Shown here: positions 1 through 64,000 of the stretch, in pieces | Layout of the letters: each line of letters begins with the position of its first letter | Numbering within the stretch: the first letter of the stretch is position 1 | DNA from: Azonexus hydrophilus | GTDB taxonomy: Bacteria > Pseudomonadota > Gammaproteobacteria > Burkholderiales > Rhodocyclaceae | Direction of reading: 5' to 3' | NCBI RefSeq assembly: GCF_905120355.1 | Contig: NZ_CAJHOB010000009.1 | Coordinates: 62,001 to 126,000, forward strand | Length of the DNA: 64,000 bases | Translations under genes and position numbers: made by a program | Notes under the pieces: generated by a model | Told to the model about the DNA's origin: nothing | Seen by the model: only the letters and a program-made list of their open reading frames with translations | Database searches by the model: none

Positions 1-960
1 TTCATTCACCGAGGTAATTTCCGCCCGCTCCTGGGGGCCGGGTTCGAGGACCGGGAAAGTGGCGGAAACCCGGGCCAGCACCTGGGCGAATTTTTCCGCC
101 AGCGCAAACAGGGTATCCCGTTCCGTGGTTTCCACATAGAGGCACTGGGGGCTGGAACAGGCTTGCTGTTCGATCAGGCAGACCTCCCGGGCGACGGCTT
201 CCAGGGCGGCGTCATCTGCCAGCTTTTCGGCGGCCAGGTAGGCGAAGGAAATCTTGTGGCCCCAGTCCACCACCCGGCAGCCGCCGGGGGCCATCTCGCG
301 CACAGCGGCAATTGCAGCTTCGCCTCCCCAGGCGGCAATACCGTCGGCGCAGGCAAAGAGTTGGCGCAGTTTGTCCGACTCCCGGGAGGAAATCCGGGCG
401 GCGTAGATGAAGGGGGCCAGTTCGCCGCTGGGGTCGTGATCCACCAGAGCCTTCAACAACAACTGCGGGAACAGGGTGGCGTCGCTGCTGGTTTTCAGGA
501 AGTTGATGTTGCCCGCCAGTAGCCCTTCAATGACGGACAGGGGTGCGACCGAAGACACATTGCCGGGGGCGATGTGCACCAGAAAACCGAGGGGCGCCCA
601 GGCCTCAAAACGCTCATCCTCGTAGGTAATGCGGCGCGGGGTGAACGGGGCGGTGCTGCCCAGTTCGCGCTCCAGCTTGTATTCCAGCGGTTGGCGCTGG
701 AGAAAGCCAGCCACCGAGTCAACCACAGCCAGAGCGTCAGCGTGACGGGCTTCCGGCGCGGCAAGCAAGGCGTCGAGCAAACGCTGGCGCAGCCCCCCCT
801 CCTGCTGCAGGCTCTGGCCCAGGGCCTGCGCCGCCTGGAGCAGGGCCCTCAGGGGCGGTGGACGATCCAGGTCGGCGGCCAGCTGGGTGGCTAGTTGCGG
901 CAGATGGCTTGCCAGTTCTTCGTCATCCAGCCATTGGCCGCGCCACAGATGGGGCTTCAT
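1..960 (-). CDS. LuxC-like acyl-CoA/acyl-protein reductase (3' end cut by window)
   Basis: 320 residues are visible and the gene runs off the left edge. The translation matches the LuxC (acyl-CoA reductase) family, aldehyde-dehydrogenase-like enzymes that reduce a fatty acyl thioester to an aldehyde with NADPH. The expected catalytic cysteine is C268 in QQACSSPQ, and an APGNVSS stretch at 131-137 fits the cofactor domain. The ATG at 960 overlaps the TGA of the upstream LuxE-like gene (ATGA), so the two are translationally coupled. No luxA/luxB is visible, so light production is not implied. The substrate is unknown. Family assignment is firm; the physiological role is inference. Confidence 0.82.
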   Translation of the reverse strand, partial: MKPHLWRGQWLDDEELASHLPQLATQLAADLDRPPPLRALLQAAQALGQSLQQEGGLRQRLLDALLAAPEARHADALAVVDSVAGFLQRQPLEYKLERELGSTAPFTPRRITYEDERFEAWAPLGFLVHIAPGNVSSVAPLSVIEGLLAGNINFLKTSSDATLFPQLLLKALVDHDPSGELAPFIYAARISSRESDKLRQLFACADGIAAWGGEAAIAAVREMAPGGCRVVDWGHKISFAYLAAEKLADDAALEAVAREVCLIEQQACSSPQCLYVETTERDTLFALAEKFAQVLARVSATFPVLEPGPQERAEITSVNE

Positions 961-2144
961 GCTGCTCTCCCTTTCAATAATTCCGCTGCGGCAATGGCGC
1001 AGCTTTTGTTTTTGGATACCCCGGCGCGGCCCAGGGGGACGAAGAAAGGCGTGTTCAGGCCACAACTGCAGGCGCTGCCCGGATGCCAGGCCGCCAGATC
1101 GCCCATCAGGACGCTGTGTACGGGCACCGAGGTGACGTAGGGCGTGACGAAGTTGAGGAAGCCGGGAACACCGGGAGGATTGGCTTCCAGGGTCTTCACA
1201 TCACGAATGAAAATGCGCGACCAGACCGGGACGTGGAAATTGTGGGCGGCACACTCCGCGTAGGGCACGCTGTGCTCCACCGAGCCATAACCGTCGCGGA
1301 TGCGCTGATCGGGAATGCCGAGCTGGCGGTGGATGGCGCCATAGAGTTCGGATTTGGGAATGGCCTTGTCGGCCTGGCCTTTCCAGCCGCCTCCGAAAAA
1401 CACCAGGGAGTCGGGATGCAGCTTGAGCGGCGGCAATTCGAGCGCCTGCATGCGCTGCAAGGCAGCATGCAGGAAGGCGGGGAACCCGAAGATACGCACC
1501 GGCAGCCCGGATTCGGCATACTCCTGCAGGGTACGCAGGGTGCCATAGACATCAAATTCGTGACTCCCCTGGCCGGTACGGCGCAAGGCGTAGTTGAGCT
1601 GATGGATGGGGGCAAAGCTGCAGAGGAAATTGGCGGTGTAGGAGGTACCGACCTTCCAGTTGGTTTCCGGTTCGTAATTGAAGAGCAGGTAATTGACGGG
1701 GTGTTGCGGCGTGTTCCAGCCGTAGTAGTCAAAAATATTGCGCACCATCCGTTGCCCGGCGCCGATCGACCAGGCATCGAAGAAAATCTGCGACTTCTGG
1801 CCGGTGGTGCCGGAGGAGGTCAGGTGCAGGGTGATGGATTCACGGGGAACGGAGAGGATTTCGTGGGTCTTGAAAAAATTGGCATGGATCAGAGGCAAGG
1901 CCACACAGTCGCCGGCCGTCTGCAACTGCTGGCAGGAAAAGCCCCGTTCTTCCAGCAGACGGGCGTAGAAAGGAGAACGCGCCTGATGCCAAGCGACGAT
2001 CTCGCGCATGGCGGCAGCAAACAACACATCGCTCGCAGCACTGGTTGCGTAGGGATCGGTCTGATCGCACAGCGACTGGACCTGCAACAAGGCGGCGGGA
2101 TCGGGAACACTTAAAGAGGCTGTAGGCATGGCTGTGTCCGGCAT
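957..2144 (-). CDS. LuxE-like acyl-protein synthetase
   Basis: 395 residues of the LuxE/PaaK-type adenylating family. Members activate a fatty acid as acyl-AMP and pass it to a protein cysteine, from which LuxC reduces it to the aldehyde. The AMP-binding loop is TSSGTTGQKS at 109-118. A C-terminal glycine/cysteine-rich stretch (HPGSACSCGL) resembles the acyl-acceptor region of LuxE. It is first of the LuxE-LuxC pair and overlaps the downstream gene by 4 nt. No clear ribosome binding site precedes the ATG at 2144, so the in-frame ATG at 2129 is also possible. A role in making a lipid aldehyde or alcohol is inferred. Confidence 0.82.
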   Translation of the reverse strand: MPDTAMPTASLSVPDPAALLQVQSLCDQTDPYATSAASDVLFAAAMREIVAWHQARSPFYARLLEERGFSCQQLQTAGDCVALPLIHANFFKTHEILSVPRESITLHLTSSGTTGQKSQIFFDAWSIGAGQRMVRNIFDYYGWNTPQHPVNYLLFNYEPETNWKVGTSYTANFLCSFAPIHQLNYALRRTGQGSHEFDVYGTLRTLQEYAESGLPVRIFGFPAFLHAALQRMQALELPPLKLHPDSLVFFGGGWKGQADKAIPKSELYGAIHRQLGIPDQRIRDGYGSVEHSVPYAECAAHNFHVPVWSRIFIRDVKTLEANPPGVPGFLNFVTPYVTSVPVHSVLMGDLAAWHPGSACSCGLNTPFFVPLGRAGVSKNKSCAIAAAELLKGRAA

Positions 2145-2186
2145 GGTAAGGATGAATAAAAGAAAGACTGCAGCCCCGCCTCAGAG

Positions 2187-2618
2187 TCAGGCAGCGCCGC
2201 CACCCTCCCTGGGTAGGCTGAATCCGATTGTGAGCACATTGCGGTCAGCGCGGCGTTGATAGGCCACCGAATCGGCCAGCTGACGAGTCAGAAAAATGCC
2301 CAGGCCACCGATCGGCCGATCGGCAAGCGGTAGGCCGGTATCCGGCGCCGGGTGGGATAAAGGATTGAAGGCGATGCCGTCATCCTGCACCTCAAGCTGC
2401 AGCCGCTGTGCATGGCGCTCAAGGCGTACCTGGATCAGTCGTCCGCGCCCCGGATCGCCGTGCAGGATGATGTTGCTCACGACCTCTTCCAGAGCAAACA
2501 AAACATGAAAAGCCGTTTCCGCATCCAGCGCCTGTTGGTCGAGAAATTGCTGCACCCCGGCCTGCGCCTGCTCAAGCGCTGCCAGGGAGTTGCCGATCAC
2601 GAGGTCGATGGAGGCCAT
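2187..2618 (-). CDS. RsbW/SpoIIAB-type ATPase (anti-sigma factor-like kinase)
   Basis: 143 residues forming a stand-alone GHKL ATPase. The N-box is around 44-54 (EEVVSNIILHG), the G1 box DDGIAFNP at 79-86 and a G2-like GGLGIFLTR at 104-112. No histidine-phosphotransfer or sensor domain is present. Such proteins phosphorylate a STAS partner and bind a sigma factor or another target. It starts 6 nt after the STAS gene, and a cognate-type phosphatase gene diverges from the pair. Together they form a complete partner-switching module. The target (sigma factor or other output) is not encoded in view. Confidence 0.82.
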   Translation of the reverse strand: MASIDLVIGNSLAALEQAQAGVQQFLDQQALDAETAFHVLFALEEVVSNIILHGDPGRGRLIQVRLERHAQRLQLEVQDDGIAFNPLSHPAPDTGLPLADRPIGGLGIFLTRQLADSVAYQRRADRNVLTIGFSLPREGGGAA

Positions 2619-2624
2619 GGCCGG

Positions 2625-2918
2625 CTACTCGATCCTGATGACCTTGTCGAGGCCTGCCATGACAAATACTTTCTCGATCGCCGGACTCGGTGCCGTCAGG
2701 GAAAACCGCTCCGCCCCCAGTTTGCGCACACTCATCAGGCACAAACGCAGGAACGACGAGGCAATGAAGCTCACTTCCTGCAAATCGAATACAACTGGCA
2801 GCTCCGTAGCTTCAATCTGCGTCATCAATTCATTCTGAATGGTGGAGCATCTGGCCGTATCGAGCCGACCCGCGAAAGCGATCCGCAATTTATCTGCCTG
2901 CAGGACATAGGTCACCAT
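2625..2918 (-). CDS. STAS-domain anti-sigma factor antagonist
   Basis: 97 residues that make up one STAS domain. The ATG at 2918 was chosen over longer in-frame starts because AAAGGA lies about 5 nt upstream. The usual phosphorylation loop D-S-S-G reads A53-S54-S55-F56 here, so the serine is kept while the flanking Asp and Gly are replaced. It is expected to be phosphorylated by the ATPase encoded next (2187-2618) and dephosphorylated by the SpoIIE-like phosphatase (3243-5219). The changed loop may alter how fast the switch works; this is inference. Confidence 0.8.
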   Translation of the reverse strand: MVTYVLQADKLRIAFAGRLDTARCSTIQNELMTQIEATELPVVFDLQEVSFIASSFLRLCLMSVRKLGAERFSLTAPSPAIEKVFVMAGLDKVIRIE

Positions 2919-3242
2919 AAACATCCTTTCTCGCATGGAGGTCTTGCCGTCGCTGGCGACAATGCCGCACAGCCGCCGCGCCAGCGCATGCGCCTGAATT
3001 GCAAGCACAGCACCACCGGTGCGTGATTTTCATACAAAAAGTCGACTCTGTTGAATTTTTCTCACATGCCGGTGCAATTTCTGCGCTTGCAAAACGTCCA
3101 GGGATGGCAGAGGCGACAAATCGGGGCGTGTTACCATCGCCGCAAAAGGACTCCAGCCCAAAGGGCAGACGCGGCGGTGCATGCCAACCCAGAACACGAT
3201 GCTGTCACAGCTGCTGGCGCTGCCGCAGCCAGCCAGGACACG
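2919..3242. other. Divergent intergenic region of the partner-switching module
   Basis: These 324 nt separate the leftward STAS gene from the rightward phosphatase gene, so both promoters must lie here unless transcription comes from further away. An A+T-rich patch at about 3025-3065 is the likeliest core. I see no hexamer pair good enough to call. No ORF with coding character, tRNA or terminator is visible. Confidence 0.4.
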
Positions 3243-5219
3243 ATGACGTTACACAAGGGCAGCCGACTTCTGGGCAGCCGGCTTCTCCCGCGAACGATTG
3301 CGGCACGCCTGATTCTCCTGGTCACGCTGGGCACCTCGCTCATCCTGGCGGGCATACTCGGCTTCAGCCACCTGCGGGCACGGGCGCTGATCGAGGCCGA
3401 AGTCGCCAGCAGCGCCCGTTATCTGGCGCTGGCCTCAGCCCATCGCGTCGAAGCGGCGCTGAGCACCACGGCCAGAGTGGTCGAGATCATGGCGCTGCAA
3501 CTGGAACAGCAGAACCACGACGCGATCGATGCGCCAGCCCTGCAGCGGTTGCTGCGCCGCACCCTCGAAAACAACCCGGAAATCTACGGCACGGCCATCG
3601 CCTTCGATTACGACGGCAGCGCTGACTCACCGCGCCGCTACGCCCCCTATCTGTACCGGCAAGACGCGCAGATCCACGCCATGCAACTCGAAGATGTCTA
3701 CGACTACAGGCGCCAGGACTGGTACCAGATTCCGCGCGAGCTTGACCAGGCCGGGTGGAGCGAACCCTATTTCGACGCGGACGCCGGCAACACCCTCATG
3801 GCCACCTACGCTGTCCCATTCCACCGCGGCAGCGGCGCCACACGTCACATTGCCGGCATCGTGACCGCCGATATCGCCCTCGACTGGCTGGCGCAGACAA
3901 TTGGCGCGATCAAGGTGCTGGATACCGGATACGCCTTCCTCCTTTCGCGCCACGGATCGATCCTGACGCATCCGGTCAGCGACCACATCATGAATGAATC
4001 CATTTTCAGTCTGGCTGAGGCCGCCGACGATCCGGTGCTGCGCGAGCTTGGCCGGCGCATGTTGCGCGGCGAAAGTGGTTTCGTCCCCTACCACGGCTTT
4101 GCCGGCATGCCCGCCCGGCTGTACTACGGCCCGATTCCAGCAACCGGCTGGTCGCTGGGCATCGTTTTTCCTGAACACGAGCTGTTTGCCGATATCCGGG
4201 AAATGACCCTGACCGTCGCCGCAATCGGTCTGCTCGGCATCCTGCTGATCTGCCTGGTCGTGGCCGTGACCGCCCGCTCCATCACCCGCCCGCTGCACAG
4301 CCTGGCCAGCGCCGCCAGCCGCATGCGCAACGGTGATTTTGCGGTGCGCCTCCCCGCCCAGACCGCACGCGACGAAGTTGGCGACCTGAGCCGGGCCTTC
4401 GCTGCCATGCACCGCGATCTGCAGACACACATCCGGGATCTGGTGGCCACTACCGCAGCCAAGGAACGCATCGAAGGCGAACTGAGCATCGCCCACGACA
4501 TCCAGATGTCGATCCTGCCGAAGATGCTGCCGCCCTTCTTCAGCCACCCGGCCTTCACTCTGTTTGCCGTCGTCGAGCCGGCCAGGGAAGTGGGTGGCGA
4601 TTTCTACGATTTCTTCCTGCTCGATGACGACCACCTCTGCCTGGTCATCGCCGACGTCTCCGGCAAAGGCGTACCGGCCTCGCTGTTCATGGCCGTCACC
4701 AAGACCTTGATCAAGGCCACCGCCAAGGCAACACTCAACCCGGCCGAAATTCTGGGGCAGGTCAATCGGCAGATCAGCCACGACAACGACCAAAGCATGT
4801 TCGTCACCGTGTTCTGCGCCATCCTGGATTTGCGCAACGGCACCCTCACCTATACCAACGCCGGCCACAATCCACCGTTGCTGCTGCCGGTTCAGGGCGC
4901 CCCCCATTATTTGTCCGGCAACCCGCAGCTGGTCATTGGCGCCTGCGAGGATTACGTCTATCAGACCGCTCGCACCCAGCTGGCGCCGGGGGATTGTCTG
5001 TTGCTGTACACCGACGGCGTCACCGAAGCCATGAACCTGCAGGATGATCTGTACAGCGAAGAACGCCTGCTCGCTGTTGCCGCCGAACGACAACACCAGT
5101 CCGTCGGCGAGCTCATCAAGGGGATCACTTCCAGTATCCGCGACTTCGCCGCTGGCGCCCCGCAATCTGACGACATCACCCTCATGGCAATCGGCTACCG
5201 CGGCCCGGGTGACGGCTAA
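3243..5219 (+). CDS. Membrane sensor SpoIIE/RsbU-type PP2C serine phosphatase (Cache-HAMP-PP2C)
   Basis: 658 residues from the ATG at 3243, preceded by AGGA. Layout: TM1 about 22-41; a periplasmic double-Cache-like sensor about 48-318 with the DW(Y)..W..PY pattern; TM2 about 330-354; HAMP about 355-410; a short linker; and a PP2C domain of the SpoIIE/RsbU kind about 440-655. Metal-binding motifs are VGGDFYDF and ADVSGKGVPAS. It would dephosphorylate the STAS protein encoded divergently in response to an external ligand. The ligand and the regulated output are unknown. Upstream in-frame ATGs (3051, 3066) lie in sequence without coding character. Confidence 0.85.
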   Translation: MTLHKGSRLLGSRLLPRTIAARLILLVTLGTSLILAGILGFSHLRARALIEAEVASSARYLALASAHRVEAALSTTARVVEIMALQLEQQNHDAIDAPALQRLLRRTLENNPEIYGTAIAFDYDGSADSPRRYAPYLYRQDAQIHAMQLEDVYDYRRQDWYQIPRELDQAGWSEPYFDADAGNTLMATYAVPFHRGSGATRHIAGIVTADIALDWLAQTIGAIKVLDTGYAFLLSRHGSILTHPVSDHIMNESIFSLAEAADDPVLRELGRRMLRGESGFVPYHGFAGMPARLYYGPIPATGWSLGIVFPEHELFADIREMTLTVAAIGLLGILLICLVVAVTARSITRPLHSLASAASRMRNGDFAVRLPAQTARDEVGDLSRAFAAMHRDLQTHIRDLVATTAAKERIEGELSIAHDIQMSILPKMLPPFFSHPAFTLFAVVEPAREVGGDFYDFFLLDDDHLCLVIADVSGKGVPASLFMAVTKTLIKATAKATLNPAEILGQVNRQISHDNDQSMFVTVFCAILDLRNGTLTYTNAGHNPPLLLPVQGAPHYLSGNPQLVIGACEDYVYQTARTQLAPGDCLLLYTDGVTEAMNLQDDLYSEERLLAVAAERQHQSVGELIKGITSSIRDFAAGAPQSDDITLMAIGYRGPGDG

Positions 5220-5236
5220 GCCACAACAAGGGCAAC

Positions 5237-5273
5237 AAAAAAGCCGGCAGCCCCGAACTATCGGGATGCCGGC
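5237..5273 (-). terminator. Rho-independent terminator of the tRNA-Leu pair
   Basis: Read leftward, a GCCGGC...GCCGGC hairpin with an inner CCCGA/TCGGG stem is followed by TTTTTT. It sits 26 nt beyond the last tRNA-Leu, so it ends that transcript. The run of T exists only in the leftward direction. Confidence 0.8.
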
Positions 5274-5298
5274 CTTGCTGGGGGTGTTTTCAGGTCCG

Positions 5299-5383
5299 TG
5301 GTGCTCTGGGCGAGACTCGAACTCGCATGCCTCGCGGCACTACCCCCTCAAGATAGCGTGTCTACCAATTTCACCACCAGAGC
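5299..5383 (-). tRNA. tRNA-Leu (anticodon GAG)
   Basis: An 85-nt class II tRNA with encoded CCA. The acceptor stem GCTCTGG pairs with CCAGAGC. The anticodon loop carries GAG after CTATCTT, a long variable arm is present, and the T-loop is GTTCGAGTC. It is second in a leftward pair with the tRNA-Leu at 5413-5497, 29 nt apart, sharing one promoter and one terminator. Confidence 0.95.
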
Positions 5384-5412
5384 AGTTTTTCGACGACGAA
5401 TGCTTGAATTCT

Positions 5413-5497
<85 letters not shown>

Positions 5498-5515
5498 AGG
5501 CGTCGAAAGGCGCGC

Positions 5516-5544
5516 ATTGTACGAGGGAAAGCGGGATTTGCCAA
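5516..5544 (-). promoter_or_regulatory. Sigma-70 promoter of the tRNA-Leu pair
   Basis: Read leftward: TTGGCA, 17 nt, TACAAT. The -10 ends 18 nt before the 5' end of the first tRNA-Leu, and GCGCGCC lies just downstream as a GC-rich start region typical of stable RNA promoters. Confidence 0.75.
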
Positions 5545-5598
5545 CAATTTTCCTGACTTTTTCCGGCCCGTGACCACCCCGCCCTCACCTGCCTGCTT

Positions 5599-6066
5599 TT
5601 ACCCAAGAAAACTCGGCGGCATCTGCGCCGCAACGATTTCACCACGGGCAGTCGCAACACCCTCGGCGTAGACGGTTGCCTCGACGATCACCTTGCGCCC
5701 GCGGATTTCCTTTACCCGGCCGCGAATTTCCAGCTCCGGGCCGAGCGGCGTCGGTTTCAGGTAATCGACATGCAGCGAGGCCGTCACGAAACGGAACGGC
5801 GGTTCGCTGTCCATGGCGCGATTTTCGGCACGATACATGGCTGCTGCAGCCGTGCCGGTGCCGTGACAATCGATCAGTGACGCCAGCAATCCGCCGTAAA
5901 CGTAGCCGGGGATGGCGGTGTGCTCCGGGCGCGGGGTGTAGCGGGTGACGGTTTCATCGCCGTCCCAGTACGTCTTGATCTGATGGCCGTCCGGGTTCGA
6001 TTTACCGCAGCCGTAGCAGTGGGCGACATTGTCCGGGTAGTAGTCCTGAAAAGCCTGCATGTTCAT
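5599..6066 (-). CDS. PaaI-like hot-dog fold thioesterase
   Basis: 155 residues with the hot-dog thioesterase pattern: a CYGCG motif at 17-21, GYVYGGLLASLID at 54-66 (the helix with the conserved Gly-Gly and Asp), then strands with SLHVDYLKPTP. This subgroup hydrolyses acyl-CoA thioesters, but the substrate cannot be read from the sequence. It is monocistronic and separated from the rightward cytochrome gene by a divergent region holding an FNR-type site. The two Cys at 17 and 20 occur in this subgroup and might bind a metal (inference). Confidence 0.75.
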   Translation of the reverse strand: MNMQAFQDYYPDNVAHCYGCGKSNPDGHQIKTYWDGDETVTRYTPRPEHTAIPGYVYGGLLASLIDCHGTGTAAAAMYRAENRAMDSEPPFRFVTASLHVDYLKPTPLGPELEIRGRVKEIRGRKVIVEATVYAEGVATARGEIVAAQMPPSFLG

Positions 6067-6180
6067 CTCCTGTCGTTGTGGTTAACATCAGCGGCCGATG
6101 ATAGATGGAGCCAGCGTGAATGCAGAGTGCCCCCGGCGCCAGCAAGCATGCAAAAGCCGCCAGCCCGGCACACGGCGTTT

Positions 6181-6223
6181 TTGATTGACATCAAGCGTGT
6201 TCAACGACCCGCGTCGCTATAAT
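6181..6223 (+). promoter_or_regulatory. FNR/ANR-type box and sigma-70 -10 element
   Basis: A perfect FNR consensus, TTGAT-N4-ATCAA, lies at 6181-6194. A perfect TATAAT -10 lies at 6218-6223. With a start near 6230 the box is centred at about -42, the class II activator position, and no -35 hexamer is needed. It precedes the cytochrome c gene at 6250, so low-oxygen activation of that gene is expected. The box also lies upstream of the leftward thioesterase gene, at a distance. Confidence 0.75.
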
Positions 6224-6249
6224 CCGCAAAAATCTCACTTGGGTGTTTC

Positions 6250-6921
6250 ATGAAAATAATCAATGCATTGGCATGCGCCGCCCTGCTCTGCGGCAACCTG
6301 ATGGCGGCGGAAACAGCGGCCAAAATCGACGTCGAAAAAGCCAAGGATATTTACGGCCCCTGCGCCGCCTGCCATGGAGAGTTTGGCGCTGGCGGCAAAA
6401 AGGGAGAGTACCCGCGCGTGGCCGGTCAGCATGCGCGTTACCTGTACGAGCAGCTGAAAAACTTCCAGACCCAGCATCGGGTCAACATCCCGATGATTCC
6501 CTACACCAAGGAACGTGAGCTACCCGAAGAAGACATGCGGCTGGTCTCGGACTGGCTCGCCAGCGTGCGGCTATCGACAAAAATGCCTGAGTTCAAGGGC
6601 GATGAAGACGCGCTGACCCGACTCAACATGGTGGAAAAAGTCATGATCATTCCGCGTGTAGTCGGCGATATCGAGAAGGGCGGCGTCGTCTATCAGGACA
6701 AATGCGGCAGCTGTCACGGCCGGCAGGGCATGGGGCGCGGCCTCTTTCCCATGCTGACCGGCCAGTACACCAATTACCTGAAAAAGCAGATCGACATTTA
6801 CCTGCGCGGCGAACGGCCGCACGAAGATGAAGACCCCCAGGTCACCGTGCTGAAGGAAATTTCTGCCGATGACATCCAGAACATCCTGGCCTATCTGACG
6901 ACACTGCAGCCGACGGAATAA
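6250..6921 (+). CDS. Periplasmic diheme cytochrome c (c4-like)
   Basis: 223 residues. A Sec signal peptide spans about 1-20 (cleavage after NLMAA). There are two heme c sites, CAACH at 38-42 and CGSCH at 153-157, each in a cytochrome c fold of about 90 residues, with candidate Met ligands in MIPYTKE and MLTGQYT. This is the layout of cytochrome c4, which carries electrons between the bc1 complex and terminal oxidases or reductases. The FNR box upstream suggests oxygen-limited expression. It is monocistronic, and the MFS gene that follows is 93 nt away. Confidence 0.85.
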   Translation: MKIINALACAALLCGNLMAAETAAKIDVEKAKDIYGPCAACHGEFGAGGKKGEYPRVAGQHARYLYEQLKNFQTQHRVNIPMIPYTKERELPEEDMRLVSDWLASVRLSTKMPEFKGDEDALTRLNMVEKVMIIPRVVGDIEKGGVVYQDKCGSCHGRQGMGRGLFPMLTGQYTNYLKKQIDIYLRGERPHEDEDPQVTVLKEISADDIQNILAYLTTLQPTE

Positions 6922-7014
6922 CGGCCACACCCGGCCGGTGGTGTGCAACGTCCAGTTTGCGCCGCCGGCCACGGGTCGTTATAGTGCGTCCCCCATTCCG
7001 GCATCCGCACAGTC

Positions 7015-8229
7015 ATGTTCCGTACCCTGCACAGCCCGGCCATCTGGGCGATCACCTTGGCCGCCGCCGGCATCCTCATGGTCACCATGGGGATACGCCA
7101 GTCGTTTGGCCTGTTCATCGCCCCGATTGATGAAACCACCGGTCTGGGCGTGGTCGCCATCAGCTTTGCGCTGGCGGTCGGGCAATTCACCTGGGGCGCG
7201 ATCCAGCCTGTCGCCGGTGCAGTCGCCGACCGCTACGGCCCTCGCCCGGTGCTGCTTGCCGCTCTTCTGGTGCTGGCCATCGGCTGCGCGGCCACACCTT
7301 TCGTCGGCAGCGGTTTCGGTCTGGTGCTGACGCTGGGCGTGCTGGCCGCAGCGGGTTCCGGCGCGGGGAGTTTCTCGGTGCTGATCGGCGCCGCCGCGCA
7401 ACGCCTGCCACTTGAATCGCGCGGCGCGGCTTCTGGCGTCATCAATGCCGGAGGCTCTTTCGGCCAGTTCATCTTTGCGCCAATCACGCAAAAACTGATT
7501 CAGGGCATCGGCTGGATGGGCGGCCTATGGGCGATGGCGGTTGCCGCGCTCGCAGCCATTCCCCTGGTGTTCCGCCTGACCGCCAGCCAGCCGGCGGCAC
7601 ATCCGGCGCACGAAAGCGACCAGGGTTTGCGCCACGCCATCGTCAACGCTCTGCAAGACCGCAGTTATCTACTCCTCAGCGCCGGTTTCTTCACCTGCGG
7701 CTTCCACATCGCCTTTCTCGTCACCCATCTACCCGGCGAAGTCAATCTGTGCGGCCTGCCAGCCAGCGTCGCCAGCTGGTCGCTCGCCATCATCGGTTTG
7801 TTCAATGTCTTTGGCAGCCTTTATGCTGGCCACTGTGTGTCACGCTACCGCAGCAAGTACGTGCTGGCCGTCATGTACGGCTCACGCGTGCTGTTAGTCG
7901 CGATGTACCTGCTGCTGCCACGCACCGACTGGACTTTCTACCTTTTCGCCGCCGGCCTCGGCTTCACCTGGCTCGCCACCGTGCCACCCACCGCCACCAT
8001 CATCGGCAAGCTATTCGGCACCCGCTACCTTGGCACCCTGTTCGGCATCGCCATGCTCTCGCACCAGATCGGCGGCTTCCTCGGCGCCTGGCTGGGCGGT
8101 CTGGCCATCGCCCATTTCGGCGACTTCAGCTGGATGTGGTACGCCGACATGGCCCTCGCTGCCTTTGCCGCACTGGTGAATCTGCCCATCCGGGAAGCGC
8201 CGCTAACACAGCCAACAGCCCCCGCCTGA
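7015..8229 (+). CDS. MFS transporter (monocarboxylate/oxalate-formate-like)
   Basis: 404 residues with about 12 hydrophobic segments and a loop 2-3 motif DRYGPRP. The N-terminal half has the RQSFGLFIAP pattern common in the MCT-like branch of the major facilitator family, whose members often carry small organic acids. The ATG at 7015 gives a first TM segment starting near residue 12. It is followed by the tRNA-Gly promoter without an evident terminator. The substrate is not determinable. Confidence 0.78.
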   Translation: MFRTLHSPAIWAITLAAAGILMVTMGIRQSFGLFIAPIDETTGLGVVAISFALAVGQFTWGAIQPVAGAVADRYGPRPVLLAALLVLAIGCAATPFVGSGFGLVLTLGVLAAAGSGAGSFSVLIGAAAQRLPLESRGAASGVINAGGSFGQFIFAPITQKLIQGIGWMGGLWAMAVAALAAIPLVFRLTASQPAAHPAHESDQGLRHAIVNALQDRSYLLLSAGFFTCGFHIAFLVTHLPGEVNLCGLPASVASWSLAIIGLFNVFGSLYAGHCVSRYRSKYVLAVMYGSRVLLVAMYLLLPRTDWTFYLFAAGLGFTWLATVPPTATIIGKLFGTRYLGTLFGIAMLSHQIGGFLGAWLGGLAIAHFGDFSWMWYADMALAAFAALVNLPIREAPLTQPTAPA

Positions 8230-8254
8230 GCCGACATTTTTTGCAGAACGGCTG

Positions 8255-8282
8255 TTGACAAGGCTTTGGGAGCGTCTATAAT
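8255..8282 (+). promoter_or_regulatory. Consensus promoter of the tRNA-Gly/tRNA-Cys operon
   Basis: TTGACA, 16 nt, TATAAT, followed by the GC-rich GCGCGC. Both hexamers are perfect. It originally drove tRNA-Gly, tRNA-Cys and the second tRNA-Gly now at 19671; the inserted element separates the last of these by 11 kb. Confidence 0.85.
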
Positions 8283-8298
8283 GCGCGCTCTGTTCGTT

Positions 8299-8374
8299 GC
8301 GGCAGTAGCTCAGTTGGTAGAGCGATACCTTGCCAAGGTATAGGTCGAGAGTTCGAGACTCTTCTGCCGCTCCA
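8299..8374 (+). tRNA. tRNA-Gly (anticodon GCC), copy 1
   Basis: 76 nt with encoded CCA. The acceptor stem GCGGCAG pairs with CTGCCGC. The anticodon loop TTGCCAA gives GCC, and the T-loop is GTTCGAGAC. It is identical base for base to the copy at 19671-19746. Confidence 0.96.
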
Positions 8375-8380
8375 GATTAC

Positions 8381-8404
8381 TCGGGGAAGCTCAGGCTTCC
8401 CCGA
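8381..8404 (+). other. Intercistronic hairpin between tRNA-Gly and tRNA-Cys
   Basis: A perfect 10-bp stem (TCGGGGAAGC with GCTTCCCCGA) with a TCAG loop. No T run follows, so it is more likely a processing signal in the tRNA precursor than a terminator. Confidence 0.55.
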
Positions 8405-8421
8405 ACCAAATACGAAGGCGG

Positions 8422-8495
8422 GGCGCGGTAGCAAAGCGGTTATGCACCGGATTGCAAATCCGAGTAGGTCGGTTCGACTCCGGCCCGCGCCTCCA
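8422..8495 (+). tRNA. tRNA-Cys (anticodon GCA), integration target
   Basis: 74 nt with encoded CCA. The acceptor stem GGCGCGG pairs with CCGCGCC. The anticodon loop TTGCAAA gives GCA. The 3' half from 8452 is repeated at the right end of the element (19619-19668), so the element integrated into this gene and its attachment sequence restored an intact 3' end. Confidence 0.96.
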
Positions 8496-8501
8496 AAAGT
8501 T
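8452..8501 (+). repeat. attL: 50-bp direct repeat (tRNA-Cys 3' half)
   Basis: Starts at TTGCAAATCC in the anticodon loop and ends at TCCAAAAGTT, 6 nt past the tRNA CCA. It matches 19619-19668 at all 50 positions. The crossover, typically in the anticodon loop for this kind of integrase, lies within it. Confidence 0.92.
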
Positions 8502-8570
8502 AGGTAGCACAAGGCTTGGCGGCCCTTTGGGACATTTTTTCAATCCGATGCGGAATTGAGGAGTGCCCAA

Positions 8571-9461
8571 GTGAAAATTACCTTCGAAACACCCAAAACA
8601 GTCGCTGAAATTGCCGCTGTTTTTCTGTCGTTCACTCCGGTGCGCGACCCCATGCTTAAATCCCGGTTGTCATTCTGGACAGACCGCTATGGCGACAAGC
8701 CGTTAGCCGATCTGTCTGCCGACGATGTCGACGCCGCCCTGGCCGAGCTGGAAACATCACCTGGCCCCAGCGGCAAGATGCTCAGCGGCCCGACAATCAA
8801 CCGCTACCGCATGGCCGCCCACAGCCTGCTGCGTTTCGCCCGTCAGAAACGCTTGCTGCCGCGCGGTTGGGTGTCACCCTTCGACCATATCCCCCAACAC
8901 AAGGAAAACCCCGGCAAGGTGCGATTCCTGACCCCGGACGAAGAACAGCGGCTGATGGACGCCGCCCGCGTGCAATCCTGGGTACTGCTGCCGCTACTGA
9001 TCCGCCTCGCCATCGTCACCGGCCTGCGCCGTGGCGCGCTGCTGGGTTTGACCTGGGGCGATGTAATTCTCGACGACAGCACGCCACACGTGCGGATCGA
9101 GCGCACCAAAAATGATGACCCGCACGTTTCACCACTTACCCCTGATCTGGTTCAAGAATTCAGACGCATGCGGCGCATCAAGGCCAAAGACTGTGACCTG
9201 ATATTCACCGGCAAACACCTGGACCGGCCACACGATTTCCGCCACGGCTTCATTGAAGCCTGCAAGCTGGCCGGCATCGAAGGCGTCACCTTCCACACCC
9301 TGCGCCACACCTCATGCAGCCGCTTGGCGCAAGCGGGTGTCGATATCCTGCAAATCGCCGAGCATGCCGGCCATCGTTCGCTATCCATGACGCGCCGATA
9401 TTCGCACCTGTGCGTCAAAGGCCGCGCCAATACCGTCAACGCCGTTTTTGCGGGGAGCTGA
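8571..9461 (+). CDS. int: Tyrosine-family site-specific integrase
   Basis: 296 residues. The GTG at 8571 was chosen because GAGGAG lies 8 nt upstream. A SAM-like core-binding domain (about 10-105) precedes the catalytic domain (about 115-290). Catalytic residues in view: R153 in TGLRRG, H242/R245 in HTLRH, H268 in HAGHRS and nucleophile Y277 in RRYSH. It is shorter than most phage integrases and lacks a clear N-terminal arm-binding domain. The gene lies 70 nt inside attL beside the intact tRNA-Cys, the usual place for the integrase of a tRNA-targeted element. Confidence 0.92.
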   Translation: MKITFETPKTVAEIAAVFLSFTPVRDPMLKSRLSFWTDRYGDKPLADLSADDVDAALAELETSPGPSGKMLSGPTINRYRMAAHSLLRFARQKRLLPRGWVSPFDHIPQHKENPGKVRFLTPDEEQRLMDAARVQSWVLLPLLIRLAIVTGLRRGALLGLTWGDVILDDSTPHVRIERTKNDDPHVSPLTPDLVQEFRRMRRIKAKDCDLIFTGKHLDRPHDFRHGFIEACKLAGIEGVTFHTLRHTSCSRLAQAGVDILQIAEHAGHRSLSMTRRYSHLCVKGRANTVNAVFAGS

Positions 9462-9463
9462 AC

Positions 9464-9613
9464 ATGAACCCCGCAAAACAAGCCATTAAGCTGCTGCGCA
9501 ACCAAATGACCACCGCAAACCTGCGGGCGTTGACCGAAGCAGAGCGACAACAGTTCATCGCCATCATTGCCCACTGGCTGAAACTGGCCGACCTTCCCAC
9601 AACTGGAGTTTGA
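9464..9613 (+). CDS. Small unknown protein (49 aa)
   Basis: The ATG at 9464 is preceded by GGGGAG 6 nt upstream and starts 2 nt after the integrase stop, so it is probably coupled to it. The 49 residues form one helical stretch with alternating charged and hydrophobic positions. I do not recognise the family. A helper of the integrase (excisionase-like) is possible from position alone. Confidence 0.5.
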   Translation: MNPAKQAIKLLRNQMTTANLRALTEAERQQFIAIIAHWLKLADLPTTGV

Positions 9614-9616
9614 GCC

Positions 9617-9976
9617 ATGAGCACCGACCAATCATTTGACCTCTCGAAAACCAATCCCATGATCGGCGAGATCACCTTAACCCACCTTGGACACAACATT
9701 GGCTGCAATACGGGTGAAATTTCGGTCGACTTGTGGGCTGAGGACGGAACGATTATCTACCTCGAACTTCCTGCCCTTCTCGAGAACATTGATCGGCTGC
9801 ACGGCAGGCATCACCGCCTACTCGGTATCAAGGAAAGATTGCTTGCCACCCTGTTTCTCGCCTACGAAAGCAACTTTCTGACGATGGCCGACCGGCAGAC
9901 ATTTGAGTCATATGTTCGCAACCATATTGCCAGCCTCAGCAGCATTGAAGCCGCGCGCCGCTTGGTGCTAGGCTGA
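9617..9976 (+). CDS. Unknown protein (119 aa) of the element
   Basis: Starts 3 nt after the previous stop and so continues the integrase transcript. The N-terminal half looks like beta strands (EISVDLWAEDGTIIYLELP) and the C-terminal half is helical. No motif is recognised. Base composition is lower in G+C than the flanking integrase and primase genes, consistent with recent acquisition. No function can be assigned. Confidence 0.6.
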   Translation: MSTDQSFDLSKTNPMIGEITLTHLGHNIGCNTGEISVDLWAEDGTIIYLELPALLENIDRLHGRHHRLLGIKERLLATLFLAYESNFLTMADRQTFESYVRNHIASLSSIEAARRLVLG

Positions 9977-9979
9977 CCC

Positions 9980-10011
9980 AGTACGCCACTCCCCAGCCCG
10001 GCCAGGCGAAA
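9980..10011 (+). repeat. 32-nt repeat, copy 1 (before higB)
   Basis: Matches 10703-10734 at 30 of 32 positions. The core is CCAGCCCGGCCAGGCGAAA here (CTAG... in copy 2). It contains CCCGGCCAG (9997-10005), which forms a 9-bp inverted repeat with CTGGCCGGG (10046-10054). Copies 1 and 2 bracket the higBA pair. Confidence 0.75.
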
Positions 10012-10092
10012 CACATCGCCGTGAGGTGCAGCACTCGTCCCCGTTCTGGCCGGGCAATTTGCAAACCGTAACGCTACGCTATACAATCCACC

Positions 10093-10371
10093 ATGATAAA
10101 AAGCTTTCAGCACAAAGGGCTGCAAGCCTTCTTCGAGACCGGCAGCAAGGCAGGTATCCAGCCGCATCATGCGGCCCGGTTGTCTCGCCAGCTGATCCGT
10201 CTTGATATGGCAAAAGCCCCCGAATACATGAACCTGCCCGGCTGGAAGTTTCACGGCCTGCAAGGCAACCTGGCCGGGCATTACTCAATCACGGTGAACG
10301 GAAACTGGCGTCTGACTTTCACCTTTGAAGATGGCGATGCCGTCCTGGTCGATTACCAGGACTATCACTGA
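10093..10371 (+). CDS. higB: HigB-type (RelE superfamily) toxin
   Basis: 92 residues, the usual HigB length. Family landmarks are [14 protein letters not shown] near the start, [12 protein letters not shown] in the middle and [12 protein letters not shown]...VDYQDYH at the end. HigB toxins cleave mRNA on the ribosome. It precedes its antitoxin gene by 10 nt, the order typical of higBA. The pair is bracketed by two 32-nt repeats and may stabilise the element against loss. Confidence 0.88.
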
Positions 10372-10381
10372 GAGGTTGCAA

Positions 10382-10693
10382 ATGAGCAGAATGTTCAACC
10401 CACCCCACCCCGGCGAAACGCTACGGGAAGATGTATTGCCTGCCCTGGGCCTGAGTGTGACCGAGGCTGCCGCGCAGCTGGGCGTCACCCGTGCTGCGCT
10501 CTCCCGCGTACTCAATGGCCGCGCTGCCATCTCCCCGACAATGGCCCTGCGCATCGAGGGCTGGCTAGGCGTGGAAAACGGCGGCAGCGCCGATGCCTGG
10601 CTGGGCCAGCAAACCGCCTATGACCTGTGGCAGGCCAGGGAAGCCGGATTGCCCACCGTTCAACGCGCCGCCGTGCAGCAGGTTTCAGCTTAG
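10382..10693 (+). CDS. higA: HigA-type antitoxin (XRE/HTH)
   Basis: 103 residues from the ATG at 10382 (GAGAGG about 6 nt upstream). It opens with the HigA signature [20 protein letters not shown] and continues with a Cro/C1-type [24 protein letters not shown] at about 25-45. HigA neutralises HigB and represses the operon. The 9-bp inverted repeat before higB (9997-10054) could be its operator (inference). Confidence 0.9.
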
Positions 10694-10702
10694 GCCGCAC
10701 CG

Positions 10703-10734
10703 AGTAAGCCACTCCCTAGCCCGGCCAGGCGAAA
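10703..10734 (+). repeat. 32-nt repeat, copy 2 (after higA)
   Basis: Second copy of the 9980-10011 repeat with two mismatches. Its left end, GCCACTCCC (10708-10716), also pairs with GGGAGTGGC (10755-10763) to form a hairpin-capable inverted repeat just before the next gene. Confidence 0.75.
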
Positions 10735-10795
10735 AGCGGATTCCTTCACCGCCTGGGAGTGGCACCTTTTGAGGGGCGTAGCGAAGGAAGGCCAA

Positions 10796-11335
10796 GTGAA
10801 AACGAAGAACGAGATCAAGGAAATTGTCGATAGAGGTGAAGCCGAGGCGTACATCAATGATTTCGTGGCGGCAATTTTCAAAGCTCAGTTAGAAGGGAGA
10901 CTCCCTGAACTTGATGTAGATACTGCTACCGTCGCCGCAGAGGTCTTGGCAAGACTCATGAAGACAGCAGCTTGCCGCAAGCTGTTGCATTTACCCAAGC
11001 GGAAAAATATCCAGTGGAACGCCAAAGATTACAGAATGGGCTCCCCTCAGTGGGAGGCGGCTAAGCGCCATTACAGGGGCGATACAACTTGTTCCGAAGC
11101 GGTAAAAGAGCTGTCTGATTCCTTTGGTGATCATCCGCCATCGGAAGCCAGAACACTTAAACGCTTGCTTGATGACTTGGTTGAAAGAGTGCACGCCTTT
11201 GATTCCGCGGTATATCAAACACTGATCAATTTAGGTGCCGATCCTGACAAGCCGGGTAGCCATGAATCCGCTGCCCGCCGCATGTTTAAAAACCTTACGG
11301 GCTCTGATTGGGACGAGGTGAACGGCCCGATGTGA
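10796..11335 (+). CDS. Unknown low-GC protein (179 aa)
   Basis: The GTG at 10796 follows AAGGAAGG at a good distance; the in-frame TTG at 10769 has none. The protein is mostly helical and charged, with no recognised motif. Its G+C content and codon use are clearly lower than those of the primase, helicase and terminase genes, which marks it as a separately acquired cargo gene. In satellites this position often holds anti-phage or accessory genes. That is a positional argument only; I cannot assign a function. Confidence 0.6.
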   Translation: MKTKNEIKEIVDRGEAEAYINDFVAAIFKAQLEGRLPELDVDTATVAAEVLARLMKTAACRKLLHLPKRKNIQWNAKDYRMGSPQWEAAKRHYRGDTTCSEAVKELSDSFGDHPPSEARTLKRLLDDLVERVHAFDSAVYQTLINLGADPDKPGSHESAARRMFKNLTGSDWDEVNGPM

Positions 11336-11446
11336 CGGGCCATGCAAAGTAAAAGTTGGCACTCTGCATTTTAGTAAAAAACTGATTTCCATATTCTCCA
11401 AAGCGTCCCAAGCCGCCAAGCCGGACGCTACTTAGGAGAATAGGAA

Positions 11447-11689
11447 ATGACAGACACCAAGCCACAAGATTTTTTACCACTGAAAACGTGGTTTCTCGAA
11501 CACGGTAAAGGCGTGTTCAAATCCGACAAGCTGCTGCACTACCACACCCGTCCGATTCAGCGCGAACTGATCGAGGCCGGCGCAATGGCAAAAGTCGGGG
11601 TGCATATTTTCCTGAACCGCACCCGATTCTGGCCGGAGTTTCAGCGCATCGCTGCCGCTAACCTGGATACCGGAGGCCGTGAAAAATGA
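11447..11689 (+). CDS. Small putative DNA-binding protein (80 aa)
   Basis: The ATG at 11447 has GGAGAA upstream. The pattern (LKTWFLEHGKG..., RELIEAGAM..., FLNRTRFWPEFQRI) resembles the small winged-helix proteins of phage control regions, including excisionase-like factors. The similarity is by eye only. It is first of three tiny genes that overlap by ATGA and lead into the replication genes. A control or excision role is plausible, not shown. Confidence 0.55.
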   Translation: MTDTKPQDFLPLKTWFLEHGKGVFKSDKLLHYHTRPIQRELIEAGAMAKVGVHIFLNRTRFWPEFQRIAAANLDTGGREK

Positions 11690-11922
11690 CCTCCAAAAAA
11701 AATGGCCGCACCAGACGGCACGACCAGAATCAGCGCAGCGATTATAACCCGAACACATACCCTCAAGCAGAAGCGTTCAGCCTCGCCAAGCCATCACGCA
11801 GCCGCCGCCAGAAGCGCGGCTGGCAACGTGGCGCACGAGGCTGGATTGATCCCGGCCTGCTCGCGGAAATGGCACTACTGGTGGTCGTCGTCGGCCTGTA
11901 TTTGGCCGGAGCATCCGCATGA
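11686..11922 (+). CDS. Small single-pass membrane protein (78 aa), very basic N-terminus
   Basis: Starts by ATGA overlap with the previous gene. Residues 1-50 are rich in Lys/Arg (TSKKNGRTRRHDQ, SRSRRQKRGWQRG) and residues about 57-76 form one hydrophobic segment (LLAEMALLVVVVGLYLAG). The basic side should stay in the cytoplasm. It fits no phage family I know. A membrane-anchored DNA- or RNA-binding peptide is one reading. Confidence 0.5.
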   Translation: MTSKKNGRTRRHDQNQRSDYNPNTYPQAEAFSLAKPSRSRRQKRGWQRGARGWIDPGLLAEMALLVVVVGLYLAGASA

Positions 11923-12185
11923 GCGCCACACCGATCCACGAGCTGTTCATCGGCACCCCAAACCACGAGTGCGCCAGCTGTCGCCGCGAATTCAACGCCA
12001 CCAACCCGCGTGCTGGCGATGTGCGCGTGCTTCCCTACCTTCCCGGTGTTCCTGTGGGTCACTTCCAATTCGCCTACGGCATTTGCGGGTGCTGCTTGCG
12101 CCAGGCGAAAGCGGATGAGGCTGGACGCACTGCTGTCATGGCTGCGGTAGGGCGATTCCACAATGGGACACCGACAAATGACTAG
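11919..12185 (+). CDS. Small zinc-binding-type protein (88 aa)
   Basis: ATGA overlap with the previous gene. Two cysteine pairs, ECASC near residue 18-21 and CGCC near 56-59, suggest one zinc site. Its 3' end overlaps the primase gene by 8 nt. No family is recognised. The tight coupling places it with the replication module. Confidence 0.55.
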   Translation: MSATPIHELFIGTPNHECASCRREFNATNPRAGDVRVLPYLPGVPVGHFQFAYGICGCCLRQAKADEAGRTAVMAAVGRFHNGTPTND

Positions 12186-13179
12186 CCTGATTCCATTCGA
12201 CGACATCCGCGCCGCCGCGCGCGGCCATTGGTCCGGCCTCCTCGAAATCATTGTCGGCGAGCAATACCTGACCGGCCGTAACGGGCCATGCCCCGGCTGC
12301 GGCGGGTCTGACCGCTTTCAGTTCAATGTCCGCAGCCCGGCCGGCGCGTTTTCCTGCCGCGCCCATCCAAAGGGCGGAGGCGATGGATTCGAGCTTATCG
12401 AGCATGCGCTTGACATTGGGTTTGCCGAGGCTGCGCGGCTGGTGGCAGGGGCGCTTGGCATGAACGCCGCCACCTCAAACCGGCCAGCACAGCGCCCGCC
12501 CACACCCGCTCCGGTCCCGGCGGCAGACTGGTCACGCGCCCGCCGCCAGGCCGCAGAGATGTGGAGCGCCGCCCACCAGATTTCATCTAATGATGCCGCT
12601 GGCTACTACCTGGCTGGGCGTGGCCCAGCCCTACCAGCCGACAGCGCCAATCTGCGCCACCACCCGGCACTGCCCTACTGGAAGCCTGGCGACGGCCGCG
12701 CCGAGCTGGTCGGCAACTTCCCGGCACTGCTGGCACGGATCAGCCTACCAGACGGGCGCGGCTGCGGCCTGCATCGCATTTACCTGACACCAGACGGCCG
12801 CAAACTCGCGCTTGATGGCCTACCCGCCAAAAAACTGTTCAAGGCCGGAGACCTAGCCGGTGCTGCCGTGCAACTGGCGCGGCCGGTTGATGGCGTGGTC
12901 GGCATCTGCGAAGGCATTGAAACCGCGCTGGCGTTTGGTATGGGCGCCGGCATTCCCGTATGGGCTGGCGTTTCCGCGCCTGGACTGGCGGCGGCCGCTT
13001 TTCCGCCTGATGTACGGATAGTGCACATCGGTGCCGATCCAGACGAACCCGGCCAACGCGCCGCCCTAGCCCTGGCGCAGCGTCTAGCCGATGAAGGACG
13101 GCAAGCGTGGATACATACCCCACCAGGCACAGGTGACTGGAATGACTGGCTGCTCGAATCGAGAGGGATGGCCGCATGA
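12178..13179 (+). CDS. Phage-type primase: zinc ribbon plus TOPRIM domain
   Basis: 333 residues from the ATG at 12178, which overlaps the preceding TAG; the ATG at 12163 is an alternative. A zinc ribbon at 38-63 (C38, C41, C60, H63) starts CPGCGGSDRF as in P4-alpha and T7-type primases. A TOPRIM domain of about 100 residues follows near the C-terminus, with the Glu in CEGIETA and the Asp pair in GADPDEPG. It lacks a helicase domain, which is encoded by the next gene (ATGA overlap). Together they likely start replication of the element. Confidence 0.85.
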   Translation: MTSLIPFDDIRAAARGHWSGLLEIIVGEQYLTGRNGPCPGCGGSDRFQFNVRSPAGAFSCRAHPKGGGDGFELIEHALDIGFAEAARLVAGALGMNAATSNRPAQRPPTPAPVPAADWSRARRQAAEMWSAAHQISSNDAAGYYLAGRGPALPADSANLRHHPALPYWKPGDGRAELVGNFPALLARISLPDGRGCGLHRIYLTPDGRKLALDGLPAKKLFKAGDLAGAAVQLARPVDGVVGICEGIETALAFGMGAGIPVWAGVSAPGLAAAAFPPDVRIVHIGADPDEPGQRAALALAQRLADEGRQAWIHTPPGTGDWNDWLLESRGMAA

Positions 13180-14810
13180 ACGAATCGCACCTCATTGACC
13201 TATCAACCGGCAAAGCGGTCAGCAAACGTACCAAGACCACCTCTGCCGCCACCCATGCCGGCGAACTGTTCGATGCCCAAGGGCGGCGCATTATCCGCCA
13301 CCAGCCAAGCCAGCTGCCGGAAATCCTGGATGCGCTCGAAGTCGCACTGAGTGAATCCGGAACGCTCAATCTTTTCCGCTACGCCGGCCGCCTGGCACGG
13401 GTTTATCAGGCCGACGAAAGCGCCGACAAGAACATCAAACGCCCGGCCGGCGCCATCATGCTGCACCCGGTTGAGTCCGCGCACCTTGCCGAGATTGCCA
13501 CCCGTGCAGCAGCGCATGAAAAGTGGGACGCCCGCCGTTCAGACTTCGTGCCTATCGATTGCCCTCGCCGCGTGGCCGATGCCTACCTGGCGCGTGGCCA
13601 TTGGCCACGGTTGCCCGATCTGCTTGGGTTTATCGAGACGCCGACCATCACAGCGACTGGCCGAGTTATCGACGCGCCCGGTTACGACCAGGATAGCGGC
13701 CTGTTTTGTGCCTTCCGCAAAATCCCCGGCTATCAACGCCCGACCAAAAAACCGAGCAGAAATGATGCGGAACGTGCAGTCATCCGGTTGCTTGAACTGT
13801 TCAAGACATTCCCGTTTGTGGCTGACGAGGATCGTGTCGCCATGCTGGCCGGCGTGCTGACCGCCATTCAGCGACGCTTGCTCCCCGCTGCACCCATGCT
13901 TGCGATTAGCGCCCCGAGTCCCGGCACCGGCAAAACGCTGCTGTGTGAAAGCCTGGCGGAAGTCGCCACGGGCCGACGTGCTTCCGTCCTGAGCCTGGGC
14001 CATGACGATGCCGAAACCGAGAAGCGCCTGGCCGGCGCATTCATGGCCGGCGATGCCTGCCTGATGATTGATAACGTCGAACGTCCGCTGGGCGGTGATC
14101 TGATCTGCCAGGCGCTGACTCAGGAATATTTGCGGCTGCGCCCGCTGGGTGGCTCCGGCATGCTGAATGTACCAACCCATTCCATCATGATCGCCACGGG
14201 CAACAACCTGAGCATAGTCGGTGATCTGAAACGGCGCGTGGTACTGGTTCGTCTCGACGCCCGTGTGGAGCGGCCGGAACATCGCACGTTTGACCGCGAC
14301 CATCTATCTACCGTGCTTGAACGCCGTGGCGAGATCATCACCGACGCCATGACCATCATCGCCGCCTATCTGGCCGCCGGATCGCCAGCGATACCTGGCC
14401 TGCACAGTTTCGGTGGCTTCGAGAAGTGGGACGCGATGGTACGCCGGCCGCTGGCCTGGCTGGGCCTTGCTGATCCGTTGCTGTCATCCGATGAACTGCG
14501 TGCAGCCGATCCGGACGTTGAGTGCATGCGCCTGCTGTTCGCCGCCTGGCGGGATGAATTCGGCACCCGGCCTGTGACCGCCGCCGAAGTCGTTTCCTCC
14601 TCCACCTCCGTCGGTCAGAGCGCCAACGATGACCTGCGCGATGCCCTGCAACAGGCCTGTGCTGAAAAACCTAATACACGGCGATTGGGAAGCTGGCTTC
14701 GACGGCACCGAGACAAGATTCTCGACGGGTTTCAACTCAAACAAACCGGCTTTGATGGGAAAAAGAAGGTGGCCCGTTGGCAGGTTATTGATGGCGGGGT
14801 CAGCGGGTAA
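13176..14810 (+). CDS. AAA+/P-loop replicative helicase-like ATPase
   Basis: 544 residues. Walker A is APSPGTGKT at 246-254, Walker B CLMIDN at 295-300, and the sensor-1-like stretch is SIMIATGNN. The first 230 residues lack a known motif. This architecture is common in phage and island proteins encoded next to a TOPRIM primase and is taken as the replicative helicase or origin-opening protein. Overlaps the primase gene by ATGA. Its last codons run into a set of GGTCAGCGGG repeats that may be its binding sites (inference). Confidence 0.78.
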   Translation: MNESHLIDLSTGKAVSKRTKTTSAATHAGELFDAQGRRIIRHQPSQLPEILDALEVALSESGTLNLFRYAGRLARVYQADESADKNIKRPAGAIMLHPVESAHLAEIATRAAAHEKWDARRSDFVPIDCPRRVADAYLARGHWPRLPDLLGFIETPTITATGRVIDAPGYDQDSGLFCAFRKIPGYQRPTKKPSRNDAERAVIRLLELFKTFPFVADEDRVAMLAGVLTAIQRRLLPAAPMLAISAPSPGTGKTLLCESLAEVATGRRASVLSLGHDDAETEKRLAGAFMAGDACLMIDNVERPLGGDLICQALTQEYLRLRPLGGSGMLNVPTHSIMIATGNNLSIVGDLKRRVVLVRLDARVERPEHRTFDRDHLSTVLERRGEIITDAMTIIAAYLAAGSPAIPGLHSFGGFEKWDAMVRRPLAWLGLADPLLSSDELRAADPDVECMRLLFAAWRDEFGTRPVTAAEVVSSSTSVGQSANDDLRDALQQACAEKPNTRRLGSWLRRHRDKILDGFQLKQTGFDGKKKVARWQVIDGGVSG

Positions 14811-14936
14811 AGCGGGGTCAGTTTCTACCTAACGTGAAAAAGTGTCAGTAAGTGACAAAAAACATATATGGGCGGAAATCAACCCCGCTGACCCCGCAAA
14901 CCCCGCTTTTCCAAATGCTGGCGAGCGGTCAGCGGG
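14798..14936. repeat. GGTCAGCGGG repeat cluster, candidate origin or operator
   Basis: Three perfect copies of GGTCAGCGGG: 14798-14807 (+), 14884-14893 (-) and 14927-14936 (+), plus a partial GGGGTCAG at 14814-14821 and CCCCGC runs between them. They span the end of the helicase gene and the 221-nt gap before the terminase genes. The iteron-like spacing and mixed orientation suit an origin bound by the element's replication protein, or an operator controlling the packaging genes. Neither is shown. Confidence 0.5.
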
Positions 14937-14989
14937 TCCTTCCAAGTGCCTAGACAGTACGGGGACAGGGACGCGCCCACCCTCCCTAG

Positions 14990-15018
14990 TTGCGAACTAT
15001 TCTCAACGGGGTTATATA
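14990..15018 (+). promoter_or_regulatory. Promoter of the terminase genes
   Basis: TTGCGA, 17 nt, TATATA. The expected start is about 7 nt before the small-terminase ATG at 15032, so the message would be almost leaderless; accordingly no Shine-Dalgarno sequence is visible. It lies just after the GGTCAGCGGG repeats, which could regulate it. Confidence 0.55.
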
Positions 15019-15031
15019 TTAACGGTGCTAT

Positions 15032-15538
15032 ATGATTGATTTACAAGCAAAAATAACGCAAAGCGAATTCGGGAATCTGGTCGGCGTCAGTCAGCCCGCC
15101 GTGTCCGACATGCTAGCCCGCAAGGTCATTGCACCAGGCGGCACCGCCGGGGAGTGGCTGCTGTCGTACTGCAACCACCTGCGAGAAACTGCTGCCGGTC
15201 GAGCGGCGCAGGGTGATCTTGATCTGGCCGGCGAGCGTGCCAGGCTTGCGAAAGAGCAAGCCGACCGCGTAGCGATGCAGAACGCCGTCCAGCGCGGCGA
15301 GCTGGCACCTGTTGCGGCGCTGGAGAGCGTTTTATCAGCCACCGGTGCGCGGGTGGGGCGGCTGCTTGATGCGCTGCCTGGGCAGATTGCTCGCCGCGCG
15401 CCTGATCTACCAGCCGATGCGCTGACGTTGATCGAGCACGATATCGCGTCCTGTCGCAACCTTGCCGCAGAAATGCGCCTTGCCGACCTGAGCGATGCTG
15501 ACGACGCACCCGACGACGACGCAGAGGTGCTGGAATGA
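15032..15538 (+). CDS. Terminase small subunit-like DNA-packaging protein
   Basis: 168 residues. An N-terminal HTH at about 8-30 (ITQSEFGNLVGVSQPAVSDML) is followed by a helical middle with the AGERARLAKEQADRVAMQNA pattern found in Nu1/gp3-like small terminases, then an acidic tail. Small terminases recognise the packaging site (cos or pac) and load the large subunit. It overlaps the large-subunit gene by ATGA. The start lacks a ribosome binding site and is supported by the promoter spacing and HTH integrity. Confidence 0.8.
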   Translation: MIDLQAKITQSEFGNLVGVSQPAVSDMLARKVIAPGGTAGEWLLSYCNHLRETAAGRAAQGDLDLAGERARLAKEQADRVAMQNAVQRGELAPVAALESVLSATGARVGRLLDALPGQIARRAPDLPADALTLIEHDIASCRNLAAEMRLADLSDADDAPDDDAEVLE

Positions 15539-17625
15539 CCCACTTCGAGGCGTTCGACTCTCACCTACAGATTTCACAGGCGCTAGAGCGCGGCCTGCGC
15601 ACTTGGGGCAAACCACCACCGGTCAGCCTGGATGAATGGGCGCGGCAAAACTTCCACCTGTCGTCCGAATCTTCCTACATCGAACAGGCATGGAATCCGT
15701 GGCCGTTCCAGCGCGGCATCATGCACGCCCTGTCACGCGACGACATCGCAGAAGTGACAATAAAAAAATCAGCGCGGGTGGGTTATACAAAAATGCTGCT
15801 CTCGTTCCTGCTTTACGCAGCGCACCATCGGCGGCGCAATCAGGCGATTTGGCTTCCCAGCGATGGCGACCAGAAAAAATTTGTCAAAACCGAGCTAGAG
15901 CCAGCCCTGCGCGATGTCTCTGCAATGAAAGAAGTCATGCCGAGTCGCGGCATGGGACGCCACCGCGACAACACACTGACGCAGAAAAAATTTGCTGGCT
16001 GTTTGCTGCACATCCTGGGCGGCGGATCGGCGAAAAACTACCGGGCAATCAGCGTTGATATCGGCGTTTTCGACGAACTGTCAGCATTCGAGCAGGATAT
16101 CGAGGGCGAAGGCAGCCCGTTTTCGCTGGGTGCCAAGCGCGTTGCCGGCGCAACCTTTCCAAAACTCGTGACTGGCAGCACGCCCAAGGCGCGCGGCTGG
16201 TGTCATCTTGATGCGCGTTATCAGGCAGCTGACGAGCGCATGAATTATCAAATCTCCTGCCCGCACTGCGCCGGCCACCACGCGCTGGCCTGGGGCGGAC
16301 CGGACGAGCCGCACGGCTTCAAATTTGACCGCACCACCCGCGCACCGGACAGCGTGCGCCACCTGTGTCCGCACTGCGCCGGTCTGATCGACCAAGCAGA
16401 TTATCTGGCCGCCGCTGATGCCGGCGTCTGGATCAACCAGGCCGGCGACCTCTGGCTACACGCCGACGGCCGCTTTACGCGCCCTGATGGATCACCCACA
16501 TCCCCGCCGAGGCATCTGGCGTTCCACGTCTGGGCAGCTTATTCACCAGCTGTTTCCTGGCCGCAGCTGGTGCGCGAGTTCTTCGCGGCTCATGAAAAAA
16601 TCGAAACCGGCGACGCATCGATGATGAAGGCGTTTGTCAACACCACCCTGGGCGAGACCTGGCAGGACGAAATCGAACGGACAGACGCCGACGAGCTACG
16701 CCTGCGCGCAGAGCCGTTTGCGCTGCGCCACATGCCGCGCGGCTGCTTGCTGCTGCTCTGTGGTGTCGACGTACAGGGTAACCGCCTGGAAGCGCAGGTG
16801 TGGGGCATCGGGCGCGGCGGAGAAATGTGGTCGATAGACCACCGCGTATTTTTTGGCAATCCTGGGCAGCCTGACGTGTGGCACGAGCTAGAGCAGTTTT
16901 TGCTTGAGGAAAAGTACACGCACGCCTGCGGCACAGAACATGGGATACACGCCACGGCAATTGACAGCGGCGGCCATCATACCGATATGGTGTATGCCTT
17001 CGCTCATACCCACCGTGCCCGCCGCGTGCATGCCGTTAAAGGATCGAGCGGCACAGAGCGCGGCATCGAAAACGGAAACTCAAAAGTCGGCTTCAATTTT
17101 CGCGGCAAACGAGAACGCAACGGACCGACGCTGTGGCTGGTCGGAACGAATCTCGCAAAAGATCGCCTGGCAAGCCGGCTTGAAGTCACCACGCCTGGAC
17201 CCGGCTATATCCACTTGTCAAACGAAAACAGCGACGAGTGGTTTCGACAGATGGCCGCCGAGGATCGCGTCACGGTGCGTGGCCGGCATGGGAATCAGAC
17301 GCGCTGGGTGCCAAACCGCAAACGCAACGAAGTGCTCGACATGACTGCCTACTGCCTTTGGCTGGAAGAGCGTCTAAACCTGTGGGCACCGAAAAACCGC
17401 AAGTGGTGGGACGACCTCGAAGCAAAGGTCGAGCCGCCGCCAGACCTGTTCAGTGCCAATCCGCCGCCACAGGCCGCTAAGCCAGCCCCTGCACCGCCAC
17501 CCGACAACCCTGCCGACAACCCTGCCGACAACCCTGCCGATGACGCTGCCGACAACCCTGCCGATGACGCTGCCGATGACGCTGCCGTTGCCGACGACGA
17601 CATTTTCCGGCCGATCCTGCTATGA
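15535..17625 (+). CDS. Terminase large subunit, lambda gpA type (Terminase_GpA)
   Basis: 696 residues, slightly longer than lambda gpA. The deviant Walker A KSARVGYTK (78-86) is the form seen in lambda gpA, and the Walker B/catalytic Glu are VFDE near 178-181. Two CPHC zinc-knuckle-like pairs lie between the ATPase and nuclease domains. Nuclease aspartates are in CGVDVQGNRLEAQVWG and AIDSGGHH. The tail (about 657-690) is seven 4-residue repeats (DNPA/DDAA). gpA enzymes cut cos ends and pump DNA into procapsids through a portal, but no portal gene follows, which is why a helper phage is suspected. Confidence 0.9.
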   Translation: MTHFEAFDSHLQISQALERGLRTWGKPPPVSLDEWARQNFHLSSESSYIEQAWNPWPFQRGIMHALSRDDIAEVTIKKSARVGYTKMLLSFLLYAAHHRRRNQAIWLPSDGDQKKFVKTELEPALRDVSAMKEVMPSRGMGRHRDNTLTQKKFAGCLLHILGGGSAKNYRAISVDIGVFDELSAFEQDIEGEGSPFSLGAKRVAGATFPKLVTGSTPKARGWCHLDARYQAADERMNYQISCPHCAGHHALAWGGPDEPHGFKFDRTTRAPDSVRHLCPHCAGLIDQADYLAAADAGVWINQAGDLWLHADGRFTRPDGSPTSPPRHLAFHVWAAYSPAVSWPQLVREFFAAHEKIETGDASMMKAFVNTTLGETWQDEIERTDADELRLRAEPFALRHMPRGCLLLLCGVDVQGNRLEAQVWGIGRGGEMWSIDHRVFFGNPGQPDVWHELEQFLLEEKYTHACGTEHGIHATAIDSGGHHTDMVYAFAHTHRARRVHAVKGSSGTERGIENGNSKVGFNFRGKRERNGPTLWLVGTNLAKDRLASRLEVTTPGPGYIHLSNENSDEWFRQMAAEDRVTVRGRHGNQTRWVPNRKRNEVLDMTAYCLWLEERLNLWAPKNRKWWDDLEAKVEPPPDLFSANPPPQAAKPAPAPPPDNPADNPADNPADDAADNPADDAADDAAVADDDIFRPILL
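17503..17586 (+). repeat. Seven 12-nt tandem units inside the large-terminase gene
   Basis: 84 nt made of 12-nt units encoding DNPA or DDAA in the order N,N,N,D,N,D,D. Units are in frame, so copy-number change by slippage would lengthen or shorten the acidic tail without breaking the gene. In lambda gpA the C-terminus contacts the portal, so the tail may affect which helper procapsid is used (inference). Confidence 0.85.
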
Positions 17626-18026
17626 AGCCGGTCGAAGCACGCGAAACGCTCGAAAAAATCGCAAAACTTCTAGCCAGCGGCCAGGGTCTGCCGCCAGCGG
17701 AGCGGTCATGGCTAGTCGGCAGCCTGATTACCCGGCTACGCCAGCCGGGCAGCGACCTGGAGCGCCTGCTAGGACTGCGTAGCAGGGCAGGTGGGCGGCT
17801 ACATGCCCACACACCGCTTCCGGCCCGCGATGCGGCGGTGCGCAAGACTTGCGCCACCCTGCCGGGGACCAATAAAGAGCGCGCCCGAAATCTGCTGCGC
17901 CGCCTGCAAGCCAACGACCCTGAGCTGCTCGAAATCGAGCGCAAAACAGCTCGCCTGCCTCGCAGTGTGCGGCAACTTGAACGCATCATTGCCGGCCGTA
18001 CTGTGGCAGCGACGTTTAATAACTGA
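17622..18026 (+). CDS. Unknown protein (134 aa) after the large terminase
   Basis: ATGA overlap with the terminase gene. Basic and helical, with ARETLEKIAKLLASGQGLPPAERSWL at the start and RKTARLPRSVRQLERII near the end. In lambda-like phages this position holds the head-tail joining protein gpW and then the portal, but this protein is neither. No family is recognised. It may act with the terminase. Confidence 0.6.
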   Translation: MKPVEARETLEKIAKLLASGQGLPPAERSWLVGSLITRLRQPGSDLERLLGLRSRAGGRLHAHTPLPARDAAVRKTCATLPGTNKERARNLLRRLQANDPELLEIERKTARLPRSVRQLERIIAGRTVAATFNN

Positions 18027-18096
18027 TTGAAATGTCATCCGTGGGAAGTGACAGAAAATGCTCACATCGCCATAACACCACGGAGCCGCCCTACCC

Positions 18097-18336
18097 ATGA
18101 AAGTCACCTGCGTTCAAAGCAAGCCGGAAACACAAGGCGCAGTCATGTTCGACCGATCCAAGTCTATTTTGTTGATCTGGTTCGACAACACGACGATTCA
18201 CGCAAGACTGACGCCAGATCAGCGCGAAGCACTGGCCGCCGCCATGAGCCCCACCAAATCCGAAGAACACAATGAGCTGGTGAGCTGCGCCACCAGCTTC
18301 CACCATTGCAAGACGGAGACCAACCATGACAAATAA
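18097..18336 (+). CDS. Unknown small protein (79 aa)
   Basis: The ATG at 18097 is preceded by GGAG about 13 nt away; the ATG at 18145 is an alternative. Contains SILLIWFDNTTIHARLTPDQREALAAAM. No family is recognised. Its 3' end overlaps the next gene by 11 nt, which supports translation of both. Confidence 0.5.
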   Translation: MKVTCVQSKPETQGAVMFDRSKSILLIWFDNTTIHARLTPDQREALAAAMSPTKSEEHNELVSCATSFHHCKTETNHDK

Positions 18337-19255
18337 ATTAAACATCAAGCAAAACGCCCTTGCCGACACTGCCGAACTGGAAACCGCCCGCCAGACCATG
18401 CCGGCCGAAGCCACCAGCACGGCAAAAGAAGCCTTGGCATCGGCGCCCAGCGACTTCGCCGCGCAAGCCCTGACGCCGGGCCTTGGTCATACCGCCGAAA
18501 GTATCACTGCCCCCATTGCAGCCATAGAAAAAGCAGTAGCCAACTTAGCCGATCAACAAAAGAAACTGCGCGAAACGCTCAAATCGAACATGGCAAGCTT
18601 GAATGACATGATTGAGCAAAAATCCGCCGAACTGAACAAGCTGATCATGAGCGTTTCGATTGATGACGCGACCAAGCTGCTGATGAATCAGTTGCGGGAT
18701 GATATTGAGCGCCATCAAGCTAGCGAGCTTATCCGCTCAAATATCCTGGCGGCTCGAAAAGTCACAAACTTTGGGGCGGTTGAAACAATGGGCGGTTTCG
18801 ATGGCGCCGGCAATTTGACCTTCTCGCAAAGCATCGCCAGCCCGATCCACCTCGTCGAATACGATAGCGGTGTTTTTACTCTGCTGGCGTTGTGCCCCGA
18901 TCTGTTCTACCCGGCGATTGAAGCCAATATCCGCCATATCCTGAAGGATGCCGGCGTTCCTGAAAACAGCCCAGGCACCGATGAACTTCTGAACCAGGCT
19001 CGCGCCCTATCTGCCGAGATTCAGACGCTGGAAGCGCAGCGCCGGGAATTCCGGGACCAGTTCGCCATGACTGCGCTGGAAGACATGCCGAAAGGCTACC
19101 AGGAGTTTTTGACGCGCACCAATGGCGGCACCTTCTCGCCAAGAACAGAACCGAGCGTCACGCGTGCCGACGGGCGGCAAATGGAATTCGGGCATTCGCG
19201 ACTCGAGTCCCTGAAACTTTCCCAAGATCATGTCGAAAAGGAAAACACCTACTGA
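18326..19255 (+). CDS. Unknown coiled-coil protein (309 aa), last gene of the element
   Basis: Residues about 65-150 form a long helix with heptad-like spacing (IEKAVANLADQQKKLRETL, MIEQKSAELNKLIM), followed by a mixed domain and a second short coiled coil near 235-260. There is no signal peptide or TM segment. No family is recognised. It occupies the late position where satellites keep genes that remodel or capture helper particles, but nothing in the sequence shows such a role. Confidence 0.6.
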   Translation: MTNKLNIKQNALADTAELETARQTMPAEATSTAKEALASAPSDFAAQALTPGLGHTAESITAPIAAIEKAVANLADQQKKLRETLKSNMASLNDMIEQKSAELNKLIMSVSIDDATKLLMNQLRDDIERHQASELIRSNILAARKVTNFGAVETMGGFDGAGNLTFSQSIASPIHLVEYDSGVFTLLALCPDLFYPAIEANIRHILKDAGVPENSPGTDELLNQARALSAEIQTLEAQRREFRDQFAMTALEDMPKGYQEFLTRTNGGTFSPRTEPSVTRADGRQMEFGHSRLESLKLSQDHVEKENTY

Positions 19256-19256
19256 A

Positions 19257-19508
19257 AAGCCAGAGGCAAGGTGTAGTTCCAGAAAAACCCAGCCGATAGC
19301 CGAGACGCGGTGAGCCATAGGCGGCTGGTGGGGATTCCGCGGTGGAATCTCTGTATGGCGAGCCAACCAGCTTGTAGAGCTAACCTGGCGGTTGCGTAAA
19401 TCTCAACAAGCACGGCGGAGGATGGTCGATTTTACGGAGTCGCGACCTTCGCCACACCTCAACGACAGGAGCAACACCCAAGCCCGCCGAGTGCGGGTTT
19501 TTTTGTGG
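19257..19508 (+). ncRNA. Candidate structured noncoding RNA at the right end of the element
   Basis: No coding character. Stems I can draw: closing 19269-19274/19454-19459; 19324-19329/19366-19371 enclosing an 8-bp hairpin 19331-19338/19344-19351; 19391-19394/19404-19407; 19414-19417/19450-19453 enclosing 19424-19428/19443-19447. A rho-independent terminator follows directly. It could be a separate RNA or a structured 3' untranslated region of the 309-aa gene. I cannot match it to a known RNA family. Folding and covariation are untested. Confidence 0.5.
19481..19507 (+). terminator. Rho-independent terminator of the element
   Basis: AGCCCGC, loop CGAGT, GCGGG, then a run of seven T. It ends rightward transcription of the element before attR, so the host tRNA-Gly beyond needs the promoter at 19553. 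Confidence 0.85.
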
Positions 19509-19552
19509 GTGACTTGGCGCGAAAAAACGCCGGATTATTGATCCGGATAGTA

Positions 19553-19581
19553 TTGACTCGTCCCATGTGATCCCATAGAAT
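19553..19581 (+). promoter_or_regulatory. Outward promoter of the element facing attR and tRNA-Gly
   Basis: TTGACT, 17 nt, TAGAAT: one mismatch in each hexamer and ideal spacing. It lies inside the element, after its terminator and 38 nt before attR, and points at the truncated tRNA-Cys and tRNA-Gly copy 2. A small hairpin (CCGGAT/ATCCGG, 19530-19546) precedes it. Confidence 0.7.
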
Positions 19582-19618
19582 GCCGGCTGTCCCAAGGGGC
19601 GCAAGGGTTTCAGAAGGT

Positions 19619-19662
19619 TTGCAAATCCGAGTAGGTCGGTTCGACTCCGGCCCGCGCCTCCA
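19619..19662 (+). pseudogene. Truncated tRNA-Cys (3' half only)
   Basis: Carries the anticodon loop, variable region, T-arm, 3' acceptor strand and CCA of tRNA-Cys but no 5' half. The upstream sequence cannot rebuild the D-arm or a full acceptor stem, so it should not yield a working tRNA. Confidence 0.85.
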
Positions 19663-19668
19663 AAAGTT
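19619..19668 (+). repeat. attR: 50-bp direct repeat
   Basis: Perfect copy of 8452-8501. It marks the right end of the element. Host sequence resumes 2 nt before tRNA-Gly copy 2, so the pre-insertion spacing between tRNA-Cys and tRNA-Gly was 8 nt. Confidence 0.92.
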
Positions 19669-19670
19669 TT

Positions 19671-19746
19671 GCGGCAGTAGCTCAGTTGGTAGAGCGATAC
19701 CTTGCCAAGGTATAGGTCGAGAGTTCGAGACTCTTCTGCCGCTCCA
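19671..19746 (+). tRNA. tRNA-Gly (anticodon GCC), copy 2
   Basis: Identical to 8299-8374 over all 76 nt, including CCA. It was the third gene of the tRNA-Gly/tRNA-Cys/tRNA-Gly operon before the insertion. Its only nearby promoter is now the one inside the element at 19553-19581. Confidence 0.96.
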
Positions 19747-19792
19747 GACTCTCTGGCATCAATACTCAATATGATGCCAGTACGCTGAAACG

Positions 19793-19818
19793 AAAAAAGG
19801 AGCCTCGGCTCCTTTTTT
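19793..19818. terminator. Bidirectional terminator after tRNA-Gly copy 2
   Basis: A run of A, GGAGCC, TC, GGCTCC, then six T: works in both directions, ending the tRNA transcript and the leftward beta-CASP gene. A second 9-bp hairpin, CTGGCATCA/TGATGCCAG (19753-19780), precedes it. Confidence 0.9.
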
Positions 19819-19844
19819 CGTTTATCCCTCGCCTCTACCCCCGA

Positions 19845-21203
19845 CTACAGCGGAAATTCCTGATTCTGCCGCGGCACGCTAACCGGCCAATCCAGTTCGC
19901 GCTGGATGCGTTCGCGCAATGCTTCCGAGGCCTCGGCCTCGCCATGGACGACAAACACGTGCTGGGGTGGGTGACTGAAACCGGATAACCAGCGCAGCAA
20001 CTCGCCGCGATCGGCATGCGCCGACAGCATGGGCAGCTCCGCCACTTCGGCATTGACCGGCAACCAGCGACCGTGAATTTTCACCTCGCGGCTACCTTCG
20101 AGCAGCTTGCGCCCGCGCGTTCCGGCGGCCTGGAAGCCCGAGAACAGCAGCGTGTTCTGATGACTCCCGGCAAACGCCGCGATGTGGTGCAGCACCCGTC
20201 CTCCCGTCGCCATGCCGCTGGCCGAGATGATGACCTTGGGGAAGGGGTTGGCCGACAGCGCTTTGGATTCTTCCACGTCCTGCACGTAAGTCACTGCCGC
20301 GAAGGCCGCCTGAAACTCGTCGCTGCCCAATTTGTGTTCATCGTGATAGGCATACAGCAGTGCCGTGGCATTGGTCGCCATGGGGCTGTCCAGATAGACC
20401 GGGATATTGCGCAGGCCACCGCGCTGGCGCAACTGCCAGAGGGCATGGATCAACGACTGGGCGCGCCCGACGGCGAAGGCGGGAATGACCACGGTGCCGC
20501 CACGGCGCAAGGTGCGCTCGATGATGTCGCCCAGGGCTGTAACCGGATCGCTGCGGTCGTGATCGCGGTTACCGTAAGTCGATTCAATCACGACATAGTC
20601 GGCCGCCGGCACTGGCTCGGGAGCATGCATCACCGGATCGTCATAGCGCCCGAGATCGCCGGAAAACACGATGCGTTTGCCCCGGACCTCGATTTCCGCC
20701 GTGGCCGCGCCCAGAATGTGACCGGCGCGGCGAAACACCAGGGTCGCCCCACCGGGCAGCGCGATTTTCTGCCCTAAAGACTGCGGCGCGAAATGCGTCA
20801 GCGTGCGTTCGGCATCGAGCCGCGTGTACAGGGGCAAAGCCGGTTTGTGCCTGGAGAATCCCTTGCGGTTGGCAAATTCGGCATCCTTCTCCTGCAACCA
20901 GGCACTATCGAGCAGGATCAGCTCGGCCACATCGCGGGTGGCCGCAGTCGAGAAAATCCGGCCGCGAAAACCGTCGAGCACCAGTCGGGGCAGATAGCCG
21001 CAGTGATCCAGATGGGCGTGCGTCAGCACCACCGCATCGATGTCGCGCGGCTCGACCGGCAGGCGCGTCCAGTTCAGTTCGCGCAGATTCTTCAGCCCCT
21101 GGAACAAGCCGCAATCGATCAGGATGCGGGTGTCGCCGTAAGTCAGCAGATGCTTGGAGCCGGTGACGGTACCCACCCCGCCGAGACTGGTCAGTGAAAA
21201 CAT
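19845..21203 (-). CDS. Metallo-beta-lactamase/beta-CASP RNA-processing exonuclease family protein
   Basis: 452 residues from the ATG at 21203, preceded by AAAGGAGG. The metal site HAHLDH is at 62-67, followed by FSGDLGRY, the beta-CASP motifs VVIESTYGNRDH, PAFAVGRAQ and ISASGMATGGR, and a C-terminal SAHADRGELL...VHGE (RMMBL). The family resembles CPSF-73 and bacterial YSH1-type nucleases that cut RNA. Last gene behind the ABC efflux operon (37 nt after the permease), probably by read-through rather than shared function. Confidence 0.87.
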   Translation of the reverse strand: MFSLTSLGGVGTVTGSKHLLTYGDTRILIDCGLFQGLKNLRELNWTRLPVEPRDIDAVVLTHAHLDHCGYLPRLVLDGFRGRIFSTAATRDVAELILLDSAWLQEKDAEFANRKGFSRHKPALPLYTRLDAERTLTHFAPQSLGQKIALPGGATLVFRRAGHILGAATAEIEVRGKRIVFSGDLGRYDDPVMHAPEPVPAADYVVIESTYGNRDHDRSDPVTALGDIIERTLRRGGTVVIPAFAVGRAQSLIHALWQLRQRGGLRNIPVYLDSPMATNATALLYAYHDEHKLGSDEFQAAFAAVTYVQDVEESKALSANPFPKVIISASGMATGGRVLHHIAAFAGSHQNTLLFSGFQAAGTRGRKLLEGSREVKIHGRWLPVNAEVAELPMLSAHADRGELLRWLSGFSHPPQHVFVVHGEAEASEALRERIQRELDWPVSVPRQNQEFPL

Positions 21204-21240
21204 GTTCTTTCCTCCTTTTCCTTGCCGCCCGGGACAAACC

Positions 21241-22374
21241 TCAGGCCATCTGGCTGATGGTCCGGCGAAAACGCGACAGCGACAGTGTAAACAGTACGCT
21301 GCCAATCAGCAGCAGCCAGAGAAACGGCTTCCAGACCACCTCGATCCCCGCGCCGCGATACAGGATGGCCTGGCCAATTTCGACAAAATGGGTGGTCGGT
21401 GCCGCCAGCATCAGGGTGCGCACCAATTCGGGCATGCTCTCGCGCGGCGTCGTGCCACCGGAGAGCACTTCCAGCGGCAACAGGACGAGCAGCATCAACA
21501 TGCCGAACTGCGGCATGTTGCGTGCCACCGTCGCCAGAAAAATCCCCATCGAGGTGGTGGCGAACAGGCACAAGGCCGCACCGCAGAAGAACAGCAGGGG
21601 CGAGCCGGCTACCGGCGCGCCGATCACCCCGCGCACGACAATGTTCAGGGACAAGCTTGACGCCAACAGCACCACCAGGCCCATCGACCAGATTTTTGAC
21701 AGCATGATTTCGGTCGGGGTCACCGGCATCACCAGCAGATGCTCGATGGTGCCATGCTCGCGTTCACGGATCAGCGCCGCGCCGGTGAGCACGATCGACA
21801 GCATGGCGATGTAGTTGATGACCTGCGTCAGCCCGCCGAACCAGCTTTTCTCCAGCGCCGGATTGAAGCGGGCGCGCAAGGCCAGATCCACCGGCAACAC
21901 CGTGCCGACACGCTGGCGCTGGACGAATTCGTTGATTTCTCCCTGCACGATCTGCTGCACTGCACCGCTGCCGGTGAACGCCTGGCTCATGCGGGTGGCG
22001 TCCACGTTGAGCTGGATTTCCGGCGCGCGCCCGGCCAGCACATCGCGCTGAAACCCCTGCGGGATGTACAGGGCAAAGGTGTATTCGCCGTTATCCATGG
22101 CCGGGTCCATCTGCGGCATGGTAATCAGCTCCGGGGTATTGAATTGCGGCGGATAAAACGCTGAAACGATACGCTGCGACAAGGGCGTATCGTCCTCATC
22201 AACCAGCGCGATGGGCACCCGGTGCAAGGTTTCCGGCATGGCCGTGGCGGCAGTGTACACTCCAACGGTGAACACATAGACGATCAGCACCAGCATGGTC
22301 GGGTCGCGCGCCAGGCTCCACAACTCCTTGATGCCGAGGCGGTAGATATTGGCAAGGTGATGGCGCAACTGCAT
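21241..22374 (-). CDS. ABC-2 type permease (YhhJ-like)
   Basis: 377 residues. TM1 is near 28-50, a periplasmic domain of about 130 residues follows, then five C-terminal TM segments with the EREHGTIEHLLVMPVTPTEIMLSKI motif of ABC-2 permeases. It starts 1 nt after the stop of the fused ATPase/permease gene. With that protein, the HlyD adaptor and the NodT factor it makes a tripartite exporter like E. coli YhiI-RbbA-YhhJ. The substrate is unknown; drugs or hydrophobic compounds are the usual guess. Confidence 0.87.
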   Translation of the reverse strand: MQLRHHLANIYRLGIKELWSLARDPTMLVLIVYVFTVGVYTAATAMPETLHRVPIALVDEDDTPLSQRIVSAFYPPQFNTPELITMPQMDPAMDNGEYTFALYIPQGFQRDVLAGRAPEIQLNVDATRMSQAFTGSGAVQQIVQGEINEFVQRQRVGTVLPVDLALRARFNPALEKSWFGGLTQVINYIAMLSIVLTGAALIREREHGTIEHLLVMPVTPTEIMLSKIWSMGLVVLLASSLSLNIVVRGVIGAPVAGSPLLFFCGAALCLFATTSMGIFLATVARNMPQFGMLMLLVLLPLEVLSGGTTPRESMPELVRTLMLAAPTTHFVEIGQAILYRGAGIEVVWKPFLWLLLIGSVLFTLSLSRFRRTISQMA

Positions 22375-22375
22375 C

Positions 22376-25129
22376 TCAGCGCTCCTGTTTCTTCAGCAGC
22401 AGAATGGCGACACCGAGAATCAGCGGCACCGACGCCAGCATGCACCAGAACGCCCCGCTCAGATCGACCAGCGACAGCCCCTTGCTGAATATCCCGCGAC
22501 TGATGATGATCATGTAGGTGGCCGGGTACACCTCGCCGATCAGCCGCCCGCCACCTTCGAGCGAAGACACCGGGTTGATCAACCCGGAAAACTGGATGGC
22601 CGGCAGGATAGTGCCGACCATGGCAATGAACAGCGCTGCAATCTGGCTTTTGGTCACAGCCGACGCCAGCAGCCCCATGCCAGTGGACACGAACGCGAAG
22701 ATCAGCGCCGCCAGGCACAGGGACAGGAAATCGCCGCTTATCGGCACCCCGAATACCGTCACCGCCAGCAGGCTCATCAACAGGAAATTCAGCAGGGTCA
22801 GGCCGACATAAGGCAACTGCTTGCCAAAGAGGAATTCGCTGCGGCTGACCGGGGTGACGTAGAGATTGATGATTGCGCCTGTTTCCTTCTCGCGCACCAC
22901 CGCCAGCGCCGTCAGCATGGCCGGCAGCAGCAGGAGCAGCAGCGGCACCACCGCCGGCACCATGGCCGGCAAGCTGCGGACATCCGGGTTGTAGCGGAAG
23001 CGGGTCTGGATCGTGGCCCCCTTCGCCTGCACGCCGAGCCGCTCGCTCAATTGCCCCGCCAGCCAGTGCTGATGCATGCCCTGCACGTACCCCTGGACGG
23101 TTTCCGCCCGCACCGGCATGGCCCCATCGACCCAGGCGCCGATCTCCACCTGCCGCCCAGCCAGGGCTTGGCGCATGAAACCGGGAGGAATCTCGATGGC
23201 AAGCGACAACTCCCCGCTGCGCATGCGCCGGTCGAGTTCGTCGTAATCGGCAAGCGGCGGCTGTTCGATGAAATAGCGCGAGCCCGACAATTGCAGCGCG
23301 TAGTCGCGGCTGAGCGTCGTCTGGTCGCGGTCGAGCACGGCGTAACGCAGGTTCTCGACATCCATGTTGATGCCGAAGCCGATCACGAACAACAGCAGGA
23401 TCGAGCCCCCCAGCGCGAGCGTGGCGCGGATCGGGTCGCGCTGCAACTCCAGCGCCTCCCGCCACAGGTAGGCCAGCATGCGCTGCAGGCTGAAACCTGC
23501 CCTTGCCCCGCCAGCAGCCTGCGCCGTCGGTTCTGCCACCGCCTCCGGCACGGCCGCGCCCTCCTTTTCTGGCGTGACCGGCGGCACGCCATCGGCCTCA
23601 CGCAGATAGCCGATGAAGGCTTCTTCCAGATTCCGCGCACCGCGTCTGGCCACCAGCTGGGCCGGCGTATCGCTGTCGAGCACCTTGCCGGCATGCATCA
23701 TCGACATGCGGTCACAGCGCTCGGCCTCGTTCATGAAATGGGTGGAAATGAAAATGGTCACCTTGTCACGCCGCGACAATTCCACCAGCAGACGCCAGAA
23801 AGCATCGCGCGCCACCGGATCCACCCCTGACGTGGGCTCGTCGAGAATCAGCATCTCGGGTTTGTGCACCATCGCCACGGCCAGCGACAGGCGCTGGCGC
23901 AGGCCCAGCGGCAGGCTTTCCGGGAGGCTGTCGAGCACCTCCGCCAGACCGAAGCGCGCCACCATTTCATCCATCCGGGCGGGAATGTCCGCCGCCGGCA
24001 CGTTGAACAACTGGGCATGCAGCAGCAGGTTCTGCCGCACGGTCAATTCGCCATAGAGCGAAAACGCCTGCGACATGTAGCCGACACGGCGACGGGTCGC
24101 GATGTCGCGTGGATCGACCTCGTGGCCGAACAGCCAAGCCCGCCCCTCGCTGGCTGGCAGCAAGCCGGTCAGCAGCTTCATCGTGGTGGTCTTGCCACAG
24201 CCGTTGGACCCGAGAAAGCCAAAAATCTCGCCGCGCCGGATGCGGAAGCTGACCTGGTCGACCGCGACGAAATCACCGAAACGCATGGTCAGCCCCTGCG
24301 CCTCGATGGCGATGTCGTCCTGATCCACCTGCAAAGGGGGAATCACCACCGCTGAGTGACCGCGCGTCCTCGCCGCCGGCAGCAGTCCAATGAAAGCCGC
24401 TTCCAGCGTCTCGCTCCCAGTACGGTCGAGCAGTTCCTGTGGGGTTCCGGTGGCCAGGATCTGGCCGGCATCCATCGCCAGCAGCCAGTCGAAACGCTGC
24501 GCCTCGTCCATATAGGCGGTCGCTACCAGCACGCTCATGCCCGGGCGTCGGCTGCGGATACGCGCGATCAGTTCCCAGAACTGGGCGCGTGCCAGCGGAT
24601 CGACGCCGGTGGTCGGCTCATCGAGAATCAGCAGGTCCGGATCGTGGATCAAAGCGCAGCACAAGCCGAGCTTCTGCTTCATGCCGCCGGACAATTTCCC
24701 GGCCGGTCGCGTCAAAAAAGGATACAGGCCGGTCGCCCGGGTCAGATCGTCGATGCGGCGGCGACGTTCAGCCGCATCATGACCGAACAGGCGGGCAAAG
24801 AACTGCAGGTTTTCCTCGACCGACAAGGTGGGGTACAGATTCCTGCCCAGACCTTGCGGCATGTAGGCAATGCGCGGACAGGCGCTGGCACGGTGCGGGC
24901 GTTGCGCCATGTCGCCGCCCAGCACCTCCACCGTCCCTTCCTGAATCTGACGGGCGCCGGCAATCAGTGCCAGCAGGCTGGATTTGCCGACACCATCCGG
25001 ACCAATCAGCCCGACCATGCAGCCGGCAGGAATCTCCTGGCTGATACCCGCCAGTGCCTCGATCTGGCCATAGCGCAGCCGCACCGCGTGCAGACGCACG
25101 ACCGCCGACGGCATGGGCGGCAGCGTCAT
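22376..25129 (-). CDS. Fused ABC exporter: two ATPase domains plus ABC-2 permease (RbbA/YhiH-like)
   Basis: 917 residues. The first ATPase has Walker A at 43-50 (GPDGVGKS), signature LSGGM and Walker [14 protein letters not shown]. The second has Walker A at 307-314 (GSNGCGKT), a degenerate signature LPLGLRQR and Walker [14 protein letters not shown]. The membrane half (about 575-917) has one TM, a large periplasmic domain and a bundle of five. This matches E. coli RbbA/YhiH, described as ribosome-associated. In this operon an export role is more likely. It lies 3 nt after the HlyD gene. Confidence 0.87.
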
Positions 25130-25132
25130 CGC

Positions 25133-26230
25133 TCAGTCTGCCGGCGACACCTGCAACGCCGGCGAGATCGCCAGTTCAGCAGGCCACGCCGCTTGTGGGT
25201 CGAGCTTGAGCCAGGCCACGCCGGGAACGCCTGTCTTGACCTGATCCATATACTTGCGCAACAACTCCGGCGGCAGTTGCGCACGCACCCGGAACATCAG
25301 TTTTTGCCGCTCGCTGGTGGTTTCCACCGTTTTCGGCGTGAACTGCGCCTGGCTGGCAACAAACGACACCCGCGCCGGCATGACCGCGCCAGCGGCGGCA
25401 TCAACCACGATCCGCGCCTCGCTGCCCAGCGCAATGCGCCCCGCCACCACCTCGGGCACAAAAAACGTCATGTACACATCCGACAGATCGAGCAGGTTGA
25501 GCACCCGTCCGCCGGCACCGATCACTTCCCCCGGCTGCGCCACCCGCACCTGAACCCGGCCATCGCGCGGGGCCTTGAGTTCGCTGTCGGCAATGTCGAC
25601 CTCGATCCGCTCGATGCTTGCCTGCACCGCACCGACCCGCGCTTCCGCACCGGTCTGCTGGGCCCGTGCCGATTCGACCGCCGCCTGCGCCGCCACCACC
25701 TGCGCCCGGGTTGCGGCCAGGGCGGCTTCAGCGCTGCGTACCTTGGCCCGGTCATCATCAAGTTCCTGCTGCGAAGCCGCCCCCTCCCGGCTCAGGGTTT
25801 CCGAACGCGCCAGCCGCCGCCGCGCTGCGTCCAGCTCGGCCTCGCGCTGGGCAACCAGCGCCTGCACGGCAACCACATCGCTCTGACGCAGGCTGATCTG
25901 GGCCTTGGCCGCCGCCACCGCATGCAGCGCTTCCTGATAACCGGCGCGCGCCTCTTCCCGTTGTGCCACCAGCGTGTCGATCTGCATCCGGGCCACCACC
26001 TGCCCTGCCGTGACGAAATCCCCCTCGCGCACCATGATCTCGCTCACTCGGCCGGCGTATTTGCTGGCCACATCGATCTCGGTCGCTTCGATCCGCCCGT
26101 TGCCACTGACGAAACCCTCGCCTGGCCCACGCTGCGCATAACGTTCCCAGCCATACCAGAGCAGGGCTGCCGCAGCGACCAGCAGAATAAGGAGACGGAC
26201 ATTTTTCTTTGACAGGAATGGCCATGCCAC
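25133..26230 (-). CDS. HlyD-family periplasmic adaptor (membrane fusion protein)
   Basis: 365 residues from a GTG at 26230, preceded by GAGGT 7 nt away; earlier in-frame ATGs would overlap the NodT gene. One N-terminal TM (about 8-25), a lipoyl half-motif near 70-100, a long alpha-helical hairpin rich in Ala/Gln/Glu (about 100-215), then the second lipoyl half and beta-barrel. It bridges the ABC inner-membrane parts and the NodT outer-membrane channel. The ATG one frame over at 26225 opens only a shadow frame. Confidence 0.85.
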   Translation of the reverse strand: MAWPFLSKKNVRLLILLVAAAALLWYGWERYAQRGPGEGFVSGNGRIEATEIDVASKYAGRVSEIMVREGDFVTAGQVVARMQIDTLVAQREEARAGYQEALHAVAAAKAQISLRQSDVVAVQALVAQREAELDAARRRLARSETLSREGAASQQELDDDRAKVRSAEAALAATRAQVVAAQAAVESARAQQTGAEARVGAVQASIERIEVDIADSELKAPRDGRVQVRVAQPGEVIGAGGRVLNLLDLSDVYMTFFVPEVVAGRIALGSEARIVVDAAAGAVMPARVSFVASQAQFTPKTVETTSERQKLMFRVRAQLPPELLRKYMDQVKTGVPGVAWLKLDPQAAWPAELAISPALQVSPAD

Positions 26231-26240
26231 AGCGATTACC

Positions 26241-27722
26241 TCAAGGCGAAGAAGGAGCAGCGCGCAACTCGGCGCTACTGCCATCGGATTGTTCGGAGCC
26301 TCCACCCAGCACGGTGTACAGGTCGACCTGGCTGGCCAGCAGCCGGCGCCGCACTTGCAACGACTGCTGCTGCGCCTCCAGCAGATCGCGCTGCGCATCG
26401 AGCACGTCGAGATAAGACGTCGCCCCGTTGTCGTAGCGCAACTGCGCCAGACGCGCCCGCTGTTGCTGTGTTGCCAGCGATTGCTGCTGGATGGCGAGCT
26501 GCTGCGTCAGCCACTGGCGCGCAGAAAGCGCATCGGCCACCTCACGAAAAGCCTGCTGCACGGTGCGTTCGTAATTGGCCACCGCGATGTGGCTGCGTGC
26601 AGCCGCCAGATCGAGACCCGCCTGACGCAGGCCCCCATCAAAAATGGGCAGGGAAATGCTCGGCACGAAAGTCCAGGCCCGGCTGCCGGAAGCAAACAAG
26701 CCATCGAGCTGGGCGCTGGCCGTCCCCAGGCTGCCGGTCAATGCGATGCGCGGGAAAAACGCAGCGCGCGCGGCCTGCACATTGGCCTGCGCGGCTGCCA
26801 GACGTTTTTCCGCTGCCCGGATGTCCGGCCGCGCCGTCAGCAGTTCGGCCGGCAGACCCACCCGCAGGGGGGCGAACACCGCCCCATCAGGCCAGTGCTC
26901 AGCGGCCAGCGGCGCCACCACCTGCGGCACGCCAAGCAACTGCGTCAGGGCATGCGCCTGTAACGCTCGCGCCTGTTGCAGCTGTGCCAGCAAGGCATGG
27001 GCGGTGTTGAGCAAGGTTTCCACCTGCGTCAGTTCCAGGGTCGAGACCGCACCGACTTCGTTACGCCGGCGAAAGATCCGGTAGCTTTCTTCCCGTGACG
27101 CCACCGTCTGCCCGGCCAGGGCAATGCGCGCATCAAGCTCCCACAGACCGAGATAAGCCTGGGCCACGGCGGCAATCAGGGTGATGCGTGCGGCCCGCTG
27201 CGCCTCTTCCGTCGCCAGATATTCCTGCAGCGCCGCCTCCTTGAGACTGCGTACCCGCCCCCACAAATCCAGTTCCCAGCTGCTCACGCCGGCATAGGCC
27301 TGATATTCGCTGGCAACCACGGAACGACCGCTGGCGTTGAGATCGCCCGGCACCCGGCTACGCGCGCCCTGCGCAGCAACAGCCAGGGACGGAAACTGCG
27401 CCGCACGCTGGATGCCATAGACCGCCCGGGCCTCTTCCACCCGCAGCAGCGCCAGGCGCAGATCACGATTGTTCTGCAGCGCCGTATCGACCAACGCCAC
27501 CAATTCGGGCGCCACAAAATAATCGCGCCAGTGCAGGGCGGTGGCTGGCTGGCCACCCGCAGGCCGCCCCCGATCCCACGTCGTTTCCGGCCAGTAGTTG
27601 GCCACCTGCGGATCGGGCTGTACGCCGCGCGGCGCCAGAAAATCACAGGCACTCAACGCTAGTACCACGACCAGGGCGCACACAGCACGCCGCGTGAAGC
27701 ACGATAACAGGGAGAAAATCAT
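26241..27722 (-). CDS. NodT-family outer-membrane efflux lipoprotein (TolC-like)
   Basis: 493 residues. Signal peptide with lipobox LSAC (Cys about 26), then two OEP repeats with typical signatures NNRDLRLALLRVEEARAVYG and YDNGATSYLDVLDAQRDLLEAQ. It forms the outer-membrane tunnel of the exporter. First gene of the leftward operon; the adaptor starts 10 nt downstream. No promoter stands out in the 90 nt upstream. Confidence 0.9.
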   Translation of the reverse strand: MIFSLLSCFTRRAVCALVVVLALSACDFLAPRGVQPDPQVANYWPETTWDRGRPAGGQPATALHWRDYFVAPELVALVDTALQNNRDLRLALLRVEEARAVYGIQRAAQFPSLAVAAQGARSRVPGDLNASGRSVVASEYQAYAGVSSWELDLWGRVRSLKEAALQEYLATEEAQRAARITLIAAVAQAYLGLWELDARIALAGQTVASREESYRIFRRRNEVGAVSTLELTQVETLLNTAHALLAQLQQARALQAHALTQLLGVPQVVAPLAAEHWPDGAVFAPLRVGLPAELLTARPDIRAAEKRLAAAQANVQAARAAFFPRIALTGSLGTASAQLDGLFASGSRAWTFVPSISLPIFDGGLRQAGLDLAAARSHIAVANYERTVQQAFREVADALSARQWLTQQLAIQQQSLATQQQRARLAQLRYDNGATSYLDVLDAQRDLLEAQQQSLQVRRRLLASQVDLYTVLGGGSEQSDGSSAELRAAPSSP

Positions 27723-27812
27723 GGGCAGCAGGCCTGGCAGGGGCTATCAGCGAATCACGGCCCAATGATACACCGTCAGGCGCGTTTCTGCTTATGGCCC
27801 GGCATCTCCGCC

Positions 27813-28244
27813 CTACATCACCCCGATCAATTTCACTTCGAAACGGATCGCCTTGCCGGCCAGCGGGTGATTGAAATCGAACAGTGCGCTGGTGTCGTTC
27901 AATTCGCGCAGAAAGCCGGAAAAAGCAGCGCCGGTGGGGGCGGTGAATTCGACGATGGAATTTTCCTTGAGCTCCATCCCCGCCGGCAGGGCATTGCGGG
28001 CAATGCGCTCGACCAGGCGCGGGTTGGGCTGACCAAAGGCCTGCTCCGGCTCCAGCTCGAAGACATAGTGACCGCCCTGCTCCAGGCCCAGCAGCACCTC
28101 CTCCAGCGATTCCGCCAGCTGGCCGCTGCCCATCTGCAGGGTCGCCGGGCTCATGTCGAAGGTGGACAGAAACTCCTCGCCGGCCAGGGTGGAAATGCGG
28201 TAATGCAGGGTGAGGAAGCTGTCGGCTTGCACGCTGGCCGTCAT
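27813..28244 (-). CDS. FKBP-type peptidyl-prolyl isomerase (SlpA-like)
   Basis: 143 residues from the ATG at 28244, which overlaps the lspA stop (ATGA) and follows AAGAAGG. The FKBP domain contains a SlyD/SlpA-type insert (LEPEQAFGQPNPRLVERI at about 62-79). It catalyses proline isomerisation and acts as a chaperone. The ileS-lspA-slpA order is standard in proteobacteria. There is no His-rich tail, unlike SlyD. Confidence 0.85.
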   Translation of the reverse strand: MTASVQADSFLTLHYRISTLAGEEFLSTFDMSPATLQMGSGQLAESLEEVLLGLEQGGHYVFELEPEQAFGQPNPRLVERIARNALPAGMELKENSIVEFTAPTGAAFSGFLRELNDTSALFDFNHPLAGKAIRFEVKLIGVM

Positions 28245-28714
28245 GGGGAATCCTTCTTGTGAGTGAATGAGGCAAAAATGAGCAGGGCCGCGCCGAGGCA
28301 GATGGCCGAATCGGCGACATTGAACGCCGGCCAGTAGTAGCCGGCAGCATGCCACTGGACGAAATCGACCACGGCACCGAAGCGCACGCGATCAATGACA
28401 TTGCCGAGGGCACCGCCCATGACCAGGGTCAGCGCCAGGGACAGCAGTTTCTGCTCAGGGTGTTTACGCAATTCCAGCGCAATCCAGGCCGCTACGGCCA
28501 ACGCCAGAAGCGTGAAGAACCAGCGCTGCCAGCCCGGCTGATCAGCCAGCAGGCTGAATGCCGCCCCCGGATTGAAGGTCAGCACCCAGTTCCAGAAGGG
28601 CGCGAAATAGATCACCTCGCCCGGCATGATGCTCGCCAGCGCCAGCCACTTGCTCAATTGATCGAGCACGATCACCAGCGCTGCAAGCGCGTACCAGTGG
28701 CCGGGTTTAGGCAT
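28241..28714 (-). CDS. lspA: Lipoprotein signal peptidase (SPase II)
   Basis: 157 residues, four TM segments. Catalytic aspartates are in [15 protein letters not shown] and FNVADSAI. It removes signal peptides from prolipoproteins after lipidation. The ATG at 28714 overlaps the end of ileS by 8 nt; the longer frame from 28738 lies wholly inside ileS. Confidence 0.94.
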
Positions 28715-31523
28715 GCTGGCGCGCCTCGCCGGCACCATGGAGATTGCTCACACAGCGCCCGCACAGATCGGGGTGGGCGGCGTCGCTACCGACATCGGCA
28801 CGCACGTGCCAGCAACGCTCGCACTTGGCGTGGCCCAGCGGCGTGGCGGTGACGGCTTCAGCGGCATCTTCGCGCAAAGTGGTGGCCGAGCAGATGAAGA
28901 TGAATTTCAGGTCGTCCCCGAGCGAGGCCAGGGCGGCGTATTTTTCCCCGCTGCAGCGGATTTCCACCGTCGCCTGCAGGGCGGCGCCGATTTCACCCGC
29001 TTCGCGCCGGGCTTCGAGCGCCTTGGTGACATCCATGCGTACGTCGCGAATCAGACCCCACTTGGCCAGTAGAGCGGCCTCGCCATCCTGCGCCGGCAGT
29101 TCGTGCCAGGTGTGCAGAAGCACCGAATCATCGGCGTTACCGGTGAGGATGCCCCACACCTCTTCCGCCGTAAACGCGGTAATCGGTGCCAGCAGACGGG
29201 TAAACGCATGCACGATGTGCCACAGGGACGATTGCGCCGAGCGGCGGGCGCGCGATTTTTCGCCGGTGGTGTACAAGCGATCCTTCAGGATATCGAGATA
29301 GAAGCCGCCGAGATCTTCAGAGCAGAAGGTTTGCAACGCCTGCACCACGTGGTGGAACTCGAATTTGTCGTAATCGGCGGTACAGGTTTGCTGCAACTGG
29401 CGAGTCAGCGCCAGTGCGTAGCGGTCGATTTCCAGCCATTCGCCGACCGGCAGCATGTCGCTCGCCGGGTCGAAATCGGACACGTTGGCCAGCAGGAAGC
29501 GCAAGGTGTTGCGGATGCGGCGGTAGGCTTCGACGACGCGTTTCAGTATCTCGTCGGAAATATTGAGCTCGCCGGAGTAGTCGGTCGCCGCCACCCACAG
29601 ACGCAGGATGTCGGCGCCCATTTTGTCGGACACCTGCTGCGGCGCGATGACGTTGCCCTTGGACTTCGACATCTTGTGACCCTTGCCATCGACGACGAAA
29701 CCGTGCGTCAGCAGCGCCTTGTACGGGGCGCGGCCGTCGATCGCCGCACCGGTCAGCAGCGAGGAATGGAACCAGCCGCGGTGCTGGTCGGAGCCTTCCA
29801 GGTAAAGGTCGGCCGGCCAGGTCAGCTGGTCGCCGTGCGAGCCGCGCATGACGCTCATGTGCGTCGTGCCGGAATCAAACCAGACGTCGAGGATGTCGGT
29901 GGTCTTGACGTAGTCGGCGGCGTCCGCGCCGAGCAGTTCGGCAGCATCCAGTTGCGTCCACGCCTCGATACCCCCCTGCTCGACGCGCTTCGCCACGGCT
30001 TCCATCAGCTCCAGCGTGTTCGGATGCAGTTCGCCAGTCGCCTTGTGCGTGAAGAAAGGCAGCGGCACGCCCCAGTTGCGTTGGCGCGAGATGCACCAGT
30101 CCGGGCGGTTGGCGATCATCGCGTGCAGGCGGTTCTTGCCCCAGGCGGGATAGAAGGCGGTGTCCTCGACGCCCTGCAGCGCGGCTTCGCGCAGCGTGTG
30201 GCCGGCCGGCTCGGTGGCGGCGACGCCCTGGCTGTCGACGTCCGGCGCGTCCATGCGCACGAACCACTGGCTGGTGGCGCGGTAGATCAGCGGCGTCTTG
30301 TGGCGCCAGCAGTGCATGTAGCTGTGTTCGATGGTGGCGTGCTTCAACAGCGCGCCAACTTCTGCCAGCTTGTCGACGATGACCGGGTTGGCCTTCCACA
30401 CATTCATGCCGCCGAAGAACGGCAGGTCGGCAGCAAAGCTGCCATCGCCCTGCACCGGCGTCAGGATGTCCTCGTTGTGCATGCCGTACTGCTTGCAGGT
30501 GTGGAAGTCGTCCAGACCATAGGCAGGCGCGGAGTGCACGATGCCGGTACCGGCATCGAGACTGACATAATCGGCAACGAAAACCGGCGACAGACGGTCG
30601 TACAACGGATGGCGGAAAGCAATGCGCTCCAGCGCCGCGCCCGGACAGCTGGCAACGGTGCTGCCGCCGAGGCCGTAGCGCGCGAGACAGGCTTCCTGCA
30701 AGTCGGCGGCAAGCACCAGACACCCCTGCTCCGTCTGCACCAGGTTATAGGTAAGTTCCGGGTGCACGTTGAGCGCCTGGTTGCCGGGAATAGTCCATGG
30801 CGTGGTGGTCCAGATGACGGCCCGGGCCTCGCCCGCCGGCAGTTCGGTCAGCCCGAAGGCAGCCGCCAGCTTGTCGCGTTCGACCACCGGAAAAGCCACA
30901 TCGATGGCGGGTGATTTCTTGTCCTGGTATTCCACTTCGGCTTCGGCCAGGGCGGAGCCACAATCGAAGCACCAGTTCACCGGCTTCAGCCCGCGATAAA
31001 CGAAGCCGCGCTGCATCATCGCCGCCAGGGCTCGAATCTCGGCGGCCTCGGTCTTGAAATTCATGGTCAGGTAGGGGTTATCCCACTCGCCCAGCACCCC
31101 GAGACGGATGAAGTCCTTCTTCTGCCGCTCGATCTGCTCACCGGCGTAGGCACGCGCCAGTTTCTGCACCTGTTCGCGCGGAATGTTTTTGCCGTGCGTT
31201 TTTTCGATCTGGATTTCGATCGGCATGCCATGGCAGTCCCAGCCGGGAACATAGGGCACATCGAAGCCAGCCAGCGTCTTCGAACGGATGATGATGTCCT
31301 TGAGAATCTTGTTCACCGCATGCCCGATGTGGATGTCGCCGTTGGCATACGGTGGGCCGTCGTGCAGGATGAACTTGGGCCGACCGGCACAGAGGGCGCG
31401 GATCTGCTGGTAGAGCTTTTTTTCCTGCCAGGCGGCGACCCATTGCGGCTCCCGCTTGGGCAGATCACCCCGCATCGGGAAGGGGGTGTCGGGAAGATTC
31501 AAAGTGTGTTTGTAGTCAGCCAT
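28707..31523 (-). CDS. ileS: Isoleucyl-tRNA synthetase
   Basis: 938 residues from the ATG at 31523; no strong ribosome binding site is seen. HIGH is at 65-68, KMSKS near 600 (KMSKSKGN), the CP1 editing domain lies between, and a C-terminal zinc site is formed by CERCW and CGRC. Class I synthetase charging tRNA-Ile. It lies in an operon with ribF upstream (22 nt) and lspA downstream (8-nt overlap). A large open frame on the opposite strand (29103-30914) is its shadow. Confidence 0.96.
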
Positions 31524-31545
31524 GGTCAGAAAAATCAATAAGTTG

Positions 31546-32481
31546 TCAGGAATCCACGTCGGCAGTGGCGAAGAAATCGCGCGCAGCCGCCGCATCGAGG
31601 GCAATTTGCGCCTTCAGGGCAGAAAAATCGGCAAAACGTTGCTCGTCGCGCAGCTTTTTCAGGAAGCGTACCGCAATATGCGCGCCGTAAATATCCTTTG
31701 AAAAATCAAACAGGTGCACTTCCAGCAGGGGGCGCGTGCCGCCCACCGTCGGACGCAGGCCGAGATTGGCCACCCCGGGTAGTGGCGCCCCGCCCAGACC
31801 TGTCACCTCGACGGCAAACACGCCGCACAACGGCAGGGGATTGTGCTTGATGCGCAAGTTGGCGGTGGCAAATCCGATCTGCCGCCCCAATTGCTGCCCA
31901 CGTACCACCTGCCCGTCCATACTGTACGGGCGCCCCAGCAAGGCAGCGGCCAGGCTCAGATCACCGGCAGACAATGCCGCACGCACGGCCGAACTGGACA
32001 CCCGCACCCCGGAGCGCAGCACACTGCCCATGGCCGCCACTTCAAAACCAGCCGCCGCACCCATTTTCTGCAGCAGCGCAAAATCTCCATCGCGGCCACG
32101 GCCGAAACGGAAATCATCGCCAATCACCACATAACGGGCACGCAAGGCATCACGCAGCACAACGCTCACGAAATCTTCCGCGCCCAGCGCGGCAAAACGG
32201 TGATTGAACGGGCACACCATGGTCTGCGCCACACCTTGCTCAGCCAGCAATTCAAGCTTCTCGCGCAGGGTGCTGAGGCGAGCAGGCGCCGTCGTCGGGC
32301 TGAAAAACTCGCGCGGATGGGGCTCGAAGGTCAGCACCGTCGGCGTCAGGCCACGCACGGCTGCTGTCGTCACCAACTGCCGCAGCAAAGCGGCATGCCC
32401 CAGGTGCACCCCGTCGAAATTGCCGATCGCCACTGCCGTGGGAGTCGGTACAGCGTGTAAATGACCGCGAAAAACGCGCAT
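31546..32481 (-). CDS. ribF: Bifunctional riboflavin kinase/FAD synthetase
   Basis: 311 residues. The N-terminal nucleotidyltransferase has [14 protein letters not shown] (about 22-35) and the C-terminal kinase domain carries [11 protein letters not shown] (G-x-PTAN variant). It makes FMN, then FAD. First of ribF-ileS-lspA-slpA. No FMN riboswitch is seen upstream. Confidence 0.94.
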
Positions 32482-32553
32482 GCCGGAACCGGAGAAAAGG
32501 GCCGATTATACCCCGCCCCACGCCACAATCCCGGCGCCGGCGAGGTGGTGACA

Positions 32554-33849
32554 TCAGCCCAGCTGTGCCAGCCGGGCCTTGGGGCCGGGCGGATGTTTGA
32601 GGAAGAACTGACGGATGCCCCGCAGCAGGGCCTCCGCCATTTGCGCCTGGTAGGCATCATCCTTCAAGCGCAGTTCTTCTTCCGGATTGGAAATAAAGGC
32701 GGTTTCGATCAGGGCAGAAGGAATGTCCGGTGCTTTCAGCACGGCAAAGCCGGCCTGCTCGACGCTGGTCTTGTGCAGATGGTTGATCGAACCGATTTCA
32801 CCAAGCAGATATTTACCCAGTTTCAGGCTGTCGTTGATGGTGGCGGTCTGCGACAGATCGATCAGGGTGCGCGCCAGGAAGACATCCTTGGTCTTGGCGA
32901 GATTGACCCCCCCGATCAGATCCGCATTGTTTTCCTTTTGCGCTAGCAGGCGCGCCTGGGTACTGGATGCCCCTTTTTCCGACAACACGAACACGGAAGA
33001 ACCACGCGCATCCGGTTTGATCCAGGCATCCGCGTGGATGGAAAGGAACAGATCGGCCTGGATGCGACGCGCCTTCTGCACCCGCACATGCAAGGGCACA
33101 AAGAAATCGCCATCGCGGGTCAGTACCGCACGCATGTTGGGTTCGGCATCGATGCGCGCTTTCAGGCGCCGCGCGATCGCCAGCGTGACGTTCTTTTCAT
33201 AGGTCCCGCGCTTGCCGACAGCTCCGGGGTCTTCGCCGCCATGTCCGGGGTCGAGCATGATGGTGAGCATGCGATCCACTGTCGGCTTGCCGGGGCGCGG
33301 CGCCTCAACCGGCTTCGCCGGGGCCTTGTCCGCCAGTTCCGGATCGATCTTGAGCGGCTCAACCACCTCCTGCCGCCCTTCCAGCAGAGCCATCAGGGGA
33401 TCGGCCGGCGTTTCCGGATAGACATCGAGCACCAAACGGTGACCATACTCACCCACCGGCGCCAGAGAAAACACCTGTGGCGCCACCCGTGTCTTCAATT
33501 CCATCACCAGGCGCACCACCCCCGGCTTGAAACGTCCTGCGCGCAACAGCTTGATATGCGGGTCGTTTTCGGCAATCTTGCCGGCAATACTTTCCAGCAC
33601 GCTGTTGAACTCGACCCCTTCGATATCGACCACCAGCCGATCCGGATTTTCGACCGTGAAATGGTTGAATTTCAGTGGCGCATCATGCTCCAGGGTGACG
33701 CGGGTGTAATCCGCGGACGGCCAGATGCGCACGGCGACAATGGCCGGCCGGTTGGCGGCATGGCCGGCCAGTGGCGTTACCGAAACAATCAGTGCGGCGC
33801 CGGCGCGGCGCAGGAACTGGCGCCGGGAATGTTCAGTTGTCTTACGCAT
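32554..33849 (-). CDS. amiC: N-acetylmuramoyl-L-alanine amidase (AmiC type, Tat-exported)
   Basis: 431 residues from the ATG at 33849. The N-terminus has a twin-arginine signal (SRRQFLRR, then AGAALIVSV and a GHAA cleavage region). An AMIN domain (about 40-140) precedes the Amidase_3 domain with LDPGHGGEDPG, the SIHADAW zinc ligand region and the catalytic ETAFISN. It splits daughter-cell peptidoglycan and is targeted to the septum by the AMIN domain. The start lies 61 nt inside the 3' end of tsaE. Confidence 0.92.
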   Translation of the reverse strand: MRKTTEHSRRQFLRRAGAALIVSVTPLAGHAANRPAIVAVRIWPSADYTRVTLEHDAPLKFNHFTVENPDRLVVDIEGVEFNSVLESIAGKIAENDPHIKLLRAGRFKPGVVRLVMELKTRVAPQVFSLAPVGEYGHRLVLDVYPETPADPLMALLEGRQEVVEPLKIDPELADKAPAKPVEAPRPGKPTVDRMLTIMLDPGHGGEDPGAVGKRGTYEKNVTLAIARRLKARIDAEPNMRAVLTRDGDFFVPLHVRVQKARRIQADLFLSIHADAWIKPDARGSSVFVLSEKGASSTQARLLAQKENNADLIGGVNLAKTKDVFLARTLIDLSQTATINDSLKLGKYLLGEIGSINHLHKTSVEQAGFAVLKAPDIPSALIETAFISNPEEELRLKDDAYQAQMAEALLRGIRQFFLKHPPGPKARLAQLG

Positions 33850-34337
33850 GATGCCCCCCTTTCGGAACAGGCCACAAACTCGATGCGTCGACCTTCTCCA
33901 GCATGTTGCAGCGAGATGCGCAGATCGGGCGACGGGACACAGCCAGCCGCCTTGTCGGGCCATTCGACCAGACAAACGGACGCTGCGTTGAAATATTCGT
34001 CAAAACCCGCATCGAGGAATTCCTCTGCTGACTCGAAGCGATAAAAATCAAAGTGATACAAGTATAAACTCGAAATTACGTAAAGTTCAACCAAAGCGTA
34101 GGTTGGACTCTTCACCGGCCCGCCATAGCCAAGCGCCCGAATCAGGGCACGCGCCAACGTCGTTTTACCCGCCCCCAGGTCGCCTTCGAGAAAAATCACC
34201 AGTCCCGGCTGCACGGTCTGCGCCAGCGCCGCCCCCAGTCGTTGGGTCGCCGCCTCGTCTGGCAGATCGATGAGCAGCCGGGCGGAAGCAACGGCAGAAG
34301 CGGCAGCAAAATCAGCGGTAAGATGCGGCGCATGCAT
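33789..34337 (-). CDS. tsaE: tRNA threonylcarbamoyladenosine biosynthesis ATPase TsaE
   Basis: 182 residues from the ATG at 34337. Walker A is GDLGAGKTT at 52-60, followed by VKSPTYALVELY, HFDFYRF and CLVEWPDKA, all diagnostic. TsaE supports TsaB/TsaD in making t6A in tRNAs that read ANN codons. The C-terminal tail is longer than usual and overlaps amiC by 61 nt. The start codon overlaps the divergent queG start (ATGCAT shared), so both promoters must lie inside the opposite gene or further away. Confidence 0.9.
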   Translation of the reverse strand: MHAPHLTADFAAASAVASARLLIDLPDEAATQRLGAALAQTVQPGLVIFLEGDLGAGKTTLARALIRALGYGGPVKSPTYALVELYVISSLYLYHFDFYRFESAEEFLDAGFDEYFNAASVCLVEWPDKAAGCVPSPDLRISLQHAGEGRRIEFVACSERGASCVRQLNIPGASSCAAPAPH

Positions 34338-35411
34338 GATCAGAACTCCTTGCTTGATGGCGCTGCGCTCAAGTTGCGCATACGTGAACTGGGGAAAACC
34401 CTGGGTTTTGCCGAAGTGGGCGTCAGCCGCGCCGAACCCGGCCCCGCCATCGCCCACCTGCAGGCCTGGCTGGCGGCCGGCATGCACGGGGAGATGGATT
34501 ATATGGCGCGCCATGCCCAGCTGCGCGCCCAGCCGCAGGAACTGCACCCCGGCACGGTCACCGTGATCTGTGCCGCCATCGACTATCTGCCACACCGAAA
34601 ACATGTCACCGACCCGGCGCAAGCCGCCATTTCACGTTATGCACAAGGCCGCGACTATCACAAGGTGGTACGCAGCCGCCTGCAGAAACTCGCCGACGCC
34701 ATCGGCGAACTGGCCGGCCCGTTTGGCTACCGGGTGTTTTCCGATTCGGCTCCAGTCATGGAAGTCGAATTCGCCACCCAGGCCGGACTGGGCTGGCGCG
34801 GCAAGCACAGCCTGCTCCTGTCACAACGTGGTTCCTGGCGCTTTCTCGGCACCATTTACTGCGATTTACCCCTGCCGCCCGACTCTCCCATGTCCGACCA
34901 CTGCGGCAGTTGCACCCGTTGCATCAGCGCCTGCCCGACGGCAGCCATTGTCCGGCCGTACGTAGTGGATGCCCGCCGCTGCATTTCCTACCTCACCATC
35001 GAACTGGCGGGCGCCATCCCGGAGGAATTCCGCCCGCTGATCGGCAACCGCATCTACGGTTGCGACGACTGCCAGCTATGCTGCCCATGGAACCGCTTTG
35101 CCCACCTTGGCGACAGCGCCTTCGCCCCGCGCCACGGCCTTGATACAGGCAGTCTCACTACCTTGTTGGGGTGGACGGAAGCACAATTCAACGAACGCCT
35201 GGCAGGCAATCCAATCCGCCGCATCGGCTTTGAGCGCTGGCTGCGCAACATCGCCGTCGCCCTCGGCAACGGCCCCGCCAGCGCAGAAACCCACGCTGCC
35301 CTGAGCGCACGCGCCGACCATCCCTCGGCCCTGGTCCGCGAGCATGTCGGCTGGGCACGGCAGCGCCTGCATTCACGCGCAGCACCGGAAGACGCAGCGC
35401 GCCCCGCGTGA
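34332..35411 (+). CDS. queG: Epoxyqueuosine reductase
   Basis: 359 residues from the ATG at 34332. A cobalamin-binding N-terminal domain contains the FSDSAPVME region with the catalytic Asp (about 138). Two [4Fe-4S] clusters are set by C191/C194/C197/C201 and C244/C247/C250/C251 (CDDCQLCCP). A HEAT-like C-terminus follows. It performs the last step of queuosine formation in tRNA. The start overlaps the divergent tsaE start by 6 nt. Confidence 0.92.
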   Translation: MHDQNSLLDGAALKLRIRELGKTLGFAEVGVSRAEPGPAIAHLQAWLAAGMHGEMDYMARHAQLRAQPQELHPGTVTVICAAIDYLPHRKHVTDPAQAAISRYAQGRDYHKVVRSRLQKLADAIGELAGPFGYRVFSDSAPVMEVEFATQAGLGWRGKHSLLLSQRGSWRFLGTIYCDLPLPPDSPMSDHCGSCTRCISACPTAAIVRPYVVDARRCISYLTIELAGAIPEEFRPLIGNRIYGCDDCQLCCPWNRFAHLGDSAFAPRHGLDTGSLTTLLGWTEAQFNERLAGNPIRRIGFERWLRNIAVALGNGPASAETHAALSARADHPSALVREHVGWARQRLHSRAAPEDAARPA

Positions 35412-35508
35412 GATAGCCAGAAGTTATCGCCTCAATCCACAAATCCAATGTCCACCTACCGCGGCGCCATGAAACAATCAGCGCCCTAGCTACAGCACTG
35501 GATTTCTC

Positions 35509-37158
35509 ATGCAGACCCCATCCACCATGACCATCGGCAAGCGTCTCGCCTTCGGTTTCGGCCTCGTCCTGGCACTGATGATTGCCCTCACCGGTTTTGG
35601 CATCCAGAAGGTGGATTTCATTGAGCGCACCCTGACAGAAATCACCGATGTCAATGCCGTCAAACAACGTTATGCGATCAACTTCCGGGGCAGCGTGCAC
35701 GACCGGGCGATCAGCCTGCGCGATGTGACGCTGCTCGAATCGCCGGCCGACCTCACTGCCACTCTTGCCGAAATCGACCGACTGGCGGCTTTCTACAGCG
35801 AGGCCGCGCAAGCCCTCGACAGTATTTTTGCTGCCGACAACACCATCCCCGATGAGGAAAAAGCGCTGCTGGCCGCCATCAAATCGATTGAACAGCGCAC
35901 CCTGCCGCTGGCCAGCCAGATCATCGCCGCTCGCCAGGCAGGCGATATCGACAGCGCCCGGCGCATCCTGCTCACCCAGGCACGGCCGGCGCTGAGCGAC
36001 TGGCTGGCCAGCATCAACCGCTTCATCGACTATCAGGAAGAAAAAAACCGTGTCGCCACGGCGCACGCCCGCACGATTGCCGGGCAATTCGCCCTGCTCA
36101 TGATCAGCTTGTGCAGCCTGGCCATCCTGATTGGCAGCGCAATTGCGTGGCGCATCACCCGCCGCCTCAAGCTGGCGCTTGGCGGCGAACCCGAGGTAGC
36201 GGCCCGCATCGTCAGCAAGATTGCCGCCGGCGATCTGACCACCCCGATCAGTGCCAGCCACCCTGAGAGCATGCTTGCTGCCGTCGCCGCCATGCAGGAA
36301 CAGTTGCGCCAGCTATTCACCGACATCGGCAGCGCCACCGGTACCTTGTCCGACAAGGCGACCCAGGTCGGCGCTGCATCACGTGCTGCCAGCAGCACTG
36401 CCGAACAGCAAGCCGGCGCCTCGTCGGCATCCGCTTCCGGCATCGAACAGATGAACCACAGTATTGGCGAAGTGTCGCAAATTGCCCGTCACACTGAGGA
36501 AAACTCCGGCCGCACGGCCGAGCTTTCGGAACAGGGCAGCCGTCTGGTCAGCGATGCAGCCAGCGAAATGGCACGCATCGCCCAGACCGTGGCGGCGTCG
36601 TCGGAGCAGATCCGCAGCCTGCAGCAACGCTCGGAAGAAATCGGCGGCATTGCCAGCGTGATCAAGGAAATCGCCGAGCAGACCAACCTCCTTGCCCTCA
36701 ACGCCGCCATCGAGGCAGCGCGCGCCGGTGAGGCCGGGCGCGGCTTCGCCGTGGTGGCCGATGAAGTTCGCAAACTGGCCGAACGCACCAGTAATGCCAC
36801 CGCCGAAATTGCCCGCATGATCCAGGTCATCCAGAGCGAGACCCAGGACTCCGTCAGCGCCATGGACGCCGCCACGCCGCAGGTGGAAAAGGGGCTGAAA
36901 CTGACGACCGAGGCCACCCGCATGCTCAGCGAAATTCACCAGCAGGCGCAGAGCTCGCTGCACAATGTGCATGAAGTTGCCCGCGCCACCGCACAGCAAG
37001 CCGAAGGTGCCGCCGACATTGCCCAGCGAGTGGAAGAGATCGCCCGTATGTCGACCGAAACCAGCACAGCGATGCAGGCCAACACCCTGGCCGTGGCCGA
37101 TCTGGAACAAATCTCGCACACCCTGAAAGCGCAGATTCGCCGCTTCAAGCTGCGCTGA
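35509..37158 (+). CDS. Methyl-accepting chemotaxis protein
   Basis: 549 residues. TM1 is about 13-33 and TM2 about 192-214, with a four-helix-bundle-like periplasmic sensor between. A HAMP-like stretch and the long signalling coiled coil follow. The hairpin tip that binds CheA/CheW is the canonical region 383-429 ([19 protein letters not shown]...[11 protein letters not shown]). No CheR-binding pentapeptide at the C-terminus. Start at 35509 or the in-frame ATG at 35527. An EAL-domain gene follows 19 nt later, probably in the same transcript. The ligand is unknown. Confidence 0.92.
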
Positions 37159-37177
37159 CCCGGACCACTACGACGCC

Positions 37178-38275
37178 ATGCCCGATACCGCCCGCCTCCA
37201 CATCGACCTCAGCGACCGCCAGCGTCTCTTCGACATCTTTGGCGAAGATGCCGCCGGCCAGGCGCTGCGCGATTTCAACGCCGCCTGCAGCACGCTGGTG
37301 GACCGCCTGCTGGCACGGCACATCATCCTTGAGCGGCAGTGCGACGAGCACAACTGCTCTTGGAGCGTCCGTTTCCGTCTTGCAGAGCCCCCCGCTGACC
37401 GTGGCGAAATCCTGTCCAGCCTGGGCCAGGTCGGGCAGACCCTGCTCCGCGAGGCGCTCAACGGCATCTTCGGTAACGCCTCCGGCATGCGCATTCCGGC
37501 GCGCCTGCACATCCTGCCCGGCAATATCGCCTCTGTGCCCGAAGCTGAGCCACTGAGCAGCGCCGACGCGGACGAGGTTGAACGCATTCTCGCGGATGAA
37601 AATCTGCGCACCGTCCTGCAGCCCATCGTCCGCCTGCAGGATCGTCAGCTTCTCGGTTTCGAGGCGTTATCGCGGGGACCGCTGGGCTCGACGCTGGAAC
37701 GACCCGACCGCCTCTTCGCCGCGGCCGGCGCCGCCGGTCTCAGTGTCAGCGCCGAACTGATCTGCGCCAGACTGGCCCTGGAACGCACCCGGGGCCGCCT
37801 GAACCATGGCCAGTTTCTGACCATCAATCTCGGCCCGGCAGCACTGCTCCGGGCTGCCGACGTCCTCCCCCTGGCCGGACGCACCGATGTCGTCTTCGAA
37901 CTGACCGAACACCTGCCCCTCGATGCTGCCGCAGAGTTACGCAGCGCCATCGACCGCCTGCATCAACTCCAGCTGCATACCGCGCTCGATGACACCGGCT
38001 GTGGTTTTGCCGATTTGCGTACCGCCGAAATCCTGCGCCCGGGAATCGTCAAACTGTGCATCACGGTGATCCGCAACGCCGACCGCGGCGACCCATTCAT
38101 CCACGCGATCAAACAAACGACGCAGCAGCTGCAGGCGCTGGGCTGCCGAGTCCTGGCCGAAGGTGTCGAGACGGAAAGCCAGCACGCCGCACTTGTCGCG
38201 TGCGGCATCGAACTCGGCCAAGGCTGGCTGTACGGCCGCCCACTCGATCTCGAGCGCGCCCTCAACGGCAATTAG
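37178..38275 (+). CDS. EAL-domain protein (probable c-di-GMP phosphodiesterase)
   Basis: 365 residues. Residues 1-130 form an unrecognised N-terminal domain and 135-360 an EAL domain. Key positions are kept: E162 (EAL), N217, E241/E244 (ELTE), D271-D272, K292, E328/E331 (AEGVE) and Q348. The loop-6 motif reads DDTGCG instead of DDFGTG and KxD reads KLC, so activity could be reduced. It lies in a probable operon with the chemoreceptor, linking a sensor to c-di-GMP turnover (inference). Confidence 0.85.
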   Translation: MPDTARLHIDLSDRQRLFDIFGEDAAGQALRDFNAACSTLVDRLLARHIILERQCDEHNCSWSVRFRLAEPPADRGEILSSLGQVGQTLLREALNGIFGNASGMRIPARLHILPGNIASVPEAEPLSSADADEVERILADENLRTVLQPIVRLQDRQLLGFEALSRGPLGSTLERPDRLFAAAGAAGLSVSAELICARLALERTRGRLNHGQFLTINLGPAALLRAADVLPLAGRTDVVFELTEHLPLDAAAELRSAIDRLHQLQLHTALDDTGCGFADLRTAEILRPGIVKLCITVIRNADRGDPFIHAIKQTTQQLQALGCRVLAEGVETESQHAALVACGIELGQGWLYGRPLDLERALNGN

Positions 38276-38309
38276 CCGCCGCCAGGAGCGGCGCCAACTT
38301 GGCGCCCGC

Positions 38310-38660
38310 TTACGCCGGCCTGTCCAGCCACTCGCTGGCCGCTGCAGCAGTATCGAAAACTTCGACGTCCGCTTCAACAAATGTCTGGGACAGCCAAGCA
38401 CTCCAGGTCACCCACTGGCTGTCGGTCACGACCGCGACCCGGCGGAAATCGTTGGCATGCTGGCGCGAGAACTTGATCTCCTCCCACATCACATCGAGCG
38501 TCAGGCCGGCCATCTGACTCAGATCGAAAAGCAGGTCGACCGGCCCTTCAAAGCGGATTTTGTAGTTAACGACTTCCTCGAATTCCCGGTAATCGGCCAG
38601 CGTGAATTCGCCAAACACAGTGACGTTGACGCGTTCTTTCTGGTGGTCGATGACGATCAT
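38310..38660 (-). CDS. SpoIIAA-like (STAS-fold, DUF3478-type) protein
   Basis: 116 residues from the ATG at 38660, preceded by GGAG. It resembles the SpoIIAA-like family, soluble STAS-fold proteins without the classical phosphorylated serine. Markers are FGEFTLADYREFEEVV and LLFDLSQMAGLTLDVMWEEI. The family role is unclear; lipid or small-molecule binding has been proposed. Convergent with the EAL gene. Confidence 0.75.
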   Translation of the reverse strand: MIVIDHQKERVNVTVFGEFTLADYREFEEVVNYKIRFEGPVDLLFDLSQMAGLTLDVMWEEIKFSRQHANDFRRVAVVTDSQWVTWSAWLSQTFVEADVEVFDTAAAASEWLDRPA

Positions 38661-38691
38661 GGTGTGCTCCTGCAGTTGTCCTGCGCCCAGT

Positions 38692-39531
38692 TTAACCTTT
38701 CGCCCGGGAAAAGTGCGTTGCCCCCACACCGGACAGGATGATCAGGACAATGCCCGCCCAGGCGGACGACGGCAGGGTTTCGCCCCAGAAGAGCAGGCCG
38801 GCCAGACTGGAAAAAATGACTGTGCTGTAAGCCAGGGCAGCAGACACCAGTGTTTTGCCGCGCACGTAGGCTCGCGTCATCGCCAGCTGTGCCAACGCCG
38901 CAAACACACCGACCCCAAGCAAAAGCAAACCGCTGCGCAAATCGGGCAAATGCATGTCAGAAAACAACAGCCAAAGCAGGGAACACAGCGTCGCCACCAG
39001 GGAAAAATAAAACACCGTGCGCACTTCCGACTCCCCCCGCCGACCCAGTTCGCGCACGCTGAAGTAAGCCATCGCTGCCACCGCCCCGGACGCCAGGCCG
39101 ATCACCCCACCCCATAGTTGCTCGGGGTGCAGGCTGGGACGCAGCAGCAGGGCAACCCCCAAAAGCCCCAGCGCCAGTGCCAGCAGCATGCCAGGCCGCA
39201 GACGCAGGCCGGTGAGCGCCAGATAGAGGGCAAGAAAAATGGCCGAGGTGTAGTTGAGCGTTACGGCCGTCGCCAGTGGCAGCAAGGCAATCGCGTAAAA
39301 ATAGCCAAACAGCGCCGTATAACCGACCACACCCCGCGTGAGGTGCCAGCGCCAGTGCGGCGTGGCAAGCGTCACTCCACGCACGCGCACCAGCACGAAA
39401 AGGAGCAGCAGGGCGACGAAGCTGCGCCAGAACGTGATCTCGGCCACCGAGTGCGTCGCTGCCGCCAGCTTGACGCACACTCCCATGCAGGCAAAGAGAA
39501 AACTGGCAACGATCATCCACAATGACTGCAT
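38692..39531 (-). CDS. DMT-family (EamA) permease
   Basis: 279 residues, ten TM segments in two EamA repeats (WRSFVALLLLF..., AYSTVIFSSLAGLLFWGE). Drug/metabolite transporter superfamily; the substrate cannot be told. It lies between the SpoIIAA-like gene (31 nt downstream) and the Rieske oxygenase gene (16 nt upstream) and is likely cotranscribed with the latter. Confidence 0.82.
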   Translation of the reverse strand: MQSLWMIVASFLFACMGVCVKLAAATHSVAEITFWRSFVALLLLFVLVRVRGVTLATPHWRWHLTRGVVGYTALFGYFYAIALLPLATAVTLNYTSAIFLALYLALTGLRLRPGMLLALALGLLGVALLLRPSLHPEQLWGGVIGLASGAVAAMAYFSVRELGRRGESEVRTVFYFSLVATLCSLLWLLFSDMHLPDLRSGLLLLGVGVFAALAQLAMTRAYVRGKTLVSAALAYSTVIFSSLAGLLFWGETLPSSAWAGIVLIILSGVGATHFSRAKG

Positions 39532-39547
39532 GGGTCATGGCTGCGAC

Positions 39548-40681
39548 TTACAGCGCCGCAATCGCCCCCTGCATGATGCGCCGGTAGAACTCGTGGAAGT
39601 GCTGCATGCCGTCCTCCATCGGGCTCTGATACGGCCCGACTTCGTTCCGCCCTGCCGCCAGCAGGGCCTTGCGGCCTCGATCCATGCGCTCGCCGATATC
39701 GTCATCCTCAATCGCGGTTTCCATGTAGGCAGCGCGCTCGGCCTCGATGAATTCGCGTTCGAAATCGACGATTTCCTCAGGATAGTAGAACTCGACGACG
39801 TTCATGGTCTTGTCCGGGCCTTGCGGCAACACGGTCGACACCACCAGCACGTGTGGATACCACTCGACCATCACATTGGGGTAATAAGTCAGCCACACCG
39901 CCCCTTGCGGCGGCGTTTCGCCACGGCCACCGTAGTACTCGCGGACGACCTTCTGCCAACGTTCATAGACGGGGGAACCAGCCTTCATCAACGAGGTGAT
40001 GCCGACCTTCTGTACCGAATACCATTCACCGAACTGCCAGGTCAGATCGTCGCAGGTTACGAAATTACCCAAGCCCGGGTGATAGGGCACGACGTGGTAA
40101 TCCTCCAGATACACCTCGATGAAGGTCTTCCAGTTGTAGTTGCAGGCGTGCATCTCGACATGATCGAGCTTGTAGCCGGAGAAATCGAAATTGGGCGCGC
40201 TCAGCATGCCCGCCAGATCGGCGCCCGGCGACCGCGGCCCCTTGAAGAGCAAGCCGTTCCATTCCGTCAGGCGGACCTTGTCCAGATTGAGGCAGGGATT
40301 CTGCGGAAAATGCGGCGCGCCAATGAGGCTACCCCCTTGATCGTAGGTCCACCGGTGTATCGGGCACACCACAGGACCATCGAGACGACCGCTGCCCTGC
40401 AGCATGATCGCCTGGCGATGGCGGCAGACATTCGACATGCGCCAAAGTCCGGCATGTTCCCCCTGCGCGCCGCCATTGAGCAGGATTTGCCCATGATCGG
40501 CCCATTCCAGGCTGCGGTAATCACCGCTTTGCGGAACCATCAGACGGTGGCCGACATAGCCCGGACCGGCATCGAAGATGAGCTGCTTCTCCAAGGCGTG
40601 AATCCGTTCGTCAAAGTACCAGTTCACGGGCAACTGCGATGTTGCCGGTGCCAACCGGGACGAAGTAGCCATGTCTGACAT
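39548..40681 (-). CDS. Rieske-type ring-hydroxylating oxygenase, large subunit
   Basis: 377 residues. The start at 40681 has GGAGG 7 nt upstream. Rieske [2Fe-2S] ligands are C86/H88 and C106/H109. The mononuclear iron site is in EDYHVVPYH (H196, H201) with a later Asp. This is an alpha-subunit layout for aromatic or quaternary-amine oxygenation, but no reductase or ferredoxin gene is adjacent. Proteins of this sort are common in Rhodocyclales without a known substrate. Confidence 0.82.
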   Translation of the reverse strand: MSDMATSSRLAPATSQLPVNWYFDERIHALEKQLIFDAGPGYVGHRLMVPQSGDYRSLEWADHGQILLNGGAQGEHAGLWRMSNVCRHRQAIMLQGSGRLDGPVVCPIHRWTYDQGGSLIGAPHFPQNPCLNLDKVRLTEWNGLLFKGPRSPGADLAGMLSAPNFDFSGYKLDHVEMHACNYNWKTFIEVYLEDYHVVPYHPGLGNFVTCDDLTWQFGEWYSVQKVGITSLMKAGSPVYERWQKVVREYYGGRGETPPQGAVWLTYYPNVMVEWYPHVLVVSTVLPQGPDKTMNVVEFYYPEEIVDFEREFIEAERAAYMETAIEDDDIGERMDRGRKALLAAGRNEVGPYQSPMEDGMQHFHEFYRRIMQGAIAAL

Positions 40682-40782
40682 GCCAAGCCTCCAGCGGGTT
40701 TGATAAACGGTGGATTTTACCCGAATTTGACCACCCCACCCGGAATGGAGTATTTTCGTGCGTTTCCCCGAAACCTTGCGTC

Positions 40783-41022
40783 ATGGAACCGACCCCGATT
40801 GCCGGAATGAAATTCGAGGCCGCCCTGGCCGAGCTGGAGGCAACCATTGCCGCGATGGAAAATGGGCAACTCTCCTTGGAAGACTCTCTGGCCGCTCACC
40901 GGCACGGCGTCGCGCTGATCCGGCATTGCCAGGCCCAGCTGGACAGCGCCGAAGGGCAGGTGCGCATCATTGAAGACGGCCAGGCCCGCGAAGTCGACCG
41001 CAATCTCCTGGAGCGCGCATGA
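40783..41022 (+). CDS. xseB: Exodeoxyribonuclease VII small subunit
   Basis: 79 residues. The family pattern is KFEAALAELEATIAAMENGQLSLEDSL and LIRHCQAQLDSAE. It binds XseA to form the single-strand nuclease. Its stop overlaps the ispA start (ATGA at 41019), giving the conserved xseB-ispA-dxs order. Confidence 0.93.
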   Translation: MEPTPIAGMKFEAALAELEATIAAMENGQLSLEDSLAAHRHGVALIRHCQAQLDSAEGQVRIIEDGQAREVDRNLLERA

Positions 41023-41903
41023 ATTCAAGCTTCACCGACTGGATGGCCACTACGCAAGGACGTACCGAGGCCGCACTCAGCCGCCTGTTGCCCGCCCGCG
41101 ACAGTATTCCGCAGCGCCTGCACGACGCCATGCGCTACGCCACCCTGGGCGGCGGCAAACGGGTACGCCCGCTACTGGTCTTCGCCGCTGGCGAATTGAG
41201 CAACGCACCACCAGAACGACTCGCTATCGCCGCCTGCGCGGTCGAATTGATCCACGTTTATTCTCTCGTGCACGACGACCTACCCTGCATGGACAACGAT
41301 GTCCTGCGCCGGGGCCGTCCGACCTGCCATATCGAATTCGACGAAGCGACGGCACTGCTGGTAGGTGACAGCCTGCAGACGCTCGCCTTCGAACTGCTCG
41401 CCAGCCATCCGCTGGGCCAGCATCAGCTCGAGATGATTACCCTCCTGGCTCAGGCCAGCGGCTCCTGCGGCATGGCCGGCGGCCAGGCAATCGACCTGGC
41501 TGCGGTCGGCAAACCGCTGGAACAGGCCGAGCTGGAGCTGATGCACGCACTCAAGACCGGCGCGCTGATCCGTGCCGCCGTCCTCCTCGGCGCCCTGGCC
41601 GGCACCCCGTTGAGCCCCGAGGAACGTCAGCAACTGGACCGTTTCGCCAAACGCGCCGGCCTGCTCTTTCAGGTGGTGGACGACATTCTCGACTGCACTG
41701 CCAATACCGCCACCCTCGGCAAAACTGCCGGCAAGGATGCGGCCGCCGACAAACCGACCTATGTCACCCTGCTTGGCCTTGACGCTGCCCGCGAATACGC
41801 CCAGGACCTGCGCCACGAAGCGCTTGCCGCGCTGAGCGGCTTTGGCGCACGCGCCCGACGACTGACCGAACTGGCCGATTTCATCTGCCATCGGCAATTC
41901 TGA
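41019..41903 (+). CDS. ispA: Farnesyl diphosphate synthase (polyprenyl synthetase)
   Basis: 294 residues. First aspartate-rich motif DDLPCMD (86-92), second DDILD (221-225), substrate motif GGGKRVRP (44-51). It makes geranyl/farnesyl diphosphate for quinones and undecaprenyl carrier. ATGA-coupled to xseB; dxs follows after 13 nt and supplies the isoprenoid precursors. Confidence 0.95.
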
Positions 41904-41916
41904 ATTTCCGCACACC

Positions 41917-43764
41917 ATGGCATATCCCCTGCTCGACAGCATCGACACCCCCGCCGCACTGCGCCGCCTGGAGCGGCGACAGCTGGTCGAATTGGCCGGC
42001 GAATTGCGTCAGTTCCTGGTCTCCTCGGTATCGCAAACCGGCGGCCACCTGTCGTCCAACCTAGGCACGGTCGAATTGACCATTGCCCTGCACGCTGTCT
42101 ACGACACCCCGCATGACCGCCTGGTGTGGGACGTCGGGCATCAGTGCTATCCGCACAAAATCCTGACCGGCAGGCGCTCCGGCATGGACAAGCTGCGCAT
42201 GCGGCATGGCATTGCCGGTTTCCCCAAACGCTGCGAAAGCGAGTACGACACGTTCGGCGTCGGCCACTCCTCGACTTCCATCTCCGCTGCCCTCGGCATG
42301 GCGCTGGCCGCCAAGCACAAGGGCGAGGAGCGCCAGGTGGTGGCCATCATCGGTGACGGCGCAATGTCCGCCGGCATGGTATTCGAAGCCATGAACAACG
42401 CTGGCGTGGCGGACGCCGACATGCTGGTGATCCTCAACGATAACGAGATGTCGATCTCACCGCCGGTCGGTGCCCTCAACAACATCCTCACCCGCCTGAC
42501 CTCCAGCAAGACCTTCAACGTCGCCCGTGAAGCGGGGCGACACATGCTGGGCTTCGCCCCACCCCTGCTGGAATTGGCGCGCCGTGCCGAGGAACACGTC
42601 AAAGGCATGATTGCCCCCGGCACGCTGTTCGAAGAATTCGGCTTCCATTACTACGGTCCGATTGACGGGCACGACCTCGATGCCCTGATTCCCACCCTGG
42701 AAAATCTGAAGAAGCTCAAAGGGCCAAAATTCCTGCACGTCATTACCAAAAAGGGGCACGGCTACAAGCTGGCGGAAAGCGACCCGACGCTCTACCACGG
42801 TGTTGGCAAATTTGCGGCCGACCAGGGCATCGCCCAGGGGGGCAGCAACAAGCTCACTTACACCCAGGTCTTCGGTGACTGGCTATGCGACATGGCACGT
42901 GCCGATCAGCGACTGATCGGCATCACCCCGGCAATGCGCGAAGGCTCCGGCATGGTGCGCTTCGCCCAGGAATTCTCCGACCGTTACTACGATGTCGGGA
43001 TTGCCGAGCAACACGCCGTCACCTTCGCCGCCGGTCTGGCCTGCGAAGGACTGAAACCGGTCGTCGCCATCTATTCGACGTTCCTGCAACGCGCTTACGA
43101 CCAGCTCATTCACGACGTGGCGCTGCAGAATCTCCCCGTCATGTTTGCCGTTGATCGCGGCGGTCTGGTCGGTGCTGACGGCCCGACCCATCACGGCAGT
43201 TTCGACCTGTCTTTTGCCACCTGCATTCCCAATCTGCTGATCATGGCGCCAGCCGACGAAGCCGAATGCCGGCGCATGCTGTCGACCGCGTACGCCTATC
43301 CTGGCCCCAGCCTGGTGCGTTACCCGCGCGGCGGCGGTAGCGGCAAGGCGCCCGCCGCCGACCTCGACACCCTGCCCATTGGCCAGGCCGAAATTCTGCG
43401 CCAGGGCCGGAGCATCGCCCTGCTCGCCTTTGGCAGCCTGGTCCCGGCCGCCCTGGCCGCCGGCGAGATTCTCGATGCCACCGTCGTCAACATGCGCTTC
43501 ATCAAACCACTGGACCGCAAGCTGCTACAGGAAATTTCCGGGAACCATTCACTGCTGGTGAGCATCGAAGAGAACGCCATCATCGGCGGCGCCGGAGCGG
43601 AAATCGCACGCGCCCTGAGCGAAGCCGGCAATGATTCCCGCCTATTGCGCCTGGGTCTGCCCGACACCTTCATCGAGCACGGCGAACAAGGTCAGCTCCT
43701 TGCCGAACTCGGCCTCGACACCGACGGCATCGTGCGCCAGATTCGCGCCGCAACGACCTCTTAA
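41917..43764 (+). CDS. dxs: 1-deoxy-D-xylulose-5-phosphate synthase
   Basis: 615 residues. Thiamine-diphosphate enzyme of the MEP pathway joining pyruvate and glyceraldehyde 3-phosphate. Seen: [31 protein letters not shown], the ThDP motif GDGAMSAGM...NDNEMSIS and the transketolase-like [17 protein letters not shown]. Downstream of ispA in one transcript. Confidence 0.96.
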
Positions 43765-43789
43765 CCCATTCCTGCAGCCATAACAACAC

Positions 43790-44584
43790 ATGACCACTAC
43801 CAGCATCCCCGACGTACAGAGCTCAGCCGACACCCGCCAGATCGCCATCAACAAGGTCGGCATCAAGTCGATCCGTCACCCCATCAAGGTGCGCGACAAA
43901 TCGGAAGGCACCCAGCACACCATTGCCACCTTCAACATGTACGTGGGCCTGCCGCACAACTTCAAGGGCACGCACATGTCGCGCTTCGTGGAAATCCTGA
44001 ACAGCCACGAACGGGCCATTTCAGTGGAAAACTTCCCGGCCATGCTGCAGGACATGCTGGTCCGCCTGGAGGCCGAGAGCGGCCACATCGAGATGAATTT
44101 TCCTTATTTCATCAACAAGACCGCCCCGGTTTCCGGCGTGCAGAGCCTGCTCGATTACGACGTCACCTTCATTGGTGACATCATCAACGGCAAAATTCAG
44201 GTGGCCACCAAGGTCGTGGTCCCGGTCACCAGTCTGTGTCCTTGCTCGAAAAAAATCTCCGACCGTGGCGCCCACAACCAGCGCTCACACGTAACCGTCA
44301 CCGCACGCACCAACGAGTTCATGTGGATCGAGGAGATCGTCCAGCTGGTTGAAGCCGAGGCCTCCTGCGAGCTGTTCGGCCTGCTCAAGCGTCCGGATGA
44401 AAAATTCGTCACTGAACGCGCTTACGACAACCCAAAATTCGTCGAAGACATGGTCCGCGATGTCGCAGCCCGCCTCAATGCCGAGCCACGCGTTGTCGCT
44501 TATGTCGTCGAATCGGAAAATTTCGAATCCATCCACAACCACTCGGCTTACGCACTGATCGAACGCGACAAGCTTGCGGGGTAA
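43790..44584 (+). CDS. folE2: GTP cyclohydrolase FolE2 (type IB)
   Basis: 264 residues. COG1469 signature: [25 protein letters not shown] (metal/catalytic Cys region), and the N-terminal GIKSIRHPI. It opens GTP for folate (and queuosine) synthesis using various metals instead of only zinc. Last gene of the xseB-ispA-dxs-folE2 run. No Zur site was identified. Confidence 0.93.
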
Positions 44585-44600
44585 ATCCCCCGCAGACGAC

Positions 44601-44633
44601 AACAAAAAAGGCGCCGTAGCGCCTTTTTTGTTG
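44601..44633. terminator. Bidirectional terminator between folE2 and rplS
   Basis: A-run, GGCGC, CGTA, GCGCC, T-run, symmetrical on both strands. It ends the rightward folE2 transcript and the leftward rpsP-rimM-trmD-rplS transcript. Confidence 0.92.
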
Positions 44634-44646
44634 CTCTGCTGTCGAA

Positions 44647-45018
44647 TCAGGCGGAAACCTTCTTCGCCGGCAGCTTTTCCTTGATCCGTGCCGACTTGCC
44701 GGAACGCTCGCGCAGGTAGTACAGCTTGGCGCGGCGCACATCACCGCGGCGCTTCACATCGATGCTGGCAACCAGCGGCGAATAGGTCTGGAAAGTCCGC
44801 TCGACGCCTTCGCCGGAAGAAATTTTGCGCACGATGAAAGAGGAATTCAGGCCGCGATTGCGCTTGGCAATCACCACACCTTCATACGCCTGCAGACGCT
44901 CGCGGGCACCTTCCTTGACCTTGACCTGAACGACGACGGTGTCGCCGGGGCCAAATTCGGGAATGGTCTTGCCCAGGCGGGCAATTTCTTCTTGCTCAAG
45001 TTGTTGAATCAGGTTCAT
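44647..45018 (-). CDS. rplS: 50S ribosomal protein L19
   Basis: 123 residues from the ATG at 45018, preceded by AAGGA. Landmarks: [21 protein letters not shown] and the C-terminal [23 protein letters not shown]. It sits at the 30S-50S interface. Last gene of the rpsP operon, 22 nt after trmD. Confidence 0.96.
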
Positions 45019-45040
45019 GTGAGATCCTTGTTGTTGAAAA

Positions 45041-45826
45041 TTACTCACCGCATTGCTCCGCTCCGGAAAGTTCCGTGAGGAGTTGCGTCTCTTCTGCAGT
45101 CAGACTGCGTTGCGCCAGCCATTTGGCCAACAGCTCCGGGCGGCGCTCCCGGGTCCGAGCCAGCGATTGCTGCAACCGCCAGCGCCGAATTCTTTCGTGG
45201 TTACCGGACAGCAACACCTCCGGCACCGCTTGTCCCGCATAAGTTTCCGGTCGAGTATAGTGCGGACAATCGAGCAGGCCACTGACAAAAGAGTCCTCCA
45301 CTGCCGACGTCGCATCACCAAGCACCCCGGGCAACTGACGAACGATGGCATCAATCAGCACCATCGCCGGCAACTCGCCACCGGACAACACAAAATCTCC
45401 GATCGAAATTTCTTCATCGACGCAGCGCTCGATCACACGCTCATCGACTCCTTCATATCGCCCGCACAGCAGTACCAGGCCCGTAGCTGCCTGTGCTTGC
45501 GCTGCCAGAGTCATCACCCGTTCATGCCGCAGGGGCTGCCCCTGGGGCGACAGATAAATCACCCGGCTGCTAGCGAGACCCGCTTCCTGCTGCGCGGCTT
45601 TAGCTGCCGCAATGGCCTTCTCCAGCGGCCCGGGCTGCATCAGCATGCCTGGACCACCGCCAAACGGACGATCATCGATCCGCCGCCAGGCATTTTCGGC
45701 AAAATCACGTGGGTTCCACGCCTGCCAAGCCCAACGATGCTCTTCCAGAGCGCGCCGGGTAATGCCACTTGCCGTCACTGCCGCGAACATCTCGGGGAAG
45801 AGTGTCACGCAGTCAAAACGGATCAC
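45041..45826 (-). CDS. trmD: tRNA (guanine-37-N1) methyltransferase
   Basis: 261 residues from a GTG at 45826 that overlaps the rimM stop (GTGA). SPOUT knot: [15 protein letters not shown] and [22 protein letters not shown]. It methylates G37 next to the anticodon and prevents frameshifting. The in-frame TTG at 45841 is an alternative but would lie inside rimM. Confidence 0.95.
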
Positions 45827-46344
45827 CAGTCGCGCTCCCAATCGACGTGAATCACGCCAGCAGCCACATCCACCTTGCCAACCACTGCCGCCACAAATGG
45901 CAGCAAGCGTTCGACAGATTCTGCAGCATCGGTATCGACCACACGCAAGACATCGTTGGCACCAGTCTCGATCAACCCGTCCACTCTGCCCAGCGACTCG
46001 CCGGCTTGATTGACCACCTTCAGGCCGACCAGATCCGCCCAGTAAAACTCATCTTCGGGCACTGCCGGCAAGGCCGCCCGCGGCGCACCGACCAGCATCC
46101 CCTTCATCGCCTCAGCTGCGGTACGATCGGCAACGCCGGCAAAGGCCACGACAAAACCATCACCGTGCGCCTTCAGCCCCTGCAGTTCATAGCCCTGCCA
46201 GGACCCGGATTCCTTACCGACCTGCCAGACCGGCAGATTCTTCCAGCTCAGCGGGTCATCACCGTAAATCTGCAGGTGCATCCAGCCGCGCACCCCGTAA
46301 GGTTCGACCAGACGACCAAGAACGATGATCTCGCTGACAGGCAA
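45823..46344 (-). CDS. rimM: Ribosome maturation factor RimM
   Basis: 173 residues. N-terminal RimM domain ([18 protein letters not shown]) and C-terminal PRC-barrel ([15 protein letters not shown]). It helps 30S head assembly near S19. The only usable start is a TTG at 46344, 4 nt after the rpsP stop with which it is in frame, so low-level translation coupled to rpsP is expected. Confidence 0.94.
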
Positions 46345-46350
46345 GGAATC

Positions 46351-46602
46351 TTACGCAGCCGGCTTGGCGTTTTGCTTGACCAGACGAGCGACCGTCGGCG
46401 ACAGCTGGGCACCGTTGTTGACCCAGTATTCCAGGCGATCGGTGGCGATACGCAGAGTTTCGGCGGCACCGGAAGCCATCGGGTTGTAGAAACCAATGCG
46501 CTCAACCGAACGACCATCGCGACGATTGCGCGAATCGGTAACCACCATGTTGTAGAACGGACGCTTCTTGGCGCCACCACGAGCAAGACGAATAACAACC
46601 AT
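46351..46602 (-). CDS. rpsP: 30S ribosomal protein S16
   Basis: 83 residues with [20 protein letters not shown] at the N-terminus. Primary assembly protein of the small subunit and first gene of the rpsP-rimM-trmD-rplS operon. Confidence 0.97.
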
Positions 46603-46638
46603 GGGAATGATTTCCTAAGCTGGGAAAAAAGACGTGGG

Positions 46639-46666
46639 ATTATAGCGGTTAAGCAACAAAAAACAA
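46639..46666 (-). promoter_or_regulatory. Promoter of the rpsP operon
   Basis: Read leftward: TTGTTT, 16 nt, TATAAT. The -10 is perfect and lies 37 nt upstream of the rpsP ATG. Confidence 0.55.
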
Positions 46667-46736
46667 GCAGCAAACCTGCCATGGACGCAGCCGCGGCGTG
46701 CACATTTTTGCCTTTTTTGCTAATCTGCGCCCCACC

Positions 46737-48242
46737 ATGAGCCCCATTTCAAGCGCCCTCACCAGCACCGCCGATGATTCCGGCATTGACGACATCCTGC
46801 AGTGGCTGGCTGGCGCGCCAGAAATACTCGACGACGCGCATGTCGACAGCTTGTTTGAACAACTCACCCTGCTGCGCCAGACCCCCTTGCCAACACCGCA
46901 GCGGGTTCGGCTGCTCGACCTCATCTTCCCCCGCATCGAATCGCTGATCGAGCACCAACACACCAGCCTGCGCGACCTGCCCCTCCCCATCTCCCGGCGG
47001 CTACGGCAACGCATCCGTGCCTTGCTCGATTTGCTGGAAATTTTGGCCCAGGACTATCTCAACACCTTGGCGCTGCTGTTCGACCCGCTCAATCAACCGC
47101 CCACGAATATGGCGCAAACCACGCTGCGCCGGGCAATTTTGTTGCTCATCTGGCAGATACAGCTGCACGACCGGATTTCCGCCACCCCCCGCGCCGGCTT
47201 GTGGCAGCAATTGCACAGCACCTACCAGTCGGCACGGCGCTTGGCGGTGGAGCGCGCCCCGGGGCCACAGAACGGCCCGTCAATCGAGCGCATCTACCTC
47301 AACGCCCTGTTGCTTGCAGCCATTCAGCCATCTTCCTACACCGCCGAGGAGCTCAGCTTCGTCGACCATCTGGTCAGGCGCCTCTCACCGCCGCTACGCC
47401 TCGAAGACACGCCATGCACTGATGCTGCGGCATGCTTCTGGATTGACCCCGAGCGCGACACCCCGGCCACGGCCCTGCTGCGTCGTTCTCCGAGCCCGGA
47501 AAGCCGCACCTGGTTTTTCAATAGCAGCGAACTTGCCCGCCTGATTAGCGAACTACGCCAATCCCTGCACCAGGGCAACACCCCGGCACAACTCGATTTG
47601 CCCGATTTTGCCGCCACCCGCGCCGGACAGGGTGTGCTACGCCGCCTTGAAACCGCCTGGGGCAACCCCGTCAAACGCAAATTCCCCCGCCGCCGGCAAA
47701 TCTATCGGGTACGCCTCCACGCCGGCCTCAACACCCTGCACCGCCTGCTCCGCAAAGGAGAAACAAAGAGCGGCAGCGAATGGATGGTGACCAATGAAAG
47801 CCCGGATGGGTATGCCCTGATGCACGTGTCGGGCAGCACATCGACGCTGCGCGTCGGTGACATCGTATCGATTCGGCCGCAACAGGCAGCGACGCCGGGA
47901 GAAAGCAACTGGCATCTCTGCATCGTCCGCTGGGCCTTGTCTGACAATCCCGAACACATCGAGATCGGCCTGCAACTGCTCTCCGCCCGCCCCATGCCCG
48001 CTCGCGTCATCCGGGCGCAGGCCAAGGAGGACACACAAACTCCAGCACTGCTCCTGCCAGCCACCCCGGTCCATCCGGAGCAGACCCTGGTGGTTCCCAG
48101 CGGCCTGCTGCACGAAGATCTCCGGCATGTGGTGCTGATGATCGAGCAGGGCAACCTGAGTATCCGCGAAATCCGTACCGGCGCCCTGCGCGAGCAAACC
48201 GGCGCCGTAGAAATCTTCACCATCTTTCCCGAAACGCCCTGA
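46737..48242 (+). CDS. Unknown protein with degenerate C-terminal PilZ-like domain (501 aa)
   Basis: Start at the ATG at 46737; the ATG at 46698 would extend into the rpsP promoter region. Residues 1-300 are helical with no known motif. Around 318-324 RRRQIYR and 353-358 NESPDG mimic the PilZ pattern RxxxR...[D/N]xSxxG, followed by beta strands. If real it would bind c-di-GMP, matching the EAL protein elsewhere in the window. Conserved next to rpsP in related bacteria as far as I recall. Function unknown. Confidence 0.6.
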   Translation: MSPISSALTSTADDSGIDDILQWLAGAPEILDDAHVDSLFEQLTLLRQTPLPTPQRVRLLDLIFPRIESLIEHQHTSLRDLPLPISRRLRQRIRALLDLLEILAQDYLNTLALLFDPLNQPPTNMAQTTLRRAILLLIWQIQLHDRISATPRAGLWQQLHSTYQSARRLAVERAPGPQNGPSIERIYLNALLLAAIQPSSYTAEELSFVDHLVRRLSPPLRLEDTPCTDAAACFWIDPERDTPATALLRRSPSPESRTWFFNSSELARLISELRQSLHQGNTPAQLDLPDFAATRAGQGVLRRLETAWGNPVKRKFPRRRQIYRVRLHAGLNTLHRLLRKGETKSGSEWMVTNESPDGYALMHVSGSTSTLRVGDIVSIRPQQAATPGESNWHLCIVRWALSDNPEHIEIGLQLLSARPMPARVIRAQAKEDTQTPALLLPATPVHPEQTLVVPSGLLHEDLRHVVLMIEQGNLSIREIRTGALREQTGAVEIFTIFPETP

Positions 48243-48589
48243 TGCTCACCGCCGACCGCCTGCGCTACCTGACCTGCGCTACGCTGACTGCATTGATTTT
48301 CCTCTGCATCTTCTGGGAAGGCTGGCTCGCCCCCTTACGCCCCGGCGGCTCCTGGCTGATCCTCAAGGGAGCCATCCTGCTGGCGCCGCTGTTCGGTCTC
48401 CTGCGTGGCAAACGCTACACCTACAAATGGTTGTCCCTGCTGATCCAGTTCTATCTGCTGGAAGGTCTGGTACGCGGCACCAGCGACAGCGGCCTGACCC
48501 AAACCCTGGCCATCGCGGAAACCCTGCTGGCTCTCGTCATTTTCATCTGCTGCATCGCCTTTGTCAGGCAGACGCGCCAAACCGCTTAA
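48242..48589 (+). CDS. DUF2069-type inner-membrane protein
   Basis: 115 residues with four TM segments. The ATG shares its A with the stop of the preceding gene (TGATG), so translation is coupled. The pattern resembles the DUF2069 family of small membrane proteins with no known role. Its TAA overlaps the pssA stop by 3 nt, tail to tail. Confidence 0.72.
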   Translation: MLTADRLRYLTCATLTALIFLCIFWEGWLAPLRPGGSWLILKGAILLAPLFGLLRGKRYTYKWLSLLIQFYLLEGLVRGTSDSGLTQTLAIAETLLALVIFICCIAFVRQTRQTA

Positions 48590-49341
48590 GCGCTGCTTTT
48601 ACCCCGGACCAGACCGATTGCCGCCAGTACGTAGCCAGACAGACAATAAACGACAAAGAAAGAAAACAGGGCAATCTCGGGACTGTAGGCCACCAGAGCA
48701 AAGCCCAGGGCGATCGCGGCAATCACGAAAAAAGGCACGCTTTTCTTGAGATTCACATCCTTGAAGCTGTAATAGCGGATGTTGGAAATCATGGTCAATC
48801 CGGCAAAGATGGTCAGCACACACGCCAGCCAGCGTACGTCATAACCTGAGACATCCGCCAACAGCATCACCCAAACCAGACCGGCAACCAGTGCAGCCGC
48901 AGCGGGTGAAGGCAAACCCTGGAAAAACCGTTTGTCGACCACTTCCAGCGTTGTATTGAACCGCGCCAGCCGCAAAGCCGCCCCAGCACAGTAGATGAAG
49001 GCGGCAATCCAGCCCAGGCGCCCCAGATCCTTCAGGGCCCATTCATACATCACCAAGGCAGGCGCCACACCAAAGCTGACCATATCGGAAAGGGAGTCAT
49101 ATTCGGCCCCAAACGCCGATTGCGTGTTGGTCAGACGCGCCACCCGACCGTCCAACCCATCCAGAACCATGGCAATGAAAATCGCCATGGCCGCACGCTC
49201 GAAATCTCCTTGCATCCCCTGGACGATGGCAAAAAATCCGGCGAACAGGGCCGCCGTCGTAAACAGATTCGGCAGGACATAAATGCCCCGGCGTTTGACT
49301 TCAGGATTGAACAAGGATTTGCGAGGTTTGAGTTCTGTCAT
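48586..49341 (-). CDS. pssA: CDP-diacylglycerol-serine O-phosphatidyltransferase
   Basis: 251 residues with several TM segments. CDP-alcohol phosphotransferase motif: D64-G65, A68-R69, G78, D82 and D86. It makes phosphatidylserine, the precursor of phosphatidylethanolamine. It lies downstream of the ilv genes, an order common in betaproteobacteria, but the hairpin at 49414-49443 separates it from ilvC. Confidence 0.93.
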   Translation of the reverse strand: MTELKPRKSLFNPEVKRRGIYVLPNLFTTAALFAGFFAIVQGMQGDFERAAMAIFIAMVLDGLDGRVARLTNTQSAFGAEYDSLSDMVSFGVAPALVMYEWALKDLGRLGWIAAFIYCAGAALRLARFNTTLEVVDKRFFQGLPSPAAAALVAGLVWVMLLADVSGYDVRWLACVLTIFAGLTMISNIRYYSFKDVNLKKSVPFFVIAAIALGFALVAYSPEIALFSFFVVYCLSGYVLAAIGLVRGKSSA

Positions 49342-49413
49342 GCGAGAGGCAACAAGTCACGGTAAAACCGCAGGCGATTAGGATACACCGCAATCGCCCA
49401 GTACAGAGACAAC

Positions 49414-49443
49414 GCGGGCGGTGCAGTTACCCACACCGCCCGC
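49414..49443 (-). terminator. Hairpin after ilvC
   Basis: A perfect 10-bp GCGGGCGGTG/CACCGCCCGC stem with a 10-nt loop, 24 nt past the ilvC stop. It lacks a T run, so it may act as a weak terminator or protect the 3' end of the ilv message. Confidence 0.5.
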
Positions 49444-49466
49444 GGCGAAGAAAAAGCAGGTGTAGA

Positions 49467-50507
<1,041 letters not shown>

Positions 50508-50999
50508 TTAGACTTTGAGAATGCGATCGCCACGGCCGATGCCACAAACACCGGTGCGAACGGTTTCGAGAATCAAGCCGCCATCAAGCGCAGCAATGAA
50601 GGCATCGAGCTTGGTGCTGTCGCCAGTGAGCTCAATGACATAGGTCGTTTCGGTCACGTCGATGATACGGCCACGGAAAATGTCGGTCATGCGCTTCATC
50701 TCTTCACGGTCCTTGCCGGTGGCACGCACCTTGATCATCATCAGCTCACGCTCGACGTGTGCAGCTTCCGACAGATCGACGACCTTGACCACATCAACCA
50801 GCTTGTTCAGCTGCTTGGTGATCTGCTCGACGACATCGTCCGAGCCAACTGTCAGGATGGTCATGCGCGAGAGCGATTCGTCCTCGGTCGGCGCCACGGT
50901 AAGTGACTCGATGTTGTAGCCACGCGCCGAAAACAGGCCGGAAACACGGGACAGTGCACCGGCTTCGTTTTCGATCAGGATGGAAATAATGTGTCGCAT
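50508..50999 (-). CDS. ilvN: Acetolactate synthase regulatory subunit
   Basis: 163 residues from the ATG at 50999; the upstream ATG at 51017 touches the ilvB stop. N-terminal ACT domain (HIISILIENEAGALSRVSGLFSARG split as ISILIENEAGALSRV... then GYNIESLTVAPTE) that binds valine for feedback control; second ACT-like domain at about 85-160. Length and sequence fit the IlvH/IlvN small subunit. Confidence 0.93.
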   Translation of the reverse strand: MRHIISILIENEAGALSRVSGLFSARGYNIESLTVAPTEDESLSRMTILTVGSDDVVEQITKQLNKLVDVVKVVDLSEAAHVERELMMIKVRATGKDREEMKRMTDIFRGRIIDVTETTYVIELTGDSTKLDAFIAALDGGLILETVRTGVCGIGRGDRILKV

Positions 51000-51017
51000 A
51001 GTATTTTCTTTCCCCAC

Positions 51018-52718
51018 TTACAGTTCTTCGGCCAGGATCATTTCGGTCAGACCCTTGCCGGCCGCCACCATGGGGAAGACGTTGGCGCCCGGATCAATGA
51101 TGAAGTCCATGAACACGAGATCGTTCTTGTGTTCGGTGAAGGCCTTCTGCAGCGCCGGCACCACGTCTTCGGGCTTCTCGATGCGCATGCCGACGTGCCC
51201 GTAGGCTTCTGCCAGCTTGACGAAATCCGGCAGTGAAGACACATAGGACTGCGAATAGCGCTTCGAATAGAACATTTCCTGCCACTGGCGCACCATGCCC
51301 AGCATGCCGTTGTTCAGGTTGATGATTTTCACCGGCAGTTCGTATTGTTTGCAGGTGGACATTTCCTGAATGCACATCTGAATCGAGCCCTCGCCGGTAA
51401 TGCAAGCGACCGGCGCCCCCGGATTGGCCATCAGCACGCCCATGCCGTACGGCAGGCCGACACCCATGGTGCCCAGACCGCCTGAATTGATCCAGCGGCG
51501 CGGCTTGTCAAACTTGTAGTACTGCGCCGCGAACATCTGGTGCTGCCCCACATCGGAAGTGATGAAGGCTTCGCCGGCGGTCACTTCGTACAGTTTTTCC
51601 ACCACGTACTGCGGCATGATGTGATTGCTCTGACGATAAGCCAGCGAATTGCGGCCACGCCAGGTATCGATCTGTTTCCACCAGTCCGCAACTTCCGGAT
51701 CGGTCTTGCAGCCGGTATCAAGCAGCTTGAGCATTTCGTCGAGCACGTCGGCAACATTGCCGACGATGGGCACATCCACCTTGACCCGTTTGGAAATGGA
51801 CGACGGATCGACGTCGATATGAATGATGCGCCGCTGTTCGCTGCCAAAATGCTCCGGGTTACCGATCACGCGGTCATCGAAGCGAGCGCCCACTGCCAGG
51901 ATCACGTCGGCGTAGTGCATGGCGTTATTGGCTTCGAACGTGCCATGCATACCCAGCATGCCGACGAACTGGCGATCAGTGGCCGGATAGGCACCAAGCC
52001 CCATCAGCGTGTTGGTCACCGGGAAGTCGAGCTTTTTTGCCAGCCGCGTCAACTGCTCGGCCGCATCGGACAGGATCACCCCACCGCCAGCATAAATGAT
52101 CGGCCGCTTGGCTTCCTGCAGAACCTGGACGGCTTTCTTGATCTGCCCCAGATGGCCTTTGACCACCGGATTGTAGGAGCGCATCTGGATCGTCTTCGGG
52201 TACTCGAACTCGCACATCTGGGCGGTGACATCCTTCGGAATATCCACCACCACCGGCCCCGGGCGGCCGGTCGCCGCAATGTGGAAGGCCTTCTTGATGG
52301 TCAGCGCCAGATCCTTGACATCCTTGACCAGGAAATTGTGCTTGACGCACGGGCGGGTGATGCCCACCGTGTCACATTCCTGGAAAGCATCCTGGCCGAT
52401 GTAGCTGGTCGGCACCTGGCCGCACAGCACGACCATCGGAATCGAGTCCATGTAGGCGGTGGCGATACCGGTCACCGTGTTGGTCACCCCCGGGCCGGAC
52501 GTCACCAGCGCGACGCCAACGCGCTGCGAGGAACGCGAGTACGCATCCGCCGCATGGACTGCCGCCTGTTCATGGCGCACCAGAACGTGTTTGATGAGAT
52601 CCTGCTTGAAGAGTGCGTCGTAGATATGCAGCACGGACCCGCCCGGGTAGCCGAACACGCAGTCCACCTTCTCTTCCTGCAAGCACTTGATTACAATTTC
52701 CGCACCGCTGATCATCAT
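51018..52718 (-). CDS. ilvB: Acetolactate synthase catalytic subunit
   Basis: 566 residues from the ATG at 52718; the TTG at 52730 is an in-frame alternative. E50 (VLVRHEQAA) is the ThDP-activating Glu. The ThDP/Mg motif is GEGSIQM...NLNNGMLG with Glu in place of the usual Asp. It joins two pyruvates, or pyruvate and 2-oxobutyrate. First gene of ilvB-ilvN-ilvC. No Shine-Dalgarno sequence is evident and no leader peptide of attenuator type is seen. Confidence 0.94.
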   Translation of the reverse strand: MMISGAEIVIKCLQEEKVDCVFGYPGGSVLHIYDALFKQDLIKHVLVRHEQAAVHAADAYSRSSQRVGVALVTSGPGVTNTVTGIATAYMDSIPMVVLCGQVPTSYIGQDAFQECDTVGITRPCVKHNFLVKDVKDLALTIKKAFHIAATGRPGPVVVDIPKDVTAQMCEFEYPKTIQMRSYNPVVKGHLGQIKKAVQVLQEAKRPIIYAGGGVILSDAAEQLTRLAKKLDFPVTNTLMGLGAYPATDRQFVGMLGMHGTFEANNAMHYADVILAVGARFDDRVIGNPEHFGSEQRRIIHIDVDPSSISKRVKVDVPIVGNVADVLDEMLKLLDTGCKTDPEVADWWKQIDTWRGRNSLAYRQSNHIMPQYVVEKLYEVTAGEAFITSDVGQHQMFAAQYYKFDKPRRWINSGGLGTMGVGLPYGMGVLMANPGAPVACITGEGSIQMCIQEMSTCKQYELPVKIINLNNGMLGMVRQWQEMFYSKRYSQSYVSSLPDFVKLAEAYGHVGMRIEKPEDVVPALQKAFTEHKNDLVFMDFIIDPGANVFPMVAAGKGLTEMILAEEL

Positions 52719-52754
52719 GCTCGAGCCCAAAAGCTGTTAGCCTAAAAGGGTGTA

Positions 52755-52783
52755 ACCTTAATCGACACCCCCGAAGCGGTCAA
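52755..52783 (-). promoter_or_regulatory. Promoter of the ilvBNC operon with overlapping inverted repeat
   Basis: Read leftward: TTGACC, 17 nt, TAAGGT. The inverted repeat GGGTGT-N11-ACACCC (52748-52770) covers the -10 and would suit a repressor. The transcript would have a short leader of about 30 nt. Confidence 0.5.
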
Positions 52784-52838
52784 GATTCTCCCGGATAAAA
52801 GTCCGCTTTTTCCCGCACCGCAACATTTTTCCCACACC

Positions 52839-53303
52839 ATGATCCAAGACCCTTCCAGCATCGGCCGCCGGCTGGGTGCCATGCTCTATGAAAGCCTGGT
52901 CATCTTCGCCCTTTTGATCGCCTTTTTCCTGTTTCCGCAGATCATTTTTCAGGCCTTTGGCTGGCAACCCAGCGGCCGCCTGCAGTGGCTGCACGTTTTC
53001 CTTGTGCTCATGGTCTATTTCGTCTGGTGCTGGCTGCACGGTGGCCAGACCTTACCGATGAAAACATGGAAACTACGCATTGAAAGTGCCGATGGAACAT
53101 CGCTGCGCCCGCTCCAGGCCATGCTGCGCTACATGGCCTGCTGGCCCAGCATCGTGCTGGGCGGCATCGGCATCATCTGGGCACTGTTTGACCGCGAAGG
53201 CCAGTTTCTGCACGACCGTATCGCGGGCACCCGTATTGCCAGGCCACCCGACTCAGCGCCGCTCAACCCACCAGATGAGCGTCCCCGCCGCCAGAAGAAA
53301 TAG
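52839..53303 (+). CDS. RDD-family membrane protein
   Basis: 154 residues. RDD domain: R8-R9 and D-containing first TM (SIGRRLGAMLYESLVIF), then three further TM segments and FDREGQFLHDRIAGTRI near the end. Function unknown; some relatives act in ion exchange. Its last 51 nt overlap the convergent lptG gene. Confidence 0.8.
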   Translation: MIQDPSSIGRRLGAMLYESLVIFALLIAFFLFPQIIFQAFGWQPSGRLQWLHVFLVLMVYFVWCWLHGGQTLPMKTWKLRIESADGTSLRPLQAMLRYMACWPSIVLGGIGIIWALFDREGQFLHDRIAGTRIARPPDSAPLNPPDERPRRQKK

Positions 53304-54344
53304 CGCCGAAGGCGCCAGCGCGCTGGCAAAGGGCGGCCAGGAGTTGATGATGCCAAGATTGGAGAAGAGCCCATTCAAGGCATAGAAAGCAATACCGAGC
53401 ATGACACCACCAAAGATCTTCAGGCTGACCCCCCCCACGCGATCATGCGTATAGCCGAACGGCAGCGCCAGCGTCACCATCACCAGCGCAGCCAGCGGGT
53501 AAAAGAGCTTCTTCCAGATGGCAATTTCGTAGCGCCCGGTGTTTTGTTTGTTGTTCGACAGATGCCGGGTATAGCCGAACAGGTCGTACAAGGACATGCG
53601 CTCCGGCGCCACCATCAGCACGGAGAGCAGGTCAGGCGTGATCGACGACGGCCAGAGCTCCTCTTCCTGACGCTCCACCCGTGCCGATTCGCCCTCCAGC
53701 ACGGTCCTCACCACCTGCTGCATCCGCCAGCCGGAAGCTGCCTCACTGTAGCTGGCGGCTTTGGCCTCGAGCACGCTCTGCAAGGCTTTGTCTTCAGCAA
53801 AACGGTAGATGCGAATATCTTCCAGATAGGCAGGATCGAGCGGATTACGCACATTGATGAACTGATTGCCATCCTTGATCCAGATCCCGCTCATGAAACC
53901 CTGCTGCGCGAACGGCTTGTCCAGCGCCCCGGATTTGAGCCGCTGTTCCAGGCGATCGGTCCACGGCACAACCACTTCACCGAGCAGGAAAGTTGCGAGG
54001 GCCAGCAGTCCCGCCACGCGGTAAAGCGTCAACAGGAGACTGCGCGTAGACAACCCGGAGGCGCGCAGCACCGTTATTTCCGAGTGGCGCGCCAGGGTCG
54101 CCAGAGCGTACAGGGTACCGATCAGGCAGGCCACCGGCAGCAATTCATAGATCAGCCCGGGCATCGACAGTAACACGGCCAGCACGGCCACACCGGCACC
54201 GTAGCGATCACGCCCGACCCCCCGCAGCTCCTCGATGAAATCAAAGAAGGCAAACAAGGCGATGAAGGCCAGCAACACCAACCCCACCGCAGCGAGGGTT
54301 TCGCGCACCAGATAGCGCTGGTAAATCTTCCGGGCCAGCCTCAT
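53253..54344 (-). CDS. lptG: LPS export permease LptG
   Basis: 363 residues. YjgP/YjgQ family: three N-terminal TM segments (TM1 starting about residue 15), a periplasmic beta-jellyroll of about 170 residues, three C-terminal TM segments. With LptF and LptB it pulls lipopolysaccharide out of the inner membrane. ATGA overlap with lptF. It overlaps the RDD gene tail to tail. Confidence 0.92.
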   Translation of the reverse strand: MRLARKIYQRYLVRETLAAVGLVLLAFIALFAFFDFIEELRGVGRDRYGAGVAVLAVLLSMPGLIYELLPVACLIGTLYALATLARHSEITVLRASGLSTRSLLLTLYRVAGLLALATFLLGEVVVPWTDRLEQRLKSGALDKPFAQQGFMSGIWIKDGNQFINVRNPLDPAYLEDIRIYRFAEDKALQSVLEAKAASYSEAASGWRMQQVVRTVLEGESARVERQEEELWPSSITPDLLSVLMVAPERMSLYDLFGYTRHLSNNKQNTGRYEIAIWKKLFYPLAALVMVTLALPFGYTHDRVGGVSLKIFGGVMLGIAFYALNGLFSNLGIINSWPPFASALAPSALFLLAAGTLIWWVERR

Positions 54345-55423
54345 GACACCTTCCTCCGCCAGCGCAACCCACCCGCCTGGCGCGCATAGAACAGAAGAAG
54401 CAGTGGCAGCAGCATCAGGACGTGCGGCAGGAACATGCCTACGGCAAACGGCAATTTGCCTTTCATGACCCAGGTCTGCGCAATCGACATCACGTTGCTG
54501 TAAATGGCGTAAATGATGATTGCAATCAACAAATTGGCCGACCTTCCGGCGCGTGGATTGACATACGCGAGCGGTATCGCCATCAATACCAATATCAAGG
54601 CTGAAACCGGTACGGCAATACGATAGACCACTTCGCTGCGCATGATCGGATCATCCATCTGGATCAACTCGAGGAAGGGAATCCGACCCGGGGCACGGCG
54701 TGTCTGCGGGGTGTCACCATCTTCGGTGCGCACGGCATAACGCTCGAAATCCATCACCCGGAAGGCCGGCGTCCCCGGCTCGACTTCATAGCGACGCCCC
54801 TGCTCCAGCACCAGAAAACGTTCGCCGCCAGCCAGGGTTTCCTGATGACCGCGCTCCGACATCACCACCCCCAGCTTGCCTTCCAGCATCGAGGCGACAA
54901 ACACGGTACCTATCCTGCCACTCTGATCATCGAGATTTTCGATGAAATAGACCTGCTGTCCGTCACGGATTTCACGAAACGCTCCCGGCGTCACCATCGA
55001 CAACTCGGAACGCACGGACATGGTCGCCTGGTATGTCGCCTGCGCCTGCGTCGCCCAGGGCGACAGCACCATGGAAAGGGCAGCAATGACCAGGAGAATC
55101 GGCAGCGAAAAGCGGATCACCGGACCAATCCAGCGCTGCAAGGGCATGCCGCTGGCGAACCAGACCACCATTTCCGAATCGCGGTACATCCGCGACAAGG
55201 ACAGCAATACTGCAATGAACAGCGTGAGCGTCAGCAGCATCGGCATATAGCGGGTCGCGGCGAAGGTCAACATCGCCAGCACGCCCTCCGGGGCGAGCTT
55301 GCCCAACGCCGCATCCTTCAATAAGCGGATGAGCTGGACAGAAAGAACGACCGCCAGCAATACCACGATGGTAGCGGCCGCCGCCTGGGCAAATTCACGC
55401 CGCGCGGCGCGCTCGTAGATCAT
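54341..55423 (-). CDS. lptF: LPS export permease LptF
   Basis: 360 residues from the ATG at 55423. N-terminus IYERAARREFAQAAAATIV, then the LptF/G fold with the GMPLQRW coupling helix facing LptB. Partner of LptG in the Lpt bridge. It is divergent from pepA, 85 nt apart, the arrangement found across proteobacteria. Longer in-frame starts upstream lie inside pepA on the other strand. Confidence 0.92.
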   Translation of the reverse strand: MIYERAARREFAQAAAATIVVLLAVVLSVQLIRLLKDAALGKLAPEGVLAMLTFAATRYMPMLLTLTLFIAVLLSLSRMYRDSEMVVWFASGMPLQRWIGPVIRFSLPILLVIAALSMVLSPWATQAQATYQATMSVRSELSMVTPGAFREIRDGQQVYFIENLDDQSGRIGTVFVASMLEGKLGVVMSERGHQETLAGGERFLVLEQGRRYEVEPGTPAFRVMDFERYAVRTEDGDTPQTRRAPGRIPFLELIQMDDPIMRSEVVYRIAVPVSALILVLMAIPLAYVNPRAGRSANLLIAIIIYAIYSNVMSIAQTWVMKGKLPFAVGMFLPHVLMLLPLLLLFYARQAGGLRWRRKVS

Positions 55424-55508
55424 GCTTTGACGAAACTTTAAGAATGCGTGGATAATCGGCCGCTTGTCCGCCGATAGAACGGTCGGCCCTTGCACACAGG
55501 AGCAGCGC

Positions 55509-56999
55509 GTGGAATTTAGCATAAAAAGCGGAAGCCCGGAAAAGCAGCGGTGTGGCTGCGTGGTCGTGGGCGTTTTTGAACAGAGGCAACTCTCCCTGGC
55601 TGCCGAATTGCTCGACAACGCTGCCGCGGGCGCGCTCAGCGACATCCTGCGACGTGGCGACATGGACGGCAAAGCAGGTACGACACTGCTCGTGCACAAT
55701 CTGCCCGGCAGCCTGTGCGAACGCGTGTTGCTGGTCGGCCTGGGCAAGGCCAAGGCTTTCCACGCCAAGGCTTACGTCGCCGCCATCCGTCTGGCGGTGA
55801 AAACCCTCACTGACACCGGCTGCAGTGACGCCGCCCTGTTTCTCACCGAAATCCCGGTTGCCCCCCATGACACCACCTGGCGCATCCGCCAGGCGGCCAG
55901 CAACGCCTTGCAGGCCAGTTACCGCTTTGATCGTTTCAAATCAAACAAGAAACCTGTCGCCCTGCGCAAACTCACCTTGATCGTCTCCCGCCGGGGCGAA
56001 CTGGCGGCGGCGGAAAAGGGCCTGCACGAAGGGATTGCCATTGGCGAGGGCTGTTCATTCACCCGCGATCTCGCCAACCTGCCGGGCAACATCTGCCATC
56101 CAGGCTATCTGGCGGAAACGGCACGCGCCCTGGCAGAGGAATACCAGCTCGAATGTAACATTCTCGAACAGGACGCCATGGCTGAACTCGGCATGCACGC
56201 GCTGCTTGCCGTCGCCCGCGGTTCGGCCCAAGCCCCGCGCCTGATCGTCCTGCACTATCGCGGCGGCAAGAAAAATGCCCCCCCCGTCGTACTGGTCGGC
56301 AAAGGCATCACTTTCGATTCGGGAGGCATTTCGCTCAAACCGGGCGCCGACATGGACGAGATGAAATATGACATGAGCGGCGCCGCCAGCGTCCTCGGTG
56401 CGCTCAAGGCCGCGGCAAAAATGGCGCTGCCAATCAACCTTACCGTCATCATTCCGGCAGCCGAGAACATGCCTGACGGCAACGCCACCCGCCCGGGCGA
56501 CATCGTCACCTCGCTGTCCGGGCAAACCATCGAAATTCTCAACACCGACGCTGAAGGCCGCCTCATTCTTTGCGACGCCCTCACCTATGCCGAACGTTTC
56601 AAGCCGGCGGCGGTGATCGATGTCGCCACCCTCACCGGTGCCTGCGTCGTCGCGCTGGGGCACTTTGCCACCGGCCTGTTCTCCAGCAAACCGGCTCTCG
56701 CCCGTGCCCTGCTGCGTGCGGGCGAAGAGTGTGATGACCGCGCCTGGCAACTGCCGCTGTGGGACGACTATCAGGACTTGCTGAAGAGCCCGTTCGCCGA
56801 CCTTGCCAACATCGGCGGCCGCTGGGGTGGCGCCATCACCGCTGCCTGCTTCCTCGCCCGCTTCACCGAAAAATACGCCTGGGCGCACCTCGATATTGCC
56901 GGCACTGCGTGGAACTCCGGCAAGGACAAAGGCGCCACTGGCCGGCCGGTGCCGCTGCTCACCCACTACCTCATGCACTACAGCGAGAGCGAGGCGTGA
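55509..56999 (+). CDS. pepA: Leucyl aminopeptidase (cytosol aminopeptidase)
   Basis: 496 residues from a GTG at 55509, with AGGAG 6 nt upstream. M17 family: VGKGITFDSGGISLKPGADM and the signature NTDAEGRL near the two-metal site. It is a hexameric di-zinc or manganese exopeptidase; in E. coli also a DNA-binding factor in Xer recombination. Coupled to holC by GTGA. Confidence 0.95.
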   Translation: MEFSIKSGSPEKQRCGCVVVGVFEQRQLSLAAELLDNAAAGALSDILRRGDMDGKAGTTLLVHNLPGSLCERVLLVGLGKAKAFHAKAYVAAIRLAVKTLTDTGCSDAALFLTEIPVAPHDTTWRIRQAASNALQASYRFDRFKSNKKPVALRKLTLIVSRRGELAAAEKGLHEGIAIGEGCSFTRDLANLPGNICHPGYLAETARALAEEYQLECNILEQDAMAELGMHALLAVARGSAQAPRLIVLHYRGGKKNAPPVVLVGKGITFDSGGISLKPGADMDEMKYDMSGAASVLGALKAAAKMALPINLTVIIPAAENMPDGNATRPGDIVTSLSGQTIEILNTDAEGRLILCDALTYAERFKPAAVIDVATLTGACVVALGHFATGLFSSKPALARALLRAGEECDDRAWQLPLWDDYQDLLKSPFADLANIGGRWGGAITAACFLARFTEKYAWAHLDIAGTAWNSGKDKGATGRPVPLLTHYLMHYSESEA

Positions 57000-57418
57000 C
57001 CCAGGTTTTTTTCTACCATGACGCCAGCGACAATCTCGCGGCGGCCTGCGCCTTGATCAAGGGGGTCTGGAAAAAGCGTAACCCGTTGCTGATCTATGCC
57101 CCCGACCCGCAACTGGCTGACACCGTAGACCGCGCGCTGTGGGCCAGCGAAGCGGGCAGTTTCATTCCCCACTGCCGGGCCGATTCACCGCTGGCAGCGG
57201 AAACCCCCATCCTCATCGCCGCCCGGCTCGAGCAGGTGGCTCAGACAGAACGCCTGATGAACCTCTCCCGCGAACTCCCTCCCGCCTACCAGCGCTTCAC
57301 CACCCTGGTGGAAGTGGTCAGCCGCGATGAACAAGACCGCCTGGCCGCCCGCGAGCGCGTCCACCAGTACCGGGCGGATGGCTGTACCGTTCAGTTTTTC
57401 GATCTCAGCCAACGCTGA
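56996..57418 (+). CDS. holC: DNA polymerase III chi subunit
   Basis: 140 residues from a GTG overlapping the pepA stop (GTGA). Family pattern: FFYHDASDNLAAACALIKG and the C-terminal RVHQYRADGCTVQFFDL. Chi links the clamp loader to single-strand binding protein. The pepA-holC pair is conserved. valS, the usual next gene, is absent. Confidence 0.9.
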   Translation: MTQVFFYHDASDNLAAACALIKGVWKKRNPLLIYAPDPQLADTVDRALWASEAGSFIPHCRADSPLAAETPILIAARLEQVAQTERLMNLSRELPPAYQRFTTLVEVVSRDEQDRLAARERVHQYRADGCTVQFFDLSQR

Positions 57419-57430
57419 CACCTGCTCATC

Positions 57431-57820
57431 ATGCCCAGCCCCATCCTTGCCCGCGCCGATGCATTGATGCACCGCCGCCCGCACAGCACCGATTCCGCAG
57501 AAGATTTCCCCATTCTCACCGACGCCCTGGATGAAGAAGAAAACATTCCCATCCTGCTGCAAGTCGAAGCCACGCCCGAAGAACCCAGCCCGGGACCGCT
57601 TGCGGAACACGCTCCTCCCTCTGCCGCACCGACGGTAATCGCTGCCGAGAGCAGTCCCTCCAGCCTTGCTGCCGACCTGGCACATGCCCTGCATGTGCAC
57701 CTGCAAGCTGCCCTGCCGGGCCTGATCGAACGTGCCGTAACCGACGTCATGGCGCACCGCCTGCCCTCTCCTGCCGCAACCGCAGCTGCGGCAAGACCAG
57801 AAACAGAGCAGGCAAGCTGA
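57431..57820 (+). CDS. Unknown acidic, Pro/Ala-rich protein (129 aa)
   Basis: Starts 13 nt after holC. Contains an acidic patch (ILTDALDEEENIPILLQVEAT), a Pro/Ala/Ser linker and a C-terminal helix (LAADLAHALHVHLQAALPGLIERAV). No recognised family. Composition suggests a partly disordered protein. Similar small ORFs follow holC in some betaproteobacteria, as far as I recall. Confidence 0.6.
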   Translation: MPSPILARADALMHRRPHSTDSAEDFPILTDALDEEENIPILLQVEATPEEPSPGPLAEHAPPSAAPTVIAAESSPSSLAADLAHALHVHLQAALPGLIERAVTDVMAHRLPSPAATAAAARPETEQAS

Positions 57821-57904
57821 GCTGACCATCCAGCGCAATTCACCACATCCGCCCCTCACCGCTCGTGCTATATTGCGCGCCCGGATTTCCTCCCGAGAAC
57901 CATC

Positions 57905-59485
57905 GTGCTCAACTTTGATGTACTCATCATCGGCAGTGGCCTCGCTGGCCAGGCCGCTGCACTACGTCTGGCCGATCAGCGCCGGGTCGCCCTGATCAGC
58001 AAACGCAAGCTGGAAGATTCGGCTTCCGGTTGGGCCCAAGGCGGTATCGCCGCAGTACTCGACACGCAGGATTCCATTGACGCCCACATTCACGACACGT
58101 TTATCGCCGGCGCCTGGTTGAACGATGAAAAGGCGACCCGCTTCGTGGTCGAGAACGGGCGTCGTGCCATCAACTGGCTGATCGAGCAGGGGGTGCCTTT
58201 TACCAAGGACGAGACCGGCTACCACCTGACCCGCGAAGGAGGCCACAGTGCCCGCCGTGTCATCCACGTCGCCGATGCCACCGGCGCCGCCGTGCAGAAA
58301 ACACTGACGGCAAAAGTACGCAGCCATCCCAACATCCGGATTTTCGAAGATCACATCGCGGTCGACCTGATCACCGGCAAACACCTCGGCCGCAGCGATG
58401 ACAACCGCTGTTACGGTGCCTATGTGCTGGATGACAACAGCGGCGAGGTGCATACCTTTGCCGCCAGCAACACCCTGCTGGGCACCGGGGGTGCAGGCAA
58501 GGTATACCTGTTCACCACCAATCCGGACACCTCCACGGGTGACGGCATCGCCATGGCCTGGCGTGCCGGCTGCCGCGTGTCGAACATGGAGTTCATCCAG
58601 TTCCACCCCACCTGCCTGTATCACCCCAACGCCAAATCCTTCCTCATTTCGGAGGCCGTCCGCGGCGAAGGCGGATTGCTGAAGCTACCCGATGGCAGCC
58701 GCTTCATGCCAGAGCACGACGAGCGCGCCGAACTCGCCCCGCGTGACATCGTAGCCCGCGCCATCGACTTCGAAATCAAGAAACACGGTCTGGACTGTGT
58801 TTACCTCGATATCTCGCACAAGGGTGAAGCCTTCATCCGCGAGCATTTCCCGAATATTCACGCGCGCTGCCTCGAACTGGGCATCGACATCACCCGTGAT
58901 CCGATCCCGGTCGTACCTGCCGCCCACTACACCTGCGGCGGCGTCGTTTGCGACCTCACCGGCCGCACGGATGTCGCCGGTCTGTACGTTGCGGGAGAAA
59001 CTTCCTGCACAGGCCTGCACGGCGCCAACCGCCTGGCTTCGAATTCACTGCTCGAATGCCTGGTTTTTGCCGAGGCAGCCGTCAATGACATCCTGGCACA
59101 GACCCCGGCCGTACTCCCACAGTTGCCTGAATGGGACGCCAGCCGCGTCACCGACGCCGATGAGGAAGTCGTGATCTCCCACAACTGGGACGAATTGCGC
59201 CGTTCCATGTGGAATTACGTCGGCATCGTGCGCACGACCAAGCGCCTGCAGCGCGCGCTGCACCGCGTCCATCTGCTGCACAGTGAAATCAACGAGTTCT
59301 ACTCGCATTTCCGCGTTACCCACGACCTGATTGAACTGCGTAACCTGGTACTCACCGCCGAGCTCATCATCCGCTGCGCCTTGCTGCGTAAGGAAAGCCG
59401 CGGCCTGCACTACTCCCGGGACTATCCGGACGTACTGAAAAAGGCGCGCAGCACGGTACTCAAACCGGCGCGTCAGAAGCGCTGA
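57905..59485 (+). CDS. nadB: L-aspartate oxidase
   Basis: 526 residues. FAD dinucleotide fold at the N-terminus (VLIIGSGLAGQAAALRLA), then GWAQGGIAAVLD, the substrate loop with FHPTCLYHPNAKSFLISEAVRGEGG and HYTCGGVVCD. It makes iminoaspartate for NAD synthesis. The gene starts 84 nt after the preceding small ORF. Its 3' end overlaps the convergent YgfX-like gene by 26 nt. Confidence 0.95.
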   Translation: MLNFDVLIIGSGLAGQAAALRLADQRRVALISKRKLEDSASGWAQGGIAAVLDTQDSIDAHIHDTFIAGAWLNDEKATRFVVENGRRAINWLIEQGVPFTKDETGYHLTREGGHSARRVIHVADATGAAVQKTLTAKVRSHPNIRIFEDHIAVDLITGKHLGRSDDNRCYGAYVLDDNSGEVHTFAASNTLLGTGGAGKVYLFTTNPDTSTGDGIAMAWRAGCRVSNMEFIQFHPTCLYHPNAKSFLISEAVRGEGGLLKLPDGSRFMPEHDERAELAPRDIVARAIDFEIKKHGLDCVYLDISHKGEAFIREHFPNIHARCLELGIDITRDPIPVVPAAHYTCGGVVCDLTGRTDVAGLYVAGETSCTGLHGANRLASNSLLECLVFAEAAVNDILAQTPAVLPQLPEWDASRVTDADEEVVISHNWDELRRSMWNYVGIVRTTKRLQRALHRVHLLHSEINEFYSHFRVTHDLIELRNLVLTAELIIRCALLRKESRGLHYSRDYPDVLKKARSTVLKPARQKR

Positions 59486-59903
59486 CCGTACTACGCCAAC
59501 GCAGGAACACGCGCAGGCGACGAAAATCTTCGGGTAACAGACAGTCCGGCGTCAGCAGCAAACGATACGGCAGACCTTCCTGTGCCTCCAGGCGCAGCAC
59601 AGTTAACCACGGATGCACGGTGGCACCCTGCAGCATGCGCGCAGGAACGAATTCCGGATGATTCCAGCCCGTACCTCTGATGCCCAGACTGCCATCCGCC
59701 AGCAACTGCAGGGCCGCGACCTGTGGTCGCAGCTGCCGCACCATCCAGCCGCCCCCGAGCGCCAGCAATGTCACTCCAATCAATCGTAGCGGCACAGGAA
59801 GGGGATAAATGAGCACGACGATCAGTGCCGCACTCAGGAGTAAGGCAAGAATCCGGGGTTGTAAACGCGAACGGTGCAGCTCGATCGTGATCGGAAGCTG
59901 CAC
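59460..59903 (-). CDS. YgfX-like membrane protein
   Basis: 147 residues with two TM segments near 20-55 followed by a soluble domain (LQLLADGSLGIRGTGW, LLTPDCLLPEDFRRLRVFLRW). The layout and end pattern fit the YgfX/CptA family. In E. coli CptA is paired with SdhE, which is not encoded here, so a toxin-like role is uncertain. It lies 30 nt downstream of fabF. Confidence 0.65.
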   Translation of the reverse strand: MQLPITIELHRSRLQPRILALLLSAALIVVLIYPLPVPLRLIGVTLLALGGGWMVRQLRPQVAALQLLADGSLGIRGTGWNHPEFVPARMLQGATVHPWLTVLRLEAQEGLPYRLLLTPDCLLPEDFRRLRVFLRWRSTVSASDAPV

Positions 59904-59933
59904 CGTCCGTACTCCGGAACGAAATCCGGGGCC

Positions 59934-61169
59934 CTAGACCCGCTTGAACACCAGCGAGCCGTTGGTACCACCAAAACCGAAGTTGTTCTTCAGCGCCACG
60001 TCGATCTGCATCGGCCGCGCCTGGTTGGCGCAGTAATCCAGATCGCACTCGGGATCCTGGTTGAAAATATTGATCGTCGGCGGCGAAATCTGGTGATGGA
60101 TGGCCAGCACCGTGAAAAGCGACTCGACGCCGCCAGCGCCGCCGAGCAAATGACCGGTCATCGACTTGGTCGAATTGACGACGATTTTGTAGGCCGCATC
60201 GCCAAAAGCTGCCTTGATCGCGTCCGATTCGTTCTTGTCACCGAGCGGCGTCGAAGTGCCGTGGGCATTGACGTACTGAACGTCGGCTGGCGTCACACCG
60301 GCATTCTTCAGCGCATTGACCATCGAGCGGCGCGGACCGTCCATATTCGGGGCGGTGATGTGATACGCGTCGGCACTCATGCCGTAGCCGGCCACTTCGG
60401 CGTAGATCTTGGCGCCACGAGCCTTGGCGTGTTCGTATTCTTCGAGCACCAGGACACCAGCCCCCTCGCCCAGCACGAAGCCGTCGCGATCCTTGTCCCA
60501 GGGACGGCTGGCCGTAGCCGGGTCGTCGTTGCGGGTGGACAGCGCACGGGCCGCGCAGAAGCCGCCCAGACCAAGCGGCGAAACCGTCGATTCGGCACCA
60601 CCGGCGACCATTACGTCGGCATCGCCGTATTCGATGATGCGCGCGGCTTCACCGATCGAGTGCGTACCGGTCGTGCAGGCAGTGACGATCGACAGGTTCG
60701 GCCCCTTGAAGCCGAATTCGATCGACAGGTTGCCGGAAATCATGTTGATGATCGAACCAGGCACGAAGAAGGGCGAGACCTTGCGCACGCCGGCAGCGTT
60801 GTACTCATCCTTGGTCGCCTCGATCAGCGGCAGGCCACCAATGCCGGAACCAATGGCAACCCCGACCCGCTCGGGATCAGCGGCGCCTTCCTGATCAAGA
60901 CCGGCATCGCGCACGGCCTGCATGCCTGCCGCCAGGCCGTAATGGATGAAAGTATCCATGCGCCGGGCATCCTTGGCAGAAATGTACTGGGTGATGTCGA
61001 AGCCCTTGACTTCCCCGGCGAACTGCACGGGAAAGCTGCTGGTATCGAAACGAGTAATCGGGGCAATGCCGGAAACACCTGCAATGATGTTCTTCCAGCC
61101 TTCTTCGACCGTATTGCCGACTGGGGAAATCAGGCCGAGGCCCGTAATAACGACTCTGCGACGTGCCAA
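59934..61169 (-). CDS. fabF: 3-oxoacyl-ACP synthase II
   Basis: 411 residues from a TTG at 61169, with GGAG 7 nt upstream; longer frames add residues unlike FabF. Active-site C165 in TACTTGTH, His in [11 protein letters not shown] and [12 protein letters not shown]. It elongates fatty acids including palmitoleate. Downstream of acpP, separated by a strong hairpin (61192-61218). Confidence 0.94.
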
Positions 61170-61191
61170 GGTGCGCTCCGCGTGAAAATGG

Positions 61192-61218
61192 CAAGGCCGG
61201 CCTTCGGGGCCGGCCTTG
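61192..61218. terminator. Strong hairpin between acpP and fabF
   Basis: CAAGGCCGGCC, loop TTCGG, GGCCGGCCTTG: near-perfect 11-bp stem. Without a full T run it probably attenuates rather than stops transcription, so that acpP exceeds fabF. It lies 23 nt before the fabF TTG and could also affect translation. Confidence 0.6.
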
Positions 61219-61271
61219 TTAGGTTGAACCTGACAGAAACAGCTCATCACCGGCACAGGGCCGGCAATGAA

Positions 61272-61508
<237 letters not shown>

Positions 61509-61581
61509 TCAAAAAACTCCTTCCCCTAGGGGGTACGAAAAAAAACGTGCTGATTCTACCAAAAGCCGCAGCTTGGTGAAA

Positions 61582-62322
61582 TCAATCCATGAACATGCCG
61601 CCATTCACATGCACGGTGGTACCCGTGACATACGAGGCAGCGGGAGAAACCAGGAAGCCGACCGCACCGGCGACGTCTTCTGGCGTGCCGGCACGCGCCA
61701 GCGGAATCGAAGCCAGCATTGCGGCCTTTTGTTCTTCAGTCAGCGCGTGCGTCATGTCGGTAGCGATGAAGCCCGGCGCGACGCAGTTGACCGTGATGTT
61801 GCGGCTACCCAGTTCGCGCGCCAGCGAGCGGGAGAGACCAGCGACGCCTGCTTTGGCAGCACAATAATTGGCCTGACCGGCGTTGCCGGAATAGCCGACC
61901 ACCGACGAAATATTGACGATGCGGCCGAAGCGCGCCTTCATCATGCCGCGCATCACACCGCGCGACAGGCGGAAAACCGCCTTCAGGTTGGTGTCGATGA
62001 CCGCATCCCACTCGTCGTCGCCCATGCGCATGGTCAGGTTGTCGCGGGTGATGCCGGCGTTATTGACGAGCACGGTGATGGCGCCGAATTCCTTGGCGAC
62101 ATCGGCAAGCACCGCGTCGGTCTGGGTGTTGTCGGTGACGTTGAGGACGACACCGCGGCCCTTGATGCCAGCTTCGGCGAGGTAGGCCGAAATCTGCCCA
62201 GCACCGGCTTCGCTGGTCGCCGTACCGATCACGGTGGCGCCCTGACGACCGAGTTCGAGGGCGATGGCACGGCCGATGCCGCGAGTGGCGCCAGTCACCA
62301 GCGCAATCTTGTCATTCAGCAT
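61582..62322 (-). CDS. fabG: 3-oxoacyl-ACP reductase
   Basis: 246 residues from the ATG at 62322. SDR fold: TGATRGIG (10-17), NNAG (87-90), catalytic S140, Y153 and K157 (YCAAK). NADPH-dependent first reduction in fatty acid elongation. It starts 4 nt after the fabD stop. Confidence 0.96.
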   Translation of the reverse strand: MLNDKIALVTGATRGIGRAIALELGRQGATVIGTATSEAGAGQISAYLAEAGIKGRGVVLNVTDNTQTDAVLADVAKEFGAITVLVNNAGITRDNLTMRMGDDEWDAVIDTNLKAVFRLSRGVMRGMMKARFGRIVNISSVVGYSGNAGQANYCAAKAGVAGLSRSLARELGSRNITVNCVAPGFIATDMTHALTEEQKAAMLASIPLARAGTPEDVAGAVGFLVSPAASYVTGTTVHVNGGMFMD

Positions 62323-62326
62323 GCGA

Positions 62327-63253
62327 TCACTCCAGGCCGAGGTTGGCTTCGATGGCCGCCGCGTCAGCCAGGGCAACCCCGGCGACACCGTCGGCACAAC
62401 GCTTGGTCAGACCGGCCAGGACCTTGCCCGGGCCGCACTCTGCTACGGTCGACACGCCCATGGCGGCCATTTTCTGGATGGTCTCGACCCAGCGCACCGG
62501 GTTGTAGGCCTGGCGCACCAGCGCGTCCTTGATCCGGGCCGGATCGTTCTCGATCTCGACATCGACATTGTTGATCACCGGAATTTTTGGCGCGTTCAGT
62601 GTCAGTTCGGCCAATCGTGCCGCCAGCTTGTCGGCCGCCGGGCGAATCAGCGAGGAATGGAACGGGGCCGACACCGGCAGCGCCTTGGCCATCTTGGCGC
62701 CGCGCGCCTTGCAGGCGTCCATCGCGCGTTCGACGGCGCCCTTGTGGCCGGCAATCACGGTCTGACCATTGGCGTTGAAATTAACCGGCTCGACGATCTC
62801 ACCCTGCGCTGCTTCAGCGCAGGCGGCAACGATACCGGCGTTATCGAGGCCGAGCACGGCGGCCATGGCACCGGTGCCGAGCGGCACGGCTTCCTGCATG
62901 GCAGCGGCGCGCAGACGGACCAGCGGCACCGCGTCCTTGAATTCGATGACGCCAGCGGCAACCAGCGCCGAATACTCGCCCAGGCTGTGGCCGGCGACGA
63001 CGGCCGGCATCTTGCCGCCCTTCTCGCACCATAGGCGCCAGGCGGCAATGCCGGCGGTGAGCATGACCGGCTGGGTATTGACGGTCTGGGTCAGTACTTC
63101 GGCCGGGCCGTCGGCAACCATCGCCCACAGGTCGTCGCCAAGCGCGGCAGACGCTTCGTCAAAGGTGGCACGAACCACGGCGGCATCGCCGTAAGAGGCC
63201 ATCATGCCAACGCTCTGCGAGCCCTGGCCGGGAAATACGAAGGCAAAAGACAT
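62327..63253 (-). CDS. fabD: Malonyl-CoA:ACP transacylase
   Basis: 308 residues. Nucleophile S90 in GHSLGE, oxyanion-region FPGQGSQ at 7-13, and the His in SAPFHSSL. It loads malonyl onto ACP. Between fabH (17 nt) and fabG in one leftward transcript. Confidence 0.96.
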   Translation of the reverse strand: MSFAFVFPGQGSQSVGMMASYGDAAVVRATFDEASAALGDDLWAMVADGPAEVLTQTVNTQPVMLTAGIAAWRLWCEKGGKMPAVVAGHSLGEYSALVAAGVIEFKDAVPLVRLRAAAMQEAVPLGTGAMAAVLGLDNAGIVAACAEAAQGEIVEPVNFNANGQTVIAGHKGAVERAMDACKARGAKMAKALPVSAPFHSSLIRPAADKLAARLAELTLNAPKIPVINNVDVEIENDPARIKDALVRQAYNPVRWVETIQKMAAMGVSTVAECGPGKVLAGLTKRCADGVAGVALADAAAIEANLGLE

Positions 63254-63270
63254 CGATCAGTCTCCTGTTA

Positions 63271-64000
63271 TCAGAATTCGAGCAGGGCGGCGCCCCAGGC
63301 AAAACCGCCGCCGATACCTTCCAGCAACACCTTCTGCCCGCGCTGGATACGCCCGTCGCGCACCGCCTCATCAAGCGCCAGCGGCACTGAGGCAGCAGAG
63401 GTATTGCCATGGCGATCGACCGTCACCACAACCTTTTCCGGCGCAATGCCAAGCTTGCGCCCCGTGGCATCGATGATGCGCAGATTGGCCTGATGCGGAA
63501 TCAGCCAGTCGATGTCCGCGCTGTCCATCTCTGCCGCCGCACACACTTCCTGCGCCACTTCCGCCAGCACGCGCACGGCAAACTTGAACACCGCCTGTCC
63601 ATCCATGCGCAGGAAAGGATCGCCCGTCACCTGCCCCCGGCTGATCTGCCCTGGCACGTTGAGAATCCCCGCGTAGCTGCCGTCCGCGTGCATCGCCGTG
63701 GCCAGGATACCCGGCGTTTCGGCAGCTTCGAGCACCACGGCACCAGCGCCATCGCCGAACAAGACACAGGTCCCACGATCCTGCCAGTCGAGGATGCGTG
63801 AAAACACTTCGGCACCGATCACCAGTGCCCTTTTGTGGCTCCCGGAACGGATAAATTTCTCGGCGATACCGAGCGCATAGGCAAAACCGGCACATACCGC
63901 CTGCACGTCAAACGCGGTTGCCCCCTTGTTGCCCAACTGGGCCTGAATCAGGCAGGCGGTGCTGGGAAAAATGAAATCCGGCGTCGACGTCGCAACGATG
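63271..64000 (-). CDS. fabH: 3-oxoacyl-ACP synthase III (5' end cut by window)
   Basis: The C-terminal 242 residues are visible; the frame stays open to the window edge. The active-site Cys lies in STACLIQ at the cut end, followed by [20 protein letters not shown] (catalytic His) and the Asn in [10 protein letters not shown]. It starts fatty acid chains from acetyl-CoA. Note that an ATG at 63936 is internal. Confidence 0.94.

Follow-up and report, generated by a model that had tools for sequence, protein, structure and literature searches.

The window analysed here, a 64,000-nt stretch of Azonexus hydrophilus DNA, contains an att-bounded element of 11.2 kb (8452-19668) that occupies a tRNA-Cys gene and encodes an integrase, a primase, a helicase, a Nu1-type terminase small subunit (TerS) and a gpA-type terminase large subunit (TerL) (Table 1). 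The repeats that bound the element are exact copies of 50 nt, derived from the 3' part of the tRNA-Cys gene; a longer match of 53 nt, with one mismatch, starts at 8449 and 19616. The empty site can be seen in 9 of 12 other genomes of the same genus, where a tRNA-Gly gene lies no more than about 10 nt after tRNA-Cys (one of the other three gave only tRNA-Gly hits, and two gave no match).

Table 1. Positions of the element's features and of its insertion site in the window
Feature	Position	Strand	Basis
tRNA-Cys (gca), integration target; 3' part is attL	8422..8495	+	ARAGORN, repeat search, empty site in relatives
attL, 50 nt, identical to attR	8452..8501	.	repeat search
Tyrosine integrase, 296 aa from GTG (301 aa from upstream TTG)	8571..9461	+	PF00589
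ORF, 119 aa, function not assigned	9617..9976	+	no family by Pfam, PHROGs, NCBIfam, PADLOC
HigB-type toxin of toxin-antitoxin pair	10093..10371	+	PF05015; 88% to L074
HigA-type antitoxin (HTH_3)	10382..10693	+	PF01381; 89% to L074
ORF without assigned function, common to siblings L075 (37%) and L085 (39%)	10769..11335	+	
ORF, 80 aa, present also in siblings L075, L080 (72%) and L218 (66%)	11447..11689	+	
ORF, 88 aa, 42% to L080	11919..12185	+	
Primase: zinc ribbon (below cut-off), DUF7146, Toprim_3	12178..13179	+	Pfam; PHROG 510
Replicative helicase-like ATPase (presumptive name), family hallmark	13176..14810	+	PHROG 29234
Putative replication origin: inverted repeat arms 14794-14815 and 14885-14906 flanking AT-rich stretch	14794..14906	.	
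Lambda-type cos candidate: cosQ-like block, cosN-like region, CTAG at conserved spacing	14934..14989	+	sequence match
TerS, Nu1 type	15032..15538	+	PF07471; PHROG 57
TerL, gpA type, ATPase and nuclease domains; repetitive acidic C-terminal tail	15535..17625	+	PF05876, PF20454
ORF, 134 aa, weak profile match to ~140-aa proteins after TerS in siblings	17622..18026	+	hhalign
ORF, 79 aa, no assigned function	18097..18336	+	
ORF, 309 aa, no assigned function	18326..19255	+	
attR	19619..19668	.	repeat search

Gene content of the element

The frames of the element overlap by 4 nt at three junctions: primase/helicase, terS/terL, and terL/next ORF. In the primase a match to Toprim_3 is accompanied by one to PF08273 at 22.0 bits, under the cut-off of 23. 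The protein encoded next matches PHROG 29234 at 403 bits, but this PHROG is annotated as of unknown function and Pfam AAA appears only below cut-off; thus, the name "helicase" is a presumptive one. An inverted repeat at the helicase stop, the putative origin, pairs at 17 of 22 positions, compared with at most 14 in 15 shuffles.

Apart from the terminase, Pfam recognised no family of capsid, portal, tail or lysis proteins in the 18 ORFs scanned, and neither did PHROGs or NCBIfam in 10 ORFs each; TerS also has a weak match (E 0.007) to PHROG 23005, annotated "virion structural protein". The element is therefore integrative, with its own replication genes and an incomplete set of virion genes, which is the general description of a satellite. 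A preliminary description of this DNA had listed the att repeats in tRNA-Cys, the integrase, the primase, both terminase subunits (here matched by Pfam/PHROGs), intact and tightly overlapping frames, and the lack of capsid, portal, tail and lysis genes, all of which agree with these results. Its "AAA+ helicase" stands as a presumptive name. The HigBA pair (10093-10693), the cos candidate and the putative origin are additions to its gene list.

Several ORFs remain as cargo. The 134-aa ORF after terL aligns with the ~140-aa proteins that follow TerS in the siblings at E 0.001 and a probability of 21% (hhalign). The 309-aa ORF is unmatched in the remaining 299 genomes sampled from the order, and a single-sequence structural model of its product (mean pLDDT 51.7) was discarded as poor. 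A role of the cargo in defence was considered using PADLOC on nine window ORFs; the matches, of 12-16 bits only, were not usable.

The terminase and a candidate cos site

TerL matches both the GpA_ATPase and the GpA_nuclease domains of Pfam, and it retains 111 of the 117 columns that are near-invariant across 63 relatives. The closest proteins to TerL and TerS are prophage-encoded (67% and 65%, respectively, at locus L131), and close relatives of TerL reside mostly in lambda-like prophages. By tblastn no relative of TerL was found in the genome contigs, and viral contigs gave a single short match of 37%. The TerL branch is long (0.64 vs. 0.25 for the sister row), which makes its placement in the tree less sure; this length could represent either adaptation or loosening.

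TerS, TerL and the cos candidate adjoin in the order seen in prophages. The pattern GGGTCCTTCC-N36-46-CTAG, which was composed after the site had been seen, has a single occurrence in the window, 98 nt upstream of terS, and none in 100 shuffles. Similar arrangements are present upstream of terS in 35 of 63 portal-bearing TerL loci and span the ends of phage lambda imm21. The cosN-like core of the window departs from the prophage consensus; with a matrix made from the prophage sites, position 14934 takes the top rank in 64 kb, at a score (-3.1) lower than the mean shuffled best (2.7). The segment 14934-14989 is a candidate lambda-type cos that the element's own TerS-TerL would probably cleave.

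A replicon family with differing virion parts

By record titles, the replicon family to which the element belongs is betaproteobacterial. Members have in common an integrase, a helicase (usually with a primase-like gene) and a palindromic origin-like repeat. A TerS-like gene and a cos-like block are often present too, and the downstream region holds one or two exchangeable virion parts. The window has the family's PHROG 29234-type helicase and the palindromic repeat at its stop. Relatives of the helicase are present in 19 genome loci (51-69% identity) and 3 viral contigs (55-59%). In 20 of 22 helicase-family loci the repeat at the helicase end exceeds its own shuffles, and its arms vary between elements yet still match each other; the core of the origin gave 0 matches when viral contigs were scanned for it at the DNA level. 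The integrase is 77%, 81% and 79% identical to those of L075, L218 and L080, respectively. Its alignment to viral contigs yielded only two distant matches (24 and 32%), and 0 of 1920 plasmid records matched at ≥ 60%.

Two of these relatives occupy the same tRNA-Cys site. L075 (10.2 kb) encodes a TerS-like protein and a protease-capsid fusion, and L218 (7.8 kb), from the same genus and without a helicase, encodes a capsid protein and a tape measure. The ten att-bounded siblings span 7.8-14.2 kb, and seven of them carry a capsid protein (Pfam); no portal or TerL was found by Pfam among 50 scanned of their 127 called ORFs. Overall, the virion parts of siblings are capsid, tail or baseplate proteins, and among 23 close helicase-family loci TerL is seen only in the window. 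A second att-bounded element with TerS and TerL, L152 (~17.5 kb), is present at a tRNA-Glu gene; its replicon is unlike that of the window, its TerL is placed elsewhere in the TerL tree, and no portal or capsid was seen in it. A portal is present in 74 of 93 TerL loci, including L132, and 19 lack one by a purpose-built profile. In 13 of these the sequence extends less than 4.7 kb past terL; L186 and L203 (poor ORF calls) and L136 (a wrong-strand call) were dropped, and L197 and L199 resemble phages, having a capsid gene and additional phage genes. L152 alone was accepted as portal-less.

The prophage cos matrix was also applied to these relatives. Its score exceeds the largest of 20 shuffles (the null being taken from the window) at 9 of 22 sibling loci, and the top match falls within ~1 kb downstream of the helicase in 13 of 22. 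For L152 it gives -2.7, the second best score, 102 nt before terS, while L218 has no cos by either regex or matrix. As sole support for a cos in the window, L152 or L218, the matrix scores were insufficient.

The nearness of TerL and TerS to the proteins of a prophage, as well as the long TerL branch, would suit a lambda-like prophage from which the head, tail and lysis genes have been deleted. However, the two same-site relatives, which have the same integrase type, contain no phage late region; the helicase is common to 22 other loci with differing virion genes; the frames are intact; and a repeat specific to the family lies directly before cos-terS. A deletion derivative is thus quite improbable, and the sequence comparisons indicate that the element is most likely a satellite rather than a decayed prophage. 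The preliminary description had held that the element is a satellite unless close relatives at the site proved to be full phages; L075 and L218, neither of them a full phage, together with the ten siblings, in whose 50 scanned ORFs Pfam showed no portal or TerL, and the second motor element, L152, support this. Its further claim of a separate satellite layout with a complete packaging motor is not supported for the family as a whole, since TerL was seen in 1 of 23 helicase-family loci, the window itself.

The siblings also bring up another use for these genes. The isolated parts that they carry are unable to build a particle; L108, which lacks TerL, combines TerS and a capsid fusion with a prophage-like cos; and L152 matches a PADLOC candidate defence protein. 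The terminase, like the lone capsid, tape-measure or baseplate genes of siblings, might act mainly as a foreign part that poisons an infecting phage's assembly or packaging, or competes with it, and so protects the host, with the helper terminase packaging the element at cos. This is unlikely, given that TerS, TerL and the cos candidate have been kept together in prophage order and that TerL retains both of its domains and nearly all of its near-invariant columns. In addition, a capsid protein without a portal could equally set particle size.

Proposed packaging of the element and comparison with known satellites

With a probability of about 0.6, the element is an integrative satellite of this betaproteobacterial family that has its own TerS-TerL and cos and borrows the procapsid, portal, tail and lysis functions of a helper. 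Travel in helper-borrowed particles is the most likely route because the element contains genes for copying and a motor but no recognised shell genes, and its same-site relatives carry other single parts. Induction of a helper phage would lead the integrase to excise a circle at the tRNA-Cys att site, and the primase and helicase would copy this circle from the origin at the helicase stop. TerS-TerL would then cut cos just upstream of terS, dock on the foreign portal and pump the DNA into procapsids of a lambda-like helper, which would also provide the tail and lysis. No helper prophage came to light within the genome: no other gpA TerL was found at E 0.001, in a search limited to the gpA family, and there was no match to two portal families. 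Another element of this genome, on contig C13 (L222), 7.8 kb between 18-nt repeats at tRNA-His, encodes an integrase, a primase, a helicase and an HK97-type capsid protein, and no terminase was noticed in it. It could be imagined that two satellites complement each other, the element in the window providing TerS-TerL, C13 the capsid protein, and a helper the portal, tail and lysis. However, no cos-like pattern was found in the C13 stretch, and such a partnership is very improbable.

A broader proposal, for which the odds appear about even, is that borrowing satellites of this kind form a class of "one-part" satellites, in which a shared replicon (integrase, primase/helicase, palindromic origin, cos and TerS-like gene) is joined to a slot for virion genes. 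Each member would swap one or two parts (motor, capsid, tape measure, baseplate or neck) into the assembly of its helper; the elements at the tRNA-Cys site carry different parts, and the motor version, TerS plus TerL with no head gene, would have arisen at least 2 times. The satellites in the literature compared here are of two kinds: those that rely on the helper for almost every virion part, and those that encode an entire head module. Among titles and abstract openings, a set that excludes the VEIME, tycheposon and cf-PICI papers, no satellite is described that has TerL without head genes, or a capsid or tape-measure gene by itself. On the same basis, a layout in which a common replicon carries one or two exchangeable virion parts may be new. 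The existence of elements that contribute one or two such pieces implies that the components of phage assembly can be swapped individually. Because same-site siblings combine like integrases with different parts, they allow a direct comparison of how each part affects packaging and the yield of the helper. Such a layout may also evade satellite detectors keyed to known gene sets.

PICIs depend on the TerL of the helper, as follows from their having only a TerS or a TerS-binding protein, and an AlpA-type regulator is a trait of the classical ones. In the published account, PICIs are described with one or the other of these proteins and redirect helper packaging by TerS or cos recognition (PMC10690885). 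The element resembles proteobacterial and staphylococcal PICIs as a small att-bounded island with integrase and replication genes. Unlike a classical PICI, it has its own gpA-type TerL, and its 18 ORFs gave no match to the AlpA family at E 0.05. The same account describes cf-PICIs as encoding the terminase along with the capsid protein, protease, portal and connectors, so that the helper is needed only for tails (PMC10690885). The element shares with them its own TerS and TerL; in contrast, no portal, capsid, protease or connector was recognised in it by Pfam/PHROGs, and its att-bounded siblings, 7 of 10 with a capsid protein, showed no portal or TerL. P4 DNA is packaged by the P2 terminase, with Sid as scaffold (PMC10690885, PMC4936722). 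Like P4-like satellites, the element has an integrase, its own replication genes and a candidate site for cos-based packaging; unlike them, it has its own terminase, and its 18 ORFs gave no match to Sid or Psu. The Streptomyces phage satellites MulchRoom and MiniFlayer also have their own TerS and TerL, and are described with portal, capsid and scaffold but no evident replication genes (PMC10690885). The element is the reverse, with replication genes and without a recognised portal or capsid. Finally, the lambda-like gpA prophages L062, L064, L131 and L132 have the same TerS-TerL block with a cos-like block before terS. Unlike the element, L062, L064 and L131 continue to a portal gene, and L062 and L064 also to protease-capsid genes; such prophages are possible donors of the block or relatives of the helper.

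The tRNA-Cys element and its site

Between repeats derived from tRNA-Cys (first table), the window element carries an integrase, HigBA, several small ORFs, a primase, a helicase-like ATPase, the small and large terminase subunits (TerS and TerL), and three ORFs without a family. The repeats and gene set bear out the preliminary description of an att-bounded unit with integrase, primase, helicase and both terminase subunits. Its statement that particle genes are absent also holds; terminase aside, the scanned element ORFs match no portal, capsid, tail or lysis family (Pfam, PHROGs, NCBIfam), and the sole virion-type match besides the terminase families is a weak one of TerS to PHROG 23005 (E 0.007). 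Elsewhere in the window, no further phage gene is apparent among the called genes >180 aa, judged by eye from their first residues. In 9 of 12 other genomes of the genus, at most about 10 nt and no insert separate tRNA-Cys from the tRNA-Gly behind it (one of the remaining three has tRNA-Gly matches only, and two have no match); because empty sites have this order, the second tRNA-Gly, at 19671, is host sequence.

Coordinates of features in the window and in other loci of its genome or family
Feature	Position	Description
att repeats	window 8452-8501 and 19619-19668	50 nt, identical; flank the element
tRNA-Cys	window 8422-8495	3' part is the source of both att repeats
HigBA pairs	window 10093-10693; L074:5768-6373	88-89% identity; tRNA-Cys and tRNA-His elements
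Tandem repeats	window 17489-17596	12 nt, near the TerL C-terminus, coding DNPA/DDAA
L222 element	L222:2652-10472 (G000:C13, about 24,650-32,470)	integrase, primase, helicase, capsid protein

Full-phage relatives at this site had been proposed as the test of whether the element is a deletion derivative. Two relatives were found in tRNA-Cys with the same neighbouring tRNA genes, L075 (uncultured Rhodocyclaceae, 10.2 kb) and L218 (the window's genus, 7.8 kb), and neither has a full phage gene set. Their integrases share 77% and 81% identity, respectively, with that of the window element. In L075 a TerS-like gene and a protease-capsid fusion accompany the helicase (63%). L218 has no helicase, and its virion genes code for a capsid protein and for a tape measure. 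At the corresponding place the window element has TerS and TerL instead. Beside the L218 element, behind tRNA-Leu, lies another integrase-led stretch (L218:3-10767). It includes a gene that by eye looks helicase-like and codes for two large proteins of no known kind, one of 439 aa and the other, cut short where the locus ends, of no fewer than 1104 aa. The likeness of the HigBA pairs in the window element and L074 suggests a recent exchange.

Virion genes in related elements

An alignment of four helicases retrieves 34 loci in genome contigs. Gene-by-gene comparison covered the close family, that is, 19 genome loci (L074-L092, 51-69% identity; L089 is L022 and L091 is L021) and three IMG/VR contigs (L108-L110, 55-59%). 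Record titles for L074-L092 name Rhodocyclaceae, Thiobacillus, Gallionella, Sulfuricella and Methylotenera, some merely Proteobacteria or Gammaproteobacteria. Genes were called with a simple purpose-written codon-usage caller and then clustered, L092 being omitted with its helicase uncalled. Downstream of the helicase typically comes a TerS-like gene (from one of two clusters in 15 of 21 loci), in many cases followed by a ~140-aa protein; the virion genes after these vary by element (second table). L080, with the closest helicase (69%), continues directly into long opposite-strand genes resembling a transposon insertion.

Virion genes 3' of the helicase in close-family loci
Loci	Virion genes	Basis
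L074	gpE-type capsid and ClpP protease	
L075, L086	HK97 protease-capsid fusions	
L078, L081	capsids	
L076, L087	capsid and tape measure	
L108	ClpP-capsid fusion	
L077	minor tail protein	
L090	baseplate hub and neck protein	
L079, L082, L088, L109	capsid or protease parts	clustering only
L083, L089, L110	neck or minor-tail proteins	clustering only

Ten siblings of 7.8-14.2 kb are bounded by repeats on both sides, those of L086 being only 17 nt and those of L089 only 20 nt, beside rather than inside a tRNA. Among 50 of their 127 ORFs, chiefly those > about 90 aa beyond the helicase, Pfam (25 families) gives seven capsid matches (five PF05065, one PF03864, one PF25209), two minor-tail-Z, one baseplate protein and one Nu1, with no portal or TerL; neither appears among the 25 of 73 PHROGs families listed, and the TerS family PHROG 57 is matched by five of the 50 ORFs among the PHROGs matches listed. 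In family loci without bounding repeats, tblastn finds no gpA-type TerL, and just 3' of the helicase, where several contigs end, the helicase strand has no unexplained ORF of TerL size. Since 11 of 15 sibling virion proteins match proteins of TerL phage loci, their best hits at 29-53%, and four have no such match at E 1e-5 (L076 capsid, L090 hub, L089 neck, L083), these parts are old or derive from other phages.

A second motor-carrying element, L152 (IMG/VR, about 17.5 kb), lies between ~46-nt repeats made from tRNA-Glu, starting at 96 and 17621. It encodes an integrase, a VapE-type primase/helicase, an HNH match below cut-off, Nu1 TerS (59%), gpA TerL (53%), Mor, DUF6441, a KAP NTPase and a 169-aa protein alignable with the siblings' ~140-aa proteins at 23-29% identity among rows. 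Pfam matches neither a portal nor a capsid family in 10 of its 18 called ORFs, the other eight being ≤169 aa; no gene was called in about 2 kb before 15.4 kb. In the tree its TerL stands apart from that of the window, the starred branches forcing two changes, subject to long-branch caution. Because this placement is separate and the replicons are unlike, the layout of a motor without a head was probably assembled on two occasions, the alternative being two separate losses of head genes.

A proposed class of "one-part" satellites, with a shared replicon and a slot for one or two exchangeable virion parts, is supported by the ten siblings with repeats on both sides and by the two elements that carry a motor; no description was found in the literature searched, which left out the three most relevant papers.

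Putative origin and cos candidate

At the helicase stop is an inverted repeat with 22-nt arms around an AT-rich stretch. It exceeds all 15 of its own shuffles in 20 of 22 loci, window included, but not in L108 (repeat expanded) or L080 (interrupted after the helicase); the arms vary between elements yet still match each other. Between this repeat and terS lies a lambda-cos-like block, a cosQ-like GGGTCCTTCC followed by CTAG 42 nt on. The arrangement is comparable to that of lambda imm21 across its ends (GGGTCCTTTC, then CTAT 44 nt on) and to that before terS in 35 of 63 portal-bearing TerL loci. A cos regex matches 10 of 22 family loci, including the window, once each, on the helicase strand downstream of the helicase and nowhere else there; L218 and L152 have no match. 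A stricter pattern, written post hoc, occurs once in the window and in none of 100 shuffles. The window's cosN core departs from the consensus of the prophages, and its matrix score is therefore low, though the place ranks first; this could be accounted for if the element's own terminase used a private cos.

Terminase and search for a helper

The preliminary description had proposed a satellite that brings a complete packaging motor and borrows procapsid and portal. The satellite reading is well supported by sequence; docking of its own motor on a borrowed procapsid is, we infer, the most likely mechanism. The window's genome contains no second gpA TerL at E 0.001 and no match to Phage_portal_2 or Phage_portal, the two portal families searched. 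One capsid match in this genome, on contig C13, lies in L222, a second small satellite-like element (tRNA-His, 18-nt repeats, 7.8 kb). Besides the integrase it encodes a primase of TOPRIM type (58% to L090), another type of helicase and an HK97-type capsid protein; no further virion gene was noticed in it. Another locus of this genome, L026 (G000:C7:48001-68000), has an integrase, regulators, a 956-aa helicase relative and then large proteins that match PHROG head protein/endolysin and virion structural families and by eye resemble podovirus ejection proteins; a 15-nt search found no repeat.

Close TerL relatives are mostly in lambda-like prophages (L131 67%, L132 65%, L062 53%, L064 52% identity), and a local profile finds a portal in 74 of 93 TerL loci. 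Two phage-like contigs, L197 and L199, have TerS, TerL and a ClpP-capsid fusion, and no portal gene was recognised in the stretch from terminase to protease. A quick tree of 69 rows places the window TerL as sister to L131 (SH-aLRT 86), in a group including L132 (support 100), on a long branch whose place the program flags as unsure. It keeps 111 of 117 near-invariant columns (other rows: mean 0.99, lowest 0.89). Its C-terminal tail contains the tandem repeats, and its end differs from the prophage proteins. In lambda, the terminase C-terminus docks on the procapsid; by analogy, helper specificity may sit in the C-terminal tail of the window TerL.
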